From positions 1,798,001 to 1,862,000 of the forward strand of contig NZ_CP035807.1 of the NCBI RefSeq assembly GCF_008329945.1: a stretch of 64,000 bases of DNA, read 5' to 3'. Position numbers and translations under genes: made by a program. Positions 1 to 64,000 of this stretch are shown here, one piece after another. This DNA is from Thiospirochaeta perfilievii. Lineage in GTDB: Bacteria > Spirochaetota > Spirochaetia > DSM-2461. The stretch's first letter is position 1. Each line of letters opens with the position of its first letter. The notes beneath the pieces were generated by a model. It made no database searches, was not told where the DNA came from, and saw only the letters and a list, made by a program, of their open reading frames with translations.

Positions 1-102
1 ACAAAACTCCAGTCCCACGAGACAAAAAAGAGTGACCAAATTATAAAAGCGTTCAAAGAGAATTTTGATCTAGAGAAATTTAAGAACTCATTCTTAGGAT
101 AA
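1..102 (+). CDS. 3' end of an unidentified gene (partial)
   Basis: Frame 1 is open from the window edge to a TAA at 100-102 and gives 33 residues, charged and rich in Lys and Glu, ending in SFLG. The start lies outside the window and the piece is too short to assign to a family. It runs in the same direction as the ABC cluster that starts 84 bp downstream, but the gap contains AT-rich sequence and gives no evidence that they form one operon. Confidence 0.4.
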   Translation, partial: TKLQSHETKKSDQIIKAFKENFDLEKFKNSFLG

Positions 103-186
103 TATTACAATTTCATTACAAAATAAAAAAATTATTGAAGCTTTAATTTCTACTTGATATCTTTTTTACATAAGTATGGAGGTATC

Positions 187-1122
187 ATGATTGAAATTAA
201 AGATCTTGAGAAAAATTATGGTTCAACAAAGGCTGTAAAAGGTATTAACCTATCAATTAATTCAGGTGAAATCCTCGGACTTCTTGGACCAAATGGTGCT
301 GGTAAAAGTTCTACACTAAGGATTTTAACAGGATATTTAAAACCTAGTTCAGGAACTATTTTTGTAAAAGGTTTAGATGTAAGGGAGAGCGAACTAGAGA
401 TTAAAAAATTAATAGGCTACTTACCAGAGTCTGCCCCCTTATACTCTGAAATGCTTGTTTATGACTATCTAATTTACATTGCAAACCTAAGGGGTTTAGA
501 TAGTGAAAACATAGAGCCTAGACTAAAGGAGTTAGCAGATCTATGTGGAATTAGAAGTGTTATGCATAAGAGTATAAACTCATTATCAAAGGGTTATAAG
601 CAGAGGGTAGGCCTAGCTCAAGCGATGATGGATGACCCTGAAATTCTTGTTCTAGACGAGCCAACAACTGGTTTAGACCCTAACCAGATAGTTGAGATTA
701 GAAATATAATCAGAGAAATTGGAAAAACCAAAACAGTAATCTTTTCAACCCATATACTTAGTGAGGCAGAGGCAACATGCGACCGTATAGTAATTATAAA
801 TAGTGGAGTTGTTGCCGCAGATGGAACCCCTGCCCAGTTAAAACAGATGATGGAGGGGGACTCTAAGGTTGAACTAACCCTAAAGAATTCTAACATTGAG
901 GATTTAGAGAGACTCCTAAGTCAAATTCCTCAAATTGAATCCTATAAAATCATGGAGAATAACAACAATTTAGATGTATCTATATTTGCAAAAGAGGACT
1001 TAAGAGAGACTCTATACCTGAAGATAAAGGATACGAACTGGATTCTTTTATCCCTTTCTCTTGAAGTAAAATCTTTAGAAAACATATTTAGAAAACTAAC
1101 TAGGGAGCAGATCGATGAGTAG
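187..1122 (+). CDS. ABC transporter ATP-binding protein, GldA type
   Basis: ATPase subunit of an ABC-2 type transporter, 311 residues. Seen: Walker A GPNGAGKSS at about residues 34-42, signature LSKGYKQRVGL near 135, Walker B ILVLDEPTTGLD near 155 and the switch His in FSTHILSE. A C-terminal extension of about 80 residues follows the nucleotide-binding domain, as in the GldA/CcmA-like group. The ATG at 187 is chosen because GGAGG lies four bases upstream; an ATG at 154 in the same frame has no ribosome site. The stop overlaps the permease start by 8 bp, so the products are translationally coupled. Together with the next three genes it resembles the Gld-like ABC plus auxiliary cluster found outside Bacteroidetes. 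Substrate unknown. Confidence 0.88.
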   Translation: MIEIKDLEKNYGSTKAVKGINLSINSGEILGLLGPNGAGKSSTLRILTGYLKPSSGTIFVKGLDVRESELEIKKLIGYLPESAPLYSEMLVYDYLIYIANLRGLDSENIEPRLKELADLCGIRSVMHKSINSLSKGYKQRVGLAQAMMDDPEILVLDEPTTGLDPNQIVEIRNIIREIGKTKTVIFSTHILSEAEATCDRIVIINSGVVAADGTPAQLKQMMEGDSKVELTLKNSNIEDLERLLSQIPQIESYKIMENNNNLDVSIFAKEDLRETLYLKIKDTNWILLSLSLEVKSLENIFRKLTREQIDE

Positions 1123-1819
1123 AAAATCAGTTTTAAGCATAGCCAAAAAAGAGTTTAAATCTTTTTTTGTAACCCCTGTAGGATATATAGTTATAGGTTT
1201 GTACCTTGTAGTCTCTGGATGGTTTTTATTCTCTACTATATTTTTATCAAAATCAGTCACTTTAAGGGACTTCTTCTCCTTAATGCCTATGATTCTATCA
1301 TTTATAATTCCAGCATTAACTATGAAGAGTTTCTCCGAGGAGTATAAAACAGGCTCCTATGAGATGTTAGGGACTCAACCTATTACAACTATGGATATAA
1401 CAATTGGGAAAGTTTTAGCAACCTGGGCTTTTGTTATTGTTATGTTATTACCAACCCTATCCTACCCACTATTTTTATCAACACTTGGAGATTTAGATAA
1501 CGGTGTGGTTCTAAGTGGATATATTGGAGCTTTTTTATTATCAGGGAGTTTTACAGCTATTGGAACCCTCGCTTCCACTCTAACAAAAAATCAGATAATA
1601 GCCTTCTTAATAGGAGCTGTTATCTGTTTTGTTTTAACAATAATAGAGGGGATGGTAATCCTACTACCAAAAACAGTAGCAGGGTTTATACAGTACCTAT
1701 CTGTTGGTTACCACTTTAAAAATATATCCAAGGGAATAATAGATTCAAGGGATTTAATATACTTTTCTTCCCTAATCTTTCTATCTATTTTAGCCACAGG
1801 ACGGAGGGTTAATAAGTAA
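1115..1819 (+). CDS. ABC-2 family permease, GldF type
   Basis: Integral membrane subunit partnering the ATPase, 234 residues with about six hydrophobic segments. The amino end (KKEFKSFFVTPVGYIVIGLY) is the amphipathic lead-in plus first membrane helix typical of GldF-like ABC-2 permeases, and the motif SFSEEYKTGSYEMLGTQPIT matches the conserved cytoplasmic loop of that family. The start overlaps the preceding gene by 8 bp and the stop overlaps the next start as TAATG, giving a tightly coupled operon. The permease probably forms the membrane pore with the ATPase; the exported or moved substrate cannot be read from sequence. Confidence 0.85.
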   Translation: MSRKSVLSIAKKEFKSFFVTPVGYIVIGLYLVVSGWFLFSTIFLSKSVTLRDFFSLMPMILSFIIPALTMKSFSEEYKTGSYEMLGTQPITTMDITIGKVLATWAFVIVMLLPTLSYPLFLSTLGDLDNGVVLSGYIGAFLLSGSFTAIGTLASTLTKNQIIAFLIGAVICFVLTIIEGMVILLPKTVAGFIQYLSVGYHFKNISKGIIDSRDLIYFSSLIFLSILATGRRVNK

Positions 1820-3888
1820 TGAATAAATTAAGATATATACTATATGTAGTAGCAATTATACTATTAAACATTGTTGCAACTACGCTCTTTTTTAGAATAG
1901 ATTTAACAGAAAACAGGTCCTACTCACTATCAGATGCGAGTAAGGAGTTAGTAAAAAATCTAGAAGAGCCACTAACTATTAAGGTCTTTTTATCCCAAAA
2001 CTTACCTGTACCATATAACACTTTAGAGCGGGATATTAGAGACATATTAATGGAGTACAAGTTAAAAGCAAATAAGCATTTTAATTATACTATAGACCTG
2101 ATAGATAAGGAAAACAGAGGAAATATATCCCCAGAAACCTACAATATCTACCCTGTAAATATTCAAAATATAGAACAGGATGAGGTAAAAGTTGTTTCAG
2201 CTTATATTGGTATAGCATTTATTCATGGGGATCTTGTAGATACTATCCCAGCTATTCAATACAACCAAAATCTAGAACTGTTATTAACAAATAAGATTAG
2301 AACATTAACAGAAAAGTCCACATCTCTTCTCGGGTTAGAGGATAATATTAAAATTAAATTATATATTTCTCCTATTTTATATAGACTTACAGATGAATTA
2401 GCTAAATATAAGGATCTAGTTAAAGAGTTAGTATCAGAAATGAACAGCGAGTATTTTAATAGACTAGATTATGAATTTATAGAGGCAGATGAAAATGATA
2501 TTACCTCTACCAAAGATAATTACAGTGTCACAACCCTTAACTTAGAGGATGAAAATGGAGAAGTAACTAGAGCCATTTCCTCAATTATTATAAAAAATGG
2601 TAAAGAGTCTGAAGTTTTAGACCTAATAAATCAGGATATTTTTGGTAGAACTGTAATTTCCAATGGTGATGAAATTAGAGATAACATAAAAAGCAGTGTA
2701 AATAAGATGATTGGTAGTAGTACAAAGATTGGTTACCTTGTAAGTAACGGAACAATCCCTATGAACCAAAATCAGATGATGAGCTTTACAGGGCAGCAGG
2801 AGCCAACAATCAACAACCTAAGTTCTATAATAACCCAGGACTACTCTATGGCTGCAGTGGATTTAAGTAAGGGAGTTATAAATAGTGATATAAAAACCCT
2901 AATTATAGCTAGACCTACAACAAAATTCTCTAATAGAGAACTGTTTCTTTTAGATCAGTTCCTACTTAAGGGTAACTCTATATTATTGGCTATGGATCAA
3001 CTTACAATGGATATGGAAAAGAGTAACCCTAACTATGGTATTGAAGCTTATAAAGAAGTTGATCATGGGTTGTTAGACCTCCTTAAAAACTACGGTATAG
3101 AGGTTCATAACAATATGGTAATGGATCAAAAATCCTTTAAACAGGTTCAAAGGGATGCTAGTGGCAGCATAATTGAATCACAAATATATTTTGCGCCTTT
3201 AATCCAGAAAGAGAATATGAATAGGGACCTACCAATCATAGATGGAGTTAATGAGTTAATAACCTTTAGAATGGCACAATTATCAGCTGTGGCACCAGAA
3301 AAACAGGGAATTGAAACTATTTTTACAACAACAAATAATGGATGGTTAGTTGATAAAGAGAGTTTATCCCTAAATCCTTCAAGGATAGTTCCAGGGTCAG
3401 AAAAGGATAAATACAGTATAGCACTATTAAAAGATGGACATTTTACAAGTTTTTTCAAGGACAAACCAGTTCCTCCAAAGCAGACCCAAGAAGAAAGTGA
3501 AGACCAAGATGTAAATGAGATAGTTGGGATTGAAGGAAAAGAGAGTGTTATCCCCCAATCTAATAGTGGAAAGTTAGTTGTTTTAAGCTCCTCTGACATG
3601 GTTACAGACTCTATTTTAAGTAAAAACTACAACTCTAACATTGTATTTACCCAAAACATTTTAGACTATCTCTCAGGAAGAGAGGATTATATTGAAATGA
3701 GGAGTAAAGGTGTTTTAAATAGACCTATGGTAGAGACAACAATACTTAAAAGAAACTTTATAAAGTACTTTAATATTGTGGGACTTCCTATATTAGTAGC
3801 AGTTGCCGGATTAATTTCCTACCTGTTATGGTTACAAAAGAAGAAGAGAATTTACCACTTATTTATGGAGGATAACAATGAAAAATAG
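1819..3888 (+). CDS. GldG-like ABC auxiliary protein with large extracytoplasmic domain
   Basis: 689-residue protein with one membrane helix near each end (about residues 5-25 and 655-675) and a large domain between them that should lie outside the cytoplasmic membrane. The opening after the first helix (RIDLTENRSYSLSDASKELV) is the hallmark of the GldG family, whose members carry a GldG-type N-terminal domain and a ThuA/DUF4350-like domain. In Flavobacterium GldG belongs to the GldAFG complex required for gliding and type IX secretion; outside that phylum the role is undefined. The gene is coupled to the permease at its start and overlaps the next gene by 11 bp. Confidence 0.8.
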   Translation: MNKLRYILYVVAIILLNIVATTLFFRIDLTENRSYSLSDASKELVKNLEEPLTIKVFLSQNLPVPYNTLERDIRDILMEYKLKANKHFNYTIDLIDKENRGNISPETYNIYPVNIQNIEQDEVKVVSAYIGIAFIHGDLVDTIPAIQYNQNLELLLTNKIRTLTEKSTSLLGLEDNIKIKLYISPILYRLTDELAKYKDLVKELVSEMNSEYFNRLDYEFIEADENDITSTKDNYSVTTLNLEDENGEVTRAISSIIIKNGKESEVLDLINQDIFGRTVISNGDEIRDNIKSSVNKMIGSSTKIGYLVSNGTIPMNQNQMMSFTGQQEPTINNLSSIITQDYSMAAVDLSKGVINSDIKTLIIARPTTKFSNRELFLLDQFLLKGNSILLAMDQLTMDMEKSNPNYGIEAYKEVDHGLLDLLKNYGIEVHNNMVMDQKSFKQVQRDASGSIIESQIYFAPLIQKENMNRDLPIIDGVNELITFRMAQLSAVAPEKQGIETIFTTTNNGWLVDKESLSLNPSRIVPGSEKDKYSIALLKDGHFTSFFKDKPVPPKQTQEESEDQDVNEIVGIEGKESVIPQSNSGKLVVLSSSDMVTDSILSKNYNSNIVFTQNILDYLSGREDYIEMRSKGVLNRPMVETTILKRNFIKYFNIVGLPILVAVAGLISYLLWLQKKKRIYHLFMEDNNEK

Positions 3889-4663
3889 AGTTGAGATATA
3901 TATACTATTAGGATTAATCGCTATTTTTTCACTATATATAATTTTACGAAAGGATCAAAATATTAATTACCAAACTCCTAAGTTAGAAGATGTAAAACAA
4001 GGGGAGGTAACCAAGGTAACATTTAATAATCTCTCCATACAGAAGGATGGGGATAACTGGTACCTACCCTCAGGGTATAAGGTTGATGAAAATAGTCTTA
4101 AAAGAGTTACAAATGAGGTAGCAAACATTAAAATTATTGATAAGATCTCAGAGAGTGATGATTTAAAAAGATTTGGTTTAGAAACTCCACTTAAGTTAGA
4201 AGTTTTTAAGAATCAAAAAAGTGTAATTAAGCTAGATATTGGATCAACATCATCAACTGGCAACTATACATAAGTCAAAATCCCCGATGTAAAAGGGATA
4301 TTCTCTATTAGAGGTGATTTTAGACAACTACTAGATAGGAATGAGGAGAGCTTAAGAAACAAGGTTGTACTCTCTACCTCTAATATAACAGAGGTCATAG
4401 TAACTAAGGGTGAAAAGATTATAACAAAGAGTGGGGATGAAGCTAAAGAGCTACAATTTCTAGGGGAAATTAGTGCTAGTAATTTTAAGGAGCTGAAAAG
4501 AGACGAACAACTATTAACCCTAGCAATTAAGGATATTGGAGTTGATAAAACTCTAATAATCTATAAAGAGGTCGACGGTGAGTATCCTGCTACATCATCA
4601 GAGGTAGACTTTCCGTTTACACTTCCAGAGTATATAGTTAATAAGATTAAGGATATAAAGTAA
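3878..4663 (+). pseudogene. DUF4340-type protein gene interrupted by an in-frame TAA
   Basis: The reading frame opens at 3878 with an N-terminal membrane anchor (residues about 5-22) followed by a DUF4340-like domain, stops at TAA 4271-4273, then continues in the same frame for 129 more codons to a TAA at 4661-4663. The downstream part reads as ordinary protein (PDVKGIFSIRGDF, then FTLPEYIVNKIKDIK at the end) and carries the second half expected of DUF4340 partners of GldG proteins. Reading through would give 261 residues. The stop follows GNYT, where related proteins tend to have an aromatic residue, so a Tyr codon changed to TAA is the simplest explanation. It could be a real nonsense mutation, a sequencing error, or less likely readthrough. 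Confidence 0.75.
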
Positions 4664-4665
4664 TA

Positions 4666-4690
4666 AAAGGGGGCTATAGTTCCCCTTTAC
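4666..4690. terminator. Intrinsic terminator between convergent genes
   Basis: AAAGGGG at 4666-4672 pairs with CCCCTTT at 4682-4688 around a nine-base loop. It follows the ABC cluster and overlaps the stop codon of the convergent diguanylate cyclase gene, so it may serve both directions. The T tract is short. Confidence 0.55.
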
Positions 4691-6321
4691 TCTGCACAGA
4701 GCCTATTTTTCCCCGCTTTCTTAGCCTTATATAGAGAAATATCGGCTCTTTTTACAATTGACTCTATATTTTCATATTGATGATGATAACAACAAGAACC
4801 AATAGATATAGTTATTTTGATATCTGGGTATTTAACAATTCTAATCCTACTAACCTTATTAATAATTCTATTTAACTTATTTGAAGCCCCATCTTTATCA
4901 CTTCTTAATAGAACCCCAACAAACTCCTCTCCTCCATATCTAGCAAAAAGATCATTTGACCGTAATTGGTGTTTTATTAGTTGGGCAACCTTAATTAAAA
5001 CCATATCTCCAACATCATGACCATAGTTATCATTTACACTTTTAAAATCATCAATATCCACCATAAATAGTGTAAAACTATCCTTGTGTCTTAGTGTTGA
5101 GTTAAACTCTCCTCTAAACTGCTTAAAAAACTCTCTCCTGTTATATATCCCTGTTAGATGGTCTATCGAAGCCATTGTTTTTAACTTATTATGAAGTAAA
5201 ACACCAGATATAACTCCAGAAATCTGTCTACAGATAGAAGAAAATATCTCCTTATCACTATTTATAATTGTACTTCTGGGTGTTATACCAACAAATAAAA
5301 CTCCAACCCTACTACTTGCGGTATAGAGGGGAAAACAAGCTCCTCCAATTAGGTTATTATTAAAAAGTAGACTCTTAAAGTCCCCATCCTCAATAGCCCC
5401 TGTTAAAACCTCAGAAATTACCATATTTGAAAAACTGTTATATATTAATTCCTTACCACAACTAAAACTTAAAAGAGTATCTATATCTTCTTTAGAAAAT
5501 CCAACAGAGTAAGATATATTCAATTTATCATTATCATCTAAAACAAATAAAACAGACTTCTGTGTATAAAACCTTTCACCTATTAAGTCAAAAATATTCT
5601 TATAGAGCTCATCTTGGCTACAATCAATAGAACTCTCGGAAAAGACATTATTTAGTATATTCAAATCCTCTTGAATTTGACGGATATCTTCACTATTTTT
5701 CTCAATTGTGAACCGATATATTGAGTTTCTTTTTAATAATACAGAGAAATTCCATAAAAGAAAAAAGAGGGAGTACAAAATAATATAGAGGGAGGTAAAA
5801 ATTGTGTGCCCATTAAGGGTGAATCTAAATAGCGATAAGATTGCAACAAATAATAATTCCCAGATAAATAGGGATAATAATTTTCGTTGCTTATTTATTG
5901 TCTTTACAATTAGAAGAGCAATACCATAAAGAAAGAGGATAGAGAGGCCTATTGAGACTAGAATGTAGCGGATTTCAACAGAGTCAAATAAGGATAAAAG
6001 AGTAAACAATACAGTATTAAATATGATGCTAAATAAGAGTATTTTTTTATAATTAAGAGTAACATCATAGAGTTGTAATGTTGTAAAAAGAACAAATAAG
6101 GACCCCTGGATTACAAATATAAGAGATAGGTTATGGGTAAATATACTACTTATATATCCAGTTAACAGAAATAATAACGTTCCTAAAAAATGAAAGACAT
6201 TTGCAAAAATATTGCTCTTAACTACCTGCCTATTACTCCAGCTTAGTTCAATGAACAATATTAATATAAATACTAGAGGAATTAATAATCCCTCTATTAA
6301 TAAACTTTTTTCATTTAACAT
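4687..6321 (-). CDS. Membrane-bound diguanylate cyclase (7TM-like, GAF-like, GGDEF)
   Basis: Makes the second messenger c-di-GMP from two GTP. Of 544 residues, the first about 200 hold roughly seven hydrophobic segments, then comes a GAF-like region (about 225-370) and a C-terminal GGDEF domain. Visible in that domain: DIDDFKSVNDNYGHDVGD, the active-site variant RYGGEEF, and an RxxD inhibitory site (RSND) five residues before GGEEF, which predicts product feedback inhibition. It lies 9 bp after nadC on the same strand and is probably cotranscribed with nadABC. No clear ribosome-binding site precedes the ATG, which fits coupling to nadC. The input signal is unknown. Confidence 0.87.
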   Translation of the reverse strand: MLNEKSLLIEGLLIPLVFILILFIELSWSNRQVVKSNIFANVFHFLGTLLFLLTGYISSIFTHNLSLIFVIQGSLFVLFTTLQLYDVTLNYKKILLFSIIFNTVLFTLLSLFDSVEIRYILVSIGLSILFLYGIALLIVKTINKQRKLLSLFIWELLFVAILSLFRFTLNGHTIFTSLYIILYSLFFLLWNFSVLLKRNSIYRFTIEKNSEDIRQIQEDLNILNNVFSESSIDCSQDELYKNIFDLIGERFYTQKSVLFVLDDNDKLNISYSVGFSKEDIDTLLSFSCGKELIYNSFSNMVISEVLTGAIEDGDFKSLLFNNNLIGGACFPLYTASSRVGVLFVGITPRSTIINSDKEIFSSICRQISGVISGVLLHNKLKTMASIDHLTGIYNRREFFKQFRGEFNSTLRHKDSFTLFMVDIDDFKSVNDNYGHDVGDMVLIKVAQLIKHQLRSNDLFARYGGEEFVGVLLRSDKDGASNKLNRIINKVSRIRIVKYPDIKITISIGSCCYHHQYENIESIVKRADISLYKAKKAGKNRLCAE

Positions 6322-6330
6322 ATTTTAATG

Positions 6331-7170
6331 CTAATATCGATCTAACCCTATGTCAAAGTTTTTAATCGAGTGGGTAACAGCACCGCTTGAAATTATATCG
6401 ACTCCAGACTCAGCTACAGCTCTTATTGTCTCTATGGAGATGTTTCCAGAAGCTTCTGTTGTCATTCTACCATTTACAATTTTAACAGCCTCTTTTAATG
6501 TTTCAGGACTCATATTATCAAGAAGAACAATATCTACAGGATTCTCCATTAGCTGCCTTAGTTGATCTAAAGTATCCACCTCTACTTCAATTTTAACAGT
6601 GTGGCCAACATACTCTTTAACCTTATTTACAGCATCATTAATAGATTCGCTAAAAGCTAAGTGGTTATCCTTTATCATAACTGCATCATCTAGACCAAAC
6701 CTATGGTTAATTCCACCACCTACTTTTACAGCATACTTCTCTAGGGCTCTAAGCCCAGGTGTTGTTTTTCTAGTATCTGCAACTCTAGCTCCAGTTCCCT
6801 CAATCTCCTTAACAAGTCTATTTGTAAATGTAGCTATACCACATAACCTTCCAAGAAGGTTAAGGCAGGTACGCTCAGCTGATAACATTGCTCTAACATT
6901 TCCTGTAATTTTTACAATTTTATCCCCTATAACAACACTTTCTCCATCTTTTTTATATATTTCAAAGGTAACTTTTTTATCTAAGGCTTTAAAAGCGTAT
7001 AAAGATGCTTCGAGACCGGCAATAACTCCATCTTCCCTAGCTCTTAAAACAGTCTCCCCAGTAGCATCTTCAGGGATTAGAGCATCAGTTGTTAAGTCTC
7101 CTCCCTTACTAAAATCCTCTAGTAAAGCTTTTTGTATAATCTCTTTATACTGGATTTTCCTAATATTCAT
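6331..7170 (-). CDS. nadC: Nicotinate-nucleotide pyrophosphorylase (quinolinate phosphoribosyltransferase)
   Basis: Converts quinolinate and PRPP to nicotinate mononucleotide, CO2 and PPi, the third step of de novo NAD synthesis. At 279 residues it has the normal family length. Seen: ARVADTRKTTPGLRALEKYA, the GGGINHR segment and VMIKDNHLAF, all around the active site. The ATG at 7168-7170 is chosen because AAGGAG lies just upstream and it overlaps the nadB stop as ATGA; a longer version from 7203 would add residues lying inside nadB. Third gene of nadA-nadB-nadC. Confidence 0.95.
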   Translation of the reverse strand: MNIRKIQYKEIIQKALLEDFSKGGDLTTDALIPEDATGETVLRAREDGVIAGLEASLYAFKALDKKVTFEIYKKDGESVVIGDKIVKITGNVRAMLSAERTCLNLLGRLCGIATFTNRLVKEIEGTGARVADTRKTTPGLRALEKYAVKVGGGINHRFGLDDAVMIKDNHLAFSESINDAVNKVKEYVGHTVKIEVEVDTLDQLRQLMENPVDIVLLDNMSPETLKEAVKIVNGRMTTEASGNISIETIRAVAESGVDIISSGAVTHSIKNFDIGLDRY

Positions 7171-8726
7171 ACGCTGTCTCCTTCGATTTTTATTCTGTCC
7201 CACCTAATGGAAGTATTTGGATAATCCTCCCTGTAGTGGGCACCCCTACTCTCTTTCCTATAAATTGCAGAGCCAATTAAACTTAACCCTAAGCTAACCA
7301 TATTATTTAGCTCTAACCACTTAACAACATGTCTATATGTTAAGTTATTCCCACTGTAAATAGGGGAGTTAATAATCATTTTTTTAAGCTCAATCAATTG
7401 AGTCTCACCTTCTAGCAGAGAGCTCTCATTTCTAATTATTCCACAGTTATTATACATAATACCCTGTAGTTTACTTCGATAGAGATCTATATCAACTAAA
7501 TCTAATATTCTGCTTAAATCAGGATATTTTGGGTCAATATCTACTAACTCATGATCCTCACTCAAAACTCTTTCTACTTCAGATTTACCGTATACCAGAC
7601 ACTCTAATAGAGAGTTACTAGCCAACCTATTTGCTCCATGAACTCCTGTATAGGAAGCCTCTCCAGCTACACCTAACCCACTTGGGAGCTCTCTATTTAT
7701 ATCTACGCCACCCATAACATAGTGGACTGCAGGTGTTATTGGGATCAACTCTCTATTTGGATTTAAACCAACCCTTAAACAAAATGAAGATACTGTTGGA
7801 AATTTATTACCTAGATCATCAATTGGTTTAAGGTCTATAAATATTTCATGACCAAGTTTCATCTCATTCCATATTGCCCTAGAAACAACATCCCTAGGAG
7901 CTAGCTCTTTTAGAGGGGAGTACTTTCCCATAAATGGTGTTCCATCACCTCTAACAAGAAGTGCTCCATCCCCTCTTAGTGCCTCGGTTAATAGCATTAA
8001 GGAGTCTCCACTCTTAACATTTAGAGCAGTAGGATGAAACTGAACCATTTCAATTTCTTTTAATTTAAGGTTTGCCCGAAGGGCTATGGCCATAGAGTCC
8101 CCTGTGGCCTCAACTGGGTTTGTAGTATGTCCAAATAGTTGGCCTAGTCCACCTGTTGCCAATAGAACTCTTTTTGATCTTATGGTTATAAAACCATCAT
8201 TATCACTATAAACGGTAATACCTTGAACTGAATTATTTTCTATTATTAGATCACATACAAAAACACTATGTTTCCAAGAGATATTTTTTCGCTTTAAAGC
8301 CTCTTCATATAGGGTTTTAACAAGAATCCTGCCAGTAGAATCTCCTCCAGCCTTTAAAACACGTCTCCTAGAGTGGGCACCCTCTCTATTTCTATCCAGT
8401 TGTCCAGAGCCTGTTTTATCAAACGCCATATTTATTTTTAATAGGTTCTCAATAGCTGGTACACCCATCTTAGTTAAAAATGAGATCTGATCTGATCTCC
8501 CTGAGTAGACCCCAGCTTTTATTGTATCGTTATAATGAAGGGATGCAGAGTCATCACTACCTACAGAGGCAGCAATACCTCCCTGGGCAAGAGGGCTACT
8601 TCCACTGGAAAAAGAACTAGTCTTTGTTATTATTAAAACACTCTTATTACCAGACTCTAGGGCTGCTGTTAGTCCTGCAGCACCAGAACCTACTATAATA
8701 AGATCGTAAATGGTGTTTTCTACCAC
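7167..8726 (-). CDS. nadB: L-aspartate oxidase
   Basis: FAD flavoprotein that oxidises L-aspartate to iminoaspartate, the substrate NadA condenses with dihydroxyacetone phosphate. 519 residues. Seen: the FAD-binding N terminus DLIIVGSGAAGLTAAL (about 8-23), the NREGAHSRRR segment, the flavin-proximal ATGGLGQLF, MVQFHPTAL, and GEASYTGVHGANRLASNSLLE near the end of the FAD domain, followed by the helical C-terminal domain. Its start codon overlaps the nadA stop by one base and its stop overlaps nadC by four, so the three enzymes are made together. Confidence 0.96.
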   Translation of the reverse strand: MVENTIYDLIIVGSGAAGLTAALESGNKSVLIITKTSSFSSGSSPLAQGGIAASVGSDDSASLHYNDTIKAGVYSGRSDQISFLTKMGVPAIENLLKINMAFDKTGSGQLDRNREGAHSRRRVLKAGGDSTGRILVKTLYEEALKRKNISWKHSVFVCDLIIENNSVQGITVYSDNDGFITIRSKRVLLATGGLGQLFGHTTNPVEATGDSMAIALRANLKLKEIEMVQFHPTALNVKSGDSLMLLTEALRGDGALLVRGDGTPFMGKYSPLKELAPRDVVSRAIWNEMKLGHEIFIDLKPIDDLGNKFPTVSSFCLRVGLNPNRELIPITPAVHYVMGGVDINRELPSGLGVAGEASYTGVHGANRLASNSLLECLVYGKSEVERVLSEDHELVDIDPKYPDLSRILDLVDIDLYRSKLQGIMYNNCGIIRNESSLLEGETQLIELKKMIINSPIYSGNNLTYRHVVKWLELNNMVSLGLSLIGSAIYRKESRGAHYREDYPNTSIRWDRIKIEGDSV

Positions 8727-9727
8727 TATTTTACCTCAAGCATCCTCTCTACAGATCTCTTAGCACCATCTATAACCTCAGGTGCAACAAATACTTCTGG
8801 GGACATAGTTTCCATAGTCTCTAAAACGTTTTCCAAGGTAATTTTCTTCATATGAGGACATAGATTACAAGGCCTAACAAACTCAACATCAGGATACATT
8901 CCTGTTAAATTATCACTCATAGAGCACTCAGTTACCATTAAAACCTTTTTAGGCCTTCTATCTTCTACAAAATTTATCATATCTGCTGTGGAACCAGAAA
9001 AATCCGAGGCCTCAACTATCTCCCTTGGACACTCTGGATGAGCAATTACAACTAAACCATCATGGGCTGCCCTAAATTCATTTATACTCTCCACAGTAAA
9101 GAGTTCATGTACTTCACAACTACCCTTAGACCACTCAATTAATTTTTTATCAGTCTGAGTCTGCATATTTCTACATAAAAATCGGTCTGGAACAAATAGA
9201 ATCTCATCACTATCTATGCTCTCAATTATTTTTAAAGCATTTCCTGATGTACAACAAATATCAACTTCAGCCTTTGTCTCTGCTGTAGTATTTACGTAGG
9301 TAACAATAGGAACACCAGGGTGCTCCTGTCTAAGTTTTTTTACATCTGCACCTGTTATAGAGTCGGCTAATGAGCAGCCTGCAGTTGGATCCGATATTAA
9401 AACTCTTTTATCTGGGCTTAATACTTTTGTTGTTTCAGCCATAAAGTAAACACCACAAACAAGTATCGTATCGGCATCAGTTTTTGCAGCCTCTCTAGCT
9501 AATCCCAACGAATCTCCCTTTATGTCAGATATACAGTGAAAAATATCCGGTGTCATATAGTTATGTGCCAAAATTAGGATGTTTTTCTCTTTTTTAAGCT
9601 GATTAATTCTATAAATATATGGAGCTTTTACTTCCCATTCCATTCTTGGGATAACATCTTTTACTAGCTCATATAGATGATCTGTAGCTTCTTTAACTTC
9701 TTTTGAATACTCTGGTAAAACACCCAT
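8726..9727 (-). CDS. nadA: Quinolinate synthase A (4Fe-4S)
   Basis: Condenses iminoaspartate with dihydroxyacetone phosphate to quinolinate using an oxygen-sensitive 4Fe-4S cluster. 333 residues. The cysteines expected to bind the cluster are visible in VCGVYFMAET, in DICCTSGNA and in PCNLCPHM near the C terminus. Other family marks are ILAHNYMTPDI and FVPDRFLCRNMQ. First gene of the nad operon, preceded by a strong site AAGGAGTCCTT directly before the ATG and by two copies of a palindromic element that probably bind the NrtR-like regulator encoded at 10492-11487. Confidence 0.96.
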   Translation of the reverse strand: MGVLPEYSKEVKEATDHLYELVKDVIPRMEWEVKAPYIYRINQLKKEKNILILAHNYMTPDIFHCISDIKGDSLGLAREAAKTDADTILVCGVYFMAETTKVLSPDKRVLISDPTAGCSLADSITGADVKKLRQEHPGVPIVTYVNTTAETKAEVDICCTSGNALKIIESIDSDEILFVPDRFLCRNMQTQTDKKLIEWSKGSCEVHELFTVESINEFRAAHDGLVVIAHPECPREIVEASDFSGSTADMINFVEDRRPKKVLMVTECSMSDNLTGMYPDVEFVRPCNLCPHMKKITLENVLETMETMSPEVFVAPEVIDGAKRSVERMLEVK

Positions 9728-9742
9728 AAGGACTCCTTATTA

Positions 9743-9786
9743 ATACTCATAATGAGCATAATTAATTTATACTCTTTATGAGCATA
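9743..9786. promoter_or_regulatory. Doubled operator in front of nadA
   Basis: Two 18-bp near-palindromes, ATACTCATAATGAGCATA at 9743-9760 and ATACTCTTTATGAGCATA at 9769-9786, lie 26 bp apart start to start, between the nadA ribosome site and a possible -35 TTGACT (on the minus strand, about 9805-9811). Their half-sites (TACTC and GAGYA) face each other. The spacing of about 2.5 helical turns suits two dimers. The position fits repression of nadABC, and an NrtR-type regulator gene lies nearby. The TPR gene starting at 9847 could also be affected. Confidence 0.65.
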
Positions 9787-9846
9787 TTCCTCTTACAAGG
9801 TAAAAAAGTCAAGACTAGCCTTAAAAAATATTATATAATTTAAGTT

Positions 9847-10512
9847 ATGATTATATTATTACTACTCCAGTTAACATTTATGAATAACCTAAATAGCCAG
9901 ATAGATCTCTGGTTAAACAATCAAATAACTAACTTAGAAGTCATTGATTACTTAATAGAAGAAGAAAAAAAAGGGCTAACAAATTATGAGTTAAGCCTAA
10001 ACTATCTATTAATGGGTCGAGCCTATCTTGCAGATGAGAACTCCAAAACTTCGATAGAGTTTTTTGAAAAGTCCATAGATTTTGCTACTAGGGCTAATAA
10101 AAAAAAGGAGAGCTCTGATAACTATAGGGTAATATCAGAAGCTGGAAGCTATATTATGCTTCAGAAGGGAATACCATATATAATAAAAAACTCAAAGGAT
10201 ATAAATGACCAGGCTTTAAGATCCCTTGAACTTGATAAAGACAATATACGCTCCTCTATTATAGTTGCTAATGGATTAATAAATGCTCCTAAGTTCTTTG
10301 GTGGGGATATAAACCAAGGCATATCAATTCTTGAATCACTAGATACAAACCAGTGGCCTAAAGAGGTAGAATTTGATAGATTAATAGCCCTTTCTAATGC
10401 ATATGAGAAGAAAAAGAGTAAAAACAATGCTATCAATAGTGCTAAATTAGCCCTAAGAATTTACCCGAATAACAAAAAGGCAAAGGAACTACTACTTACC
10501 CTTGAAGGGTAG
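9847..10512 (+). CDS. TPR-like repeat protein, possibly exported
   Basis: 221 residues of mostly helical sequence with tetratricopeptide-like repeats, for example NYLLMGRAYLADENSKTSIEF and SNAYEKKKSKNNAINSAKLA, each about 34 residues. The first dozen residues (MIILLLLQLTF) are hydrophobic and could be a short signal peptide, although this is weak. A TATAAT at 9834-9839 places a transcription start at about 9846, so the mRNA may be leaderless at the ATG 9847. The 3' end overlaps the convergent NrtR-like gene by 21 bp. Partner unknown. Confidence 0.6.
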   Translation: MIILLLLQLTFMNNLNSQIDLWLNNQITNLEVIDYLIEEEKKGLTNYELSLNYLLMGRAYLADENSKTSIEFFEKSIDFATRANKKKESSDNYRVISEAGSYIMLQKGIPYIIKNSKDINDQALRSLELDKDNIRSSIIVANGLINAPKFFGGDINQGISILESLDTNQWPKEVEFDRLIALSNAYEKKKSKNNAINSAKLALRIYPNNKKAKELLLTLEG

Positions 10513-11487
10513 ATTTAAACCAATATTTATTCTCTCAGCTTCTACACCGCTTCGAAAGCTATAGGTGGCTGCAGGCCTACCAGGCCCACTGGAGTCCTCG
10601 TTCCCAGTCTCGATAACAAATTTCCCCTGTTTTATATATCTTCTAAAATTTTGTTTATGCATAAGAACACCGGTTAAACTCTCATATACTCTCTGTATTT
10701 TTAGTAGAGTAAACTCCTTAGGAAGAAGTTTAAAAACAATGGGTCTATAGGGGATTTTACCCCGAACTCTTGCTGTTGTAGAAGCAAGTATTCTTCTATG
10801 GTCTCCTTCCATAGATACTCCAAAGGCTTGGGATAACTTTCTATACTCCTTATCCTCAATTTTTTTACATGTAATTGGTAAAATATAACCAGCACTTTTT
10901 GCCCAGTCATCCCAATCCCTATGGGACTCTTGAACTAAGCCAGCCTCATATAAAACCTCGTATCGAAATAGAACCTTACTCATATCCCAGGTCTCAAAAT
11001 CGCCAAAATTAACCCTTACACGTTCAAGGCGAAGTTCCCTCTCAGCCTCATCTAAACCCTCTGATACCCAGTTTAAAATATTCGGCTTTATTACATCTGT
11101 AACAATCCTAGGAACTCCACATCTAAAATCCTCCCATGGGAAAAAAGAGTATAGATTTACCCAACGACCAGGAAGATTTTTATCTGTTTTAACATAGGGT
11201 ATTAATGCGTAATAACCAACTGTTACATTTCTGCTTCCGTGCCTACTAACACTATTTCTATTCCAGTTACCATATGTATACAGTTGTTCTACATAGTCTA
11301 ATTTTTGCCCTGTTTGCTCTTGTACCCATGACCGTAAACCTAACTCTAGCGTTCTATGTTTACCAGGAGAGAAGGCACCACTTGGCAGGGAAAGTGGGGA
11401 CTGTACAGTCATAACCTGGGGTTCACTCTCCTTAACCCTTAAAATCACAGCTGTTAAATCGACAGTAATGGCATCTTCTCTATTCAA
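10492..11487 (-). CDS. NrtR-like transcriptional regulator (degenerate Nudix plus winged helix)
   Basis: 331 residues. The N-terminal half looks like a Nudix fold (TVDLTAVILRVKE, then SLPSGAFSPG), but the Nudix box is degenerate: only fragments such as RSWVQEQTG remain, so hydrolysis is unlikely. The C-terminal part carries the winged-helix signature of NrtR proteins (NFRRYIKQG, then GPGRPAATYSF). NrtR regulators sense ADP-ribose and repress NAD synthesis or salvage genes. The position near nadABC and the doubled palindrome at 9743-9786 fit that role. It is longer than typical NrtR (about 230 residues) because of a middle region rich in Arg, Glu and Trp. Last gene of a three-gene operon; its start overlaps the previous stop by 8 bp. 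Confidence 0.72.
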   Translation of the reverse strand: MNREDAITVDLTAVILRVKESEPQVMTVQSPLSLPSGAFSPGKHRTLELGLRSWVQEQTGQKLDYVEQLYTYGNWNRNSVSRHGSRNVTVGYYALIPYVKTDKNLPGRWVNLYSFFPWEDFRCGVPRIVTDVIKPNILNWVSEGLDEAERELRLERVRVNFGDFETWDMSKVLFRYEVLYEAGLVQESHRDWDDWAKSAGYILPITCKKIEDKEYRKLSQAFGVSMEGDHRRILASTTARVRGKIPYRPIVFKLLPKEFTLLKIQRVYESLTGVLMHKQNFRRYIKQGKFVIETGNEDSSGPGRPAATYSFRSGVEAERINIGLNLPFKGK

Positions 11488-11971
11488 AACGCCTTCTTCT
11501 TTTTAAAATAAGTATTATGATTATTGAAATAGTAAGTAAAAGTCCAATTATTACTGGAACATTGTAACTACTACCTTCCTTTTTTACTAAAATTTCCTCA
11601 GAAACTTCCACCGGGATATTACAAATACCCGCTTTATCACAGGTTTGGAACCCAAGAATTACGTTTATATTGTAATCCCCCTCTTCAACACCATCCTTTA
11701 AAAGCAGTCTTCCCTCTAGACTTAGTTCTTTAGAGTAATAAACATCTCCACTCTCTTGTAGCTCTCCATCGGGGTAACCTGTAAAAACAAAATTATATTC
11801 ATCTGACTCAATGGTTAAAAATAAGAAATTTTCATTTAGAATTATATATTCATCTCTATTTAAAAATATTTTTGCTATAACTCTATCACTATTAGTTGTT
11901 ATAGAGACTTTATTCCCGCTAAAGACATTAAAAGTTGTAATAAAAATAAGTATAATAAGTAATCTCTTCAT
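11480..11971 (-). CDS. DsbD alpha-domain-like exported protein with C-terminal anchor
   Basis: 163 residues: signal peptide (about 1-18, ending near VFSG), a beta-rich domain, and a C-terminal membrane helix (about 138-156) followed by KRRRRFE. The motif GFQTCDKAGICNIPVEV resembles the N-terminal domain of DsbD, where two cysteines in a YQGC...LC..P pattern pass electrons to periplasmic partners. Here the transmembrane and thioredoxin domains of full DsbD are absent, so it may work with a separate CcdA-like protein or have another role. It is encoded between the DUF998-like and NrtR-like genes. Confidence 0.6.
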   Translation of the reverse strand: MKRLLIILIFITTFNVFSGNKVSITTNSDRVIAKIFLNRDEYIILNENFLFLTIESDEYNFVFTGYPDGELQESGDVYYSKELSLEGRLLLKDGVEEGDYNINVILGFQTCDKAGICNIPVEVSEEILVKKEGSSYNVPVIIGLLLTISIIIILILKRRRRFE

Positions 11972-11981
11972 AAAAACTCCC

Positions 11982-12548
11982 TTAATTCATCATTACAGAA
12001 TTAGCATAAATTAGCCATAAAAAACTGATAAAATAGAGAGCTCGTTGATAAACTCCCCTATTGATACTCTTTCTTCCTACCTGGATTGATAGATATAGGT
12101 TTAATATTAATACCATAATATTTATAACTCTATTTAGACTTCCTAATTCGACAAATAACTTCATAACAATTAGTAGAGATATAGAGAGCCCAGAGAGTTG
12201 GTTGAATAAAGAGTTTAATTTGAACTCCTTAATGGAGTAGAAAACCAAGTGTTCAAAGGGTTTTGTAGAAAAGACACCTGAGAGATATGTAAAGATGGAG
12301 AAAAAACCAAGGGGAACATAGTAGTAGGGTTCATTAACTGCATCGTTTATATTAACAATAATACCGGCAAAAATAATAATACCTAAACCTTTAAAGCCCC
12401 ACTGCATTGTGCTTCTATTTTCGTATGACTGGCAAGCTAACTCATTTAAAGTATTAGACCTACTGTTATACTCCTGGGGAGCCATCCCCTGGGCAATGAA
12501 TGTAACTATACCAAAATAAACTACTGCAGAAATTACAAATATTAACAT
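11982..12548 (-). CDS. DUF998-like multi-pass membrane protein
   Basis: 188 residues with about five to six hydrophobic segments. The early segment APQEYNSRSNTLNELACQSYENRSTMQWGF follows the DUF998 pattern, in which a short loop after helix 1 contains a Ser-rich NTxSELA-like motif and a following helix begins with W-x-x-x-G. Function unknown in the family. First gene of the operon with the DsbD-like and NrtR-like genes; 10 bp separate it from the next start. Confidence 0.55.
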   Translation of the reverse strand: MLIFVISAVVYFGIVTFIAQGMAPQEYNSRSNTLNELACQSYENRSTMQWGFKGLGIIIFAGIIVNINDAVNEPYYYVPLGFFSIFTYLSGVFSTKPFEHLVFYSIKEFKLNSLFNQLSGLSISLLIVMKLFVELGSLNRVINIMVLILNLYLSIQVGRKSINRGVYQRALYFISFLWLIYANSVMMN

Positions 12549-12673
12549 ATGATAACTTTATCCTAAAAAAGATTATCTCTAAAGGTTTTTTTTACTTTTT
12601 TACAAACTATTTAATTGATTTATATTACAAATAAATATAGCATACTTAATATATAGTAAAAAAGAGAGGTAGT

Positions 12674-13033
12674 ATGGATCCAATAATCATTGTAGTTATA
12701 GTAGGAACATTTTTTATATTTAAATTATTAACTGGAAGAACATCATTAAAGAGTGCTGATGCAAAAAAAATAGTATCAGAAGGCGGAAAAATAGTAGATG
12801 TAAGATCCCCTGGAGAGTATAAAAGTGGACATTTTAAAGGCGCCATAAATATTCAACACGATAAGATTATTAATGGTGCAAAAAAAGCTAAGCTTAGCAA
12901 AGACAGTCCAATTATTTTATATTGTGCAAGTGGGGCAAGATCATCTGTTGCAAAAAGAGTGTTAAAGTCCGAGGGATATACAAACATTCATAATGCAGGG
13001 ACCCAGGGCAAACTAAAAAATCTTTTAAGTTAA
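12674..13033 (+). CDS. Membrane-anchored rhodanese-domain protein
   Basis: 119 residues with an N-terminal hydrophobic helix (about 3-19) and one rhodanese domain. Seen: IVDVRSPGEYKSGHFKGAINI and the active-site loop YCASGARSS with the persulfide-forming Cys at residue 84. Single-domain rhodaneses carry sulfane sulfur; the anchor could place the domain on either membrane face, and with few positive residues before the helix its orientation is uncertain. GAGAGG lies upstream of the ATG. It converges with the DUF2161 gene, whose stop overlaps its own by nine bases. Confidence 0.85.
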   Translation: MDPIIIVVIVGTFFIFKLLTGRTSLKSADAKKIVSEGGKIVDVRSPGEYKSGHFKGAINIQHDKIINGAKKAKLSKDSPIILYCASGARSSVAKRVLKSEGYTNIHNAGTQGKLKNLLS

Positions 13034-13695
13034 GTATGACTCATACTCTTCAAGGGTTAATCGCCCTTTTGAAGAGATATCGTATACACCCCTAGCCTCA
13101 GATTTAACAAACCAACCATAATAATTTTTATATAAAATAGAGTAGGTTTTAGGAGAGGTTCCCAGTTTAATTAGTTGAGAACTTGTTTTAGGTCCCTCTT
13201 TAATCAAAAGTTTAGCGATTTTTATAGAAGACTCCTTATAGGCAGTCATAAGCTTAACCCCTACAGAACCACCACGATTATAGTTTCCACTCCTTCCATT
13301 GATCTCCCCTATTATACTACTTCTATATTTTAGCTTTCTTTTTCTAGAAAACTCTTTAGGTTCTAAAATAACATCAACTCGACACCTTTTTTTAAAAAAG
13401 TTACTGTTATTAGACCTAACTCCAATCGCTTTAAGAGTTTTAAAAGATATTTTCTATTGGGAATTCTTTTACCATCTAAAATTGGAATTGCAAGGTAGAC
13501 ACTGTCACAAAACTCCTGCCTATCTACACACTGATAAATCAACTTTAAAGAAACAGAGGTTTTACACTCAACGACAATAAGATTATCATCTTTAATTGCG
13601 GTAATATCACAACCTTTAACTTCACTTCTAACCTTATAACCTAATTTCTCCAGGTACTTTTCAATTGGTACAGATATATCTACTTCCTTAATCAT
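13025..13695 (-). pseudogene. DUF2161 (PD-(D/E)XK-like) gene with a frameshift at an A7 run
   Basis: Two frames together make one DUF2161 protein of about 220 residues. The first (13695 to about 13383) has EVKGCDITAIK, then IVVECKTSVSLKLIYQCVDRQ, matching the family core with its nuclease-like D...ExK pattern. The second runs through RVDVILEPKEFSRKRKL, GRSGNYNRGGSVGVKLMTAY and NYYGWF to the stop at 13025, the usual C-terminal end. They are joined by a minus-one shift at TTTTTTAAAAAAAGG (plus strand about 13386-13400). Either one A is missing in the assembly or gene, or ribosomes or polymerase slip there. DUF2161 proteins are putative phosphodiesterases of unknown role. Confidence 0.8.
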
Positions 13696-13766
13696 AGTCT
13701 AGTTTATAATATATAAATCTTGTAGGACAATAAGCTTTTAAGTATAATTAAAATAAGGTTGGGATT

Positions 13767-14558
13767 GTGTTAGAGTATCAAAAGGTAAAATTATTAGAAC
13801 AGTATGCTAGACACATACTTAAATTAGATACTTTTTTACTAAAGGTGGTTGGGTATAATCCAGAAGAGAGTCGTTTAAAAATTGATGATTATCTTCTCCA
13901 CTGCTCCCCTGCTTCTATATCTCTGCAGAGTTGTTCTTTGGTTTTATTCCTAGGAAAAAACGAAATTGATTTTTTTAAGAAGTTTGAAAAAAAATTAGTC
14001 TCTCTAAATTTAGCATTTGATTCTACATATTTTGGCTCACCGGTCTCATTCTATATTAAGGGCAGAATGGAGAGTATCAATGCAATGAGAGAGAATGTAT
14101 ATATGTTAGACTTTACCCTAACCAACATACCCGAAACCTATAAAGAGATATTTTTATATCTTTCCAATATCTCTTCTTTATATAAGAAACTGTACAATAC
14201 AAAACTTACTGAAAATCAGAAAATAAGTATCAATAAAATTCCAATAGACAAAGTTCAAATATTTAAAGATGGAGTTTTAATCTGCCATGGTAGAATTGCA
14301 AGCTTATCAAATAGACATATAGAGTTAGATCTAAGGCATAATCAAGTTAATTTGGAAATGGATAAAACTTACAAATATACGATTCTCTACTATGGCCGGG
14401 GAATAAATTTAACTGGGAAAATAGTTAAAAGCCTACCATATCAATTTATATCGTCCCTAGATTTTAACCTTGAATATATACATATTATCTCTAAGTATAT
14501 GAATATCTCTAATCAAACACCTGAGTCCGAATTTAGCGAAGAGCTTGAAGAATTATAA
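13767..14558 (+). CDS. Conserved hypothetical protein, possible PilZ-like
   Basis: 263 residues, no signal peptide or membrane segment. I do not recognise the family with certainty. The layout, an N-terminal all-beta-looking stretch followed by a helical middle and a second beta-rich stretch with IELDLRHNQVNLEMDKTYKYTILY and GKIVKSLPYQF, is reminiscent of spirochaete PilZ-domain proteins with an extra N-terminal domain, but the RxxxR...DxSxxG motif for c-di-GMP binding is not evident. It starts with GTG at 13767 after AAGG. It ends in a Glu-rich tail and a hairpin follows. Confidence 0.5.
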   Translation: MLEYQKVKLLEQYARHILKLDTFLLKVVGYNPEESRLKIDDYLLHCSPASISLQSCSLVLFLGKNEIDFFKKFEKKLVSLNLAFDSTYFGSPVSFYIKGRMESINAMRENVYMLDFTLTNIPETYKEIFLYLSNISSLYKKLYNTKLTENQKISINKIPIDKVQIFKDGVLICHGRIASLSNRHIELDLRHNQVNLEMDKTYKYTILYYGRGINLTGKIVKSLPYQFISSLDFNLEYIHIISKYMNISNQTPESEFSEELEEL

Positions 14559-14565
14559 TTAAAAT

Positions 14566-14586
14566 AAAGGGAGTTTTACCTCCCCT
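14566..14586. terminator. Hairpin between convergent genes
   Basis: GGGAG at 14569-14573 pairs with CTCCC at 14580-14584 around TTTTAC. On the minus strand it is followed by a T-rich run (TTTATTTT), so it best serves as the terminator of the Hsp20 gene; on the plus strand the following sequence is not T-rich. Confidence 0.45.
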
Positions 14587-14595
14587 AAAAACACC

Positions 14596-15006
14596 CTAAT
14601 TTATATTAACTTCTATTTTTTTAGGTTGAACCTCTTCTTTTTTATTAACAACAAGTGTTAGTAGACCATTTTTCATGTTAGCTGAAACTTCATCAGGATT
14701 AACATCATCTGGTAACCTAAAAACTTTTTTAAAGGATTTAGAAAGTCTATTTCTTACGTGGTACTTATCCTTACTCTCTTCTTCATTAGTAATCTTCTCT
14801 TCCTTTACTTCTAAGACTAACTCCCTATCTTTAATTTCGATGTTAACACTATTCTGTTCTACACCTGGTATTTCAAAGGTTAGGGTATAACTCTTATCAC
14901 TCTCTACAACATCATAAAGTGGAGAGAACTTTTCAATTACCCTATCCCCACCAAAAAAGTTGTTCCATACATTATCCATTACTTCATCTCTATATCTTAG
15001 TGTCAT
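14596..15006 (-). CDS. Small heat shock protein, Hsp20 family
   Basis: 136-residue chaperone that binds unfolding proteins without ATP. Seen: an N-terminal arm ([16 protein letters not shown]), the alpha-crystallin domain starting at [10 protein letters not shown] with [20 protein letters not shown], and the closing [15 protein letters not shown] with the conserved G-L-L-T-L-V. The C-terminal tail PKKIEVN carries an IxV-type oligomer contact. GGAGGG lies seven bases before the ATG. A close match to a sigma-54 promoter lies 42-57 bp upstream of the start, an uncommon way to control an Hsp20 gene. Confidence 0.93.
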
Positions 15007-15333
15007 CTTTTTGACCCTCCTAATAATTTCTATTTCACTAACTATAAAGCAAAGAGTGTGCCAACTTCTAAACCCATATAAAGAGGTCTAGAATTGATTC
15101 ATTAAGGCCAAAGAGTCAAAATTCCCCATAAGAGTTTAGTTCAGGTATAGGGTGTGTTGTTTTGTCACAGCCATAATAATTAGAGATACAAAATGGGTTA
15201 AAAGAATACATTTATTGTTTATTGGAGTTATAGAGACTCTAAACATGATCACAAAGTAAGATTAAAGGCTAAGCCGTATTAATAGAAGTTAAAATGTGTT
15301 GATAATATAGATATATACACTTACTATTATAAT
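15007..15333. other. 327-bp intergenic region between divergent hsp20 and NYN-domain genes
   Basis: Holds the hsp20 ribosome site and the sigma-54-type promoter near its left end. The rest is AT-rich, with no open frame that looks coding and no strong hairpin. A TTGATA followed by AT-rich sequence sits just before the gene starting at 15334, but no clean -10 at the right distance is seen. An enhancer site for a sigma-54 activator would be expected 80-150 bp upstream of the promoter; I see no clear palindrome that marks it. Confidence 0.5.
15048..15063 (-). promoter_or_regulatory. Sigma-54 (RpoN) type promoter of hsp20
   Basis: The minus strand reads TGGCACACTCTTTGCT, which fits the -24/-12 consensus TGGCACRNNNNTTGCW at every fixed position. 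It faces the Hsp20 gene and would start transcription at about 15037, leaving a 30-base leader that contains the GGAGGG ribosome site. Sigma-54 promoters need an activator ATPase, so expression should depend on a two-component or similar signal. Confidence 0.65.
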
Positions 15334-16038
15334 ATGTCAGAAAATGAAAATATTAAATTGGCTGTATTAATAGATGCAGACAATGCTCAAGCATCAATTT
15401 GTGCAGAGCTATTAGGGGAGATTGCAAAGTTTGGAATCTCCAGTATTAAAAGAGCCTATGGGGATTGGACAACAACAAACCTTAAAAGCTGGAAACCCCA
15501 CCTGCACAAACATGCAATTCAACCTGTGCAGCAATTTAGTTATACCCAGGGGAAAAACTCTACAGACTCATCCCTAATTATTGATGCAATGGACCTCCTC
15601 CACGAGGGAAACCTTGATGGATTTTGTTTAGTATCCTCAGATAGTGATTTTACGAGGCTAGCTACAAGAATTAGAGAGTCTGGACTTACTGTTTATGGAT
15701 TTGGAGAAGAAAAAACTCCGGAACCCTTTGTATCAGCCTGTGATAAATTTGTCTTTACAGAGATCCTAAGAAAAAAGGATATAAAAGAGAAAAAGAATAT
15801 GGTTAATAGGGATATAATTGAACACGCTGTAGAAGCTGTCTCTAAGGAGGATGGTTGGGCAACCCTTGCGGGAGTTGGTGGTTATATAAATAAAAACAAC
15901 CCATCCTTCGATCCTAGAAATTATGGGTTTACCAAATTAAGTACACTTATAAAATCCCTTAGTTATATAGAGATTAAACTAGAACAGTTTAATGATGGCT
16001 CATCAAACTCTCATATATATGTAAGAACTAAGGATTAA
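15334..16038 (+). CDS. NYN (PIN-like) domain protein with OST-HTH/LOTUS domain
   Basis: 234 residues. The N-terminal NYN domain, a PIN-like nuclease fold, shows the acidic residues expected of its metal site: LAVLIDADNAQ (about 9-19), TDSSLIIDAMDLLHEG and CLVSSDSDFTRLA. A C-terminal stretch from about residue 155 (IEHAVEAVSKEDGWATLAGVGGYI, then FDPRNYGFTKLSTLIKSL) matches an OST-HTH/LOTUS domain, thought to bind RNA. The pairing is known from LabA/DUF88-type and MARF1-like proteins, so an RNA-processing role is likely. No ribosome site is visible upstream. Its stop overlaps the convergent amidotransferase gene by four bases. Confidence 0.85.
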   Translation: MSENENIKLAVLIDADNAQASICAELLGEIAKFGISSIKRAYGDWTTTNLKSWKPHLHKHAIQPVQQFSYTQGKNSTDSSLIIDAMDLLHEGNLDGFCLVSSDSDFTRLATRIRESGLTVYGFGEEKTPEPFVSACDKFVFTEILRKKDIKEKKNMVNRDIIEHAVEAVSKEDGWATLAGVGGYINKNNPSFDPRNYGFTKLSTLIKSLSYIEIKLEQFNDGSSNSHIYVRTKD

Positions 16039-16778
16039 ATATAATACATGTGGGGAAGGCCCTTTCTTTCAAGGGCTAGATCCATTAGATGCTGAAATAG
16101 AGCTCTAAACTCAGGATAGTCTCTTGTTAAATCTTCAGGATGCCACTGAACTCCATAAACAAACTTATTACCCCTCATCTCTATAGCTTCAATAATACCA
16201 TCCTGGGAGTAAGCAGATGCATAAAGCCCCTCACCGAACTCCTTAATTGCTTGGTGGTGAAAAGAGTTTACTAAAAAGAGTTTCTCCTTAAATAGAGTTC
16301 TAAGAGTTGTATTATCCTCTATAACAACCTTGTGATAGAGCCTATCAACTGGCATAGCTTTAGGATTATGACCAAATTCAGATCCAGTTTGAACCCTTAT
16401 ATCTTGAAATAGAGTACCTCCTAAGGCCACATTAATTATCTGTATCCCTCGACAGATACCAAAAACAGGGATACCCCTCTTAATAGCACCCTTAACAAGG
16501 GCAATTTCAAACTGATCCCTCTCAACAGAGAAGTATTCCACCTCATTAATAGGGTTTTCACCATATAGATAGGGAGAGACATCATCTCCCCCGGATATAA
16601 TTAATCCATCTATTCGATCTAAATATGTTTTAGCAATATCAGGGTGGCGACACTCTGGAATAACTATAGGAATTCCTCCAGCCATCTCTATAGATTCAAT
16701 ATAGTGGTAACTAACATTAACCCTCTTTTTTTGGGGTGTTGGTTGGGTAAACGCTGTTAAACCTATAACTGGGATCAT
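16035..16778 (-). CDS. Class I glutamine amidotransferase-like gamma-glutamyl hydrolase (PuuD type)
   Basis: 247-residue peptidase C26 family enzyme. The catalytic nucleophile lies in FGICRGIQIINVALGG (Cys about residue 107), and the His and Glu of the triad in QWHPED near 218. The opening IPVIGLTAFTQP and the GGDDVSPYLYGE loop are typical of PuuD, which hydrolyses gamma-glutamyl-gamma-aminobutyrate in putrescine breakdown. No other putrescine gene is nearby, so the substrate could be another gamma-glutamyl compound. A perfect palindrome lies just upstream of the start. Confidence 0.85.
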   Translation of the reverse strand: MIPVIGLTAFTQPTPQKKRVNVSYHYIESIEMAGGIPIVIPECRHPDIAKTYLDRIDGLIISGGDDVSPYLYGENPINEVEYFSVERDQFEIALVKGAIKRGIPVFGICRGIQIINVALGGTLFQDIRVQTGSEFGHNPKAMPVDRLYHKVVIEDNTTLRTLFKEKLFLVNSFHHQAIKEFGEGLYASAYSQDGIIEAIEMRGNKFVYGVQWHPEDLTRDYPEFRALFQHLMDLALERKGLPHMYYI

Positions 16779-16795
16779 ATCTATCTTCTCCTAAT

Positions 16796-16812
16796 AGAGT
16801 ATAATATACTCT
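16796..16812. promoter_or_regulatory. Palindrome upstream of the PuuD-like gene
   Basis: AGAGTATAATATACTCT has two perfect 7-bp arms around AAT. It starts 18 bp upstream of the ATG and contains a TATAAT-like -10 hexamer, so a protein bound here would block the promoter. No regulator is encoded next to it. Confidence 0.4.
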
Positions 16813-16841
16813 TAAGAGAAAATATTGAAAAGGAATTAACC

Positions 16842-18194
16842 CTAACTTAGCCTAAGAATTCTACCCCACATACCAGAGACAGGAACAACAAAATCACTAT
16901 GGGTAATATCGAACTCCTGGTTATTTAGTATGTCATATATTTTACCACTGTAATTAATTGGTAGGTCAAGGGTAATATTATCAAAACTTGAGTTAATAAT
17001 AACCACAACTCTCTCCCCATTAAAAGACCTCTCAAAGGCTATTTGTTCCGGCTTTACCATTATCTCCCTATACTCTCCTAGCTTTAGGGCATCACAACCT
17101 AACCAGATACTGCTAAGTCTAGAAATAACATCTTTTAAATCTGACTTATAACTTTTATTAAGATCTAACAGGTTTAAGTTAGGCCTAATAACGCTATCCG
17201 AATGACCCTCTTTTACTCCTTCTACACCCCATTCACTTCCATAGTAGATTGACGGAACACCAGGTATTGAAAAAAGTAGAATATGCAGAGGGAATAAAAA
17301 TGCCCTGTCTGACAGTGTAGAAGCAATTCTATTAACATCGTGGTTATCAACAAAGTTATATAGGGTTAGATCCTTATAAAGCCCTGATTCAGTATTAAAA
17401 AGCCTCTTTAAAGAGTGGGCTATTTCAAACATATTTCCATCATTTAAGCTTGAGTACATCCCTTTATAACACTCGTAGTTAGTAGTAGAGTTTAATATCT
17501 CAGGTTTAACCCAATTTGTATAATCTCCATGTATTACCTCACCCATTAACCAAAAATCCTCTTTAATTGTCTTGCTAAAGGTCGACAGATCCTTCATAAA
17601 GTCAAAATCTAAAACATCTGCAACATCTAATCGAAGTCCATCTATATCAAACTCTTCGACCCACATGGTAATCGCATTAAGAATATGGTTCTCGATATAC
17701 TCATTTTTAAGATTAAGACCAGGAAGATTAAAATGTCCACTCCAACACCCATAGGAGAAATTATCACCTAATGGACTTGTACTATCAAAATTAACATCTT
17801 TAAACCACTGGCTATATATAGACTCCCTTCCCCTATCCTGTAGGTCCTTAAAGGCAAAAAAATCACGACTAACATGGTTAAAAACCCCATCTAATACAAC
17901 TCTAATACCATTTTCATGAAGCTTTTTAATAACATTTTTAAGAGTGTCGTTAGTTCCTAATCTTCTATCCACTTTAAAATAGTCAACAGTGTCATAACCG
18001 TGGGCCTCTGACTCAAATAGTGGCCCTAAATATAGAGCGTTTACCCCTAAACTCTTTAGATGGGGGATCCAATCTAATATTTTGTACAATCTCTCTACAG
18101 GTTCTAAGTTATAATCATTTTTTTCTGGAGCACCACAAAACCCCAGTGGATAGATGTGGTAAAAAACTGACTCTTTATACCAAACTCTTTTCAT
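16842..18194 (-). CDS. Alpha-amylase family glycoside hydrolase (GH13)
   Basis: 450 residues without a signal peptide, so probably cytoplasmic. The GH13 regions are in order: VVLDGVFNHV (region I), DGLRLDVADVLD with the nucleophile Asp (about residue 196), LMGEVIHGDY with the acid/base Glu (about 226), and NFVDNHDVNR with the stabilising Asp (about 288). A beta-rich C-terminal domain follows. It probably acts on short alpha-glucans such as maltodextrins. A TetR-type operator lies just upstream and the TetR gene precedes it on the same strand. Confidence 0.9.
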   Translation of the reverse strand: MKRVWYKESVFYHIYPLGFCGAPEKNDYNLEPVERLYKILDWIPHLKSLGVNALYLGPLFESEAHGYDTVDYFKVDRRLGTNDTLKNVIKKLHENGIRVVLDGVFNHVSRDFFAFKDLQDRGRESIYSQWFKDVNFDSTSPLGDNFSYGCWSGHFNLPGLNLKNEYIENHILNAITMWVEEFDIDGLRLDVADVLDFDFMKDLSTFSKTIKEDFWLMGEVIHGDYTNWVKPEILNSTTNYECYKGMYSSLNDGNMFEIAHSLKRLFNTESGLYKDLTLYNFVDNHDVNRIASTLSDRAFLFPLHILLFSIPGVPSIYYGSEWGVEGVKEGHSDSVIRPNLNLLDLNKSYKSDLKDVISRLSSIWLGCDALKLGEYREIMVKPEQIAFERSFNGERVVVIINSSFDNITLDLPINYSGKIYDILNNQEFDITHSDFVVPVSGMWGRILRLS

Positions 18195-18209
18195 TTACTA
18201 TCTCCTATA

Positions 18210-18225
18210 CATACCGTTCGGTATG
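18210..18225. promoter_or_regulatory. TetR-type operator before the alpha-amylase gene
   Basis: CATACCGTTCGGTATG, two 7-bp arms around TT, lies 16 bp upstream of the amylase ATG and shares the ACCG..CGGTAT core with the larger operator in front of tetR at 18810-18833. Confidence 0.7.
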
Positions 18226-18238
18226 GTTAAATTAAAAA

Positions 18239-18805
18239 TTATGAAAATATTCCATACATAAACTGTCTACATGATTGATACACTTCTTTATCATCTAAGC
18301 TACAGTTTCCGTTAAAATAACTTGTTATATATGAGGTTATTACACCTAAAAAACTAATGGAATAGTTCAAACTTCTTCCCTTCATATTTCCATGGTCAGA
18401 CTCAGCCTTAAAAAACATCTCTTCTAAAATCTTTTGCTGTCTATATATAAATGGATTAGCTATTAGTTTTGCATCACTATTTTTAGGGGAGTATATTAGG
18501 GTCAATATAAAATTATGTACTAAGCTATTTAATTTAGCAAACTCATAACAGTACTTTGTTACACTCTCTAGGGTAAAAACAATATCCCCATTGTAAAGGC
18601 TCTTTTCCTTAAGCCCGTTTAAGAAGGGTGTATAGTAGTAGTCAAGAACAGCCTCTAATAACCCCTGCTTACTACCAAAATAGTGGTAGAGTGTTGGTTT
18701 AGTTACGGCAACCGATTCTACAATTTTTTGTATTCCAACACTCTCATAACCTTGATCTGAAAATAGAGATAGTGCATTTTTTAGGATTTCTTCTCGTTTA
18801 TTCAT
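18239..18805 (-). CDS. TetR family transcriptional regulator
   Basis: 188 residues. The N-terminal helix-turn-helix domain is clear: REEILKNALSLFSDQGYESVGIQKIVESVAVTKPTLYHYFGSKQGLLEAVL (residues about 4-54, with the recognition helix at TKPTLYHYF). The ligand-binding half is helical and not assignable. Near-identical palindromes lie just upstream of its own start and upstream of the next gene, the GH13 enzyme, so it very likely represses both. The inducer could be a sugar or another small molecule. Confidence 0.92.
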   Translation of the reverse strand: MNKREEILKNALSLFSDQGYESVGIQKIVESVAVTKPTLYHYFGSKQGLLEAVLDYYYTPFLNGLKEKSLYNGDIVFTLESVTKYCYEFAKLNSLVHNFILTLIYSPKNSDAKLIANPFIYRQQKILEEMFFKAESDHGNMKGRSLNYSISFLGVITSYITSYFNGNCSLDDKEVYQSCRQFMYGIFS

Positions 18806-18809
18806 ATAA

Positions 18810-18833
18810 CCACTATACCGAACGGTATAGTGG
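18810..18833. promoter_or_regulatory. TetR-type operator before tetR
   Basis: Two 11-bp arms around a central AA, with core TATACCGAACGGTATA, five bases upstream of the TetR start codon. It overlaps the expected promoter and ribosome-binding region, which fits autorepression. The arms are longer than in the copy at 18210, so autorepression may be tighter. Confidence 0.72.
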
Positions 18834-18845
18834 TTGTCAATATCA

Positions 18846-21635
18846 CTACTCTGGTTTTAGTGTAACTTTTACAAATTGATCATCTTTCAAGTATTGATTT
18901 GCTAAAGATATAAATAGATCCTCTGTTACAAAAGAAACATCTGTATCTAATATATTATCAAAATCTCTATTTAATAAAACATCACTTGTTATACTATTCA
19001 ACCAGTATGAATTATTTTCAATATTAAGCTCCATACTCATTAGGTAGTTAGCAATAACAGAGTCAAATACCTCACTATTAATAAAGCCTGATTTTAAAAG
19101 CTCTATTGTGTCATAGACAGCAGTTGATAACTCCTCCTCCCGTCCTGGTTCACAACCAAAAAAGACTCCAAACATATACTCTTTTACAGGATAAAGTTGA
19201 ATATTAGAGAAGACAGAAACTCCATAGGTTCCACTTAACTCTTCCCTTATTTTTACTCGTAACTCCTCTTCTAAGTATGAAGAGAGAAGAGATAAAACAA
19301 ATTCATCAGACTCATCACCTATAAAATTACCGTTATATATAATCTCAACTTGGCTCTTATCTTCAATTCCCTTAGCGATGTCCTCTTCAACTACACCTTC
19401 TGGAAGATTAATTTTTAAATCTTTAGCCTCTTCTTCTATACCAATAGTTTCTAGGGAACCTAAATATAACTCGAGAAGGGGTGTGATCTCATCTATATTA
19501 AAATTTCCTGTAAAGACATAACTAAAATCAGAAGGGTCCTTAAATCTATCCCTATATACATCTACTATCTCTTTAAAATCAATATCATCTAGGGATAAAA
19601 GATCCATAGGTTTAGACCTAAAGTGACCACCACCTAATATCTCGGTGATTCTATCATTAAAAATTGTCTGGGGAGAGTTACTTCTATTTTTAATATACTC
19701 AGAAACATTATTTAGCATCACTTTATATGAGTCTTGGCTAAACTCTGGGTTTGTAAAATATAGATGTAGTAGTTGCAACATAAGTTCAAAGTCAACAACA
19801 TTAGATCCTCCAGAAAAGCCCTCAGTATAATCAGATATCCATGGCGAGAGAGAGACGTTCTTACCAGTTAAATATCTACCTAGTTCAATAGAATCAAAGC
19901 CATTTAATCCCGACATCTGAACTAAACTAGATGCCATAGATCCGGAGTAAAACTCGCCGTCCTCTACTAGGGATAGTCCACCATAACTAATAGCCGAGAA
20001 CTGAATTTCATCAGCCATATAGTCTGTTGGCTTTAAATAAATTTTAATACCATTACTTAGGATAACAGTAGAAATTCCAGTCTCATTATCACTGATTAAA
20101 CTCTCTAATTTACCTGGAGTTAAATCCTTATCAAAAAGAACTTTATCCACTACTTCCACACTATTTTTTTCAAAGCTAGTAGAAGAGACCTTTTTAAATA
20201 GGTTTAAAACTTCCGACTTTGTAGGAATATTATTATTACTCTCTGGCATATGAAGTGTAACTGTTTTATCAATACCATTAAAATAGTTTATTCCAGCCTC
20301 ATTTACTTCATCTACAGTAATATCAGAGAGGAAGCTATTAAGTAGGGCTACCTCATCTTCTATATCCATAATAACTCCACCCTCTAAGTAGTAAGTAACT
20401 AAATCGCTGGCAATAGTTGGAGACTCAATATTCTCTCTTTCGTTATACATCTGGTTTAATATCATTGTAATTAAAGATTTTCCCCTCTCTAATTCATCAA
20501 TATTAAATCCATGTTGATTAACTTTCTCTATTTCTGATAGTAGGGCTTCAAATCCACCTAAAATATTCTCATCAGGGGCTTGAACGGAAAATACCGCCAT
20601 ATCAAGCTCTCTATTAAGGGAAGAACTACCTGTTCCAGCATATAAAAATGGTGCTTCTGGCTGAGTATATATCTCTTCCATTCTAGTATTAAACATTAAA
20701 ACACCAAGTAGTTCATTTATATAAGCTCTATAACTAGAAGCACTATCTGTAACTCTTTTTGGCTTTTTAATAAACATGGAGATATCATTATATGTCATCT
20801 CAGGGTCTGTTATTATCTCGACAGCTGTTCTCTTTATAATTGGGGAGTTATAGGTAACTTTTTCCCTACCCTTATACTGGTTAGTAAAGCTAAAGTGGGT
20901 TTCTATCTCTTTTTTAACATCAATATTTGTTAAATCCCCTACAACGATTACAGCCATTGATTCTGGCCTATACCACTCATTGTAGTAATCCCTTAATAAC
21001 TGGGGGTCACAGTTTTTAACAACATCCATCTCTCCAATAGTTAACCGGCTAGCGTATCTTGAATCTTTAAATAGTATAGGAAATAACTTATCAAGGTAAC
21101 GTCCTTGAACTCCTCGACCTCCACGCCACTCTTCAACAATTACACCCCTCTCCTTTTCAATCTCTTCATCTTCAAAGGATATCTGATGGGCCCAATCTTC
21201 TAAAATTTGAAAGGCGTTCTTAATTATTTCTGGTTTATCGGAAGGTATAGATAACTTATATACGGTTTCATCAAATGATGTATAGGCATTAATCTCTGGT
21301 CCAAATGCCATTCCTATAGACTCTAGATACTTTACTAGTCGATCTTTTTCAAAATTCTGAGTCCCATTAAATGCCATATGTTCAACAAAGTGGGCTAAAC
21401 CTCTTTGGTTTTCATTCTCCTGGATAGAACCAGTATTTACAACAAGTCGCAACTCTATTCTATTCTCAGGCTTTATATTCTCCTGAAAAAGGTAGGTTAA
21501 CCCATTATCTAAAACCCCTGTTTGGATTTTTGGGTTAAGAGTTAACTCTTGGTTATTTGGGGCTACACTAGTTTGACAACTAAGAAACCCCAAAATAACA
21601 AAAACTGTTAAAATTACTTTTAATTTTACTTTCAC
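18846..21635 (-). CDS. M16 family zinc metallopeptidase, lipoprotein
   Basis: 929 residues. The N terminus is a lipoprotein signal (VFVILGFLSC, Cys about residue 20), so the enzyme sits on a membrane outside the cytoplasm. The zinc motif HxxEH appears as HFVEHMAFNG (about 82-91), with a distal Glu in the EERGVIVEEWRGG segment near 165. Two tandem M16 halves follow, the second lacking the motif, as in pitrilysin-type single-chain proteases of about 930 residues. RGLAHFVEHMAFNGTQNF is the usual family spelling. The stop is 13 bp after the TetR operator region; the gene precedes tetR on the same strand but is probably separate. Confidence 0.92.
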   Translation of the reverse strand: MKVKLKVILTVFVILGFLSCQTSVAPNNQELTLNPKIQTGVLDNGLTYLFQENIKPENRIELRLVVNTGSIQENENQRGLAHFVEHMAFNGTQNFEKDRLVKYLESIGMAFGPEINAYTSFDETVYKLSIPSDKPEIIKNAFQILEDWAHQISFEDEEIEKERGVIVEEWRGGRGVQGRYLDKLFPILFKDSRYASRLTIGEMDVVKNCDPQLLRDYYNEWYRPESMAVIVVGDLTNIDVKKEIETHFSFTNQYKGREKVTYNSPIIKRTAVEIITDPEMTYNDISMFIKKPKRVTDSASSYRAYINELLGVLMFNTRMEEIYTQPEAPFLYAGTGSSSLNRELDMAVFSVQAPDENILGGFEALLSEIEKVNQHGFNIDELERGKSLITMILNQMYNERENIESPTIASDLVTYYLEGGVIMDIEDEVALLNSFLSDITVDEVNEAGINYFNGIDKTVTLHMPESNNNIPTKSEVLNLFKKVSSTSFEKNSVEVVDKVLFDKDLTPGKLESLISDNETGISTVILSNGIKIYLKPTDYMADEIQFSAISYGGLSLVEDGEFYSGSMASSLVQMSGLNGFDSIELGRYLTGKNVSLSPWISDYTEGFSGGSNVVDFELMLQLLHLYFTNPEFSQDSYKVMLNNVSEYIKNRSNSPQTIFNDRITEILGGGHFRSKPMDLLSLDDIDFKEIVDVYRDRFKDPSDFSYVFTGNFNIDEITPLLELYLGSLETIGIEEEAKDLKINLPEGVVEEDIAKGIEDKSQVEIIYNGNFIGDESDEFVLSLLSSYLEEELRVKIREELSGTYGVSVFSNIQLYPVKEYMFGVFFGCEPGREEELSTAVYDTIELLKSGFINSEVFDSVIANYLMSMELNIENNSYWLNSITSDVLLNRDFDNILDTDVSFVTEDLFISLANQYLKDDQFVKVTLKPE

Positions 21636-21704
21636 TATTATTCCTTTATATGTTTTTGATTGGACAAGTATACAAAGTTAAATAGCTGTAATCAAACCTT
21701 TTTT

Positions 21705-22214
21705 TTAACTAGCGTAACCTACAGAGATCACATAATATGGGGTATAATCCTCTGGGATATCTAATAACTCCTTTTCGTCAGTCGTTATTCCATCTGTAAA
21801 GTGGTATTTAATAAAACCATTCCAGTTAGTAACTAAACCAAAATCCTTTGCTGCCATAACAATTTTTTGTATAACATCTGCTATTAAATCCCCAATTATT
21901 TTTGTTCTATTTTTAACAGAGATCATAATAACAGTTGGAGCTCCATAAAACATATCAAAATCTGGGGTTTTTCCAAGCCTAGAAACAATGTCGATAGTGC
22001 TTTTTTTTACCATATCAACTTTTGTAATACAGTTTAACTTTTCCAACTTATCTTTATCTTGAATAACTGTAAATGATAGAAACTTTTCACTCATTCCATC
22101 AAACTTGGCCCTTCCAGCTTTAATTAAATCCTTAATTAGGTCATCACACACCTGTTTATCCATATATTTACGAATAGACCTCCAGGTTTTAAAAGAGTTA
22201 AGTGACATCTTCAT
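21705..22214 (-). CDS. Nitroreductase family protein (FMN)
   Basis: 169 residues. TWRSIRKYMDKQV near the N terminus is the FMN-phosphate-binding R-S-x-R-x-Y/F signature, and a middle APTVIMISVKN and GLVTNWNGF match the nitroreductase fold. The family reduces nitro compounds, quinones or related electrophiles with NAD(P)H; the exact substrate is unknown. AAAAGGAGAA precedes the ATG. It lies 21 bp downstream of recD and may be cotranscribed with recCBD. Confidence 0.8.
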   Translation of the reverse strand: MKMSLNSFKTWRSIRKYMDKQVCDDLIKDLIKAGRAKFDGMSEKFLSFTVIQDKDKLEKLNCITKVDMVKKSTIDIVSRLGKTPDFDMFYGAPTVIMISVKNRTKIIGDLIADVIQKIVMAAKDFGLVTNWNGFIKYHFTDGITTDEKELLDIPEDYTPYYVISVGYAS

Positions 22215-22235
22215 GTTATTTTCTCCTTTTTAAAA

Positions 22236-24035
22236 TTATTTATTAAGAAAGTCTCTAATTCCAGACTCTCTTTTTATTTTTTTCTTTACAGCAGTGATAA
22301 TCTCACTATCCATAGCAAAAAGAGTAACCTTCTCCTTTGCCCTAGTCAACGCGGTATATAAAATTTCCCGGGTTAACATCTTTTCTGAGCCTTCAGGGAC
22401 AATAATACAGACATTAGTAAATTCGGATCCCTGACTCTTATGTACTGTACCAGCATAGGATGTTTCATAATCTACAATCTTAGAGATTGAAACAACCTTA
22501 TATCCGCTATTTTCCTTAAAGAAGGCGTATAAACCATTATTAAAAGCAAAAACGACCCCTCGATCACCATTAAAAAGTCCATTGATATAATCATTTTTTG
22601 TTATCATAATTGGTTCCCCATGATAAAACTGAGCAAAATATGGGTTAAAAAGTCTTTTCAACCTACTATTTATTGAATACGTACCAAACAACCCTTTTTT
22701 AGAGGGGGTTAATACTGTGAAATTGCTATATAATAAAAAGTAATCTTCAATTACAGCTTCAACATCTTTGTAATCTGTTACAGAGCAGTTAAATGTTGAG
22801 TTATCGCCTAAAGATTTATACCTATAATAAATCTCTAAAATAACAGAGTCTATATCTGGAAGAGGCTTTAATGTTACATCATCAGATCTATTTTTTATAA
22901 GTTCTAAAACACTTTCAAAGTCTCCATCAATAACTACTTTTGCAACACTCATTATACCTTTAGAAGATCTATATGTTTTTTCTAAAACAGATATGGAGTC
23001 CTTCATCCTGTGGGAACTACTTTTGTAATTAAAAAGAAAATCCCCTAAAAGTGCCCCTGCCTCCACAGATGGTAGCTGATCCTTATCCCCTACTAAAATT
23101 AGTTTACAACTAGGACTCAGGGCATCAAAAAGCCTATACATCATATGTATATCAACCATAGACGCCTCATCAACTATTACAACATCTGCTGGTAGCAACC
23201 TAGTAGAGTTATACCGAGGCCTACTTTTATTTGGAATGATTCCAAGAAGTTTATGAAGGGTATAAGCCTCAATGTCCACATCATCTTTTATACTCTCTAT
23301 CATTCTTTTTGCAGCTCTACCAGTTGGTGCAGCTAAAGAGATGTTCTCAAGACCTATATATTTTAAGGCCTTAATAATGGTAACAATTGTTGTTGTTTTT
23401 CCGGTTCCTGGCCCACCTGAAATAATTTGAAAACTATTTTTTAAAACCTTTTTTACAATATCTAGTCGACTCTCATCTATATAATCTAAGTTATTTTCTA
23501 GATATTGTCTTACTCCACTAAAGTCGTAACCTACTTTGCTATCTGTTTTAAGCCTAATATCTAAAAGTTCTAAAAACCTCTCTTCATACTTTTTTATTCT
23601 ATTTATATATATATAGTCTCCAACTATTAAAAATGGTTGATTCTCACTACCAAAGAGTTTTTTTTCGCTTAAAATAATATTGGGAATCTCTGTTAAGAAC
23701 TCATTAAGTTTAAATGGACTTTTATCTAAAACTAACCACTCTTTTACATCCTCTTCCAAGGTTTTTAAAGAGCTCCTTAGATTCCCGACCTCGTACTGAT
23801 ACTGTAAATGGAGCAAAAACCATTTTAAATTATTATTATTGATACAATCATAAAGCTCTAATATCTCTTTAACAAAATATATTTGGCTCCATTTAAAGCC
23901 ATAATTACTAGCCTCTAATAGAAATGTATCCCAAGTTTTTGACTCTCTAAGTAGTTTAAACATATCTGATGAAGCACCACTTGAATCCCTGTTTCGTAAA
24001 AACTCTTTTAGGGCTAACCCATGCTCTTTTTTCAT
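22236..24035 (-). CDS. recD: Exodeoxyribonuclease V alpha subunit
   Basis: 599-residue 5'-3' helicase of the RecBCD complex, which resects double-strand breaks and loads RecA. Seen: Walker A ISGGPGTGKTTTI (about residue 215), Walker B VVIVDEASMVD, LVGDKDQLPSVEAG (motif III), and the C-terminal YAGTVHKSQGSEF and LYTALTRAKEKV. Third gene of recC-recB-recD; its start overlaps the recB stop as ATGA. Confidence 0.95.
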   Translation of the reverse strand: MKKEHGLALKEFLRNRDSSGASSDMFKLLRESKTWDTFLLEASNYGFKWSQIYFVKEILELYDCINNNNLKWFLLHLQYQYEVGNLRSSLKTLEEDVKEWLVLDKSPFKLNEFLTEIPNIILSEKKLFGSENQPFLIVGDYIYINRIKKYEERFLELLDIRLKTDSKVGYDFSGVRQYLENNLDYIDESRLDIVKKVLKNSFQIISGGPGTGKTTTIVTIIKALKYIGLENISLAAPTGRAAKRMIESIKDDVDIEAYTLHKLLGIIPNKSRPRYNSTRLLPADVVIVDEASMVDIHMMYRLFDALSPSCKLILVGDKDQLPSVEAGALLGDFLFNYKSSSHRMKDSISVLEKTYRSSKGIMSVAKVVIDGDFESVLELIKNRSDDVTLKPLPDIDSVILEIYYRYKSLGDNSTFNCSVTDYKDVEAVIEDYFLLYSNFTVLTPSKKGLFGTYSINSRLKRLFNPYFAQFYHGEPIMITKNDYINGLFNGDRGVVFAFNNGLYAFFKENSGYKVVSISKIVDYETSYAGTVHKSQGSEFTNVCIIVPEGSEKMLTREILYTALTRAKEKVTLFAMDSEIITAVKKKIKRESGIRDFLNK

Positions 24036-27000
24036 AACTCACCCCTTATATCATTAATAAAACTAAGAACTTCAGATTCTAGAGGTTTATAAAAACATAT
24101 TCCTGTGTCAGATTCTGGACTCATACCCCTTACAAAGAGGTAATAATAACCACCAATATCTTTAGAATAATCAAAATTTTCCTTTGTTTTTTTTAGATGT
24201 ATATAAAGGGCTACTGTATATATTAATCCCTGCAAATGGTAGTTATGTTCATTCATACTCTTTTCAACATTTAAACTGCTATATGTAGAGAAACTCTCCT
24301 CTCCCTTAATTGTAGTACTTTTCCAGTCAGCAATATATAAAACACCGTTATTATTTAAAATAAGGTCAATAAACCCTTTTACATACCCCTTATCTACACT
24401 TAGCTCTAATCCATGGGTTGAAAAACGACTCTTCTTATCCACTCTAAAATAGAACTCCCTCTCATGTATTCTTCTCTCCGGTCCAAACTCTCCAAGGGGG
24501 ACACCTACCCCATTCATAGGCAGTCTACTATTTAAAGTGTTCCAAATAATCTTTTTAACTACTAATCCATTTCCCCTTAACCAGTCTAAATCAAAATGCT
24601 TTTTTGCACCTAAAACTGTTAAGTTCTCAACATCCTCATCTAGCAGAAATTCATCTAGTGGTAGTTTATACTTACTAAAATCAATTTCCTCAAAGAGCTC
24701 ATGTATAAAGTCTCCAAATGTAGCACCCCCTGGTAGATTAAAACTATTTAGCTCATCAGATTTTTTATACTCTGGAGTAATAACCTCTTCATCATCATTT
24801 CTATCCGCATCTTCTTTGGATGTTGACCCGTGGCTATTCCTGGTTAAGGCAGAGTAACTTGATAACCATGTAACCCGATCTCTAAAACCAGTGGAAACTC
24901 CATTAAAGGATAGATTTAACTCTGATTGTTTTATCTTGTAACTACCAGGGTCCTCACTTTGATAAAACTCTTTATCAACATAAAACTCCCTAGATATATC
25001 ATCAAATATCTTCTGAGTAAGAGCCAATTTAAGCTCTTTAGAGATCTTACTATTAGAAAATTTTAACTGCCTGTGTATTGGCTGCTCACACATTTCAAGT
25101 TTATCCCCTGCCCTATCCTCTAAGAGAAGTTTAGTTTCATCCCAATCTTGGGCGGAGTATAGGCTACTTATACCTAATAAGTCACTTCTCTTAAAAATAG
25201 GAAGATAGAGTTTAGAACCGGCTCTTGTTAAAGCAACATAGTATAACCTTTTTTTCTCTTCCCACTCATCCCTTTCTGCAAGTAGAGAACTCTTATACCT
25301 TGATAAAAAATCTAGAGTCCAAACTCCACCTTTTTCTGCATATTTTACACCGTAACCTGAACTTCTTTTTACTCCACTATCAAAACCTCCAGCAAAAAAG
25401 ACCACTGGAAACTCTAACCCTTTACTTGCATGAATTGTCATTATTTGAACTGCTTGGGAGTCTCTATCTAATCTTACAGAGTTCTCTTCGTCATCTGTTG
25501 AACTCTCAATCAAACTATGAAGCCTTTGATATAAACCAAGACTATTTAACCTCTCACTCTTTTGAATTATATTTAAATCCTCTATTAAGTGTTTATAGTT
25601 TGTATAGGACCTCTCTCCATTTATAGTAGACAATAGCCTTGTTTGGAGATGCCCTTTTTTTGAACTAGCCTCCACATCCTTCCATACAGAGATTAAACCG
25701 GAATGAACAACTCTTTGGCTCCACTCTAACAACACAGTAGAAAGAATCTCCAAACCTCCATTCTCCTCCATCTCATGAATCTCTTTAAGGCTGTAGGCAA
25801 AAATATTTGATAAAAGTAGGGTCTTTATCTCCCCATTCCCTCCTGGTCTATTTAACGCTTTAAGTAGATTTAGTAGATCCAGGGCTTCATTGGATTTATA
25901 TACATTTTTCTGCTTAGAAATTACTACAGGTACTGACTTTTTTAGTAGCTTATCCCTTAAAAAGATAGAGTCCTTATGGTTCTCTACTAATATTGATATC
26001 TCCCCAGGTAGCAGCTCCTTATTATTATTTAATAAGTATACAATCTTATTAACTATAAGATTAAAGTAGCCTCTTTTACACATACTCGCAGTTAGTGTCT
26101 TACCATCCTCTAACTCCTCATCATAAAGTAGAAATTCAATATTTTTATTGCTTTCATCAATAAACCGACTATCTTTACCCGAGCTATTTGCATCTATAAA
26201 TGTAGTTTGGGCAGTATTACCCATTCCTTTAATTGCAAAAACACTACTAAATATTTTATTTACACCAGTTACTATACCATCTTCGGACCTATAATTTGTT
26301 CCTAGGAAATATCTATTCTTCTCTAAAACACTCTCTTTGGCCTTATAATAAATCTCTAAATCTGCACCACGAAACCCGTATATAGACTGTTTTGGGTCAC
26401 CAATAAGTAGGAAATTATGCTCTTTACTACCACCAAAAACCCTATTAAAAATATCCCACTGCTTCTTATCAGTATCTTGAAACTCATCAATTAAAGCTAC
26501 CTTATACTTTTTTCTTAAAGCTATTAAAAGGGATTCATCACCCTTATCCATAACCCTTTTATGTAGATTATCTATTAAATCATTATATGAAAGGACACCC
26601 ATGCTCTCCTGTCTCTTTTTATAGAAGATATCAACTTCTTTTAAGGCCTTTTTTATAAACTCCCCAGACAAAAACCTATCTATAGGATTCTTATCAAAGT
26701 TTTTACCATCAAATAGAGGTTCTAAATGGGCAAATAATTCATCTGTATTTAAAATAATCTCCCTTGATGTCTCATCAATATCATTTATTGTTAAACCTTT
26801 TTTACTTTTTCCCTCTAGGAAACTAGAAGATAATTTAAATAAATTATCACAAAAACCCTTTGTATATAGTTTTTCTATAAATGGGTAAAACCCTTCACTT
26901 ATATCTACACCTTCAAACCCCTTTACCACCTTCTCGAAGGAAGTAATCCTTGTTGATACAGACATTGCCTTTGATGCCTCTAACATTAGAGTTGGGTTAT

Positions 27001-27673
27001 ACATTTTGAAAGTTTGTATAAGCTGTATCAATCTTCCATTGCCACTTTCAAAATCAGCTTTCATGTTATAAATCTCTAAGCTATCTTCAGTCCCGGGGAA
27101 TAGATTTAATTCACCATTAAACTCGCCCCTATCGTATAAGCTCATTAACTCTTTAACTACTAAAGAGAACTCCTTATTCCCCCTAAAAGAGTAAAACTCC
27201 TCTAAAAGCTTACTATTATCTGTAGTTTCAAGGGACCTTAAGTAGTCCCAAACTGAGTTCTCTAAAATTACAGAATCCCGATTAATCTCTTGATTAAATA
27301 GGGAGAGAGATTCAAAGGGAAAGGTTTGCAACGTATTTTGGCAAAACCCGTGTATAGTATAGATTGAGGCTTCATCAAACTCACTTATAGCCTGTTCTAT
27401 TCTATATTTCACCTGTGGGTCCTCTTGGACTTTATACTCAGAAATTAAAATTTTTCTGATTCGCTCCTTCATCTCCCTAGTAGCTTTATTTGTAAAAGTT
27501 ACCACAAGGATATCTTTTATAGTCAGATTATAATCTATATTTTTAATTAGATTTAGAACCACTCTCTCTAGGGTGTATGTTTTCCCTGTTCCAGCTGATG
27601 CTTCTAAGAGCAGGTTCTCCCTTAGATTAATATTTATACTATTATCTTTTTCAACTCTAAACTCTTGAATCAT
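24032..27673 (-). CDS. recB: Exodeoxyribonuclease V beta subunit
   Basis: 1213 residues: UvrD-like 3'-5' helicase plus a C-terminal nuclease domain. Seen: Walker A LEASAGTGKTYTLERV (about 29-44), motif II ALIDEFQDTDKKQW, SIYGFRGAD, IMTIHASKGLEFPVVF and LYYVALTRA. The nuclease motif is GFIDLILNNN followed by LYIADWKSTT near residue 1110, intact, so the enzyme should cut DNA. Overlaps recC and recD by four bases each. In several bacteria RecBCD products feed CRISPR adaptation; both systems occur in this window but not together. Confidence 0.95.
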   Translation of the reverse strand: MIQEFRVEKDNSININLRENLLLEASAGTGKTYTLERVVLNLIKNIDYNLTIKDILVVTFTNKATREMKERIRKILISEYKVQEDPQVKYRIEQAISEFDEASIYTIHGFCQNTLQTFPFESLSLFNQEINRDSVILENSVWDYLRSLETTDNSKLLEEFYSFRGNKEFSLVVKELMSLYDRGEFNGELNLFPGTEDSLEIYNMKADFESGNGRLIQLIQTFKMYNPTLMLEASKAMSVSTRITSFEKVVKGFEGVDISEGFYPFIEKLYTKGFCDNLFKLSSSFLEGKSKKGLTINDIDETSREIILNTDELFAHLEPLFDGKNFDKNPIDRFLSGEFIKKALKEVDIFYKKRQESMGVLSYNDLIDNLHKRVMDKGDESLLIALRKKYKVALIDEFQDTDKKQWDIFNRVFGGSKEHNFLLIGDPKQSIYGFRGADLEIYYKAKESVLEKNRYFLGTNYRSEDGIVTGVNKIFSSVFAIKGMGNTAQTTFIDANSSGKDSRFIDESNKNIEFLLYDEELEDGKTLTASMCKRGYFNLIVNKIVYLLNNNKELLPGEISILVENHKDSIFLRDKLLKKSVPVVISKQKNVYKSNEALDLLNLLKALNRPGGNGEIKTLLLSNIFAYSLKEIHEMEENGGLEILSTVLLEWSQRVVHSGLISVWKDVEASSKKGHLQTRLLSTINGERSYTNYKHLIEDLNIIQKSERLNSLGLYQRLHSLIESSTDDEENSVRLDRDSQAVQIMTIHASKGLEFPVVFFAGGFDSGVKRSSGYGVKYAEKGGVWTLDFLSRYKSSLLAERDEWEEKKRLYYVALTRAGSKLYLPIFKRSDLLGISSLYSAQDWDETKLLLEDRAGDKLEMCEQPIHRQLKFSNSKISKELKLALTQKIFDDISREFYVDKEFYQSEDPGSYKIKQSELNLSFNGVSTGFRDRVTWLSSYSALTRNSHGSTSKEDADRNDDEEVITPEYKKSDELNSFNLPGGATFGDFIHELFEEIDFSKYKLPLDEFLLDEDVENLTVLGAKKHFDLDWLRGNGLVVKKIIWNTLNSRLPMNGVGVPLGEFGPERRIHEREFYFRVDKKSRFSTHGLELSVDKGYVKGFIDLILNNNGVLYIADWKSTTIKGEESFSTYSSLNVEKSMNEHNYHLQGLIYTVALYIHLKKTKENFDYSKDIGGYYYLFVRGMSPESDTGICFYKPLESEVLSFINDIRGEL

Positions 27674-30600
27674 TTTTTAGCCTTCCTATTTACAATTTTC
27701 TTATAAAAAGAGTTGAATAAAAGGTCAACATCATCTTTATTAAAGTCTGGAATTGTTCCTTCATAGGTTTTTTGGATATACGGGCACTCCTTAATAAGAG
27801 AGAAGCCCATAGTTATGCTACTAGCTTTATCCCACTCTCTTTTAAGGTCATCAACATTGTCTGATTCCATAATTTCTGGATATAGAGGGATTGGTTTTAC
27901 TAAGTTTTTAACATATAAGCTTATTATACCTCTTAAAACCTCTAATGAGTCTCCCTTATCTTGAAAAATGACTGGCTCTAAACTATTTCTTCCTATACTA
28001 TAGGCTGTTAAATGTGTTTCCCTCATCTCATTATGGCTATTTATTATTAAACTATATATATATGGGAGAATCTTATCTTTAACACTCATCTCAGGCTTTT
28101 TTCCTAAGGTAATCCCTGTTGTAAAACATGCTCCCTCATTATCAACCCATAAATTTTCTAACTCACCCTTTAATTTAATAGAAATGCCATTAACATTAAA
28201 ATCTAGAGTTTTATATTCACCACCTAAGTCCCTATTAACCCTTTTAAAGTGTGTTCCTTTTAAGTTGTTTTCGTTTAAAAATTGATTAACACTCTCTACA
28301 AGTTCCTCTACTTCAGCTCTTACATTATTTGTTAGTGGGCTACTTTTAAAAAACCCCTCCTGTTCTGCTAAACTAAAAAAGCTGTCACATACTCTATCTA
28401 TTGGAATATCATCCATTAGCCCCTGTTCCATCACAATATTTGTAAACTTCCACTTAGAGATAAAGTCTAAATCCCTATTTTCATGTATATCCTCTTCAAT
28501 AGATGTATCATTATCTAGGTAGATTCCCTCACTTTTATTAAAAAAGGTTTTAACTGGATTCTTTATAAACTGAATTAGGTCATTAACTGTAAGTTCCACC
28601 TGATCAGTTCTTAAACTATCCTCATCTAAATCTATAAGTTTAGGTTCTTCCTTCTCTCCTATATATGCTAAGGCAGTATTAAAAGCTCTTTTATCAAAGG
28701 AGATAAACCTATTATTAGAGTCAAAGTACTTTGGATCAAAATTGTGTAAGGGGTGCTCTTCTATTATAAGGGTAGAGAGTTCTACACAAGAGGAAAAGTT
28801 GAGCTCTATAGTCTCCATTAAGTCATTAATTACAACAGAAGGCTGTAGCTCTTCCCCGCTTATTAGGTTTTTACCATTATAAAATAGAGTTAAGGACTTT
28901 TGGGCAGATAGAATTAACTCTAAAAATGCAAATTTATCATTTTGACGCCTAGATAGATCAATTTTTTGATCATAGATACCACGGAGGTCGTAGCTTGGAA
29001 TTTTTTCTTTTCCAGGAAAAACGTCCTCATTTAGACCCAAAACAAAAATATGTTTAAATGGTACTGCCCTTAAAGGCTTTAAAGAGGAAAAAGTTACTCC
29101 CTGGGTTAAATACCTTCCCTTATTATTACCAGACTTAACAATAAACTCTTTTAATAAAGACCTAAAAACTGCAAATGGTATCTCTTTATTTTTGAAATTA
29201 GAGAGGTCTTTTAAGTCATCTAAAAGGTTTAATATATTTCTATACTGATGTTTAACAGATAACCTCTCCCTTTCATCAAATAGATCATCTTTTACAGGCT
29301 TTAAGTATGTATCCATAACTGTCTCTATAAATAACACCCACTCATCTATATTCAGACTTAGACTATTTATACTCCACAAATCACTATACAGAGACCTAAC
29401 AATATTTACTAAATTACCAATACTCTCAATGCCTTGGCTATCTGTTATATTAAATGGAACTAGATTACTATCCTCTCTATCAAGTGCTATCCCTAACAAA
29501 AACCTTTTAAAGCCACTCTCCCAAGTATTAAAATCCTCTCCAGTATAACCAAGTTCAATCCTATGCTCCCCATCTATAGCCCACTTTATGTTTAAAGAAT
29601 CAATTATCTCTAAAAAGAGCTCTCTACTACTATTTGTTAAAGAAAACCTCTCCATAAAACATGGATTGCTTAAAATGTTTATTAAATCTTTTCTATTAAA
29701 ATCGCTGCCAGGAAGATCCAAAAGGGAGAGTAGACCTCTTATAAATGGAGAGTCCTCTCCACCCTTAACTCCCATAATATTATATGGCAGATCTCTTTTT
29801 CCAAAAATAGTGGACCCATCTGGGGCAATATTTCTATCAGGGAAAACCCCCTCTATAAAAGAGCTATAGTCACTAATCTCTGGGGCAACAACACCAATAT
29901 CTGTAAGCTTTAACTCTTTATCACTATCTAGAAGGTATAGGATTTTCTCCTTTAAAACCTCAATTTCTCGCCATCCACCAGTAATTTTACATATTCTAAT
30001 AGAGGAATCATCTTTATCTACCTCTATAGGGCTCTCTCTTTTATACTCTTCTAAACTATTATTTTTAATTCCGTCTTTTAAGTTATCTAAAAGTGTCCCT
30101 GAAGTATAATCAACAAAAAAACTCTCCCTTTCCTTATTAAAACTTGATTCTCTACTAATCGATGTAAATCCATTAATTAGCCCACTAAACCTGCTTAGGA
30201 GAGATTTAGGTTTAACAAACTCTTCACCACGATATATTAAGGATGGGGTTAAAATAAAATGTAGAACTTCTATATCCCGACTTAAATAGTTAAAAAATTT
30301 AATTGCCGACTCACCTAAAAAAGATGAACCAAATAGAATTATCTTACATCGACCAAAAGGGGATAGGGCTGGGTCGTAACTCTCTCCACTTTTTAACACT
30401 TCATTTAAAACTCTACTTATATGTAGGTATGGATTTGAATCATTAAAGATGGTATTCCATAGAGACATCTGCCATAGTTGGTCCTCTTCTCTTAGGATAA
30501 ACCCTAAATCATTTTTGTATAATTCTCCCCTATCCCAACTCTCGACCATTAAAGGACAGTTCATTCCATAGTGATAAAAAAGTCCTGCAATACTATCGGA

Positions 30601-30996
30601 TAGCTGAAAAAGTCTCTGGGACGAACCCTTTACATAGTTAAATAAATTTGGATAAGTTTTATCATTTATCAGAAGTTCTTCTAAACTCTTATATAGGACA
30701 ATTTTTAAACTATCCATAAATAGAATACTTTTTAAATTATCCTTATTTCCAAATAGGGAGTGCCCCTTTTTGTAACCTAAAACTAGGTTTTTAACAGCAT
30801 TTTCAGGATACTCAAACTGTAAATCCATTGATATCCCATCTGTTTTAGTTAGCTCTAACTGCAACCAAGATGCAATATTTCTATTTTGAACAACAGTAAT
30901 AACCTTTTCACCAAAAAGATCGTTGGAATGAAATAAACTAGAGTACCTACGTATAAACTCATGTAGGTTATTTGAATGATAAATTTTATAGCCCAT
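27670..30996 (-). CDS. recC: Exodeoxyribonuclease V gamma subunit
   Basis: 1108 residues. Recognised by the opening IYHSNNLHEFIRRYSSL, the VTVVQNRNIASWLQLEL segment, MDLQFEYPENAV, a degenerate helicase core, and the late HIFVLGLNEDVFPG and DLRGIYDQKIDLSRRQNDKFAFLELILSA segments typical of RecC. RecC recognises Chi sites in known complexes; Chi cannot be derived from this window. First gene of recC-recB-recD. Confidence 0.94.
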   Translation of the reverse strand: MGYKIYHSNNLHEFIRRYSSLFHSNDLFGEKVITVVQNRNIASWLQLELTKTDGISMDLQFEYPENAVKNLVLGYKKGHSLFGNKDNLKSILFMDSLKIVLYKSLEELLINDKTYPNLFNYVKGSSQRLFQLSDSIAGLFYHYGMNCPLMVESWDRGELYKNDLGFILREEDQLWQMSLWNTIFNDSNPYLHISRVLNEVLKSGESYDPALSPFGRCKIILFGSSFLGESAIKFFNYLSRDIEVLHFILTPSLIYRGEEFVKPKSLLSRFSGLINGFTSISRESSFNKERESFFVDYTSGTLLDNLKDGIKNNSLEEYKRESPIEVDKDDSSIRICKITGGWREIEVLKEKILYLLDSDKELKLTDIGVVAPEISDYSSFIEGVFPDRNIAPDGSTIFGKRDLPYNIMGVKGGEDSPFIRGLLSLLDLPGSDFNRKDLINILSNPCFMERFSLTNSSRELFLEIIDSLNIKWAIDGEHRIELGYTGEDFNTWESGFKRFLLGIALDREDSNLVPFNITDSQGIESIGNLVNIVRSLYSDLWSINSLSLNIDEWVLFIETVMDTYLKPVKDDLFDERERLSVKHQYRNILNLLDDLKDLSNFKNKEIPFAVFRSLLKEFIVKSGNNKGRYLTQGVTFSSLKPLRAVPFKHIFVLGLNEDVFPGKEKIPSYDLRGIYDQKIDLSRRQNDKFAFLELILSAQKSLTLFYNGKNLISGEELQPSVVINDLMETIELNFSSCVELSTLIIEEHPLHNFDPKYFDSNNRFISFDKRAFNTALAYIGEKEEPKLIDLDEDSLRTDQVELTVNDLIQFIKNPVKTFFNKSEGIYLDNDTSIEEDIHENRDLDFISKWKFTNIVMEQGLMDDIPIDRVCDSFFSLAEQEGFFKSSPLTNNVRAEVEELVESVNQFLNENNLKGTHFKRVNRDLGGEYKTLDFNVNGISIKLKGELENLWVDNEGACFTTGITLGKKPEMSVKDKILPYIYSLIINSHNEMRETHLTAYSIGRNSLEPVIFQDKGDSLEVLRGIISLYVKNLVKPIPLYPEIMESDNVDDLKREWDKASSITMGFSLIKECPYIQKTYEGTIPDFNKDDVDLLFNSFYKKIVNRKAKK

Positions 30997-31025
30997 AGGG
31001 TACTATACTACTAAAGTCTATTTTT

Positions 31026-31874
31026 TTACATTACTTCTTGGTGGCTTAAACCTGTTATCTTTACAAACTCATATTTACCTGCAATAACAGATAGGGGCTT
31101 AAATGAAGCTCTCTGCCAGTCTTCTTTATCATCATATAAAAACTGACTCTCAATTCTATTCTCTTCAAGGGTTTTAATAAAAGTTAACAGAGGAGGAACT
31201 GTGGAGGAATTCATAGATTCTAGCTTATCAAATGTTACAATAACACTTTTTCCCTTAACAAACTGAATTAACTGGGCAAGGTAGGTATCTAAAACATGTT
31301 CTGGGTTTAAAGTTCTACACTTACCTATCCAAGAAACATTTACAATATTATTGGCCTCAGTAACTTCAATTTTTAAGTCCTCATAATCTAGAGCTTTCAT
31401 TCTAATATCTTCTCCCAGTCTATTCTTAATAGCATTAATTGATAATTTCCCTTTTTCGTACTCATAACTTAGTTGGTAACCACCATCACTAGCTATACGA
31501 AGGAGGCCTAACTTACTTTCTCCCTTAATCCGATTGTCTAAAATCTCTTGTAATCTCTCAATAAATAGATTGTAAGGGTTTAAGCTACTACCAATTTTAT
31601 CAATTATATCTGCTAAAGGACCTACGTCTTCAGAATAAATAATTTGATTTTTAATTGAAATCATTATACCGTCATTATTGGAAAAGTAAAACTCAATACG
31701 ACTTTTTATTCCCCTATTCATGTAATATTTAACAGAATTCTCTAATAGCTCTCCTGTAACCATTTTTACACTATCAATGTATCCTTTTTCATACCCCTTT
31801 AACTTCTGACCAACTTTTTCTTGTATAAAGTGAATATTATCCCACTTTGGTTTCATCTTTTTTCTATATTTCAT
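31026..31874 (-). CDS. Anti-sigma-like ATPase (SiaB-type) with STAS-like C-terminal region
   Basis: 282 residues. The N-terminal half looks like a GHKL-type ATPase of the slr1658/DUF6272 kind (MVTGELLENSVKYYMNRG contains an N-box-like helix E-L-x-E-N). The C-terminal half (VNVSWIGKCRTLNPEHVLDTYL, then KSVIVTFDKLESMNSSTVPPLL) resembles an slr1659-type, STAS-like regulator with a Ser-Ser that could be phosphorylated. It starts three bases after the phosphatase gene stop, so the two are cotranscribed. By analogy with SiaA/SiaB partner-switching modules, the phosphatase would reset what this kinase phosphorylates. Here kinase and target-like domain are in one chain. Confidence 0.6.
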   Translation of the reverse strand: MKYRKKMKPKWDNIHFIQEKVGQKLKGYEKGYIDSVKMVTGELLENSVKYYMNRGIKSRIEFYFSNNDGIMISIKNQIIYSEDVGPLADIIDKIGSSLNPYNLFIERLQEILDNRIKGESKLGLLRIASDGGYQLSYEYEKGKLSINAIKNRLGEDIRMKALDYEDLKIEVTEANNIVNVSWIGKCRTLNPEHVLDTYLAQLIQFVKGKSVIVTFDKLESMNSSTVPPLLTFIKTLEENRIESQFLYDDKEDWQRASFKPLSVIAGKYEFVKITGLSHQEVM

Positions 31875-31877
31875 TTT

Positions 31878-33967
31878 TTATACCTTTTTTAATACCATTA
31901 TTGAAACATCATCATCAAATTTTAAATTTCCAGAAGACTCTTTTATGCTTTCACAAATACCCTTTGCATCTAACTTAACATTCTCCTTAAATAACTTAGC
32001 AAGTTTTTCCTGAGAAAAGGAGATACCCTTCTCATTAGTAGCTTCTGTTATTCCATCAGTATAAAGTAGTAGAGAATCTCCCTTCTCCATAGAAAACTCT
32101 CTCTCTTCATTAAAACCTTGAATATCATCTATAAGGCCTATCCAAGCTCCAGGGGTCTCAATCATCTCTATCTCATCTGTTTTCTCTCTATGCAAGATCA
32201 ATGGAAGATGTGCTCCGGCAAAAGTAAACCTACCTTCGTCTAGACATGCAAAAACTGTTAGAGTCATATACCGACTTCCACCAAGTTTAAATATATTTGA
32301 GTGGATGGTTTTATTAATAACATCTAAAAGCTCTACAGGGGATATATTAGGGTTTTGAAACAGAGCGACATGGAGGGATGTTTGAACCATCATCATTATA
32401 AGTCCGGAAGTTACACCGTGTCCTGAAACATCACCTATTAAAAACCAATCCCTTCCTTCAATATTAATTACATCGTAGTAGTCTCCACCTACACTACTTG
32501 TAGTTGTCATAAAGGCTGATATATCAAAACCATCTATCTTTGGATCTTCTGGAAGTAATACGGTTTGAAGTTTCTGAGCTAGCTCCATTTCACTCCAAAG
32601 AGCATCCCTTGTTGCAGAGAGTTGTTTATTAGAAACATCAAGCTCATCAACAGTCTGCATTAGCTCTTCATTGACTGTTTCAATACTTTCGTTTGAAACT
32701 TTTAACTCCTCGTTCATGGCTTCCATCTCTTTAGCATTTTGATCTAAAGTCTCATTAGTAGCCTGTAACTCCTCGTTTAACATCTCCATTTCCCGGGCAT
32801 TAGAGTCTAGGGTTTCATTGGTAGCTTCTAACTCTTCATTCATAACAAGAAGCTCCCTAGTTCTCTCTAAAACCTCAGCTTCAAGGTTTTTATTATAGTT
32901 ATCTAGTTTATCTACCATAACATTAAAAGAGTTAGAGAGGTGACCAACCTCATTATCAATTTTTAAATTGGACCTTGTGGAAAAATCACCATTAGTTATC
33001 TTATCTGAAACTTCAGTTAAATATGTTAATGGCTTAGTTACCCCATGAACAATAAGATATATAAGCCAAATTGCGAGACCTAAACCAATAATAAGGATAA
33101 TGGAGCTAAAGGATATTACAGAATTTACTCTTTTTGTAAACTCTTTATAGGATGCAGTTATTGCCAAAGACCATCCCGCATTCTCTATTGGAGAAAAACT
33201 AATTAAATTTTTCTCATTTTTAATAAAGTAGGATCCAATACCTGAATTAAGATCAACCATTGCATTTTGTATTAATGTAAGGTCCGTAGAAGATTTAATT
33301 TCAGTAAGTTTCTTTTCCATAATAAAGGAGCTATCCTTATGATATATAAATGTACCCTCACTATTTAGTATAAAAAGAGATCCAGTTTCACCATAAACAA
33401 CACTGTGTAATTTTTCTAAAACATAAAAAACAGGAATAATAACAACAGCAATACCTACAGTACTTGGGGGCTATTAACCGTGTAGTCTATAGTTACAGGG
33501 GAGAAAACCATAAATACATCTTCATCAAGATATTTTATAGGATTTGATATAACTACTTCTTGGCTCTCTAAGGCCCTATCCCACTCTTTATAGATAGTAA
33601 AATCACTTAGTAGTAAAACCTTATTATAAGGGGACATATCTTGAACTTCCCCATCAACAGAAGAGTATATAATCCTATTTATTTCAGGGTACCTTTTTCT
33701 AGTATTTATTAGTACTGTCTCAACATTTATAGCTGTTTCAATTGCAGCTGACAGATCTTCTGCCATCCTTTTAATCTGAAAAATAGTGTTATCCACTTGT
33801 GATGAGTAACTAGTACTTAAAAGAACAGCATTCTCCTTTACTTGGTTCTCCAAAGCGTTTTTAGAAATTATAATAGCTACTGTTGTTACTGCTAAGACCG
33901 TAGTAATAACCACTGGTAAAATTGACAAAAGTAACCTTTTTTGTATTTTCAATGAGTTCTCCATCAT
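31878..33967 (-). pseudogene. Cache-HAMP-coiled coil-SpoIIE phosphatase gene with a frameshift at a C5 run
   Basis: The frame from 33967 (membrane helix about 14-34, then an extracytoplasmic sensor domain) stops at 33455 after NSPQVL. A second frame continues without an ATG through STVGIAVVIIPVFYVLEKL, the rest of the sensor, a second membrane helix, HAMP, a coiled coil, and a SpoIIE/PP2C domain (DISAFMTTTSSVGGDYYDVI, LIGDVSGHGVTSGLIMMM, LLLYTDGITEATN) to 31878. Adding one base to GCCCCCAAG (plus strand near 33466-33472) joins them into one protein of about 695 residues. All metal-binding Asp residues are present, so only the frameshift argues against function. The coiled coil has three 21-residue repeats. 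Confidence 0.8.
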
Positions 33968-34036
33968 ATTTAAATTGAATAAGTAACTATAACTGTAATA
34001 AAAGTATTTTTACAAGACAAAGAGGTCTAATATTAC

Positions 34037-37000
34037 TCAATTTTCACTCTTAACCAAGTAACTTTTCAATGCCTCTTCCCACAGAAAACTAATTTTATTT
34101 CTGTCAGGAGGACTCCATTGAAAACCTAGAATGCTTAACAAGAACTCCGTTCTATCATTATACGTAACAATATTTAACATATGAATATTCTCTAGATAGT
34201 AACCGTGGGTTAAAATAGAGTCTCCGTAGGATAGGCTTGATACAAACTCTTCTAGGTCAACAATAGTAATGTTTTGATCGACAAAAATATCTTGTAGGGA
34301 GACTCTATTTGGGTTAAAAATATGATATGTTCCATTTAGGCTGCAGGTAGTTAGAAGCCTTATAGCTTGTGCTGTTTCATTAACAAAAGAGAGGTCCATA
34401 AATGGCACTTCAATATCTGGAATAACTCTACGTTTTTTGAATTCAAACATTAAATTATAAAATGCATTTTCTTCCCTGTTTTCCTGGAAAACTCCATTAT
34501 TACTGTCGTTAACAACATTACCTAATCTTAATATTTGACCTCCAATTAATGGAAGAATCTCCCGGACTTCAGCCTCAGCTTTAATTTTACTATCAAGATA
34601 GACGTTACCCATGTCATCAGTGTCCGATATCTCATCCTCTGTAAAGTGTATGCCCCAAGTCTCATTTACACTATTAAGTCCAATACTAATTGTTGATATA
34701 AAAAATATTTTTTTTAAAGATCCTGATGTGCAAAACTTTAGGATATTCCTAGTACCATTAACATTAACCCGATATATCTCTTCTCTATCCCCATAGTGGT
34801 GTACATTGGCAGCACCATGTATTACAGACTCAATTGATTGGGATAACTTTTGGTATACTTTGTCATCCATTCCTAGGTTCTTATCTCTTATATCTCCCAA
34901 AACAACAATTATTCTACTTTTATATTTTATAATAAATTCAGGACCAAAATAGAAGTTCATTTTTTTTAGAAATCGCCCTTGAGCTTCCCCTAAATTTTTT
35001 CCACGAATCAATAGATATAATATAGAGGAACAGTTTTCTAAATACTCTTTTACAATATATGCACCAATAAAGCCTGTTGCACCAGTTATTAACACACTAT
35101 CTATATTTACTTCCTTAACATTAACAACATCCCTTAAACTTAATGTATAATCCCTAATCTTTTTTGAGCTCTCCCACCTTTTTACTATTGAACTATAGGC
35201 TTTTTCATTAAACTCAATCTTTTTAATATCCCTTGAATGAATATGTAAAGAGAGGGTTTCAATTGTAGGAAACTCAAATAGATCCTGCAAAGAGATATCA
35301 TACTTCTCTTTGAGTGGGAAAAGAACTTGGATCATAGAGAGGGAGTCTCCACCTATTTCAAAGAAATTGTCATCTCTACTTATGTTTTCAAGCTTTAAAA
35401 CATCTTCCCATATCTCACAAATCTCCTCTTCTCTATCATTTACAGGAGCGTGGTATCTACTATTTGCCGAAACAATCCTATTAGGCTTAGGTAGGGACTT
35501 TCTATCTAACTTCCCACTTGAAGTTAATGGGAATTTATCCATCTGAACAAAATATGATGGAACCATGTAAGTTGGTAACTCTTTTTGTATATAGTGTCTG
35601 ATTTTTTCATGACTTAGCCTGTTTAAAGCTACAAAGTATGCACCTAAATAGGCGTTTCCTCTTTCATCTTTAGGAGCAATGACTGCAACCTCGGAGACTC
35701 CATCATACTTAAGAATTAGAGACTCTATCTCCCCTAGTTCAACCCTATTACCTCTTATTTTAACCTGATGATCAACTCTCCCATGATACTTTATATTTCC
35801 ATCTTCTAGAAATTCTGCAAGATCCCCTGTGTTATAAAGCCGTTTACCAACATATTGGTTATACTTAAACTTCTCTTCAGTTAGTTCTGATCTATTAAAA
35901 TAACCTCTAGCTAAGCAGACTCCACCAATAAAAAGCTCTCCTACAACACCTTTTGGTAAAACCTTTCCACTTTTATCTAAAATATAGAGATCTACATTAT
36001 CTATCCCTTTTCCAATTGGAATAAATTCCTTCTCATCTCCACTACAATTGTAACTTGTAACATCAACAGTAGCTTCTGTAGGTCCATATAGATTATGGAG
36101 TGTTGTTCCATTATTTGCTGTAATGTATTTGTAGAACTCCTTAACATTATGTAAAGAGAGAGCTTCTCCACTACATATAACTCTTTTAAGAGTTTTAATA
36201 TCATTATATAGATTTCCACGAATTACATGCTCCAAGAATAGACTTAACATAGAAGGAACAAAGTGTATTGTTGTAATACTGTTATCTCTTATATCATTAA
36301 CTATAGCTTCTGGCTCTTTTTCCCCAGATGGAACCAAAAAATGCACAGATGAGTTATTAAAATACCACCAAAATAACTCCCAAACTGAAACATCAAAAGT
36401 ATACGGTGTTTTTTGAAGTAACCTATCATCTTTCCCTATAGGATAGCTATTTTGCATCCATAATAATCTATTTATTACGGACCGATGTTCAATCATAACC
36501 CCTTTAGGTTCCCCTGTTGAACCTGACGTATATAATATATAAGCAAGATTATTAGGTTTTACATCAATATTTAAATTTGGAACATCCGCCTGTGGATAGA
36601 CAATATCTCTAACATCAATATTATAAATAGTAGAAGGATAATCCTCAAATCTATTCATATTATGCAATATAATTGATGCACCACTTAGTTCTATTATTTT
36701 TTTTGTTCTACTTATTGGGTGTTCTGTTGAGAGGGGAAGATAACAACTTCCTGTTTTTAAAACCGCTAGAATTGAAATCATCATCTCAAGGGATCTATTT
36801 AATATTAAAATAATAGGAGTCTCATTCCCCGCTCCCCTTTTCATTAATTCTATCCCAAGATGGTTTGCTTTTTTATTTAACTCATAATAGGTTAAGGATC
36901 TATCTCTAAACGATACTGCTCTATCTTCTGCATATTTAGCAGCTTTCTTTTCAAAGACTCTATGTAATGTCTGCTCAATACTCTTATTATACCCATTTAT

Positions 37001-38275
37001 TATAGTATCCATCTCATCCTCAGAACTATCAATGTCTAGGTTATTAATAACACTCTCATAAACCTGTGAGATTTTTTTAATTTCATTTTCTGAAAATGAC
37101 TCTACCTGATAATCAATATCTACATGAAAGGCTCCATCTAGTCCCTCCCTAGTAGGTCTAAATAGAATTGGATAACTACTGCTATTATTATATTGATATG
37201 TATAATCATAGGGGAGTACAACATTTTGATAGGAGTAGATTATTTGTAAATGGTTAGGGATATCCAACTTTTTAAGTTCCACATCATTAACAATATAGCT
37301 TAATGGATATCTTTGATTTCTCATTATTCCCATTAGTTCTTTATCTACTTCCGTTTTTAGATCAAGAAAGGATTGATTCACTCTGTTTCTAAATATCATC
37401 GGAACTGTATTAACAAACATACCAATGGTTTCTTTTTCCTGTTTGCCCAACCGATTATATGTTAATGTTCCTAATAAATATCTTTCATCATTAGGCTTAA
37501 TAACTTTCAGAGTAATGACTAGACATGTTAAAAAGAATGTGGGAAATGAAATATTATATTTATTACACCCTTTTCTAATTTTTTCTTGAAGTTCTTCTGA
37601 GAGGGATAACTTAAATCTAAGGGATTTATCTCTACTGTTTTTTCTATTTATATCTTTTAATAGTGGTAACTCTTCAATATCATGAAACTTTTTTCTCCAA
37701 AACTCCCTGCAACTCTCCATTCTTTTTGATGATAAAAACTGCTCTTCTGTTTTCAAGTATTCTAAATATGAATACCTACTATTTGAAGGAACATCACATT
37801 TATTAAATCCTTTAGTATACTTTTCATAGATCTGAGTTGCCAATGACTGAAAAGACCAGGCATCACTAATAATATGATGGGACATAATAAGTAAATTGAC
37901 ACTTTTATCGTAACTAATATAGATATAGAACTCGTACAATCTACTATTAAATAGTTCAAAGTGATGGGTAGCCTTAGATCTAATCCATAAAAGCTCATCC
38001 TCTTTATCTAAAAACTCTAAAACTTCAATTTCATAATTCATATCCCTATTTATATATTGAGTCGCAGATGCTTTTTTATTACAAATCTGGAGGTGTAAAC
38101 CTGGATTTTCATTTAATACATCAAGAATAACTGATTTTAATATCGTGATATTATTTTGCTCTGCTAATTTATATGTTGCACATAGGGTATTTAAACTACT
38201 ATTAGGGTATAAGAGTTCCCCCCACAAGATCATCTTTTGGGGTTCTGATAGATGATACTCTATAGTTTCTGACAT
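34037..38275 (-). CDS. Single-module nonribosomal peptide synthetase, C-A-T-reductase, predicted for serine
   Basis: 1412 residues. Condensation domain (about 1-430) with active-site HHIISDAW (His 133-134, Asp 138). Adenylation domain (about 440-930) with YILYTSGSTGEPKG, FDVSVWELFWWYF, LYGPTEAT, YNTGDLAEF and SSGKLDR. Carrier domain with FFEIGGDSLSMIQ (Ser about 978, phosphopantetheine site). Terminal thioester-reductase domain starting SVLITGATGFIGAYI (about 1065). Reading the ten pocket positions against GrsA gives D-V-W-H-I-S-L-V-D-K, the serine code. The reductase would release an aldehyde or alcohol. The N-terminal C domain implies an acyl or aminoacyl donor made elsewhere. No PPTase is seen in the window. 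71 bp separate it from the divergent solute-binding lipoprotein gene. Confidence 0.9.
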   Translation of the reverse strand: MSETIEYHLSEPQKMILWGELLYPNSSLNTLCATYKLAEQNNITILKSVILDVLNENPGLHLQICNKKASATQYINRDMNYEIEVLEFLDKEDELLWIRSKATHHFELFNSRLYEFYIYISYDKSVNLLIMSHHIISDAWSFQSLATQIYEKYTKGFNKCDVPSNSRYSYLEYLKTEEQFLSSKRMESCREFWRKKFHDIEELPLLKDINRKNSRDKSLRFKLSLSEELQEKIRKGCNKYNISFPTFFLTCLVITLKVIKPNDERYLLGTLTYNRLGKQEKETIGMFVNTVPMIFRNRVNQSFLDLKTEVDKELMGIMRNQRYPLSYIVNDVELKKLDIPNHLQIIYSYQNVVLPYDYTYQYNNSSSYPILFRPTREGLDGAFHVDIDYQVESFSENEIKKISQVYESVINNLDIDSSEDEMDTIINGYNKSIEQTLHRVFEKKAAKYAEDRAVSFRDRSLTYYELNKKANHLGIELMKRGAGNETPIILILNRSLEMMISILAVLKTGSCYLPLSTEHPISRTKKIIELSGASIILHNMNRFEDYPSTIYNIDVRDIVYPQADVPNLNIDVKPNNLAYILYTSGSTGEPKGVMIEHRSVINRLLWMQNSYPIGKDDRLLQKTPYTFDVSVWELFWWYFNNSSVHFLVPSGEKEPEAIVNDIRDNSITTIHFVPSMLSLFLEHVIRGNLYNDIKTLKRVICSGEALSLHNVKEFYKYITANNGTTLHNLYGPTEATVDVTSYNCSGDEKEFIPIGKGIDNVDLYILDKSGKVLPKGVVGELFIGGVCLARGYFNRSELTEEKFKYNQYVGKRLYNTGDLAEFLEDGNIKYHGRVDHQVKIRGNRVELGEIESLILKYDGVSEVAVIAPKDERGNAYLGAYFVALNRLSHEKIRHYIQKELPTYMVPSYFVQMDKFPLTSSGKLDRKSLPKPNRIVSANSRYHAPVNDREEEICEIWEDVLKLENISRDDNFFEIGGDSLSMIQVLFPLKEKYDISLQDLFEFPTIETLSLHIHSRDIKKIEFNEKAYSSIVKRWESSKKIRDYTLSLRDVVNVKEVNIDSVLITGATGFIGAYIVKEYLENCSSILYLLIRGKNLGEAQGRFLKKMNFYFGPEFIIKYKSRIIVVLGDIRDKNLGMDDKVYQKLSQSIESVIHGAANVHHYGDREEIYRVNVNGTRNILKFCTSGSLKKIFFISTISIGLNSVNETWGIHFTEDEISDTDDMGNVYLDSKIKAEAEVREILPLIGGQILRLGNVVNDSNNGVFQENREENAFYNLMFEFKKRRVIPDIEVPFMDLSFVNETAQAIRLLTTCSLNGTYHIFNPNRVSLQDIFVDQNITIVDLEEFVSSLSYGDSILTHGYYLENIHMLNIVTYNDRTEFLLSILGFQWSPPDRNKISFLWEEALKSYLVKSEN

Positions 38276-38346
38276 TTTTCTTGACTCCTCACTACCTCGA
38301 TATTAATATTCATTATATGGTAAGATTTTTATTTAAAGGAAATTAT

Positions 38347-39204
38347 ATGAAAAAAATTTTAATATACTCACTTTTGACTATCTTCATTTTTAGCTGCTCA
38401 AAACAAGCAACAGAGTTAGAAGTTTCAGAGTCAACAGTAAAAGAGAAGCAAAAGGTTATCGATAAGAGCACAACTTCAGAAGAAGAGACTAAACCTTTAA
38501 CACTAATAACTAAGGATGATACCTTAGAAATTTGGGTTAGATCCGATGGTGCACCTGGAATGTTTTTAAATGATAATGGTGAACTTGAGGGTTTTTATGT
38601 CGATCTTGAAAAAGAGATCATGAAGGAGATGGGTCAAAAATATAAATTTATACCTTACTCTGATTTAGGACCTCTTGTTCAAAAAATAAAAGATGGAACA
38701 GCTCATTCGGCATTAGCTGGACCAATTGTTCCAGACTACAAAGCAATGTTAAATTTTAGTATACCCTATGAAGTTCTTAGCTATATTATTTTTCTACCAG
38801 AAGAGAGTGACGAAATTATTCCAGATAATAAAGAGGATGCAATAAAAACCCTATTTGGGAAAAAAATTGGAGTACAAACGCGGGGTCATATCTATCAGTT
38901 ATTAAGGGATTATAAGGATATACAAATTGTTGAGTACCCAACTACAACAGTAGCAATGGAAGCACTTAATAATGGAGAGGTAGACGCTGTACCAGAGGTA
39001 AAAAGAGTTGGACTTGCCAATGCAAATTTAAACAACTGGAAGGTAAAACCAGTAGGAGCACCAATTTTTAGTTTAAATATAGGTACAGGATTTTCTAAGG
39101 TTTTAGACCCAAGTGTTGTTGATAGATACAATAGGGCGCTACAATCTCTTATTGACTCTGGATATGTAGATGAGCTATATAATTCATATTTTGGCAATAA
39201 ATAA
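38347..39204 (+). CDS. Family 3 extracellular solute-binding lipoprotein
   Basis: 285 residues from the ATG at 38347, chosen because AAGGAAA precedes it and the lipoprotein signal (MKKILIYSLLTIFIFSC) starts there; an ATG at 38281 would hide that signal. After a short linker comes an SBP_bac_3 domain: LEIWVRSDGAPGMFLNDNGELEGFYVDLEKEIMKEMG, the hinge KIGVQTRGHIY, and GEVDAVPEVKR. The family binds amino acids or similar small polar ligands. No permease or ATPase gene is adjacent; instead a histidine kinase gene follows by 52 bp, so it may be the sensor half of a two-protein receptor. Confidence 0.85.
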   Translation: MKKILIYSLLTIFIFSCSKQATELEVSESTVKEKQKVIDKSTTSEEETKPLTLITKDDTLEIWVRSDGAPGMFLNDNGELEGFYVDLEKEIMKEMGQKYKFIPYSDLGPLVQKIKDGTAHSALAGPIVPDYKAMLNFSIPYEVLSYIIFLPEESDEIIPDNKEDAIKTLFGKKIGVQTRGHIYQLLRDYKDIQIVEYPTTTVAMEALNNGEVDAVPEVKRVGLANANLNNWKVKPVGAPIFSLNIGTGFSKVLDPSVVDRYNRALQSLIDSGYVDELYNSYFGNK

Positions 39205-39256
39205 AATTTGCTTATTTTAAGTTTACGTATATATAAATTAGGGATAGAATTATTTT

Positions 39257-40153
39257 ATGATAATATCTATCCCTTTTTTAATTATAATTACACTTGTTCT
39301 ACTATTGGGTCTCTCTTCAACTATTATTTTTAAGCAGAGATACAGATTAAAGACTTCTAAAGAAGAGAATAAAGCTCTCTTAAAAAGTAAAATTTCAGCC
39401 CTTGAATATATAGATGCCCTCTGGGCTAACCAGCAAAATATGATTTTAGATGAAAAGATCTCTTCTCTAAGCTCCCTTGTTGCTGGTATTGCCCATGAGT
39501 TAAACACACCCCTTGGTGTAGCACTAACAGCACTTACCTATATAGAAGATATAATTGAAAACCCAGACGCAAAGCCAATGGTTGAACTGACAAAAAATAA
39601 TCTACAAAAATCGATTTCTCTTGTTGAAAAATTTACAGAAATTTCAGGTGGGGCTAAGGTCGAAAAACTGGACCTATTTGAATTTAAAGATTTTATCGAT
39701 TATGCCTCATGCCTTGTTAAGTCTCCTCTAGCGACAAAAAATATCAGGAAACTAGAACTAGATATTCACGATAATCTGTGGGTTAAATCCTCAGAAGCTA
39801 CACTATCTATTATTGTTAAAAATATACTAGAGAACGCTTTTCACTACGCATTTAAAGATAAAAAAGATGGTAGAGTAAAACTCTCAACTAAAGTTAAAAA
39901 TACAGATCTTACTATAACTATAGAGGACAACGGGTGTGGTATGTCTGAAAATCAAATAAAACATATATTTGAACCCTTCTATACAACTAGAAGACCAGAG
40001 AGACACTACGGCCTCGGTTTGGCAATTGCATATAATCTACTCACTAGACAACACAATGGAACACTATCCTGTGACTCAAACCCTGGAGAAGGAACAGTAA
40101 TAATTATTACTATCCCAAATGTAATTAGTCCAGCTCCAGTAACAGTAAAGTAA
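39257..40153 (+). CDS. Membrane sensor histidine kinase
   Basis: 298 residues: one N-terminal membrane helix (about 2-23), a short coiled linker, then HisKA and HATPase domains. Seen: H-box LVAGIAHELNTPLGVAL (phospho-acceptor His about residue 80), N-box VKNILENAFHYAF, G1 IEDNGCGMSE, F-box FEPFYTTRR and G2 HYGLGLAIAYNLL. It has no visible sensory domain, which suggests it reads a separate protein; the adjacent solute-binding lipoprotein is the obvious candidate. No response regulator gene is adjacent, and the gene ends at the DnaA-box region. Confidence 0.9.
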   Translation: MIISIPFLIIITLVLLLGLSSTIIFKQRYRLKTSKEENKALLKSKISALEYIDALWANQQNMILDEKISSLSSLVAGIAHELNTPLGVALTALTYIEDIIENPDAKPMVELTKNNLQKSISLVEKFTEISGGAKVEKLDLFEFKDFIDYASCLVKSPLATKNIRKLELDIHDNLWVKSSEATLSIIVKNILENAFHYAFKDKKDGRVKLSTKVKNTDLTITIEDNGCGMSENQIKHIFEPFYTTRRPERHYGLGLAIAYNLLTRQHNGTLSCDSNPGEGTVIIITIPNVISPAPVTVK

Positions 40154-40635
40154 ATAATATTCGTTGTGGAAATAATATATGTGGATAACTACTCCGACAT
40201 ACCTCAATCCATAAGTTTTCAATAGTTTATCCATAAGTTATCCACAAGCAACATAAATGTTGTGCAAAGATTAAATTCTATAAATTCTTCAGCTATAACC
40301 CTCCAAATTCCCTGTTAGATCATATTTTATAGGGAAATCTCCCGACTTTTATATGCTTTTTGAAGAAAAAAATGAATTTTGAATTTATTATATGAATTTA
40401 CATAAATTCCCTGAAACTACCAAATTTAGCACTTTTAGGGTTTTTCCCCAAGTTATCCACAACCGTGTGAATTCTTTCTTAAAAGCCTGTGGATAACTTT
40501 TTTGTCAATAGAATTTCTGTTTTTTTTATTTTTTTAAATTTAAATTTACATTGATAAAAATTGCATTTACTCTTGCAATATAAAGCATCTCTCCGATAGA
40601 ATGGCAATTCAGCAAAAAATTATAAGGAGTATGAT
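40154..40635. other. DnaA-box cluster with AT-rich stretch: candidate replication origin
   Basis: This 482-bp gap holds no plausible gene. Four perfect DnaA boxes (TTATCCACA or its complement) are at 40180-40188 (minus), 40238-40246 (plus), 40453-40461 (plus) and 40488-40496 (minus), with a one-mismatch box TTATCCATA at 40227-40235. A strongly AT-rich stretch at about 40497-40565 (TTTTTTTATTTTTTTAAATT and onward) follows the last box, where an unwinding element would be expected. No dnaA, dnaN or parAB is in the window, so this could be the chromosomal origin, a DnaA-titrating site, or a DnaA-regulated promoter for the next gene. Confidence 0.55.
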
Positions 40636-41712
40636 CTGAGCAGCACAAATTCTGTTATTACGAGTCTAATTAAAAATAATATATTAGTAAAAAGTACAAG
40701 TTTTAGAGATTTTAACAAAGAAGAAGAAAGCGACTTAGTTCAAACACTAAAAGAAGATGGTTACAACATAATAGATAGTGGTAAGGCATCTATAGTTCAC
40801 TACAATGTGGATATTGATAATAACGACCCTCAAAACCTCTTTGTTGAAGTAAAAGAGGCATGGAAGGATTCTAAGGAGATATTAACAATTAGTTCTCCAG
40901 GAATAAAACAGCGGGAGATTCAACAATTTTTAGAAAACATATTTAGTACTCCTGCAACTCCAGTAGCCCCAGGTTTATTTTATATTTTCAAAAATGATGG
41001 AAGTAGAGAGAAGTATCTATACAGTATTCAAAGAGATCTCCCTGGAGGTGATACAGAAAAAGAGAAATCTGATCTTTTAGTATACCTAGCCCTTGCTCGA
41101 TTTAGAAGTGAGAATGTTGTAAGTAATTTACCAGAGCAGATTCAGGATAATATTAAACTCTATCTTGGAAACTTTCTAAAAGCCGTTTCTCTTAGTAAAA
41201 AACTTCTTTTCTCAACAGGTGAGAAGTCAAATATTATTCAACTCTGTAAAGATGCACCTACAGGAATTAACGATGATGAGTCCTTTTATATTCACTCTAG
41301 CGCTGTTCCAAACTTAGACCCAACACTTAGAGTTTTTATAGGTATGGCAGGTATTTTCTATGGTGATATCAATAATGCAGATATAATTAAAATTCATAAG
41401 AACTCAATTAAAATATCCTTTTATAATTATGACGATTTTAATAATAAACTGTTACCAGAGTTACATACAAGAATTAAAATAGACTTAGCAAAACAACAAA
41501 TGAATTTCTATAATCATAGGTCACAAAAAAACCAACAACTACTCTACTTTAAAGAGCAGTATGTTTTAGAAAGCCATCCTGCATATCAAAAATGGAAAAC
41601 TTTTAGTGAAACATTAAAAGAGAAGGGCTTAAAAGATCTTGGGGAGTATGGCCCATCAAAACAAGAACTATCTAAAATTCTAGAAAAAGAATTCCTTAAA
41701 GAAATAATTTAA
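40636..41712 (+). CDS. Conserved hypothetical protein downstream of DnaA boxes
   Basis: Family not recognised. No signal peptide or membrane helix; mixed alpha/beta, with motifs such as APGLFYIFKNDGSREKYLYSI and HTRIKIDLAKQQMNFYNHRSQ. The frame is open well upstream of the first conventional start (GTG 40807) and its codons look coding back to about 40636, where a CTG lies six bases after AAGGAG. An ATG at 40631 is out of frame and hits TGA at once. So either CTG is the start, or one base is missing from the assembly between 40631 and 40636; the protein would be 358 residues. A strong terminator follows directly. Confidence 0.6.
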   Translation: MSSTNSVITSLIKNNILVKSTSFRDFNKEEESDLVQTLKEDGYNIIDSGKASIVHYNVDIDNNDPQNLFVEVKEAWKDSKEILTISSPGIKQREIQQFLENIFSTPATPVAPGLFYIFKNDGSREKYLYSIQRDLPGGDTEKEKSDLLVYLALARFRSENVVSNLPEQIQDNIKLYLGNFLKAVSLSKKLLFSTGEKSNIIQLCKDAPTGINDDESFYIHSSAVPNLDPTLRVFIGMAGIFYGDINNADIIKIHKNSIKISFYNYDDFNNKLLPELHTRIKIDLAKQQMNFYNHRSQKNQQLLYFKEQYVLESHPAYQKWKTFSETLKEKGLKDLGEYGPSKQELSKILEKEFLKEII

Positions 41713-41713
41713 A

Positions 41714-41746
41714 AAAAAGGCCTAAGAGAGTTTCTTAGGCCTTTTT
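41714..41746. terminator. Strong bidirectional intrinsic terminator
   Basis: AAAAAGGCCTAAGA (41714-41727) pairs perfectly with TCTTAGGCCTTTTT (41733-41746) around GAGTT. A runs and T runs flank the stem, so it can end both the plus-strand gene at 40636-41712 and the minus-strand gene at 41749-41958. Confidence 0.85.
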
Positions 41747-41748
41747 GA

Positions 41749-41958
41749 CTAATTTAGATCCCACGGGTCTATATCGTCATCTCCAATTTCATCTTCGGAA
41801 CCACCATATTGGTTATCCCACTCTCCAGAGTCCATATCATCCAAGTTATCACTCCAATCAACATTACTGTCATCATCGTAATAATCTTCATCCTCTCTAA
41901 CATCATCTAAGGAAACATTCCCATCTTCATCATACTCATAATCATCATAATCACTCAT
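41749..41958 (-). CDS. Very acidic small protein
   Basis: 69 residues, close to half Asp or Glu, with several Tyr and Trp and almost no basic residues (MSDYDDYEYDEDGNVSLDD at the start, IDPWDLN at the end). Probably disordered. It could be a binding partner for a basic protein or a nucleic-acid mimic, but nothing in the sequence fixes a role. It lies 12 bp after the next gene on the same strand and so is probably cotranscribed with it. A terminator follows. Confidence 0.55.
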   Translation of the reverse strand: MSDYDDYEYDEDGNVSLDDVREDEDYYDDDSNVDWSDNLDDMDSGEWDNQYGGSEDEIGDDDIDPWDLN

Positions 41959-41970
41959 ACAATTTTATCC

Positions 41971-42432
41971 TCACATCTCATAAAAAACTAAGTCATTAAA
42001 TAATAATATAGACAATTTTTCCATATCTTCAAGGGATCTTTTTAATTTTTTTTCAGGTATTTTAACATATAGTAAGTAGTTATATAGTTTTAACTTTTCA
42101 ACTAGACTATTTAGGGAAGAGATGCATTCATCAACACTATTATAAGATAAGAGAATCTGGAACCCTTTTGATATCCAATCGTCTATTTGATGTTTATTAA
42201 TATTAGAGCCTAAGGCATTCTGAATAGGATACTTAATATCAATATCTAATTGGTAAGAGATCTTGCTACTCTCTATCTCTATTAACTTATGCTCTATTAA
42301 AATTTCCACATCTATAACACTTCCCAACATTTTTGCGAGTTGATATATTTTTTCAAAGAGAGTTTTAGTCCCAATTAGAAAAGAGTTCATATTCCCTTCA
42401 TTTATTTTAAAATCAAGCTGATAGCTAAACAT
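41971..42432 (-). CDS. Hypothetical protein
   Basis: 153 residues, helical by appearance, Leu/Ile/Lys/Ser-rich, with no signal peptide or membrane segment. Not recognised. It carries a run of short amphipathic segments (FLIGTKTLFEKIYQLAKML, then VDECISSLNSLVEKLKLYN) that could form a small helical bundle. Divergent from the DUF1456 gene with 63 bp between, and followed by the acidic small protein gene. Confidence 0.5.
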   Translation of the reverse strand: MFSYQLDFKINEGNMNSFLIGTKTLFEKIYQLAKMLGSVIDVEILIEHKLIEIESSKISYQLDIDIKYPIQNALGSNINKHQIDDWISKGFQILLSYNSVDECISSLNSLVEKLKLYNYLLYVKIPEKKLKRSLEDMEKLSILLFNDLVFYEM

Positions 42433-42495
42433 GACTACATATTAAAACGTATTTAATCCTTTTACAATTTATTTTAACTTATATATAATATTTCT

Positions 42496-42708
42496 ATGGA
42501 TAATAATGAAATACTTAAAAAACTTAGAATAGCGTTTTCTATGAAAGATACCGATGTTCAAGAGACCCTATCAAAAGCTGATATGAATTTATCTAAGACA
42601 GAGATTAACGCTCTGTTTAGAAAAAGAGGGCAAAGAAACTTTGTTCCCTGTGGAGATCAAATACTTAGGAGGTTCCTAGATGGAATTATTAAAAATGAGA
42701 GGGATTAA
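42496..42708 (+). CDS. DUF1456 protein, single repeat
   Basis: 70 residues. NNEILKKLRIAFSMKDTDVQETLSKA, LSKTEINALFRKRGQRNF and CGDQILRRFLDGI make one DUF1456 unit. Proteins such as E. coli YehS have two units in about 150 residues, so this is a half-length form, perhaps working as a dimer. Function unknown. The next gene starts 29 bp before its stop, in another frame, so translation is coupled. Confidence 0.8.
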   Translation: MDNNEILKKLRIAFSMKDTDVQETLSKADMNLSKTEINALFRKRGQRNFVPCGDQILRRFLDGIIKNERD

Positions 42709-43726
42709 GTTATTATCAACCCTATCTATACTGTTTTTTGGTTTAACACCTCTATTCTCTCAAAACGACTATATAAAAGAAGAGTCTGTTAATGTTTCGT
42801 CAGCCTACTACTTTCCTAACTTATCTGGTTTTGAATTAGATGGAAACTTTGCACCTATTACATATACTCCTATTATATCTGAATTAGATACTCAACGAGA
42901 TCTAGGATCAACATGGGGGGCTGTAGAGTTAAAGGGTAACTACAAGTTAACTCTTAAAAGGAACTTTCTTACTGGAGCTTCTGCCCTAACAAAGGATAAT
43001 AGCTTAAAGCATACATTCTCGTTTGATATATCCCCGGTGACAGTTTCTTTAGAAACTTCTACAACGATATCCCCTATAGCTTTTCTTGAATTTACTTTAG
43101 GAACACAGCTAGGTTCAGGATGGAAAGCAGTAGGAGCAGATGGATTAGCCCTTTATACTAATCCTTTAGGCCCAGAGGAAGAAGCATTTCAAGGAGTTTT
43201 TTCTAAGACATGGTTATCTGGAACCTTTCAGTTTGATACGGCAGCACTTATGGGTGGGGATACAACATGGAAACATATTGTTTTACTGTCTAACCACAAC
43301 TTAATGCTTAAATACTTCAGCGCTGCAGGAACTGATGAACCTTGGATTTTTCAAGCAGGAGACCCATCCTATAACGGGTTTAGATATGAACAGTCTACAT
43401 TTGTTGGTTATCAGATGCCCCTAGTTTTAGATATGGCAGGTATATTATTTGAAACAGGAGCGAATTTGTTTGATAATGCAACAAGGTCAACTATGGACAG
43501 TTCTGGTTGGGGTTCAGACTTTATAGATACAAAAATTGGAGTTCTATTGAATTTTAAAGTTGGGGAAAATGGAGCTTTTGTACTATTACCCCAGATAAAA
43601 AAACGGTTACGATATACAGATGGGAGTGTTAAAGAGCTCTATTTTATAAATAGAAAAACAGACATAAATGACCCATACTTTTGGAGCTTTGATAGAATTG
43701 CTATATCCTACACCTATAAACTTTAG
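42680..43726 (+). CDS. Putative outer membrane beta-barrel protein
   Basis: 348 residues starting with a signal peptide (GIKLLSTLSILFFGLTPLFSQ). The body alternates hydrophobic and polar residues with frequent aromatic residues and turns, and it ends in a Tyr-rich strand (FDRIAISYTYKL), all typical of spirochaete outer membrane barrels. No conserved domain recognised. The ATG at 42680 is supported by AGGAGG seven bases upstream, inside the DUF1456 gene. A terminator follows at 43735. Confidence 0.6.
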   Translation: MELLKMRGIKLLSTLSILFFGLTPLFSQNDYIKEESVNVSSAYYFPNLSGFELDGNFAPITYTPIISELDTQRDLGSTWGAVELKGNYKLTLKRNFLTGASALTKDNSLKHTFSFDISPVTVSLETSTTISPIAFLEFTLGTQLGSGWKAVGADGLALYTNPLGPEEEAFQGVFSKTWLSGTFQFDTAALMGGDTTWKHIVLLSNHNLMLKYFSAAGTDEPWIFQAGDPSYNGFRYEQSTFVGYQMPLVLDMAGILFETGANLFDNATRSTMDSSGWGSDFIDTKIGVLLNFKVGENGAFVLLPQIKKRLRYTDGSVKELYFINRKTDINDPYFWSFDRIAISYTYKL

Positions 43727-43734
43727 TTAGATAG

Positions 43735-43763
43735 AAGGGAAATTATTCTTAATTTCCCTTTAT
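43735..43763. terminator. Intrinsic terminator
   Basis: AAGGGAAATTA (43735-43745) pairs with TAATTTCCCTT (43750-43760) around TTCT and is followed by TATTTC. It lies between the convergent barrel-protein and P-loop genes. Confidence 0.75.
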
Positions 43764-43769
43764 TTCAAG

Positions 43770-44452
43770 TTAACAAATAAGTAGAGTTTTTGCATCAAGA
43801 CAGAGGTGGGATTCCTGGGAAATAGCTCCGTGTTTAACAAAGGATAATTTTAAGGAATTACCATCTGGTTTTATAGTTAAAACAGTTTTAATATCATGAA
43901 TAAATGGATTTAAGTTCTTTGGTATACCATCCTCATCTAAACTATTAGGATAAATAGTATCACTGAACCATACTTCTACACTTTTTTCTTTGGCGAATTT
44001 TTTAATTTGATCTATATCTTTTATAGCCCCTCGGTTAAAATCGTAGCCATCAATTATTACTACATCAGTACCATTTTGACCATTATCAATCATTGCACCA
44101 ACTGCATCTAAAACCTTAATAACCGGGTACTCATGGTGAAAATTCATAATTATTCTATTATGTATCATCTGATCATGTATCAACATTGCAGACTCAAGAT
44201 CTCTTTTTTAGAAATTTCTTCAAAGATATCTTCATACCAAGCAGAGATATAATCTGTTTTTTTGTCAAATGATACATGAATTACGTGTTTATCCCTTAAT
44301 AGGGAATCCACGGCTATATGAACAAGGCATGCTGTTTTCCCTATACCTTGTTTAGAAGCAATGACTCCGATGTTTCCAGTTCCCACACCACCTTCAGTAA
44401 TTGCTTCTAATTTTCGGAGGGGACTCTTTTGGTTCAACTCTTCTTTTACCAT
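43770..44452 (-). pseudogene. P-loop NTPase gene with a frameshift at an A6 run
   Basis: The first frame (44452 to 44180) has GTGNIGVIASKQGIGKTACL, a Walker A motif at about residues 33-40. It ends after EEISKKEILSLQC. The second frame, continuing to 43770, has the Walker B GTDVVIIDGYDF and a C-terminal beta strand region. They are joined by a one-base shift at TCTAAAAAAGAG (plus strand about 44203-44214), which reads EEISKKRDLESAMLIHDQM. The merged protein has about 227 residues and looks like a RecA/KaiC-like ATPase of unknown role. Error in the assembly is as likely as decay. Confidence 0.7.
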
Positions 44453-44553
44453 ACTTGAACTCCTGTTTTATATTCTTGAAATACAAGGGAGTTTATACAA
44501 CTCCCAGAACCTGATAAATTTAAGTATAATACCTAGAGTCCAAAAATCTACAA

Positions 44554-46335
44554 TTATTTTTCTTTTAGTAGTTCTGCTTCCCTCTCTTCGAAGAATTGGT
44601 TTGTATATAGCTTATGATAGTGTCCCTCAAGGGATATTAGCTCATTGTGACTTCCCTCTTCAATAACAACACCTTTATCTACAACTAAAATTCTATCGGC
44701 ATGTACTACAGTAGATAGCCTATGGGCAATAATAAAGCTTGTCCGACCCTCTAATAATCGATCCGTTGCTTTTTGTATTTTAACCTCACTCTCCCCATCA
44801 ACAGATGATGTAGCTTCGTCTAATACAAAAATAGATGGGTCTGCTAATACAGCTCTAGCCATGGATATTAACTGTTTCTGACCAGTAGATAGAAGTTTTC
44901 CACTCTCTCCAGCCTTTGTCTGATACCCAAACTCTAGGTTCATAATAAATTCATGGGCATTTATCTCTTTACATGCCTGAATAATCTCTTCCTCTGTGGC
45001 ATCTAACCGTCCAAACCTAATATTCTCCATTATTGTATCGTTAAAAAGGTAAGGGCTCTGTAATACATAACCAAGACTACTGTGCAGGTCTCTTTGACTT
45101 ATCTCTTTATAATCCTTACCATCAATAAGAATAGTCCCCTCTGTTGGTTCGTAAAATCGACAAGCTAAGTTTACTATTGTACTTTTCCCAGATCCAGTGT
45201 GACCAACTAATGCAATACTCTCACCTTTTTTAATATTAATTGAGAAATTTTTTAAAACCCTCTCCCCTTTTACATATTCAAAGCTTACATTTTTGAACTC
45301 AATATTACCCTCAATTTTTCTTGGAATATCCGACTCAGTACAATCAACAATCTCTTCTTCTGTATCCATTAGATCAATAATTCTCTCTCCAGCAGCCCTA
45401 GCATATTGTAGATTAGCAAAGGTTTGAGACATCTGGTAAACAGGATAAAAAAACTGCATAGAACTAAAAATAAACGTTGCAAACATACCATAGGTTATAA
45501 CTTCATTAGCTACAGAAACACCTCCAGCCCAAAGAGCTAAAGCTGTTCCTACACTGGCCATAAAACCGACAAAAGGAAAGAAAATTCCACCTATAACACC
45601 AGCCTTAATAGCCTTTTGTTTCATATCATGAGTTTTATCTTTAAACTCCGAGTGGGACCTCTCCTCTTGGCTTAGGGTTTTAACTGTTCTAGCCCCCATA
45701 ATCCCTTCGTTATATGCTCCAGTGATAATCCCGTTAATTTTCCTAACGGCCCTATATTTATTTATTATTATCTTTTGAAATAGAAATCCACCACCAAATA
45801 AAATAGGCATTACAGCAAGGGTAACAAGGGCTAATTGCCAACTTCTAATAAACATTAAGATAGACATTGTTAACATCATAACAGTACCCCAAGTATAATC
45901 AATTATACCCCAGGTTATTGTTCCACAAACTCGGCCAACATCACTAGTTAATTTAGACAGTGTTGTTCCAGCGGAATTTTTATCATAAAATGAGAGTGAT
46001 AACCTTTGAAGCTTTGCAAATCCCCTCTTTCTAATATTATAAGCCATACCGGACTCGACCTTTCCCGCATGAAATATAAACCAATATACTGTAGTTATCT
46101 GTGCAATAATAACAGCGGTATAGATACCTCCAGCAATTTTTAACATATCTAAATTGCCTGTTTCTACAACATTGTCAATTATCCATCCACTAATAAATGG
46201 CATTGAACCCTCAACAGCACCTGTAATAATTATCATAGTAATCATTAATATAAAGTTTTTTTTATACTCACCAGTATAGGAGATTAATCTTCCCCAAATA
46301 TTTTTATGTTTTTCCAAAATTTTATCCTTAGGCAA
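44554..46335 (-). CDS. ABC exporter half-transporter, catalytically intact subunit
   Basis: 593 residues: type I exporter membrane domain with six helices (about 20-310), then a nucleotide-binding domain. Seen: Walker A LVGHTGSGKSTIV, signature LLSTGQKQLISMARA (a variant with T for G), Walker B FVLDEATSSVD with the catalytic Glu, and the switch His in FIIAHRLSTV. Its start overlaps the stop of the partner by eight bases. With the degenerate partner it should form a heterodimeric exporter like TM287/288, LmrCD or BmrCD. Substrate unknown; drugs, lipids or peptides are possible. Confidence 0.92.
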   Translation of the reverse strand: MPKDKILEKHKNIWGRLISYTGEYKKNFILMITMIIITGAVEGSMPFISGWIIDNVVETGNLDMLKIAGGIYTAVIIAQITTVYWFIFHAGKVESGMAYNIRKRGFAKLQRLSLSFYDKNSAGTTLSKLTSDVGRVCGTITWGIIDYTWGTVMMLTMSILMFIRSWQLALVTLAVMPILFGGGFLFQKIIINKYRAVRKINGIITGAYNEGIMGARTVKTLSQEERSHSEFKDKTHDMKQKAIKAGVIGGIFFPFVGFMASVGTALALWAGGVSVANEVITYGMFATFIFSSMQFFYPVYQMSQTFANLQYARAAGERIIDLMDTEEEIVDCTESDIPRKIEGNIEFKNVSFEYVKGERVLKNFSINIKKGESIALVGHTGSGKSTIVNLACRFYEPTEGTILIDGKDYKEISQRDLHSSLGYVLQSPYLFNDTIMENIRFGRLDATEEEIIQACKEINAHEFIMNLEFGYQTKAGESGKLLSTGQKQLISMARAVLADPSIFVLDEATSSVDGESEVKIQKATDRLLEGRTSFIIAHRLSTVVHADRILVVDKGVVIEEGSHNELISLEGHYHKLYTNQFFEEREAELLKEK

Positions 46336-48124
46336 ATTTAGTGTGAAACTCTTCTTCTATCTCACTCTGAATATTCAAGATTCTTCTATATAAATTATCT
46401 TGGTCCTTTATCTCATTATGGGTACCGTCAGCTGTAACAACACCTCTTTCTAATACAATAATCTTATCTGCATCCCTTACTGTTGAGACCCTATGGGATA
46501 TTATTATCGATGTTGGTCTAACATCTCCATCCTTTAAGTTTGTTCTAATTACCTTATCAGTCTCTGTATCAACAGCGCTTAAAGAGTCATCAAATATTAC
46601 AACCGGGTTATTACAAATAAGAGTCCTGGCTATTGCGATTCTCTGTTTTTGACCACCCGAGAGAGTCACTCCTCCCTCTCCCACTAATGTTTCATAACCT
46701 TTATCAAACTCATTTATAGAGTTATGAATACATGCAGTCTCTGTTGCATTAAAAATTTCATCATCATTTGACTCTTCTTTTGCATAGGAGATATTATCCT
46801 TAACACTCTTATTAAATAGAAATGGTTCTTGCAAAATTAAGCTTAGGTTTTCCCTTAAATGTCTCTTACTTATGGTTCTAATATCCATATCATCTACTAA
46901 TATTGTTCCTGTATAGTTATCGTAGAGCCTATGTAGAAGATGAACTAAAGTTGTTTTTCCTGAACCGGTGGGACCAATAATCGCAGCGGATTGCCCCTTC
47001 TCTACAACAAAACTAACATTATTTAAAACTTCAGTTCCATTTGGATATGTAAAACTAACATTCCTAAACTCAATTTTTCCTTGAAGCTGTGGTTTATAAT
47101 TACTATCATCTAAAACTTCAGGATTAGTATCTAAAATCTCCTGTAATCTTTTTAATGATACAGATGTTTTACCACTCTCTGCTAGAAGTCGCCCAAGTTG
47201 TTTTACTGGCCACATTATTCTCTCTACATAGGTAAAAAATGCAATTATCATTCCTATTCCAAACATACCTGAAACAACAAAATAGCTACCTACACCTAAT
47301 ACTACTCCTATTTGCAACATTGATAGTCCATCCGAGGCTGACCAAAACTGGGACATGGCCTTAATAATATCCATGGTCCTCTCTCTTAAATTTCTATTAG
47401 CTATTTCAAACTTGTCTATTTCATACTCTTGTCTTGCAAATGCTTTAACAACTCGAACCCCTGTAAGGTTCTCCTGTAAAACACTACTTAATATTGCATC
47501 AGTCTTCTCTTGTTCCTCAAATACCTTTTGAGCTTTTTTAAAAAAGTTAACAGAGTATAAAAATATAAATGGAACTAAAGCCATTGAAATAAATGACATT
47601 GTTACATTTAAACTAAGCATAAGACTAATTGTAATTCCCATTATAAATATTACTCTTAATATGTTAATAAAATGCTCAGATAAAAACAGCATAGAGTTTT
47701 CTATATCAGTGGTACACCTTTGTATTAAGTCCCCAATTTCCGCCTTTGCATGGTATTCATAGTCTAGTCTCTGTATATGTTTATACATTCTATCCTTCAT
47801 TTTTTTCCCAGCACGTTGGGAAGCAATAGCGATTAAGGCTATATATATAAACTCCATAATCGATGATATAGCGACAAAGGCAACACCTAGAAAACTAAAG
47901 GTTAATATATCCTTAAGTAATACTCCTGTTCTATTTCTAAACAGATATGCTATAAAGCCACTCTCGCTAAATGGTTCGCTTCCAATAACAGAGTCAATAA
48001 CAACCCTTACTATTAGGGGAACTAAAAGTGATATTCCTACAGACATTAGACATAAAATAATAGCCAATGTATAAATTCCAATTGATCCTTTTAGAAAGGA
48101 AAATAATAGTTTAAACCTTTTCAA
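46328..48124 (-). CDS. ABC exporter half-transporter, degenerate-site subunit
   Basis: 598 residues with the same architecture as its partner. Walker A IIGPTGSGKTTLVHLLHR, signature TLSGGQKQRIAIARTL, Walker B VVIFDDSLSAVD, in which the catalytic Glu is Asp, and switch His in IIISHRVSTV. The E-to-D change is the usual mark of the non-hydrolysing site in heterodimeric exporters. It is the first gene of the pair. No ribosome-binding site stronger than AAGG-like is seen upstream. Confidence 0.92.
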   Translation of the reverse strand: MKRFKLLFSFLKGSIGIYTLAIILCLMSVGISLLVPLIVRVVIDSVIGSEPFSESGFIAYLFRNRTGVLLKDILTFSFLGVAFVAISSIMEFIYIALIAIASQRAGKKMKDRMYKHIQRLDYEYHAKAEIGDLIQRCTTDIENSMLFLSEHFINILRVIFIMGITISLMLSLNVTMSFISMALVPFIFLYSVNFFKKAQKVFEEQEKTDAILSSVLQENLTGVRVVKAFARQEYEIDKFEIANRNLRERTMDIIKAMSQFWSASDGLSMLQIGVVLGVGSYFVVSGMFGIGMIIAFFTYVERIMWPVKQLGRLLAESGKTSVSLKRLQEILDTNPEVLDDSNYKPQLQGKIEFRNVSFTYPNGTEVLNNVSFVVEKGQSAAIIGPTGSGKTTLVHLLHRLYDNYTGTILVDDMDIRTISKRHLRENLSLILQEPFLFNKSVKDNISYAKEESNDDEIFNATETACIHNSINEFDKGYETLVGEGGVTLSGGQKQRIAIARTLICNNPVVIFDDSLSAVDTETDKVIRTNLKDGDVRPTSIIISHRVSTVRDADKIIVLERGVVTADGTHNEIKDQDNLYRRILNIQSEIEEEFHTKFA

Positions 48125-48394
48125 AACGGTTTCCTTAAATTAAATAATTTTATTTATAAATATGACAAACTTGAAAATGGTAGAATTTCTAATGGCTTGT
48201 CCCAATAGATTAATGAGATAGTTAAATTTTTAAATTAATTCTTAAAAAAGATTAACTATCTAGGTTGATGAACCCGATTTAGGAGCTCTGTTCTGATTAG
48301 AATAATTGACATAAAATGTTCCTCCGTTCTTTTTTATATAACTTTTATACTTATTGAATCATAAGTCAATACTACTAAAGTAGTATATTATCTT

Positions 48395-48967
48395 TTATTT
48401 TTTACTTTCCGGTAAATAATCTTCAGGGTATTCACTTTCATAGGATTCGGTACTCTCTTGTAAAAAGGCATATGCCGCAATTCCAATTAAGACAACCGGG
48501 TCTATTTTTGCACCAAAATAGAAGCCTCTATCCATCCAATAACCTGCTTCAACTCCCAAAAGGGGATAAATAAAATCTCCAAAAGGCTGCCTTAGTTCGA
48601 ACCTGACACCAGTTCTATAATCAATCTCTCTTCCATATGGCAAATAGTTATCTAGTCTTAGAAACAGTCCTGTTCCCCAGAATGAAGAGTGATCAAATAG
48701 TGGTTCCCAATTCAGTTCCATTGAAAATAGATCAGTAGAGTTTACATTTTCATTCATAAAAACAGGATATATATAGGTTGTTAACCCCAACCCTGTATTG
48801 CTCTCTATAATTCTAAAACTAAAAAGGTCTAAACTACTTATACCACCATTTTGACTATAACTAAAAGAGACATTACCCATAGAGAGACCATTTTTAAAGG
48901 TATGAAAATCTTGGCTAAAACAGAGGGAGGAAATAAATAAATTAATCATTAATAAAAAATATTTCAT
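48395..48967 (-). CDS. Exported hypothetical protein, possible small barrel
   Basis: 190 residues with a signal peptide (MKYFLLMINLFISSLCFS). The mature part has alternating aromatic-rich strands (SFWGTGLFLRLDNYLPYG, then PLLGVEAGYWMDRGFYFGAKI) and a Glu/Ser/Tyr tail. It may be a small outer membrane barrel, as in several spirochaete families, but no domain is recognised. The 270 bp upstream of the ABC exporter (48125-48394) contain no other gene or clear motif. Confidence 0.5.
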   Translation of the reverse strand: MKYFLLMINLFISSLCFSQDFHTFKNGLSMGNVSFSYSQNGGISSLDLFSFRIIESNTGLGLTTYIYPVFMNENVNSTDLFSMELNWEPLFDHSSFWGTGLFLRLDNYLPYGREIDYRTGVRFELRQPFGDFIYPLLGVEAGYWMDRGFYFGAKIDPVVLIGIAAYAFLQESTESYESEYPEDYLPESKK

Positions 48968-49013
48968 AAAAATATATTTATATTAATATGTAAAAATTAC
49001 AAACACTTTTCCT

Positions 49014-49496
49014 CTAAAGATTCAGCTGCCAATATCCTACATCAATCCAGTGGCCAAATTTAAATCCAACCTCAGGGAAATGGGCAACTTTTGTAAAACC
49101 TAATTTTTCATGTAAGCCCTGGCTCTTATCATTTGGCATAGCAAGGCAACCTAGAACAGAGTGAATTCCTAGATCCTTTAACTCCAGAATTAACTGTTTA
49201 TACAGTTTTGTTCCGACACCTCTATGGCTCAAATTTATATCTACATATAGAGAAGTTTCAGCGCAAAACCTATAGGCAGCTCTTACTCTCCAGGGAGACG
49301 CATAAGCGTAACCTAGAATTTTGCCATCTTCTTCATATACAATCCATGGCATATCTTTAGTTACTTTCTTAATTCTTTCAGACATCTCAACAACAGTTAC
49401 AGGATCTTCCTCAAAAGTGATATCTGTATGTTCTATATAGTGGTTATATATATCACAAATCTGCTGTGAGTCGATGATGTTTACATTTCTTATCAA
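49014..49496 (-). CDS. GNAT N-acetyltransferase, phosphinothricin acetyltransferase-like
   Basis: 160 residues. IYNHYIEHTDITFEEDPVTV at the N terminus, then GYAYASPWRVRAAYRFCAETSLYVD and the acetyl-CoA loop SHRGVGTKLYKQLI are characteristic of the Pat/YncA group, followed by GFTKVAHFPEVGFKFGHWIDV near the C terminus. Members acetylate phosphinothricin, methionine sulfone or related amino acids. The physiological substrate here is not known. Single gene. Confidence 0.85.
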   Translation of the reverse strand: MIRNVNIIDSQQICDIYNHYIEHTDITFEEDPVTVVEMSERIKKVTKDMPWIVYEEDGKILGYAYASPWRVRAAYRFCAETSLYVDINLSHRGVGTKLYKQLILELKDLGIHSVLGCLAMPNDKSQGLHEKLGFTKVAHFPEVGFKFGHWIDVGYWQLNL

Positions 49497-49562
49497 AAAA
49501 ATAGTCTCCTTAAAGTATGATGTTATATTTTACAATAAATTACACTTTAAGGAACTATTATA

Positions 49563-51287
49563 TCAGTTTTTTTTCTTAAGAATATTTACTGAGTACTCAC
49601 TAAACTCAACTCTATTTTTATCTGCAGAAACAACAATCTCTTCATTTTTTAAAAGATCAATATATGTTCCATTTGTAAGGGTACAGTATTTACAATTATC
49701 ATTGTTGTTAATATATACATATATATCTTCATTCCCTAGGGATCTCTTATAAGCAAGAAGATCACAATCTATCCATGAGAAAGAGCCCCTTGTTAATGGT
49801 TTATTATTATTCCGTATCTGTAATAAGCTTTGGATCATATTATATACGGTCATATTCCATGTTGATTTGTCCCAATTCATACCCTTTCTACAGTCCGGGT
49901 CACCATCTCCGGTTAGACCGATTTCTGTTCCATAATAAATTGAAGTAGAACCTACAAATGTTAATAAAAAACTCATTGCCAACAGAGACTTTCTAAAATC
50001 CATATCACTTAAATTCACAAATCTTGCTGTATCATGGGAGTCTAAAAGGTTCATCATGGCCTCATTAACCTGCCATGTATTTCTCATTAATGACTCATTT
50101 ATCATTCTTTTAAAAGTCTCAGTAGTTATTGAACTCTTTGCAAAATACTTAAGACAAGAGTAGTTTACTGGGTAGTTCATAATTCCATCAAACTGATCCC
50201 CCTGTAACCATGGTTGACTATCGTGCCAATTCTCACCGACAATATAAGCATCAGGCTTTATACTCTTAATCTCTTTTCTAAAAGCCTTCCAGAACATATG
50301 GTCAACCTCGTTGGAAACGTCTAAACGCCAACCATCAATATCTGTCTCTTTAATCCAATATGAAGCAACGTCCAAAAGATACTTTTGTACTTCAGGGTTA
50401 CTTGTTCTAAGCTTTGGCATTTTTTGTTCAAAGGCAAACTTTTCATACTTAATTTCACTGTTACCTTCACTCTCTTCTTCAATATAAAACCAATTATAAT
50501 ACTTAGAGCTCTTCCCCTTTTCTACGACATCTTGGAACTTATCAAATTTGTACCCACAATGATTATAAACTGCATCTAATACAACTTTAATCCCTCTTTT
50601 ATGGCACTCTGATACAAGTTTTTTTAGTGTGTCTTTATCTCCAAAGTTTGGGTCTATTGTATAATAATCCGTAGTGTCATATTTATGATTAGTTGTAGAC
50701 TTGAATATTGGAGTCATATATATTCCACTTATTCCCAGGTCTTTTATATGATCTAAGTGGTTAATAATTCCCTGTAAATCACCTCCAAAGAAACTATCTC
50801 TCTCTGGTTTAGAGTCCCAAGGGACTATATTTTTAGGACTTATATCCGGATTGCCATTATCATATCTCTCTGGGAAAATTTGATAAAAAACAGTATCTCT
50901 AACCCAATCTGGGATTTCATGGATATCAGCAACATTTATATATGGATAATGGAATTGAACTAAATGCAGTTCATCCTCAGGAATATCATCGTTAACACCC
51001 CACTCTGTAAAGTAGTGGGACTCATCTCTGTTTTCCAGTAAAAAATAGTAAGAAAGCCTATTATTAGTAGCAGTTATAGATATTGTATAGTAGTCGTACA
51101 GATCATCACTAAATGCTCTATACATCTCGGTAGTTATTTTTTTTTCCCACTCATACTTATCACCATATACAAGTAGAACCCTATCAACATCATCCTTAGC
51201 GGTTCTTATTCTTATATGTATATTATCCCTAGTATAAGCATAACAATAGTTACTTTTAGGTTTATGCATAATTGCCTGTATATTCAT
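49563..51287 (-). CDS. GH13 neopullulanase/cyclomaltodextrinase-type enzyme
   Basis: 574 residues without a signal peptide, hence cytoplasmic. An N-terminal beta domain of about 120 residues of the neopullulanase type comes first (CBM34-like), then the GH13 barrel: VVLDAVYNHCGY, DGWRLDVSNEVD with the nucleophile Asp (about 319), YIVGENWHDSQPW with the acid/base Glu (about 347) and NLLDSHDTARF (about 415). The barrel is followed by a short beta domain. Such enzymes open cyclodextrins or cut pullulan and maltodextrins. A LacI-type operator lies 22 bp upstream of the start. Confidence 0.92.
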   Translation of the reverse strand: MNIQAIMHKPKSNYCYAYTRDNIHIRIRTAKDDVDRVLLVYGDKYEWEKKITTEMYRAFSDDLYDYYTISITATNNRLSYYFLLENRDESHYFTEWGVNDDIPEDELHLVQFHYPYINVADIHEIPDWVRDTVFYQIFPERYDNGNPDISPKNIVPWDSKPERDSFFGGDLQGIINHLDHIKDLGISGIYMTPIFKSTTNHKYDTTDYYTIDPNFGDKDTLKKLVSECHKRGIKVVLDAVYNHCGYKFDKFQDVVEKGKSSKYYNWFYIEEESEGNSEIKYEKFAFEQKMPKLRTSNPEVQKYLLDVASYWIKETDIDGWRLDVSNEVDHMFWKAFRKEIKSIKPDAYIVGENWHDSQPWLQGDQFDGIMNYPVNYSCLKYFAKSSITTETFKRMINESLMRNTWQVNEAMMNLLDSHDTARFVNLSDMDFRKSLLAMSFLLTFVGSTSIYYGTEIGLTGDGDPDCRKGMNWDKSTWNMTVYNMIQSLLQIRNNNKPLTRGSFSWIDCDLLAYKRSLGNEDIYVYINNNDNCKYCTLTNGTYIDLLKNEEIVVSADKNRVEFSEYSVNILKKKN

Positions 51288-51308
51288 ATTTTCTCCCTCT
51301 ACTTACTA

Positions 51309-51328
51309 TAGTGCAAACGCTTGCACTA
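51309..51328. promoter_or_regulatory. LacI-family operator before the GH13 gene
   Basis: The core TGCAAACGCTTGCA is flanked by matching TAG and CTA, a palindrome with the central CG typical of LacI-family repressors such as MalR. It lies in the region where the promoter of the neopullulanase-type gene is expected. The regulator gene is not in the window. Confidence 0.7.
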
Positions 51329-51436
51329 TCATTGGCAAAAGATTATATTAGTAAAAAAACATTGTCAATCCTTCATGTCTATTAATGCTACCATAGTAGT
51401 ATTGAATAAAAGATATAATTAGATAAAGTTTATTAG

Positions 51437-51619
51437 ATGGACAGTCAAGAATTAGAAAAAAACATAACAAAGGATTATTTTTTTACATTTTTAAGTAGAT
51501 TTGATTTAACCCACGGTGTGTGGATGTTATATCTAGCTTTTAAAGGATTAACTCTTTTTCAAATAGGATTAATGGAGACTGTCTACCACGTCTCTTCATT
51601 TACAATGGAAATTCCCACA
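51437..51619 (+). pseudogene. MFS transporter gene, 5' remnant cut by the CRISPR array
   Basis: The frame from ATG 51437 encodes 61 residues of a major facilitator superfamily N terminus (SRFDLTHGVWMLYLAFKGL is helix 1, QIGLMETVYHVSSFTMEIPTA leads into helix 2 and the EIPTG-like motif). It then runs directly into CRISPR repeat sequence and stops after nine codons read from repeat. The rest of the gene is missing here; pieces resembling the 3' part lie at 61820-62113 on the same strand. Intact MFS proteins have about 400 residues. Confidence 0.75.
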
Positions 51620-52289
51620 GCTTTAGTTCCATCTAAAATGACACACATCTAAAACAGATCGAATCTCTATACCCAAGAGCTATATGCTTTAGTTCCATCT
51701 AAAATGACACACATCTAAAACGCTTCATCATGAGAAATAATGCTATTTAAAGTTTTAGTTCCATCTAAAATGACACACATCTAAAACACCTTCTGATTCC
51801 CACCGCTCTTGGATTAAGCTTTAGTTCCATCTAAAATGACACACATCTAAAACAAGAGTGCTTAGATCTTTATCTTTATCAAAGCTTTAGTTCCATCTAA
51901 AATGACACACATCTAAAACAGATATAAATCAAACGAGACTTAATAATATGCTTTAGTTCCATCTAAAATGACACACATCTAAAACTGTGATCTTAACTCG
52001 TTGGCTGTCTCTCAAGCTTTAGTTCCATCTAAAATGACACACATCTAAAACAAGTGGCAGGGTATTGTTAGGAGTATTGACGCTTTAGTTCCATCTAAAA
52101 TGACACACATCTAAAACAGATAGATTATCTAGTTTATCCCATGATATGCTTTAGTTCCATCTAAAATGACACACATCTAAAACAGATCCAGGGAGATAGA
52201 ATTTTCTGATGATGCTTTAGTTCCATCTAAAATGACACACATCTAAAACTGGTCTTGTAACTCTTTAGTAGATGGGCCAGCTTTAGTTC
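51620..52289 (-). CRISPR. CRISPR array, leader-distal block
   Basis: Ten complete 36-bp repeats at 51620 plus 66n (n 0-9), each followed by a spacer of exactly 30 bp, then a 10-base repeat fragment at 52280-52289 where an IS begins. In nine of the ten, and in the fragment, the plus-strand repeat begins GCTTTAG; only the repeat at 51752 begins GTTTTAG as in the other block. The crRNA strand is minus, so these are the oldest spacers. They lie beyond the IS and are cut off from the leader, but the IS genes read toward them. Confidence 0.97.
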
Positions 52290-52335
52290 TGAAATATTCA
52301 ATATCAGTGCAGTCATAAATACCTAAAATTATAAA

Positions 52336-53172
52336 CTAAGCTACAGCCTGTTTATCTGTAGTCATATTCCTATAAATAGAAGGAGGAAATCCCTCTTTAT
52401 TCATAGTATTAATTCTTTGTCTATTATAATAAATCATCACATATCTCCAGACTATTTTCTTTACTTCTTCCCTCTTCAATTTCAGAGTATTAATTTTATA
52501 TATCTTCTCTTTTTTTAGAGTCGCAAAAAAACTTTCCATCCTGCTATTATCATAACATTTTCCAACATCACTCATACTCTGAATGGCACGAAATCGCCCA
52601 AGAGTATCTTTATATTTTTCACTAGTGTACTGACTCCCGGCATCACTGTGGATAATAACTCCATTTCCAGGATTTCTTGACTTATATGCCTCCTTTATAG
52701 CATCTATGCATAAATCTTTTTTCATATGGCTATCCATAGACAAACTTATAATTTCACCTCCAAAACAATCTAATATTGGAGCTACATACAGTTTACCGTC
52801 AGAACAAGGTATTTCTGTAATATCTGTTAACCACTTTTCATCTGGTTTTGTTGCTGAAAAATCTCTCTTTATTATATTTTCAGGTCTATTTGCCTTTTTA
52901 TCTGCTTTAGTAAGACCATTAGGGCTTCTTCTGCTCTTATGAAGTAAATTACCCTTTCTCATTGCTCTAATCACTGTAGATCTAGAGTTATTTTTAATAC
53001 CTCTTTGTTTTAACCCTAGCATTACTCTTTCAATACCATAATTATCGTTATCTGGATACTCATCTATTATTTCATGTATTTTGACCAGAAGAAGCTGCCA
53101 TGCTTTGGGACGGTTCCTAGTTCTTTTCCATTTATAGTAACCTGTCTCGCTGACATCTAGAGCATTACACAT
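52336..53172 (-). CDS. IS3-family transposase orfB (rve integrase core)
   Basis: 278 residues from ATG 53172; the frame stays open upstream to overlap the end of orfA, so the active product is probably an OrfAB fusion made by minus-one frameshifting on the T7 run near the end of orfA. Seen: HTH-like CNALDVSETGYYKWKRTRN, then the catalytic residues in TDITEIPCSDGKLYVAP, VIIHSDAGSQYTSEKY and DNSRMESFFATLKKE. All DDE residues are intact, so the element could still move. A plus-strand shadow frame was ignored. Confidence 0.93.
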   Translation of the reverse strand: MCNALDVSETGYYKWKRTRNRPKAWQLLLVKIHEIIDEYPDNDNYGIERVMLGLKQRGIKNNSRSTVIRAMRKGNLLHKSRRSPNGLTKADKKANRPENIIKRDFSATKPDEKWLTDITEIPCSDGKLYVAPILDCFGGEIISLSMDSHMKKDLCIDAIKEAYKSRNPGNGVIIHSDAGSQYTSEKYKDTLGRFRAIQSMSDVGKCYDNSRMESFFATLKKEKIYKINTLKLKREEVKKIVWRYVMIYYNRQRINTMNKEGFPPSIYRNMTTDKQAVA

Positions 53173-53237
53173 TCTAATAACAGGGAGATTTAACTCTTTC
53201 TGAAACTCATGAATATATGTAAAAATGCTCTTTTTTG

Positions 53238-53516
53238 TTATTTCTTCCGGTCTTTGGCAAAAAAACCTAAAGCATCCTTTAAAATTTCATTAGCTTGCTT
53301 TAATTCCTGGATTTCTCGCTGCATCTCTTCTTCTCTTACTGTTAGAGGTGAAGAGTAAGTTTGATCTTTAGTATTATTCTTTTTCTTATTTCTGATTCTT
53401 CTCCATCCTGCTAATGTGCTGTACTTTAAACCTAATTGTTCTGATGCTTTTTTTAGTCCTATATCATCAGATAAACCCAATGCTTGCTCTTTAAATTCTT
53501 TACTATACTTCGTCAT
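53238..53516 (-). CDS. IS3-family transposase orfA
   Basis: 92 residues: helix-turn-helix (YSKEFKEQALGLSDDIGLKKASEQLG, then STLAGWRR) and a leucine-zipper-like C terminus (REIQELKQANEILKDALGFF) ending FFAKDRKK, the usual end of orfA in IS150/IS3-type elements. It binds the terminal repeats and forms the frameshifted OrfAB. GAGGTATTT precedes the ATG. Confidence 0.9.
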   Translation of the reverse strand: MTKYSKEFKEQALGLSDDIGLKKASEQLGLKYSTLAGWRRIRNKKKNNTKDQTYSSPLTVREEEMQREIQELKQANEILKDALGFFAKDRKK

Positions 53517-53572
53517 AAATACCTCTACTATTATTTCGGTATTTTAGACTGCACTTTTATGATAACCTTTCA

Positions 53573-55734
53573 ATACGAAAAGTCCAGTTTTAGTTCCATC
53601 TAAAATGACACACATCTAAAACGTGTTGAATTAGTAGCTGAGGAAGAGTTAAGTTTTAGTTCCATCTAAAATGACACACATCTAAAACCCAGTAATCTTG
53701 TAATATACCCAATCTTCTGTTTTAGTTCCATCTAAAATGACACACATCTAAAACCACTAACAGTAGTGACATGATGGATAATACGTTTTAGTTCCATCTA
53801 AAATGACACACATCTAAAACTCAAATGATCCTACTATGAGAAACATCTTCGTTTTAGTTCCATCTAAAATGACACACATCTAAAACATGTAAAATGTTGG
53901 CATTACTTTAAAAATTGTTTTAGTTCCATCTAAAATGACACACATCTAAAACCTAGGGGTTCTGCAATATATGGGGAAGATAGTTTTAGTTCCATCTAAA
54001 ATGACACACATCTAAAACTCCGGAAGCAACCAGGATGGTTACTAAAGTGTTTTAGTTCCATCTAAAATGACACACATCTAAAACATTTATAATCTTTAGT
54101 AGTAGCCCTCTGGTGTTTTAGTTCCATCTAAAATGACACACATCTAAAACGGGAATACATAAGTGGTTCCTATTTCAATAGTTTTAGTTCCATCTAAAAT
54201 GACACACATCTAAAACTCATCAACATTCTCATATTCAGGTAATTTTGTTTTAGTTCCATCTAAAATGACACACATCTAAAACCACCAATTACTGATAACC
54301 TCTCTTGAAAGGGTTTTAGTTCCATCTAAAATGACACACATCTAAAACAATGGGTACTTAATAATCATGGATTGGCAGGTTTTAGTTCCATCTAAAATGA
54401 CACACATCTAAAACGTCTTTTGTTGTATCGGGCAATCTGAGCTTGTTTTAGTTCCATCTAAAATGACACACATCTAAAACGTAGTTTAGCATTACTAGTT
54501 TTATTATTAGGTTTTAGTTCCATCTAAAATGACACACATCTAAAACTTCTCACCCGATTCATCAAGAACATCTGTTGTTTTAGTTCCATCTAAAATGACA
54601 CACATCTAAAACATTCCATTGCAATTTTAACTTTAGGCGTTAGTTTTAGTTCCATCTAAAATGACACACATCTAAAACCTGGCTCTGTTAACTCTTCAAA
54701 TGTATAAAGTTTTAGTTCCATCTAAAATGACACACATCTAAAACCGTGTTGCTAATCTGTTCTTGTTCGCCTGAGTTTTAGTTCCATCTAAAATGACACA
54801 CATCTAAAACAACAGTAACAGGCAATAGATGGTTCAATATGTTTTAGTTCCATCTAAAATGACACACATCTAAAACTTGAATCGGTATAAGTTCTATGTA
54901 ACAACTGTTTTAGTTCCATCTAAAATGACACACATCTAAAACGAAACGAAGGTTTTGATTACTTCTGGAAAAGTTTTAGTTCCATCTAAAATGACACACA
55001 TCTAAAACTAGGTATTTAGTCAAATTATAGTTTGTATGGTTTTAGTTCCATCTAAAATGACACACATCTAAAACGGTGGTATCATGTGGGGCATGTTCAC
55101 TCTTGTTTTAGTTCCATCTAAAATGACACACATCTAAAACAGAAAAGACACAACATACAAAGGCAAGAGAGTTTTAGTTCCATCTAAAATGACACACATC
55201 TAAAACAAAGTCCAACCTCTGCCACAAAGTTATCCCGTTTTAGTTCCATCTAAAATGACACACATCTAAAACCTTAGATGATTTGTTAGAAAACGGTTTT
55301 ATGTTTTAGTTCCATCTAAAATGACACACATCTAAAACAGCATCCGTGATAGAATAATTATTAATAGTGTTTTAGTTCCATCTAAAATGACACACATCTA
55401 AAACCTAGTAAACACATAATAGATAGCGAAAGAAGTTTTAGTTCCATCTAAAATGACACACATCTAAAACATCTCAACATGGATTCCTTTTATATCAAAA
55501 GTTTTAGTTCCATCTAAAATGACACACATCTAAAACCGTCCGTCTTCTTTAAATTCTGTCATTAAAGTTTTAGTTCCATCTAAAATGACACACATCTAAA
55601 ACTCTATGAAGTTCGCCCTGGAGGGGCACAACGTTTTAGTTCCATCTAAAATGACACACATCTAAAACTAATCATCGTAAGAACCTGTAACTTTATATGT
55701 TTTAGTTCCATCTAAAATGACACACATCTAAAAC
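53573..55734 (-). CRISPR. CRISPR array, leader-proximal block
   Basis: 33 repeats of 36 bp at 53587 plus 66n (n 0-32), 32 full spacers all of 30 bp, plus a 14-base spacer remnant (53573-53586) beside the IS. By eye the repeats look uniform; all begin GTTTTAG and end CTAAAAC on both strands, so orientation cannot be read from the ends. The anti-repeat of the tracrRNA and the leader show that crRNA is read from the minus strand, with the newest spacer at 55669-55698. This is a long, recently active-looking array. Confidence 0.98.
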
Positions 55735-55772
55735 CTCAAATAGGCTTTAGAAGCAGGTACACACACTCCCTA
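55735..55772 (-). promoter_or_regulatory. CRISPR leader end with ATTTGAG anchor
   Basis: Only 38 bp separate the csn2 stop from the first repeat. Read on the crRNA strand, the leader ends CCTATTTGAG directly against the repeat; ATTTGAG is one of the conserved leader-end motifs that guide Cas1-Cas2 integration in type II-A systems. The array promoter must therefore lie in this short stretch or inside csn2, or the array is read from the cas operon. I see no convincing -35/-10 pair. Confidence 0.75.
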
Positions 55773-56465
55773 CTATGTCGTAGATGGATTTTCAGTGTAA
55801 TCATTAAAATCACTTTCAATAACTAACTTTGTTTCATAATCTATAATATCATTACTTATATTTTCTAACAATATACAATTCAATTTCTTGTAAATTATAT
55901 ATTTAAACAACTCTAATAACTCATTAGAATCTAAAAAAAGCTTAATGTTTGTAAACACTACAACTTCATATAAATTCAACTCAGTAACAACATCTACATA
56001 CTGATAAAGTTGTGATAAGATTCCTGAATCTGGCAATTTAATATTTAAGTTCACAAATTTTAAAAACTTATCAGGTGTGAAATCTGAATTTATTACCAAA
56101 TCAATATCATGCTCAATAATCTTACCTTCAATTTGCTCTATTAAGGTTGAATAGTTAACCTCTAACTTTGATAGGAACTCAATATCTGAGTATAACTCTT
56201 CTGAAATAATAGTAATAAGTTTTTTTTGTATATTTTTCATCTCATATTCTATACTTTCAGGATTACAAATCACTATTTTTTTAGCCCAATTAACACTTTT
56301 ACTGTTTTCAAAAAATATTATGTTCTCTTTCAATTCAGTACTAGCCACATATGCTTTAAAGCTTTCTATAATATTTCTATATAGTTGTTTGTTATGAATT
56401 TCTAAGGTTATTAAATTATCATTAAACTGTAATTCATCAAAATTACTAATCTTAAAACTAATCAT
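55773..56465 (-). CDS. csn2: CRISPR-associated protein Csn2 (type II-A)
   Basis: 230 residues. Csn2 forms a DNA-end-binding ring needed for spacer acquisition in type II-A. The N terminus (SNFDELQFNDNLITLEIHNKQLYRNIIESF) and the segment VVVFTNIKLFLDSNELLELFKYIIYKKLNCILLEN fit the family, whose degenerate P-loop fold lacks Walker motifs. Its length matches the roughly 220-residue short form. Position and size rather than strong motifs support the call. The start overlaps cas2 by four bases. Confidence 0.85.
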   Translation of the reverse strand: MISFKISNFDELQFNDNLITLEIHNKQLYRNIIESFKAYVASTELKENIIFFENSKSVNWAKKIVICNPESIEYEMKNIQKKLITIISEELYSDIEFLSKLEVNYSTLIEQIEGKIIEHDIDLVINSDFTPDKFLKFVNLNIKLPDSGILSQLYQYVDVVTELNLYEVVVFTNIKLFLDSNELLELFKYIIYKKLNCILLENISNDIIDYETKLVIESDFNDYTENPSTT

Positions 56466-56782
56466 AATATTATTAGCCTATCTGTTGAGTCTAAATTAGA
56501 GTAGTGTACTTCTCCGATAAAGGTATCTACAGAGGAGAACTGACGTTCGGTTACCACAAGAACTTGCACCAACCCATTTGGAGGTAAATCTTTTTTTATC
56601 CTAGATTTTATTAAATTTACTGAAGATGAGTTTAGTGCTAATTTTGTATAGACTGATTTTTGTTGCATAATAAAACCCTCTTTAAGTAGAGACCTTCTAA
56701 ATCTATTATAAAAATATCGTTCTTTAGGCGTTTCCATAGGTAGATCAAAAAAAAGTAGCACTCTCATAAACCTCCTCTTCAA
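56462..56782 (-). CDS. cas2: CRISPR-associated endoribonuclease-fold protein Cas2
   Basis: 106 residues. MRVLLFFDLPMET (Asp about residue 13) is the conserved first strand, followed by KERYFYNRFRRSLLKEGFIMQQKSVY, typical of type II Cas2. It bridges two Cas1 dimers during spacer integration. Starts and ends with four-base ATGA overlaps with cas1 and csn2. Confidence 0.95.
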   Translation of the reverse strand: MKRRFMRVLLFFDLPMETPKERYFYNRFRRSLLKEGFIMQQKSVYTKLALNSSSVNLIKSRIKKDLPPNGLVQVLVVTERQFSSVDTFIGEVHYSNLDSTDRLIIL

Positions 56783-57651
56783 AACTTAGTTTCATAAAAC
56801 TTAATACTATTTACACTATTCTTATCTAAAGAATCAAATATACTCTTTACATAGATCTTTATTGCATTGGTTACATATTGTTCCTTTTTATTTATGTTTA
56901 CCGTTCTATTAAGAATATTTATAAGGTCTTGTTTATAAGAAGTATTAAACTCTCTATCTTGATTTCTAAATACATATTCATCAATTAATATTCTAAAAGG
57001 CTCCATTAAGTCAGATGATAAATTAAACTGATTAAACTCACTTTTATGCCATATTCCTAACTGTGTAAAATACCCATTGCTAACCACTTCTTTATTAAAA
57101 CAAGATAGTATTATTGAATAACCATAATCTAATGCTTTGTTTATAGAGGAACAGTTATCTCTAGTAAAACTTTTACCAAAAAGTGCATTAAAATAAACCT
57201 TAGCAGCATGCCCTTCTCTATTTGTAGGGTCATTTTGTTCTGTTCCCTTATAATAACCTTCTAATATGGAGGACTCTTCCTTTGAATTAGCTTTAAGAAG
57301 TTGGGACTGCTTTCTTATTTTTTCTGTAACAATAGATGTCCATACAAATTCTTTAGTAGTTACATCCCAATTGAGCTGTTTATTTAGTTTTTTACTGGTA
57401 TTGTAACTGCCGTATAAACTTAATAATTGACTTTGTGGGTTATGTGTCTCATCACAAAAAACAATATATATTTTGTGCTTAACTAGTTCACATAGCAGGT
57501 ATGTCGTAATTACAACTTGTGTTGAATCAATAATAAGCATCTCTATTTCAGATAGGTGTATTAGTTTTAAATCATCACTTCTAACATAGAGATGTTCATT
57601 TTTATAGCTAAGTTTACATTTACTTGTAACTAATACAGTTCTAAAACTCAT
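56779..57651 (-). CDS. cas1: CRISPR-associated integrase Cas1
   Basis: 290 residues. The metal-binding residues are visible: Glu 146 in NREGHAAKVYF, His 202 in QLGIWHKSEFNQFNL, and the acidic pair Asp 214 and Glu 217 in SSDLMEPFRILID. Integrates new spacers at the leader end with Cas2. Its start shares one base with the cas9 stop (TAATG), so translation is coupled. Confidence 0.96.
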   Translation of the reverse strand: MSFRTVLVTSKCKLSYKNEHLYVRSDDLKLIHLSEIEMLIIDSTQVVITTYLLCELVKHKIYIVFCDETHNPQSQLLSLYGSYNTSKKLNKQLNWDVTTKEFVWTSIVTEKIRKQSQLLKANSKEESSILEGYYKGTEQNDPTNREGHAAKVYFNALFGKSFTRDNCSSINKALDYGYSIILSCFNKEVVSNGYFTQLGIWHKSEFNQFNLSSDLMEPFRILIDEYVFRNQDREFNTSYKQDLINILNRTVNINKKEQYVTNAIKIYVKSIFDSLDKNSVNSIKFYETKF

Positions 57652-60600
57652 TACAACTTGTACCTCTTTTCATAAAAACCTGTTATTGATTGGTCTATAA
57701 AAGTCATTTCATCTCTGTTAAGAGCAAAACTTGCAATAATACCTGTTCCAACAGAGCAACCTATTTTCTTTAAATCAATCTGACTTGACCCTGATTTTGT
57801 TACATCTAGAAGTTTTAATATAATTTGAGTTTTTTCCTCCTTTGATAGATTTATGAAAAGATCTCTATTTAAAGTCATTTTTTCTGATATCGTACTATAT
57901 TTATAATAATGAGTTTCTAATTTCTTAATATAATAGTCATAAAATTCTTCAAATAATGAGTCATTAACTTTATCTATACTTTTGTTGCTAGTTATATCTT
58001 TTATAAATAATGTAAACTTATTATCCAGAAAAAGTTGAGTTGCAGTATGAAGATAAGCTTCACTAGCAATATAAAATTCAGATCCACCTTGTATGAATAG
58101 CTGATTAAGATAAATCTTATCTTTTAATATTTTATATTCATCTACATCTAGTGAATCTTTTATAAATTTATCTAGAGCAACCTCAAGATTTTTAGAAGAT
58201 GCAATATTAACCGGAACTCCTACAATTCTATTGAACACTTTTTTACCCTTTTTTGCTTCAATAGCTATACAATAAGCTCTATTTTCAGAAGTATAAAAAC
58301 CATACTTTTCAGGAGAAAGGTTCTCTTTTAAAGGAATTTTATTATTACCTTTACTAGTGTTAGAATGAATTGTTGATTTCCAAAAACCTCCTTTATCTTC
58401 ACCACTGTTCTCTTTTAACTGCTTAGTAATTAACACATTTTTATATGCTAAAACCTTCCTTACCTTATCTGAAAGTTCTATATTTTTATTTAAACCACCA
58501 ATAACAAACCCATATTTAGAACCAGTTGATTCTTTAAGGTAATTTTTCCATGTGAACTTAGTTTGCCTATCAAAAATATGTTTACCAACAACACAGGTTA
58601 TATATGCGTCATGGGCATGGTGTAAGTCATTTAAGTTACGAATTTTATATAATTTATTTGCTTTTCTATAGCTAGAAGTTAATTGAGCTTTAACAGAGAC
58701 AACATTTTTTGCATATTTATAATCTTTAAAGATATTTAATACATGTTTTGAAATCTGTCTAGTTTCAACTAGCTGCCTACTAATAAAACCTTTATAATCC
58801 TGTTCTGAAAAGCTAGTTTTCTTTAGATTATTGTGTTTAATTTTTGATATTAGCCCCTGCTGTTCTAAGTTCTCCCATAGAATATATACAGATTTAGGTA
58901 TATCCATTCTTGAATTTACTGGCTGATCTAATTTGTCCATATTTGCTTTAGCTATAACAAGAACTTTGTTATTGAAGCTATCATCTTTAATAAAAGATTG
59001 AGGTATAATATGGTCTATATGATAATTAGAAAGTTGATTAATATGTAGAGGTTTCCCAGTATACATACACTTTCCATTCTGGGTTAAATAAAGAAAAAGT
59101 CTGCTGCTCTCAATTCTTTCGTCTTTTACTACTTCGGGGTCATTTATTATTTTGTAATCGAAGTAACTATCATTTTTTATCTTTTTATAAAGATCGTCTA
59201 ACATTTTTCTTCTGGATGTTGTACGTTTCTTCTCTTGATTATCTCTAGCCATCTCAATATAGATTCTTTGAGGTTTGTTTTTATCTTTCCCTTTAGACAT
59301 AATCTTTATAATTTCATCTACTATTTTAACTGATTGCCATATACCCTTTTTATTGGCTGGAGATGTAGGTAAAGATTCAATATCTTCTTTATATGTAACT
59401 TTAGTAGAGTTTAGATTACTTTCTAGTCTAATTTCATTAATTTTATCATTAAAACCAAACTCATCATCATTTACAATCTCCATAAAGTTATAGTTTGATT
59501 TTCTCATTATATTTATTATTGTTAGATCAACATGATTTACATTGTTACCTTTTATACCATCGAGTAACCTAGCAGATAGACGCGACCATCCAGAATAACT
59601 CTTTTTCAGTATTTTCTTAATTTGCTCTTTAGTGATCTCTGGATATTTTTTAGTAATTTGCTTTCTAATGATCTCTTTACTATTGTAAATTGTCAGCCAT
59701 TCAATAATCTTTTCTACTTTATTTGGATTATCTTCGACATATCCTTCTCCAAAGATCTTTTCAAAGTCTATATAAGATGTTAATGATGATGCAAATTTGT
59801 TCTCTTGTTGAGTTCCTGTAATCTCATCGTCATAATTATAGACTCCTCCTTGTTTTGTAGAGTACGCAATATCACTGTTATTTAGATAATCTTTAATTTT
59901 TTTAATAGTAACATTTTTATACTTTTTAAATACATCTCTTATAATATCTCTTTTAAGATCCATTGATAATAATTTCCCACCGATTCTTACCTTATTAAGC
60001 TCGTTTAATAGAATAAATTCGGAGTAAAGTATTGAGTTTTTAGGTATAACATCTTCTTTAGGCAGGTATGTACATTTATTAGTCATTCTTCTAATAAATT
60101 TTTCAGCAGTTTTATCTATATCAATTACATCTTTATAATTCCATGGTAAAATTTCTCCTTCAGTTAACCTTTCCATCCATGCAAATTCAGATTTATCTTC
60201 AGAAACCAAAGGACCAACATAGTATGGAATTTTAAAAGTTAAAATAGAGAGAATCTTCTCTATATCCAGACTAGGGTAGAATTTGCTTTGTTTTACTAGG
60301 ATTTGTTCTAACTCCTGTTTATGTAACTGATATGGTATACCTACATTCTCTTTCGATCTAATTTTTTTTAGAAAATCTTCTTTTTCGATCTGCTCAATAC
60401 AATATATGTAATCTTTATTATCTGATAATTCGACTTTATACTTTTCTAGTATAGCTTTAATACTTTTATTTAGCTGTTCATTAGAACATGAGCTTTCATT
60501 ATTAATGTAGGCGGTATAACTTACCTTTTCTGCTTTTTTACTATGAAATATAGATTTGTAATATTCTTTCAAGGTAGTTATTTTAAATAGACTTTTTAAG

Positions 60601-61550
60601 TGTTTCTTATCTTTTTTATGTTTATTGAATCTTTGTACCATAGCGCTAGAAATATTGTGTTCATCTCCTAATATTTCAGAAAGGATGAAACCACTATATA
60701 CCTGCTCTATAGATTCAAACAGGTAATAATCATCACCTGTTATTTCCATGATAACAGAATCTTCTAACTCTTCAGAAAATGATTTATTGTATTTAATATC
60801 ACTATCGTTTACCATAAATATTTTAGGGAAATTAGCTTTATACCCTACTATTGCCTTAGATATCTCAGTGATCTCTTTTTTATATTGTTTATCAAATAGA
60901 TCAACAATTTCTTTTTGTTTGTCACCTTTTTTCTTATTTTTATCTAGCAGTATAACTTGAACTTCATTTACCGTAGGTAGGTTCATATTTTCATCGTAAA
61001 AATCTGAGATGCTTTCAAGCATTTTTTCAATAGATTTAGAAATACCACTCTCTGTATTAAAGTCTGCTTCTTCGTAAATAAAATGACCTCTGAACTTAAT
61101 CATGTGATGTACTGCTAAATATAACAGTCGAATATCTATTTTTTCATCACTCTCTAGAAGCTCTTTACGAAGATGATAAATAGTAGGGTATTTTTGGTGA
61201 TAGGCCTTATCATCAAATGTTTCATCTTCGAAAAGTATATTTTTAGTTTCCTGTTTTTTATCTTCCATCCATAAAAAGGAATTATCCATTCTTCTAAAAA
61301 AGTTTTCATCTATAGGCAATATTTCATTTTCAAATAGAGTTCTTAATAGCTGAATTCTCTGCTTTCTTCTGGCAATTCTTCTACGAGTAGCTCTATGTGT
61401 CCTTCTAACCACTGCTGTATTACCTGAATCAAACAATCTAACACCCATAAGGTTTTTACCTGATTTTCGAATAATATTTAAATTCTCATCAACAACAGAC
61501 CAACCAACAGATGCTGTTCCAATATCTAACCCGATTGAATAATTTTTCAT
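57651..61550 (-). CDS. cas9: Cas9, type II-A RNA-guided DNA endonuclease
   Basis: 1299 residues. RuvC-I YSIGLDIGTASVGWSVVDE (Asp 9), arginine-rich bridge helix from RRTHRATRRRIARRKQRIQL (about 54-73), RuvC-II IYIEMARDNQ (Glu about 765), HNH YHIDHIIPQSFIKDDSFNNK (His about 847), RuvC-III HHAHDAYI (Asp about 982), and a C terminus with IDQSITGFYEKRY, like S. pyogenes-type enzymes. All catalytic residues are present, so both DNA strands should be cut. AAGGA lies before the ATG. First gene of cas9-cas1-cas2-csn2. The PAM cannot be read from sequence. Confidence 0.98.
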   Translation of the reverse strand: MKNYSIGLDIGTASVGWSVVDENLNIIRKSGKNLMGVRLFDSGNTAVVRRTHRATRRRIARRKQRIQLLRTLFENEILPIDENFFRRMDNSFLWMEDKKQETKNILFEDETFDDKAYHQKYPTIYHLRKELLESDEKIDIRLLYLAVHHMIKFRGHFIYEEADFNTESGISKSIEKMLESISDFYDENMNLPTVNEVQVILLDKNKKKGDKQKEIVDLFDKQYKKEITEISKAIVGYKANFPKIFMVNDSDIKYNKSFSEELEDSVIMEITGDDYYLFESIEQVYSGFILSEILGDEHNISSAMVQRFNKHKKDKKHLKSLFKITTLKEYYKSIFHSKKAEKVSYTAYINNESSCSNEQLNKSIKAILEKYKVELSDNKDYIYCIEQIEKEDFLKKIRSKENVGIPYQLHKQELEQILVKQSKFYPSLDIEKILSILTFKIPYYVGPLVSEDKSEFAWMERLTEGEILPWNYKDVIDIDKTAEKFIRRMTNKCTYLPKEDVIPKNSILYSEFILLNELNKVRIGGKLLSMDLKRDIIRDVFKKYKNVTIKKIKDYLNNSDIAYSTKQGGVYNYDDEITGTQQENKFASSLTSYIDFEKIFGEGYVEDNPNKVEKIIEWLTIYNSKEIIRKQITKKYPEITKEQIKKILKKSYSGWSRLSARLLDGIKGNNVNHVDLTIINIMRKSNYNFMEIVNDDEFGFNDKINEIRLESNLNSTKVTYKEDIESLPTSPANKKGIWQSVKIVDEIIKIMSKGKDKNKPQRIYIEMARDNQEKKRTTSRRKMLDDLYKKIKNDSYFDYKIINDPEVVKDERIESSRLFLYLTQNGKCMYTGKPLHINQLSNYHIDHIIPQSFIKDDSFNNKVLVIAKANMDKLDQPVNSRMDIPKSVYILWENLEQQGLISKIKHNNLKKTSFSEQDYKGFISRQLVETRQISKHVLNIFKDYKYAKNVVSVKAQLTSSYRKANKLYKIRNLNDLHHAHDAYITCVVGKHIFDRQTKFTWKNYLKESTGSKYGFVIGGLNKNIELSDKVRKVLAYKNVLITKQLKENSGEDKGGFWKSTIHSNTSKGNNKIPLKENLSPEKYGFYTSENRAYCIAIEAKKGKKVFNRIVGVPVNIASSKNLEVALDKFIKDSLDVDEYKILKDKIYLNQLFIQGGSEFYIASEAYLHTATQLFLDNKFTLFIKDITSNKSIDKVNDSLFEEFYDYYIKKLETHYYKYSTISEKMTLNRDLFINLSKEEKTQIILKLLDVTKSGSSQIDLKKIGCSVGTGIIASFALNRDEMTFIDQSITGFYEKRYKL

Positions 61551-61567
61551 TTTAATTCCTTTTATAC

Positions 61568-61595
61568 TTGATTTTGTTTTTTTATGTTGTATACT
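61568..61595 (+). promoter_or_regulatory. tracrRNA promoter
   Basis: TTGATT at 61568-61573 and TATACT at 61590-61595 are separated by 16 bp and point away from cas9. Transcription would begin at about 61602, just before the anti-repeat. The promoter overlaps the sequence upstream of cas9, which must have its own minus-strand promoter in the same short gap. Confidence 0.7.
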
Positions 61596-61601
61596 TTTAA
61601 T

Positions 61602-61712
61602 TATTCTAGTTCCATCTAGAATGACACACAGAGTTAAAATAAAGTTTTAACTTAAATGCCAATTTGTTTTGGTTTCGCGTAGGCGAATAGACCACCTTTA
61701 TGGTGGTTTTTT
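61602..61712 (+). ncRNA. tracrRNA
   Basis: About 111 nt. The 5' part (TTCTAGTTCCATCTAGAATG and onward to about 61640) is an imperfect copy of the plus-strand repeat and pairs with the minus-strand crRNA repeat, with a bulge between an upper and a lower stem as in known crRNA:tracrRNA duplexes. Then come possible hairpins GTTAAAA/TTTTAAC, CCAA/TTGG and TTCGC-GTAG-GCGAA (61672-61686), and a terminator ACCACC-TTTAT-GGTGGT with T5 at 61691-61712. It is transcribed divergently from cas9, 51 bp from its start codon. Confidence 0.88.
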
Positions 61713-61819
61713 AATTTATAATTTCATTATCAATCATAAAAACGAAAGGATGTTTCGTAAAAATTTATTTTTATTATTTATTATACTTATTTCATCTCCA
61801 AATGCTTAACATTGGTTAA

Positions 61820-62113
61820 GCTTTATATTTATTGATAATGTATGTCGATCCCTATATGCAATTAAATTATTTAAGAAGAATTTCCGATTTTATTAATTAG
61901 ACTGATATAATAAGAAAATAATACAAAAGTACAGGATTTATTTGCCACAATCCTCCCCGCACTCTATTAAAACTTTGTTGATATTATTATACTTGCAGAT
62001 TTTTTTATTACAAGCTAAATAATGCATTTAAAGTTATAGCAATTACATCAACTACAGTTTTAGGAACTATGATCTATCTTGTTAGAAAAGGGAATCACAT
62101 TAGGCAGTCATAG
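61820..62113 (+). pseudogene. Degenerate MFS transporter 3' remnant
   Basis: Two broken reading frames on the plus strand look like transporter sequence: ALYLLIMYVDPYMQLNYLRR with SDFIN before a stop (61820-61900), which recalls a helix followed by the R-x-S-x-x-I-N segment of MFS proteins, and FFYYKLNNAFKVIAIT then LGTMIYLVRKG before a stop at 62111-62113, resembling a last helix with a basic tail. Stops and shifts separate them. With the 5' remnant at 51437 they suggest the gene that received the CRISPR-Cas locus. The rest of 61713-62123 is AT-rich, with one orphan 19-codon signal-peptide-like frame near 61753. Confidence 0.45.
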
Positions 62114-62123
62114 CTCCGTTTTT

Positions 62124-64000
62124 TTAAACTGTAACTACCTCCCTATTTAAAATTTTAGGAATCTTTATAACAAATTGACAACCAACATCAGCTCTACTTC
62201 TAATTGTTATACTCCCATCTAAGTCTCTAATTAGGTTATTAACAAGGGGCATACCTACTCCCTTCCCTGCAACAACATCAGCTTTTTTAGCTGTAGATAA
62301 CCCCTGCTTAAATATAAGTCTAGGAATAATATTATCTGAAAGTTTATCAAACTGTTCTTTTGTTATAATTCTCTCATCATAGGCCTTTTTTCTTATATTT
62401 TGTAAATTTAAACCCTCTCCGTCATCAGAGAAAACAAGATGTAGAGTATCTTCACTCTCCTCTACTTTAATATAAATTAAACCTATTGCCTTTTTACCTA
62501 ATGCCACTCTCTTTTCACTTGATTCGATGCCATGGTAAATTGCATTCCTCATAAGCTGAATTATAATATTTTGAATAGGCTTAAACTGTTCCTCACTAAA
62601 TTTTTCAATACTAAAACCATCTAATTTCAACTGTACAGCCTTATCGTATTTTGTAGAAAGTCTAGAGCACATCTTAACTAAATGCTCTTTTAAATAGTTA
62701 TCAGTATTATGAATACTACCTCCATTAGCCTGAAAGCCCGCCCACTTACTTAATAACTCCTGGATCTTATTAAATGTATTTTGTAACTCACTAAATTTAA
62801 GTGTTAATGGAATAAAATCCTCTGTATCTATCTCACTACTTTTTAAAATCTTCTGCATAGATAGCTCTAACTCTTCCGCTTTTTCAGAGATAAAATTCAG
62901 TTCTAATAACTCAGCATCACCCTTAATTCCATGACTAAGCCTAAATGCTTTCTCTAGTTTATCCCTTGAAGAATCACTCCCCTTTTGGAAGATAGAGTTA
63001 ATTTCAATAAGATCTTTATTAGAGAACTTAAAAAACTCCCTTAACACTGTAGGTTCTACGTGGAGAATTTTGTAGAGTAACTCCATCTCTATATGACTCT
63101 TTTTTCTTGTATGCTCTATCTCTTTATTAAGTTCAAACTCTTCTGAAACATCACTAACCATAACTAGCAGATTTATAATTTCACCCTTTTTTTCTACTCT
63201 TTTAAAGTTAAAAACTAAGTGTTTAGTTCTAAAGCTTCCCTGGTTATTATCAAAGTAGGCATCGACTTCCCTTAAAGGGTTTAATCGTTCCACATGACGC
63301 CACTGAGTCGCGGGATTAAAAGCGACATCTAAAAAGTCTTTAAATAAGTTTTTATCAACTTCTAATAATATTTTCTCTATAAAAGTAATAAAACTAAAAT
63401 CAGCTAAGGATTTCTCCTCTAAAATAAGCTCTAAACTCTTGGAATAGTATTTTCCAATCCCTCCATTTTGAGAAAGTAAGAAAATTCCATCACTTACGTT
63501 TTCTAAGATATTTAAATAATCCCCTTTCTCTACTGTGTTCTCCTCTAACTTATCCAAGACTTCATTATATATTCCAGCAATTTGCCCCACCTCAGTAAAA
63601 GGTTCAACAGGGGCTCTTAAAGAAATATCTCCAGTTGATGCTTGATGATGCAAAACAGTATAAAGATCAAAAATCTCTGTAGACGTTCCGTGCTCAGATT
63701 TATTTAATCCATCGATCTCTTCTTTTAATCCAATTCTTAAGGGATAAATTTTATTTAATAAAAACAAAAAGACAAATGAGATACCAAAGGCCCATACCCC
63801 ACAGGTAATAATACCTACAAGCTGAATTATTATTTGACCTCCTCTATTTAGACCAGTATTTAATATATCTAAATTTCCAAAGATACCAACAGCCAATGTC
63901 CCCCAAATTCCAGAGGAAAGATGGACAGGAATTGCTCCAACAGCATCATCAATTTTTAACTTATCGAGCACCATAGTTGATAAAAACATTACAACACCAC
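62124..64000 (-). CDS. Ammonium transporter (Amt) fused to HPt/CheA-like histidine kinase (partial)
   Basis: The 5' end lies outside the window; the frame is open to position 64000. The visible N-terminal part is the end of an Amt/Rep/Rh channel: KIDDAVGAIPVHLSSGIWGTLAVGIF holds a pore His in VHLSSG, and more helices follow. Then come a PAS-like stretch (NILENVSDGIFLLSQNGGIG), an HPt-like helix LSHGIKGDAELLELNFISEKAEELE, and a CheA-like ATPase (QLMRNAIYHGIESSEKRVALGK, FSDDGEGLNLQNIRKKA, GKGVGMPLVNNLIRDLDGS). It should sense ammonium passing through, or bound to, the channel and phosphorylate a response regulator encoded elsewhere. Confidence 0.88.
   Translation of the reverse strand, partial: GVVMFLSTMVLDKLKIDDAVGAIPVHLSSGIWGTLAVGIFGNLDILNTGLNRGGQIIIQLVGIITCGVWAFGISFVFLFLLNKIYPLRIGLKEEIDGLNKSEHGTSTEIFDLYTVLHHQASTGDISLRAPVEPFTEVGQIAGIYNEVLDKLEENTVEKGDYLNILENVSDGIFLLSQNGGIGKYYSKSLELILEEKSLADFSFITFIEKILLEVDKNLFKDFLDVAFNPATQWRHVERLNPLREVDAYFDNNQGSFRTKHLVFNFKRVEKKGEIINLLVMVSDVSEEFELNKEIEHTRKKSHIEMELLYKILHVEPTVLREFFKFSNKDLIEINSIFQKGSDSSRDKLEKAFRLSHGIKGDAELLELNFISEKAEELELSMQKILKSSEIDTEDFIPLTLKFSELQNTFNKIQELLSKWAGFQANGGSIHNTDNYLKEHLVKMCSRLSTKYDKAVQLKLDGFSIEKFSEEQFKPIQNIIIQLMRNAIYHGIESSEKRVALGKKAIGLIYIKVEESEDTLHLVFSDDGEGLNLQNIRKKAYDERIITKEQFDKLSDNIIPRLIFKQGLSTAKKADVVAGKGVGMPLVNNLIRDLDGSITIRSRADVGCQFVIKIPKILNREVVTV

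Follow-up and report, generated by a model that had tools for sequence, protein, structure and literature searches.

Gene content of the locus

The features of the locus are listed in Table 1, with positions given in the window, the whole 64-kb stretch of DNA that was analysed. By its gene content, the segment 51620-61713 represents a type II-A CRISPR-Cas locus that is complete and of an ordinary, known kind. The cas9 gene, encoding both RuvC and HNH domains, and the genes cas1 and cas2 were accompanied by the signature gene csn2, to which the array was adjacent. The cas9 product also matched solved II-A Cas9 proteins. The tracrRNA aligned with RF02348 over the full length, with 27.6 bits that fell short of the gathering score (70). 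Its folding z-score was -5.0, its terminator was located at 61689-61709 and the anti-repeat was read directly. In the order tracrRNA-cas9-cas1-cas2-csn2-array, in the 36-bp repeats and 30-bp spacers and in the presence of every Cas9 domain, the locus resembled other type II-A systems. As all cas genes were also open, nothing argued against the predicted activity. Unlike other type II-A systems, the locus was found in a broken MFS transporter gene, with zero bases between this gene and the distal repeat. An insertion sequence inside the array and a Cas9 just 34-40% identical to the relatives found were further differences. The self-contained unit of array, csn2, cas2, cas1, cas9 and tracrRNA described in an earlier note on this DNA was recovered; the IS3-type insertion in the array had been omitted there.

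Table 1. Features of the CRISPR-Cas locus, the MFS gene pieces and the adjacent genes, with positions in the window.
Feature	Position	Strand	Evidence
Left-hand GH13 gene, cyclomaltodextrinase-like, divergent from the MFS fragment	49563-51287	-	Pfam Alpha-amylase 2e-76, Alpha-amylase_N
MFS transporter N terminus, 61 intact codons	51437-51619	+	Homologue identity
CRISPR array, 43 full repeats	51620-55734	-	
IS3-type element in the array, with two transposase ORFs	52290-53572	-	rve and HTH_Tnp_1 domains
csn2	55773-56465	-	Pfam Cas_Csn2 3e-17
cas2	56462-56782	-	Pfam CRISPR_Cas2 6e-13
cas1	56779-57651	-	Pfam Cas_Cas1 1e-21
cas9, 1299 aa, intact	57651-61550	-	Cas9_REC, HNH_4, Cas9_RuvC, Cas9_PI, bridge helix
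tracrRNA with terminator, divergent	61604-61713	+	RF02348, fold, terminator
Probable frameshifted MFS remnant, DFIN, RLI and ATIL in order	61880-62005	+	Frameshift alignment, moderate support
Probable MFS C-terminal helix and stop, open reading frame	62006-62113	+	Top score among 610 stop-anchored segments
Amt-histidine kinase gene, right neighbour, 3' part	62124-63989	-	Ammonium_transp, Hpt, HATPase_c

All 43 repeats of the genome were located in this one array, and neither a second array nor stray repeats were detected elsewhere in the genome. The terminal leader-distal repeat (51620-51655) was not degenerate. The IS3-type element breaks the array after the tenth repeat counted from the distal end, and two copies with 79% identity were present elsewhere in the genome. 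Its edges, read by eye, are bordered on the left by a repeat stub of 10 nt and on the right by 14 nt of spacer; with the ends read in this way, no simple target duplication was recognised in its flanks. Since part of a repeat and of a spacer is missing beside the element, some array sequence disappeared together with it. On the + strand, nine of the ten repeats farthest from the leader (51620-52249) begin with GCTTTAG, GC replacing GT. The third distal repeat and all 33 leader-side repeats begin with GTTTTAG. The distal variant may have changed and then reverted, or spread through recombination. No minus-strand terminator-like site was found at 51288-51619, between the distal end of the array and the GH13 gene on the same strand, so array transcripts might enter the GH13 gene.

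No related Cas9 was found in the two genomes of the same genus or in the remainder of the family. The closest relatives in the class reached at best 34-40% identity. Close relatives were not detected in viral contigs, and the best match in plasmids had 35% identity. This distribution makes a horizontal gain of the CRISPR locus likely. As no close Cas9 relative was available, no donor locus could be used for defining the ends of the locus.

The MFS fragment at the distal end of the array

The open reading frame to the left of the array (51437-51652, + strand) comprises 71 codons, of which the final 10 are CRISPR repeat sequence. The preceding 61 codons showed 72% identity to a complete MFS protein of 397 aa (L003), originating from a MAG labelled Clostridiales, and were homologous to the family of this protein across the whole length of the piece. 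Identity was 66% to the MFS protein L004, 47% to L005-L007, the intact proteins having approximately 395-410 aa, and 51% to the MFS protein of a same-genus genome (G002). A homologue of the piece was present in 51 of 395 genomes of the same class. Pfam returned no domain match for the 61 residues, and the assignment to MFS is based on the full-length homologues instead. Judged by these homologues, the piece at 51437-51619 truly encodes an MFS N terminus. It contains no stop and no frameshift across its 183 bp.

Codon 61 of the MFS gene (ACA) ends at 51619 and the leader-distal repeat starts at 51620, with no base between them. The homologues go on with ...MEIPTGAVADIFGRK, whereas the window has ...MEIPT followed by the repeat, GCTTTAGTTCC.... 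The position of the joint is ambiguous by at most one base (G). These data agree with the earlier note, in which a start of 61 MFS codons was said to run at base precision into the repeat at 51620.

Among 11 other II-A loci of the class in which the distal array end and the next gene were both present, the distance from the distal repeat to the next open reading frame was 48-425 bp, and the two were fused in none; the open reading frames had been called mechanically and picked by eye. A random cut through units of 66 bp would meet the exact edge at approximately 2 of 66 positions, or about 3%, with the one ambiguous base counted. Together, the chance of about 3% and the 0 of 11 comparison loci are suggestive only.

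Probable MFS remnants beyond the tracrRNA

The strongest part of the right flank was the open reading frame at 62006-62113, in which YYKLNNAFKVIAITSTTVLGTMIYLVRKGNHIRQS and a stop codon align with HYGLRNAFMLVATGATISLFVLGKIIQKRNNTN at the end of L003. Every stop in the 64 kb that was preceded by 32 open codons (n = 610) was scored with an MFS C-terminal profile. The stop at 62111-62113 ranked first, with a score of 46.2 compared to 39.5 for the runner-up. The last 33 codons gave their best ungapped score with L003, the protein that is also closest to the N terminus. For 20 of 31 MFS homologues, the own last 25 residues were placed at 62006-62113. Among 68 other proteins of similar length, 6 were placed in the same way, as were 7 of 31 reversed MFS sequences. 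Since the homologues are interdependent, the 20 of 31 represent support and not a probability. The segment is probably the 3' end, with the final helix and stop, of a gene from the MFS family to which the left piece belongs.

Because Pfam found nothing in the three raw frames of the right flank, the DNA of 61700-62123 was aligned with tolerance for frameshifts to MFS family profiles of 17 homologues and, more broadly, of 31. With the 17-homologue profile, the score was 70.5, compared to 48.2 +/- 7.2 for shuffled sequences, 7 of 1000 of which scored as high; 3 of 294 real tiles also did. When the alignment was anchored at the C terminus, this was true for 1 of 1000 shuffles. The alignment was collinear with the family and terminated at its C terminus. 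The 31-homologue profile scored 66.4, a value reached by 41 of 2000 shuffles (3 of 2000 if anchored) and by 14 of 588 real tiles of the window (5 if anchored). As the scores of the broader profile are near those of the controls, support upstream of about 62000 is moderate only.

The motifs DFIN (61886), RLI and ATIL (61944) appeared in the order of the family and at roughly the expected distances from the stop, with changing frames. Overall, the right-hand MFS part held at least three frame changes and stops in approximately 225 bp. A frameshifted MFS remnant at 61880-62005 is plausible from these alignments, some of which prefer homologues other than L003. Between 61714 and about 61880, profile alignment identified no assignable MFS sequence. 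This interval includes a terminator-like hairpin (61804-61821), which may be part of the CRISPR side. The earlier note had placed decayed MFS sequence at 61820-62113 and advised a three-frame translation and alignment. The last helix and stop at 62006-62113 are probable and a match to the MFS profile emerged from the frameshift alignment, whereas the raw frames were blank in Pfam and a start at 61820 was not demonstrable.

Comparison with related genomes

The right-hand neighbour, the Amt-kinase gene, has an orthologue with 67% identity and conserved synteny in G002. There, the gap between the Amt-kinase and GNAT genes measures 110 bp and the flanking genes are collinear with the window on both sides. 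This interval of G002 contains no GH13, no MFS and no CRISPR sequence; in the window, the same two genes are separated by GH13, the MFS remnants and the CRISPR locus (49563-62113). According to this alignment of gene orders, a block of 12.6 kb is the net difference from G002, either gained here or lost in G002. An intact MFS gene between the GH13 and Amt-kinase genes, for which the earlier note had suggested a search in relatives, was not found at this site, which was visible in one same-genus genome only. At other Amt-kinase loci of the class, neither MFS nor GNAT was present in the stretches compared. Neither an alignment of the right-hand pieces to an unrelated family nor a relative holding the MFS fragment with different right flanks and no CRISPR locus was encountered.

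The best homologues of the GH13 gene in the class had 46% identity, and the match in G002 was a different GH13. Linkage of GH13 and MFS was not seen in L003 and L004, and L005-L007 held only a distant GH13 a few kb from the MFS gene. A palindrome, TAGTGCAAACGCTTGCACTA, is located at 51308-51330 upstream of the GH13 gene and resembles a LacI-family operator. Beyond the GNAT gene lie a small gene and two genes for ABC transporters (44300-48967), which G002 likewise lacks at this site; GNAT sits between two blocks that are both missing there in G002.

The missing middle and the ends of the locus

In L003, approximately 260 codons separate the last residue of the N-terminal piece from DFIN, compared to 172 bp in the window outside the CRISPR locus. 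Approximately 600 bp or more of the middle of the MFS gene are therefore missing. The missing part was not found elsewhere in the genome, where only paralogues with 27% identity were detected, and the far side of the locus does not hold the contiguous rest of the gene. The two CRISPR-edge junctions showed no similarity above shuffles, direct or inverted. Likewise, no target-site duplication and no microhomology longer than one G exceeded shuffles at the CRISPR edges. A 12-bp near match with the core AGGAACTAT at both ends of the 12.6-kb block was equalled by 10% of shuffles and was not significant.

The loss of the middle and the lack of a target-site duplication argue for a replacement, or an insertion together with a deletion, and not for a clean insertion. 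The earlier note had offered one insertion of about 10.2 kb or a replacement of the middle, with the entry boundaries preserved. Of these, the single clean insertion was not supported, whereas replacement fits the data. Towards the array, the boundary is known to the exact base; that on the right is not preserved and may lie anywhere within 61714-61880. The observation was confirmed in its main parts and its first interpretation partly supported. As in the inactivation of genes by genomic islands, a foreign block was gained and the target gene broken. Unlike in such cases, no integrase and no target duplication accompanied the block and part of the target gene was lost.

Origin of the arrangement

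CRISPR-Cas loci often move among bacteria, and the joints of their entry into a chromosome are rarely visible. No pertinent paper on CRISPR loci within genes was found in the literature searched. Either the arrival of the locus or a later rearrangement destroyed the MFS gene. Probably, the II-A locus entered the MFS gene, the middle of which was replaced or deleted by illegitimate recombination. Judging from G002, an MFS gene and a divergent GH13 gene would initially have been gained between the Amt-kinase and GNAT genes. The CRISPR locus would then have replaced the middle of the MFS gene, or entered with deletion of neighbouring DNA. In this step, illegitimate recombination would have fused MFS codon 61 directly to the leader-distal repeat. 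The severed 3' part of the gene would have decayed subsequently. The array would have continued as a record of past invaders, with the IS3-type element striking later. We infer that the Cas9 system presently works like other II-A systems. A single event is favoured by the C-terminal remnant, which is on the same strand, in the correct order and, like the N terminus, best matched by L003.

The unequal decay of the two MFS parts, with a chance of approximately 0.05 under equal decay (hand estimate), mildly favours two separate events, and a history of two events was therefore kept as the main rival. In this history, which we consider unlikely, the CRISPR locus entered beside an older dead MFS gene or into what was left of it; the distal part of the array was brought up to the start of a second MFS gene, intact until then, by a subsequent deletion. 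The base-exact joint would then reflect chance or the one-G microhomology. Besides the decay, the undegenerate terminal repeat, appearing as though it were formerly internal, and the preference of some frameshift alignments of the right remnant for homologues other than L003 are consistent with two events. However, two adjacent MFS genes of the same family in the same orientation would be required, the ungapped C-terminal match was best with L003 and a random cut meets a repeat edge at only about 2 of 66 positions.

It is improbable that the right-hand match arose by chance, with the locus abutting an N-terminal fragment only and 61714-62113 being unrelated intergenic DNA. The blank Pfam result for the raw frames and the real tiles that equalled the unanchored score of the broad profile would fit such a coincidence. 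Against it stand the first rank among the 610 stops, the rarity of equally high anchored shuffles with both profiles and the C-terminal alignment of most homologues, on the right strand and in the right place.

Very improbably, the Cas1-Cas2 integrase attached an end of MFS-gene DNA, chromosomal or incoming, to the spacer-side edge of the repeat, and repair finished the rearrangement. The exact leader-distal edge would suit this route, as would the absence of such fusions among the 11 other II-A loci of the class. The single case, the exact edge expected by chance in about 3% and the right edge without repeat-like or duplicated sequence speak against it, and we know of no case in which long DNA ends were integrated in such a way. 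The joining of the MFS 3' end to the 5' edge of the repeat has the polarity of second-site integration, and the repeat borders attacked by II-A Cas1-Cas2 in that step have been described (PMC6895254). Ectopic spacer acquisition inside II-A arrays is also known (PMC7999890). It likewise involves Cas1-Cas2 of the same subtype away from the leader, but here the end of a gene, as read from the sequence, and not a 30-bp spacer was joined to the repeat. If the integrase had made the joint, a CRISPR locus could rearrange or move its surroundings by means of its own Cas1-Cas2.

The system itself is not new, and the odd part is the base-exact joint between gene and repeat. With one joint exact to the base and the other within approximately 170 bp, the gain can be placed in time with respect to the array, and random, IS-driven and integrase-driven routes of recombination become testable in relatives.
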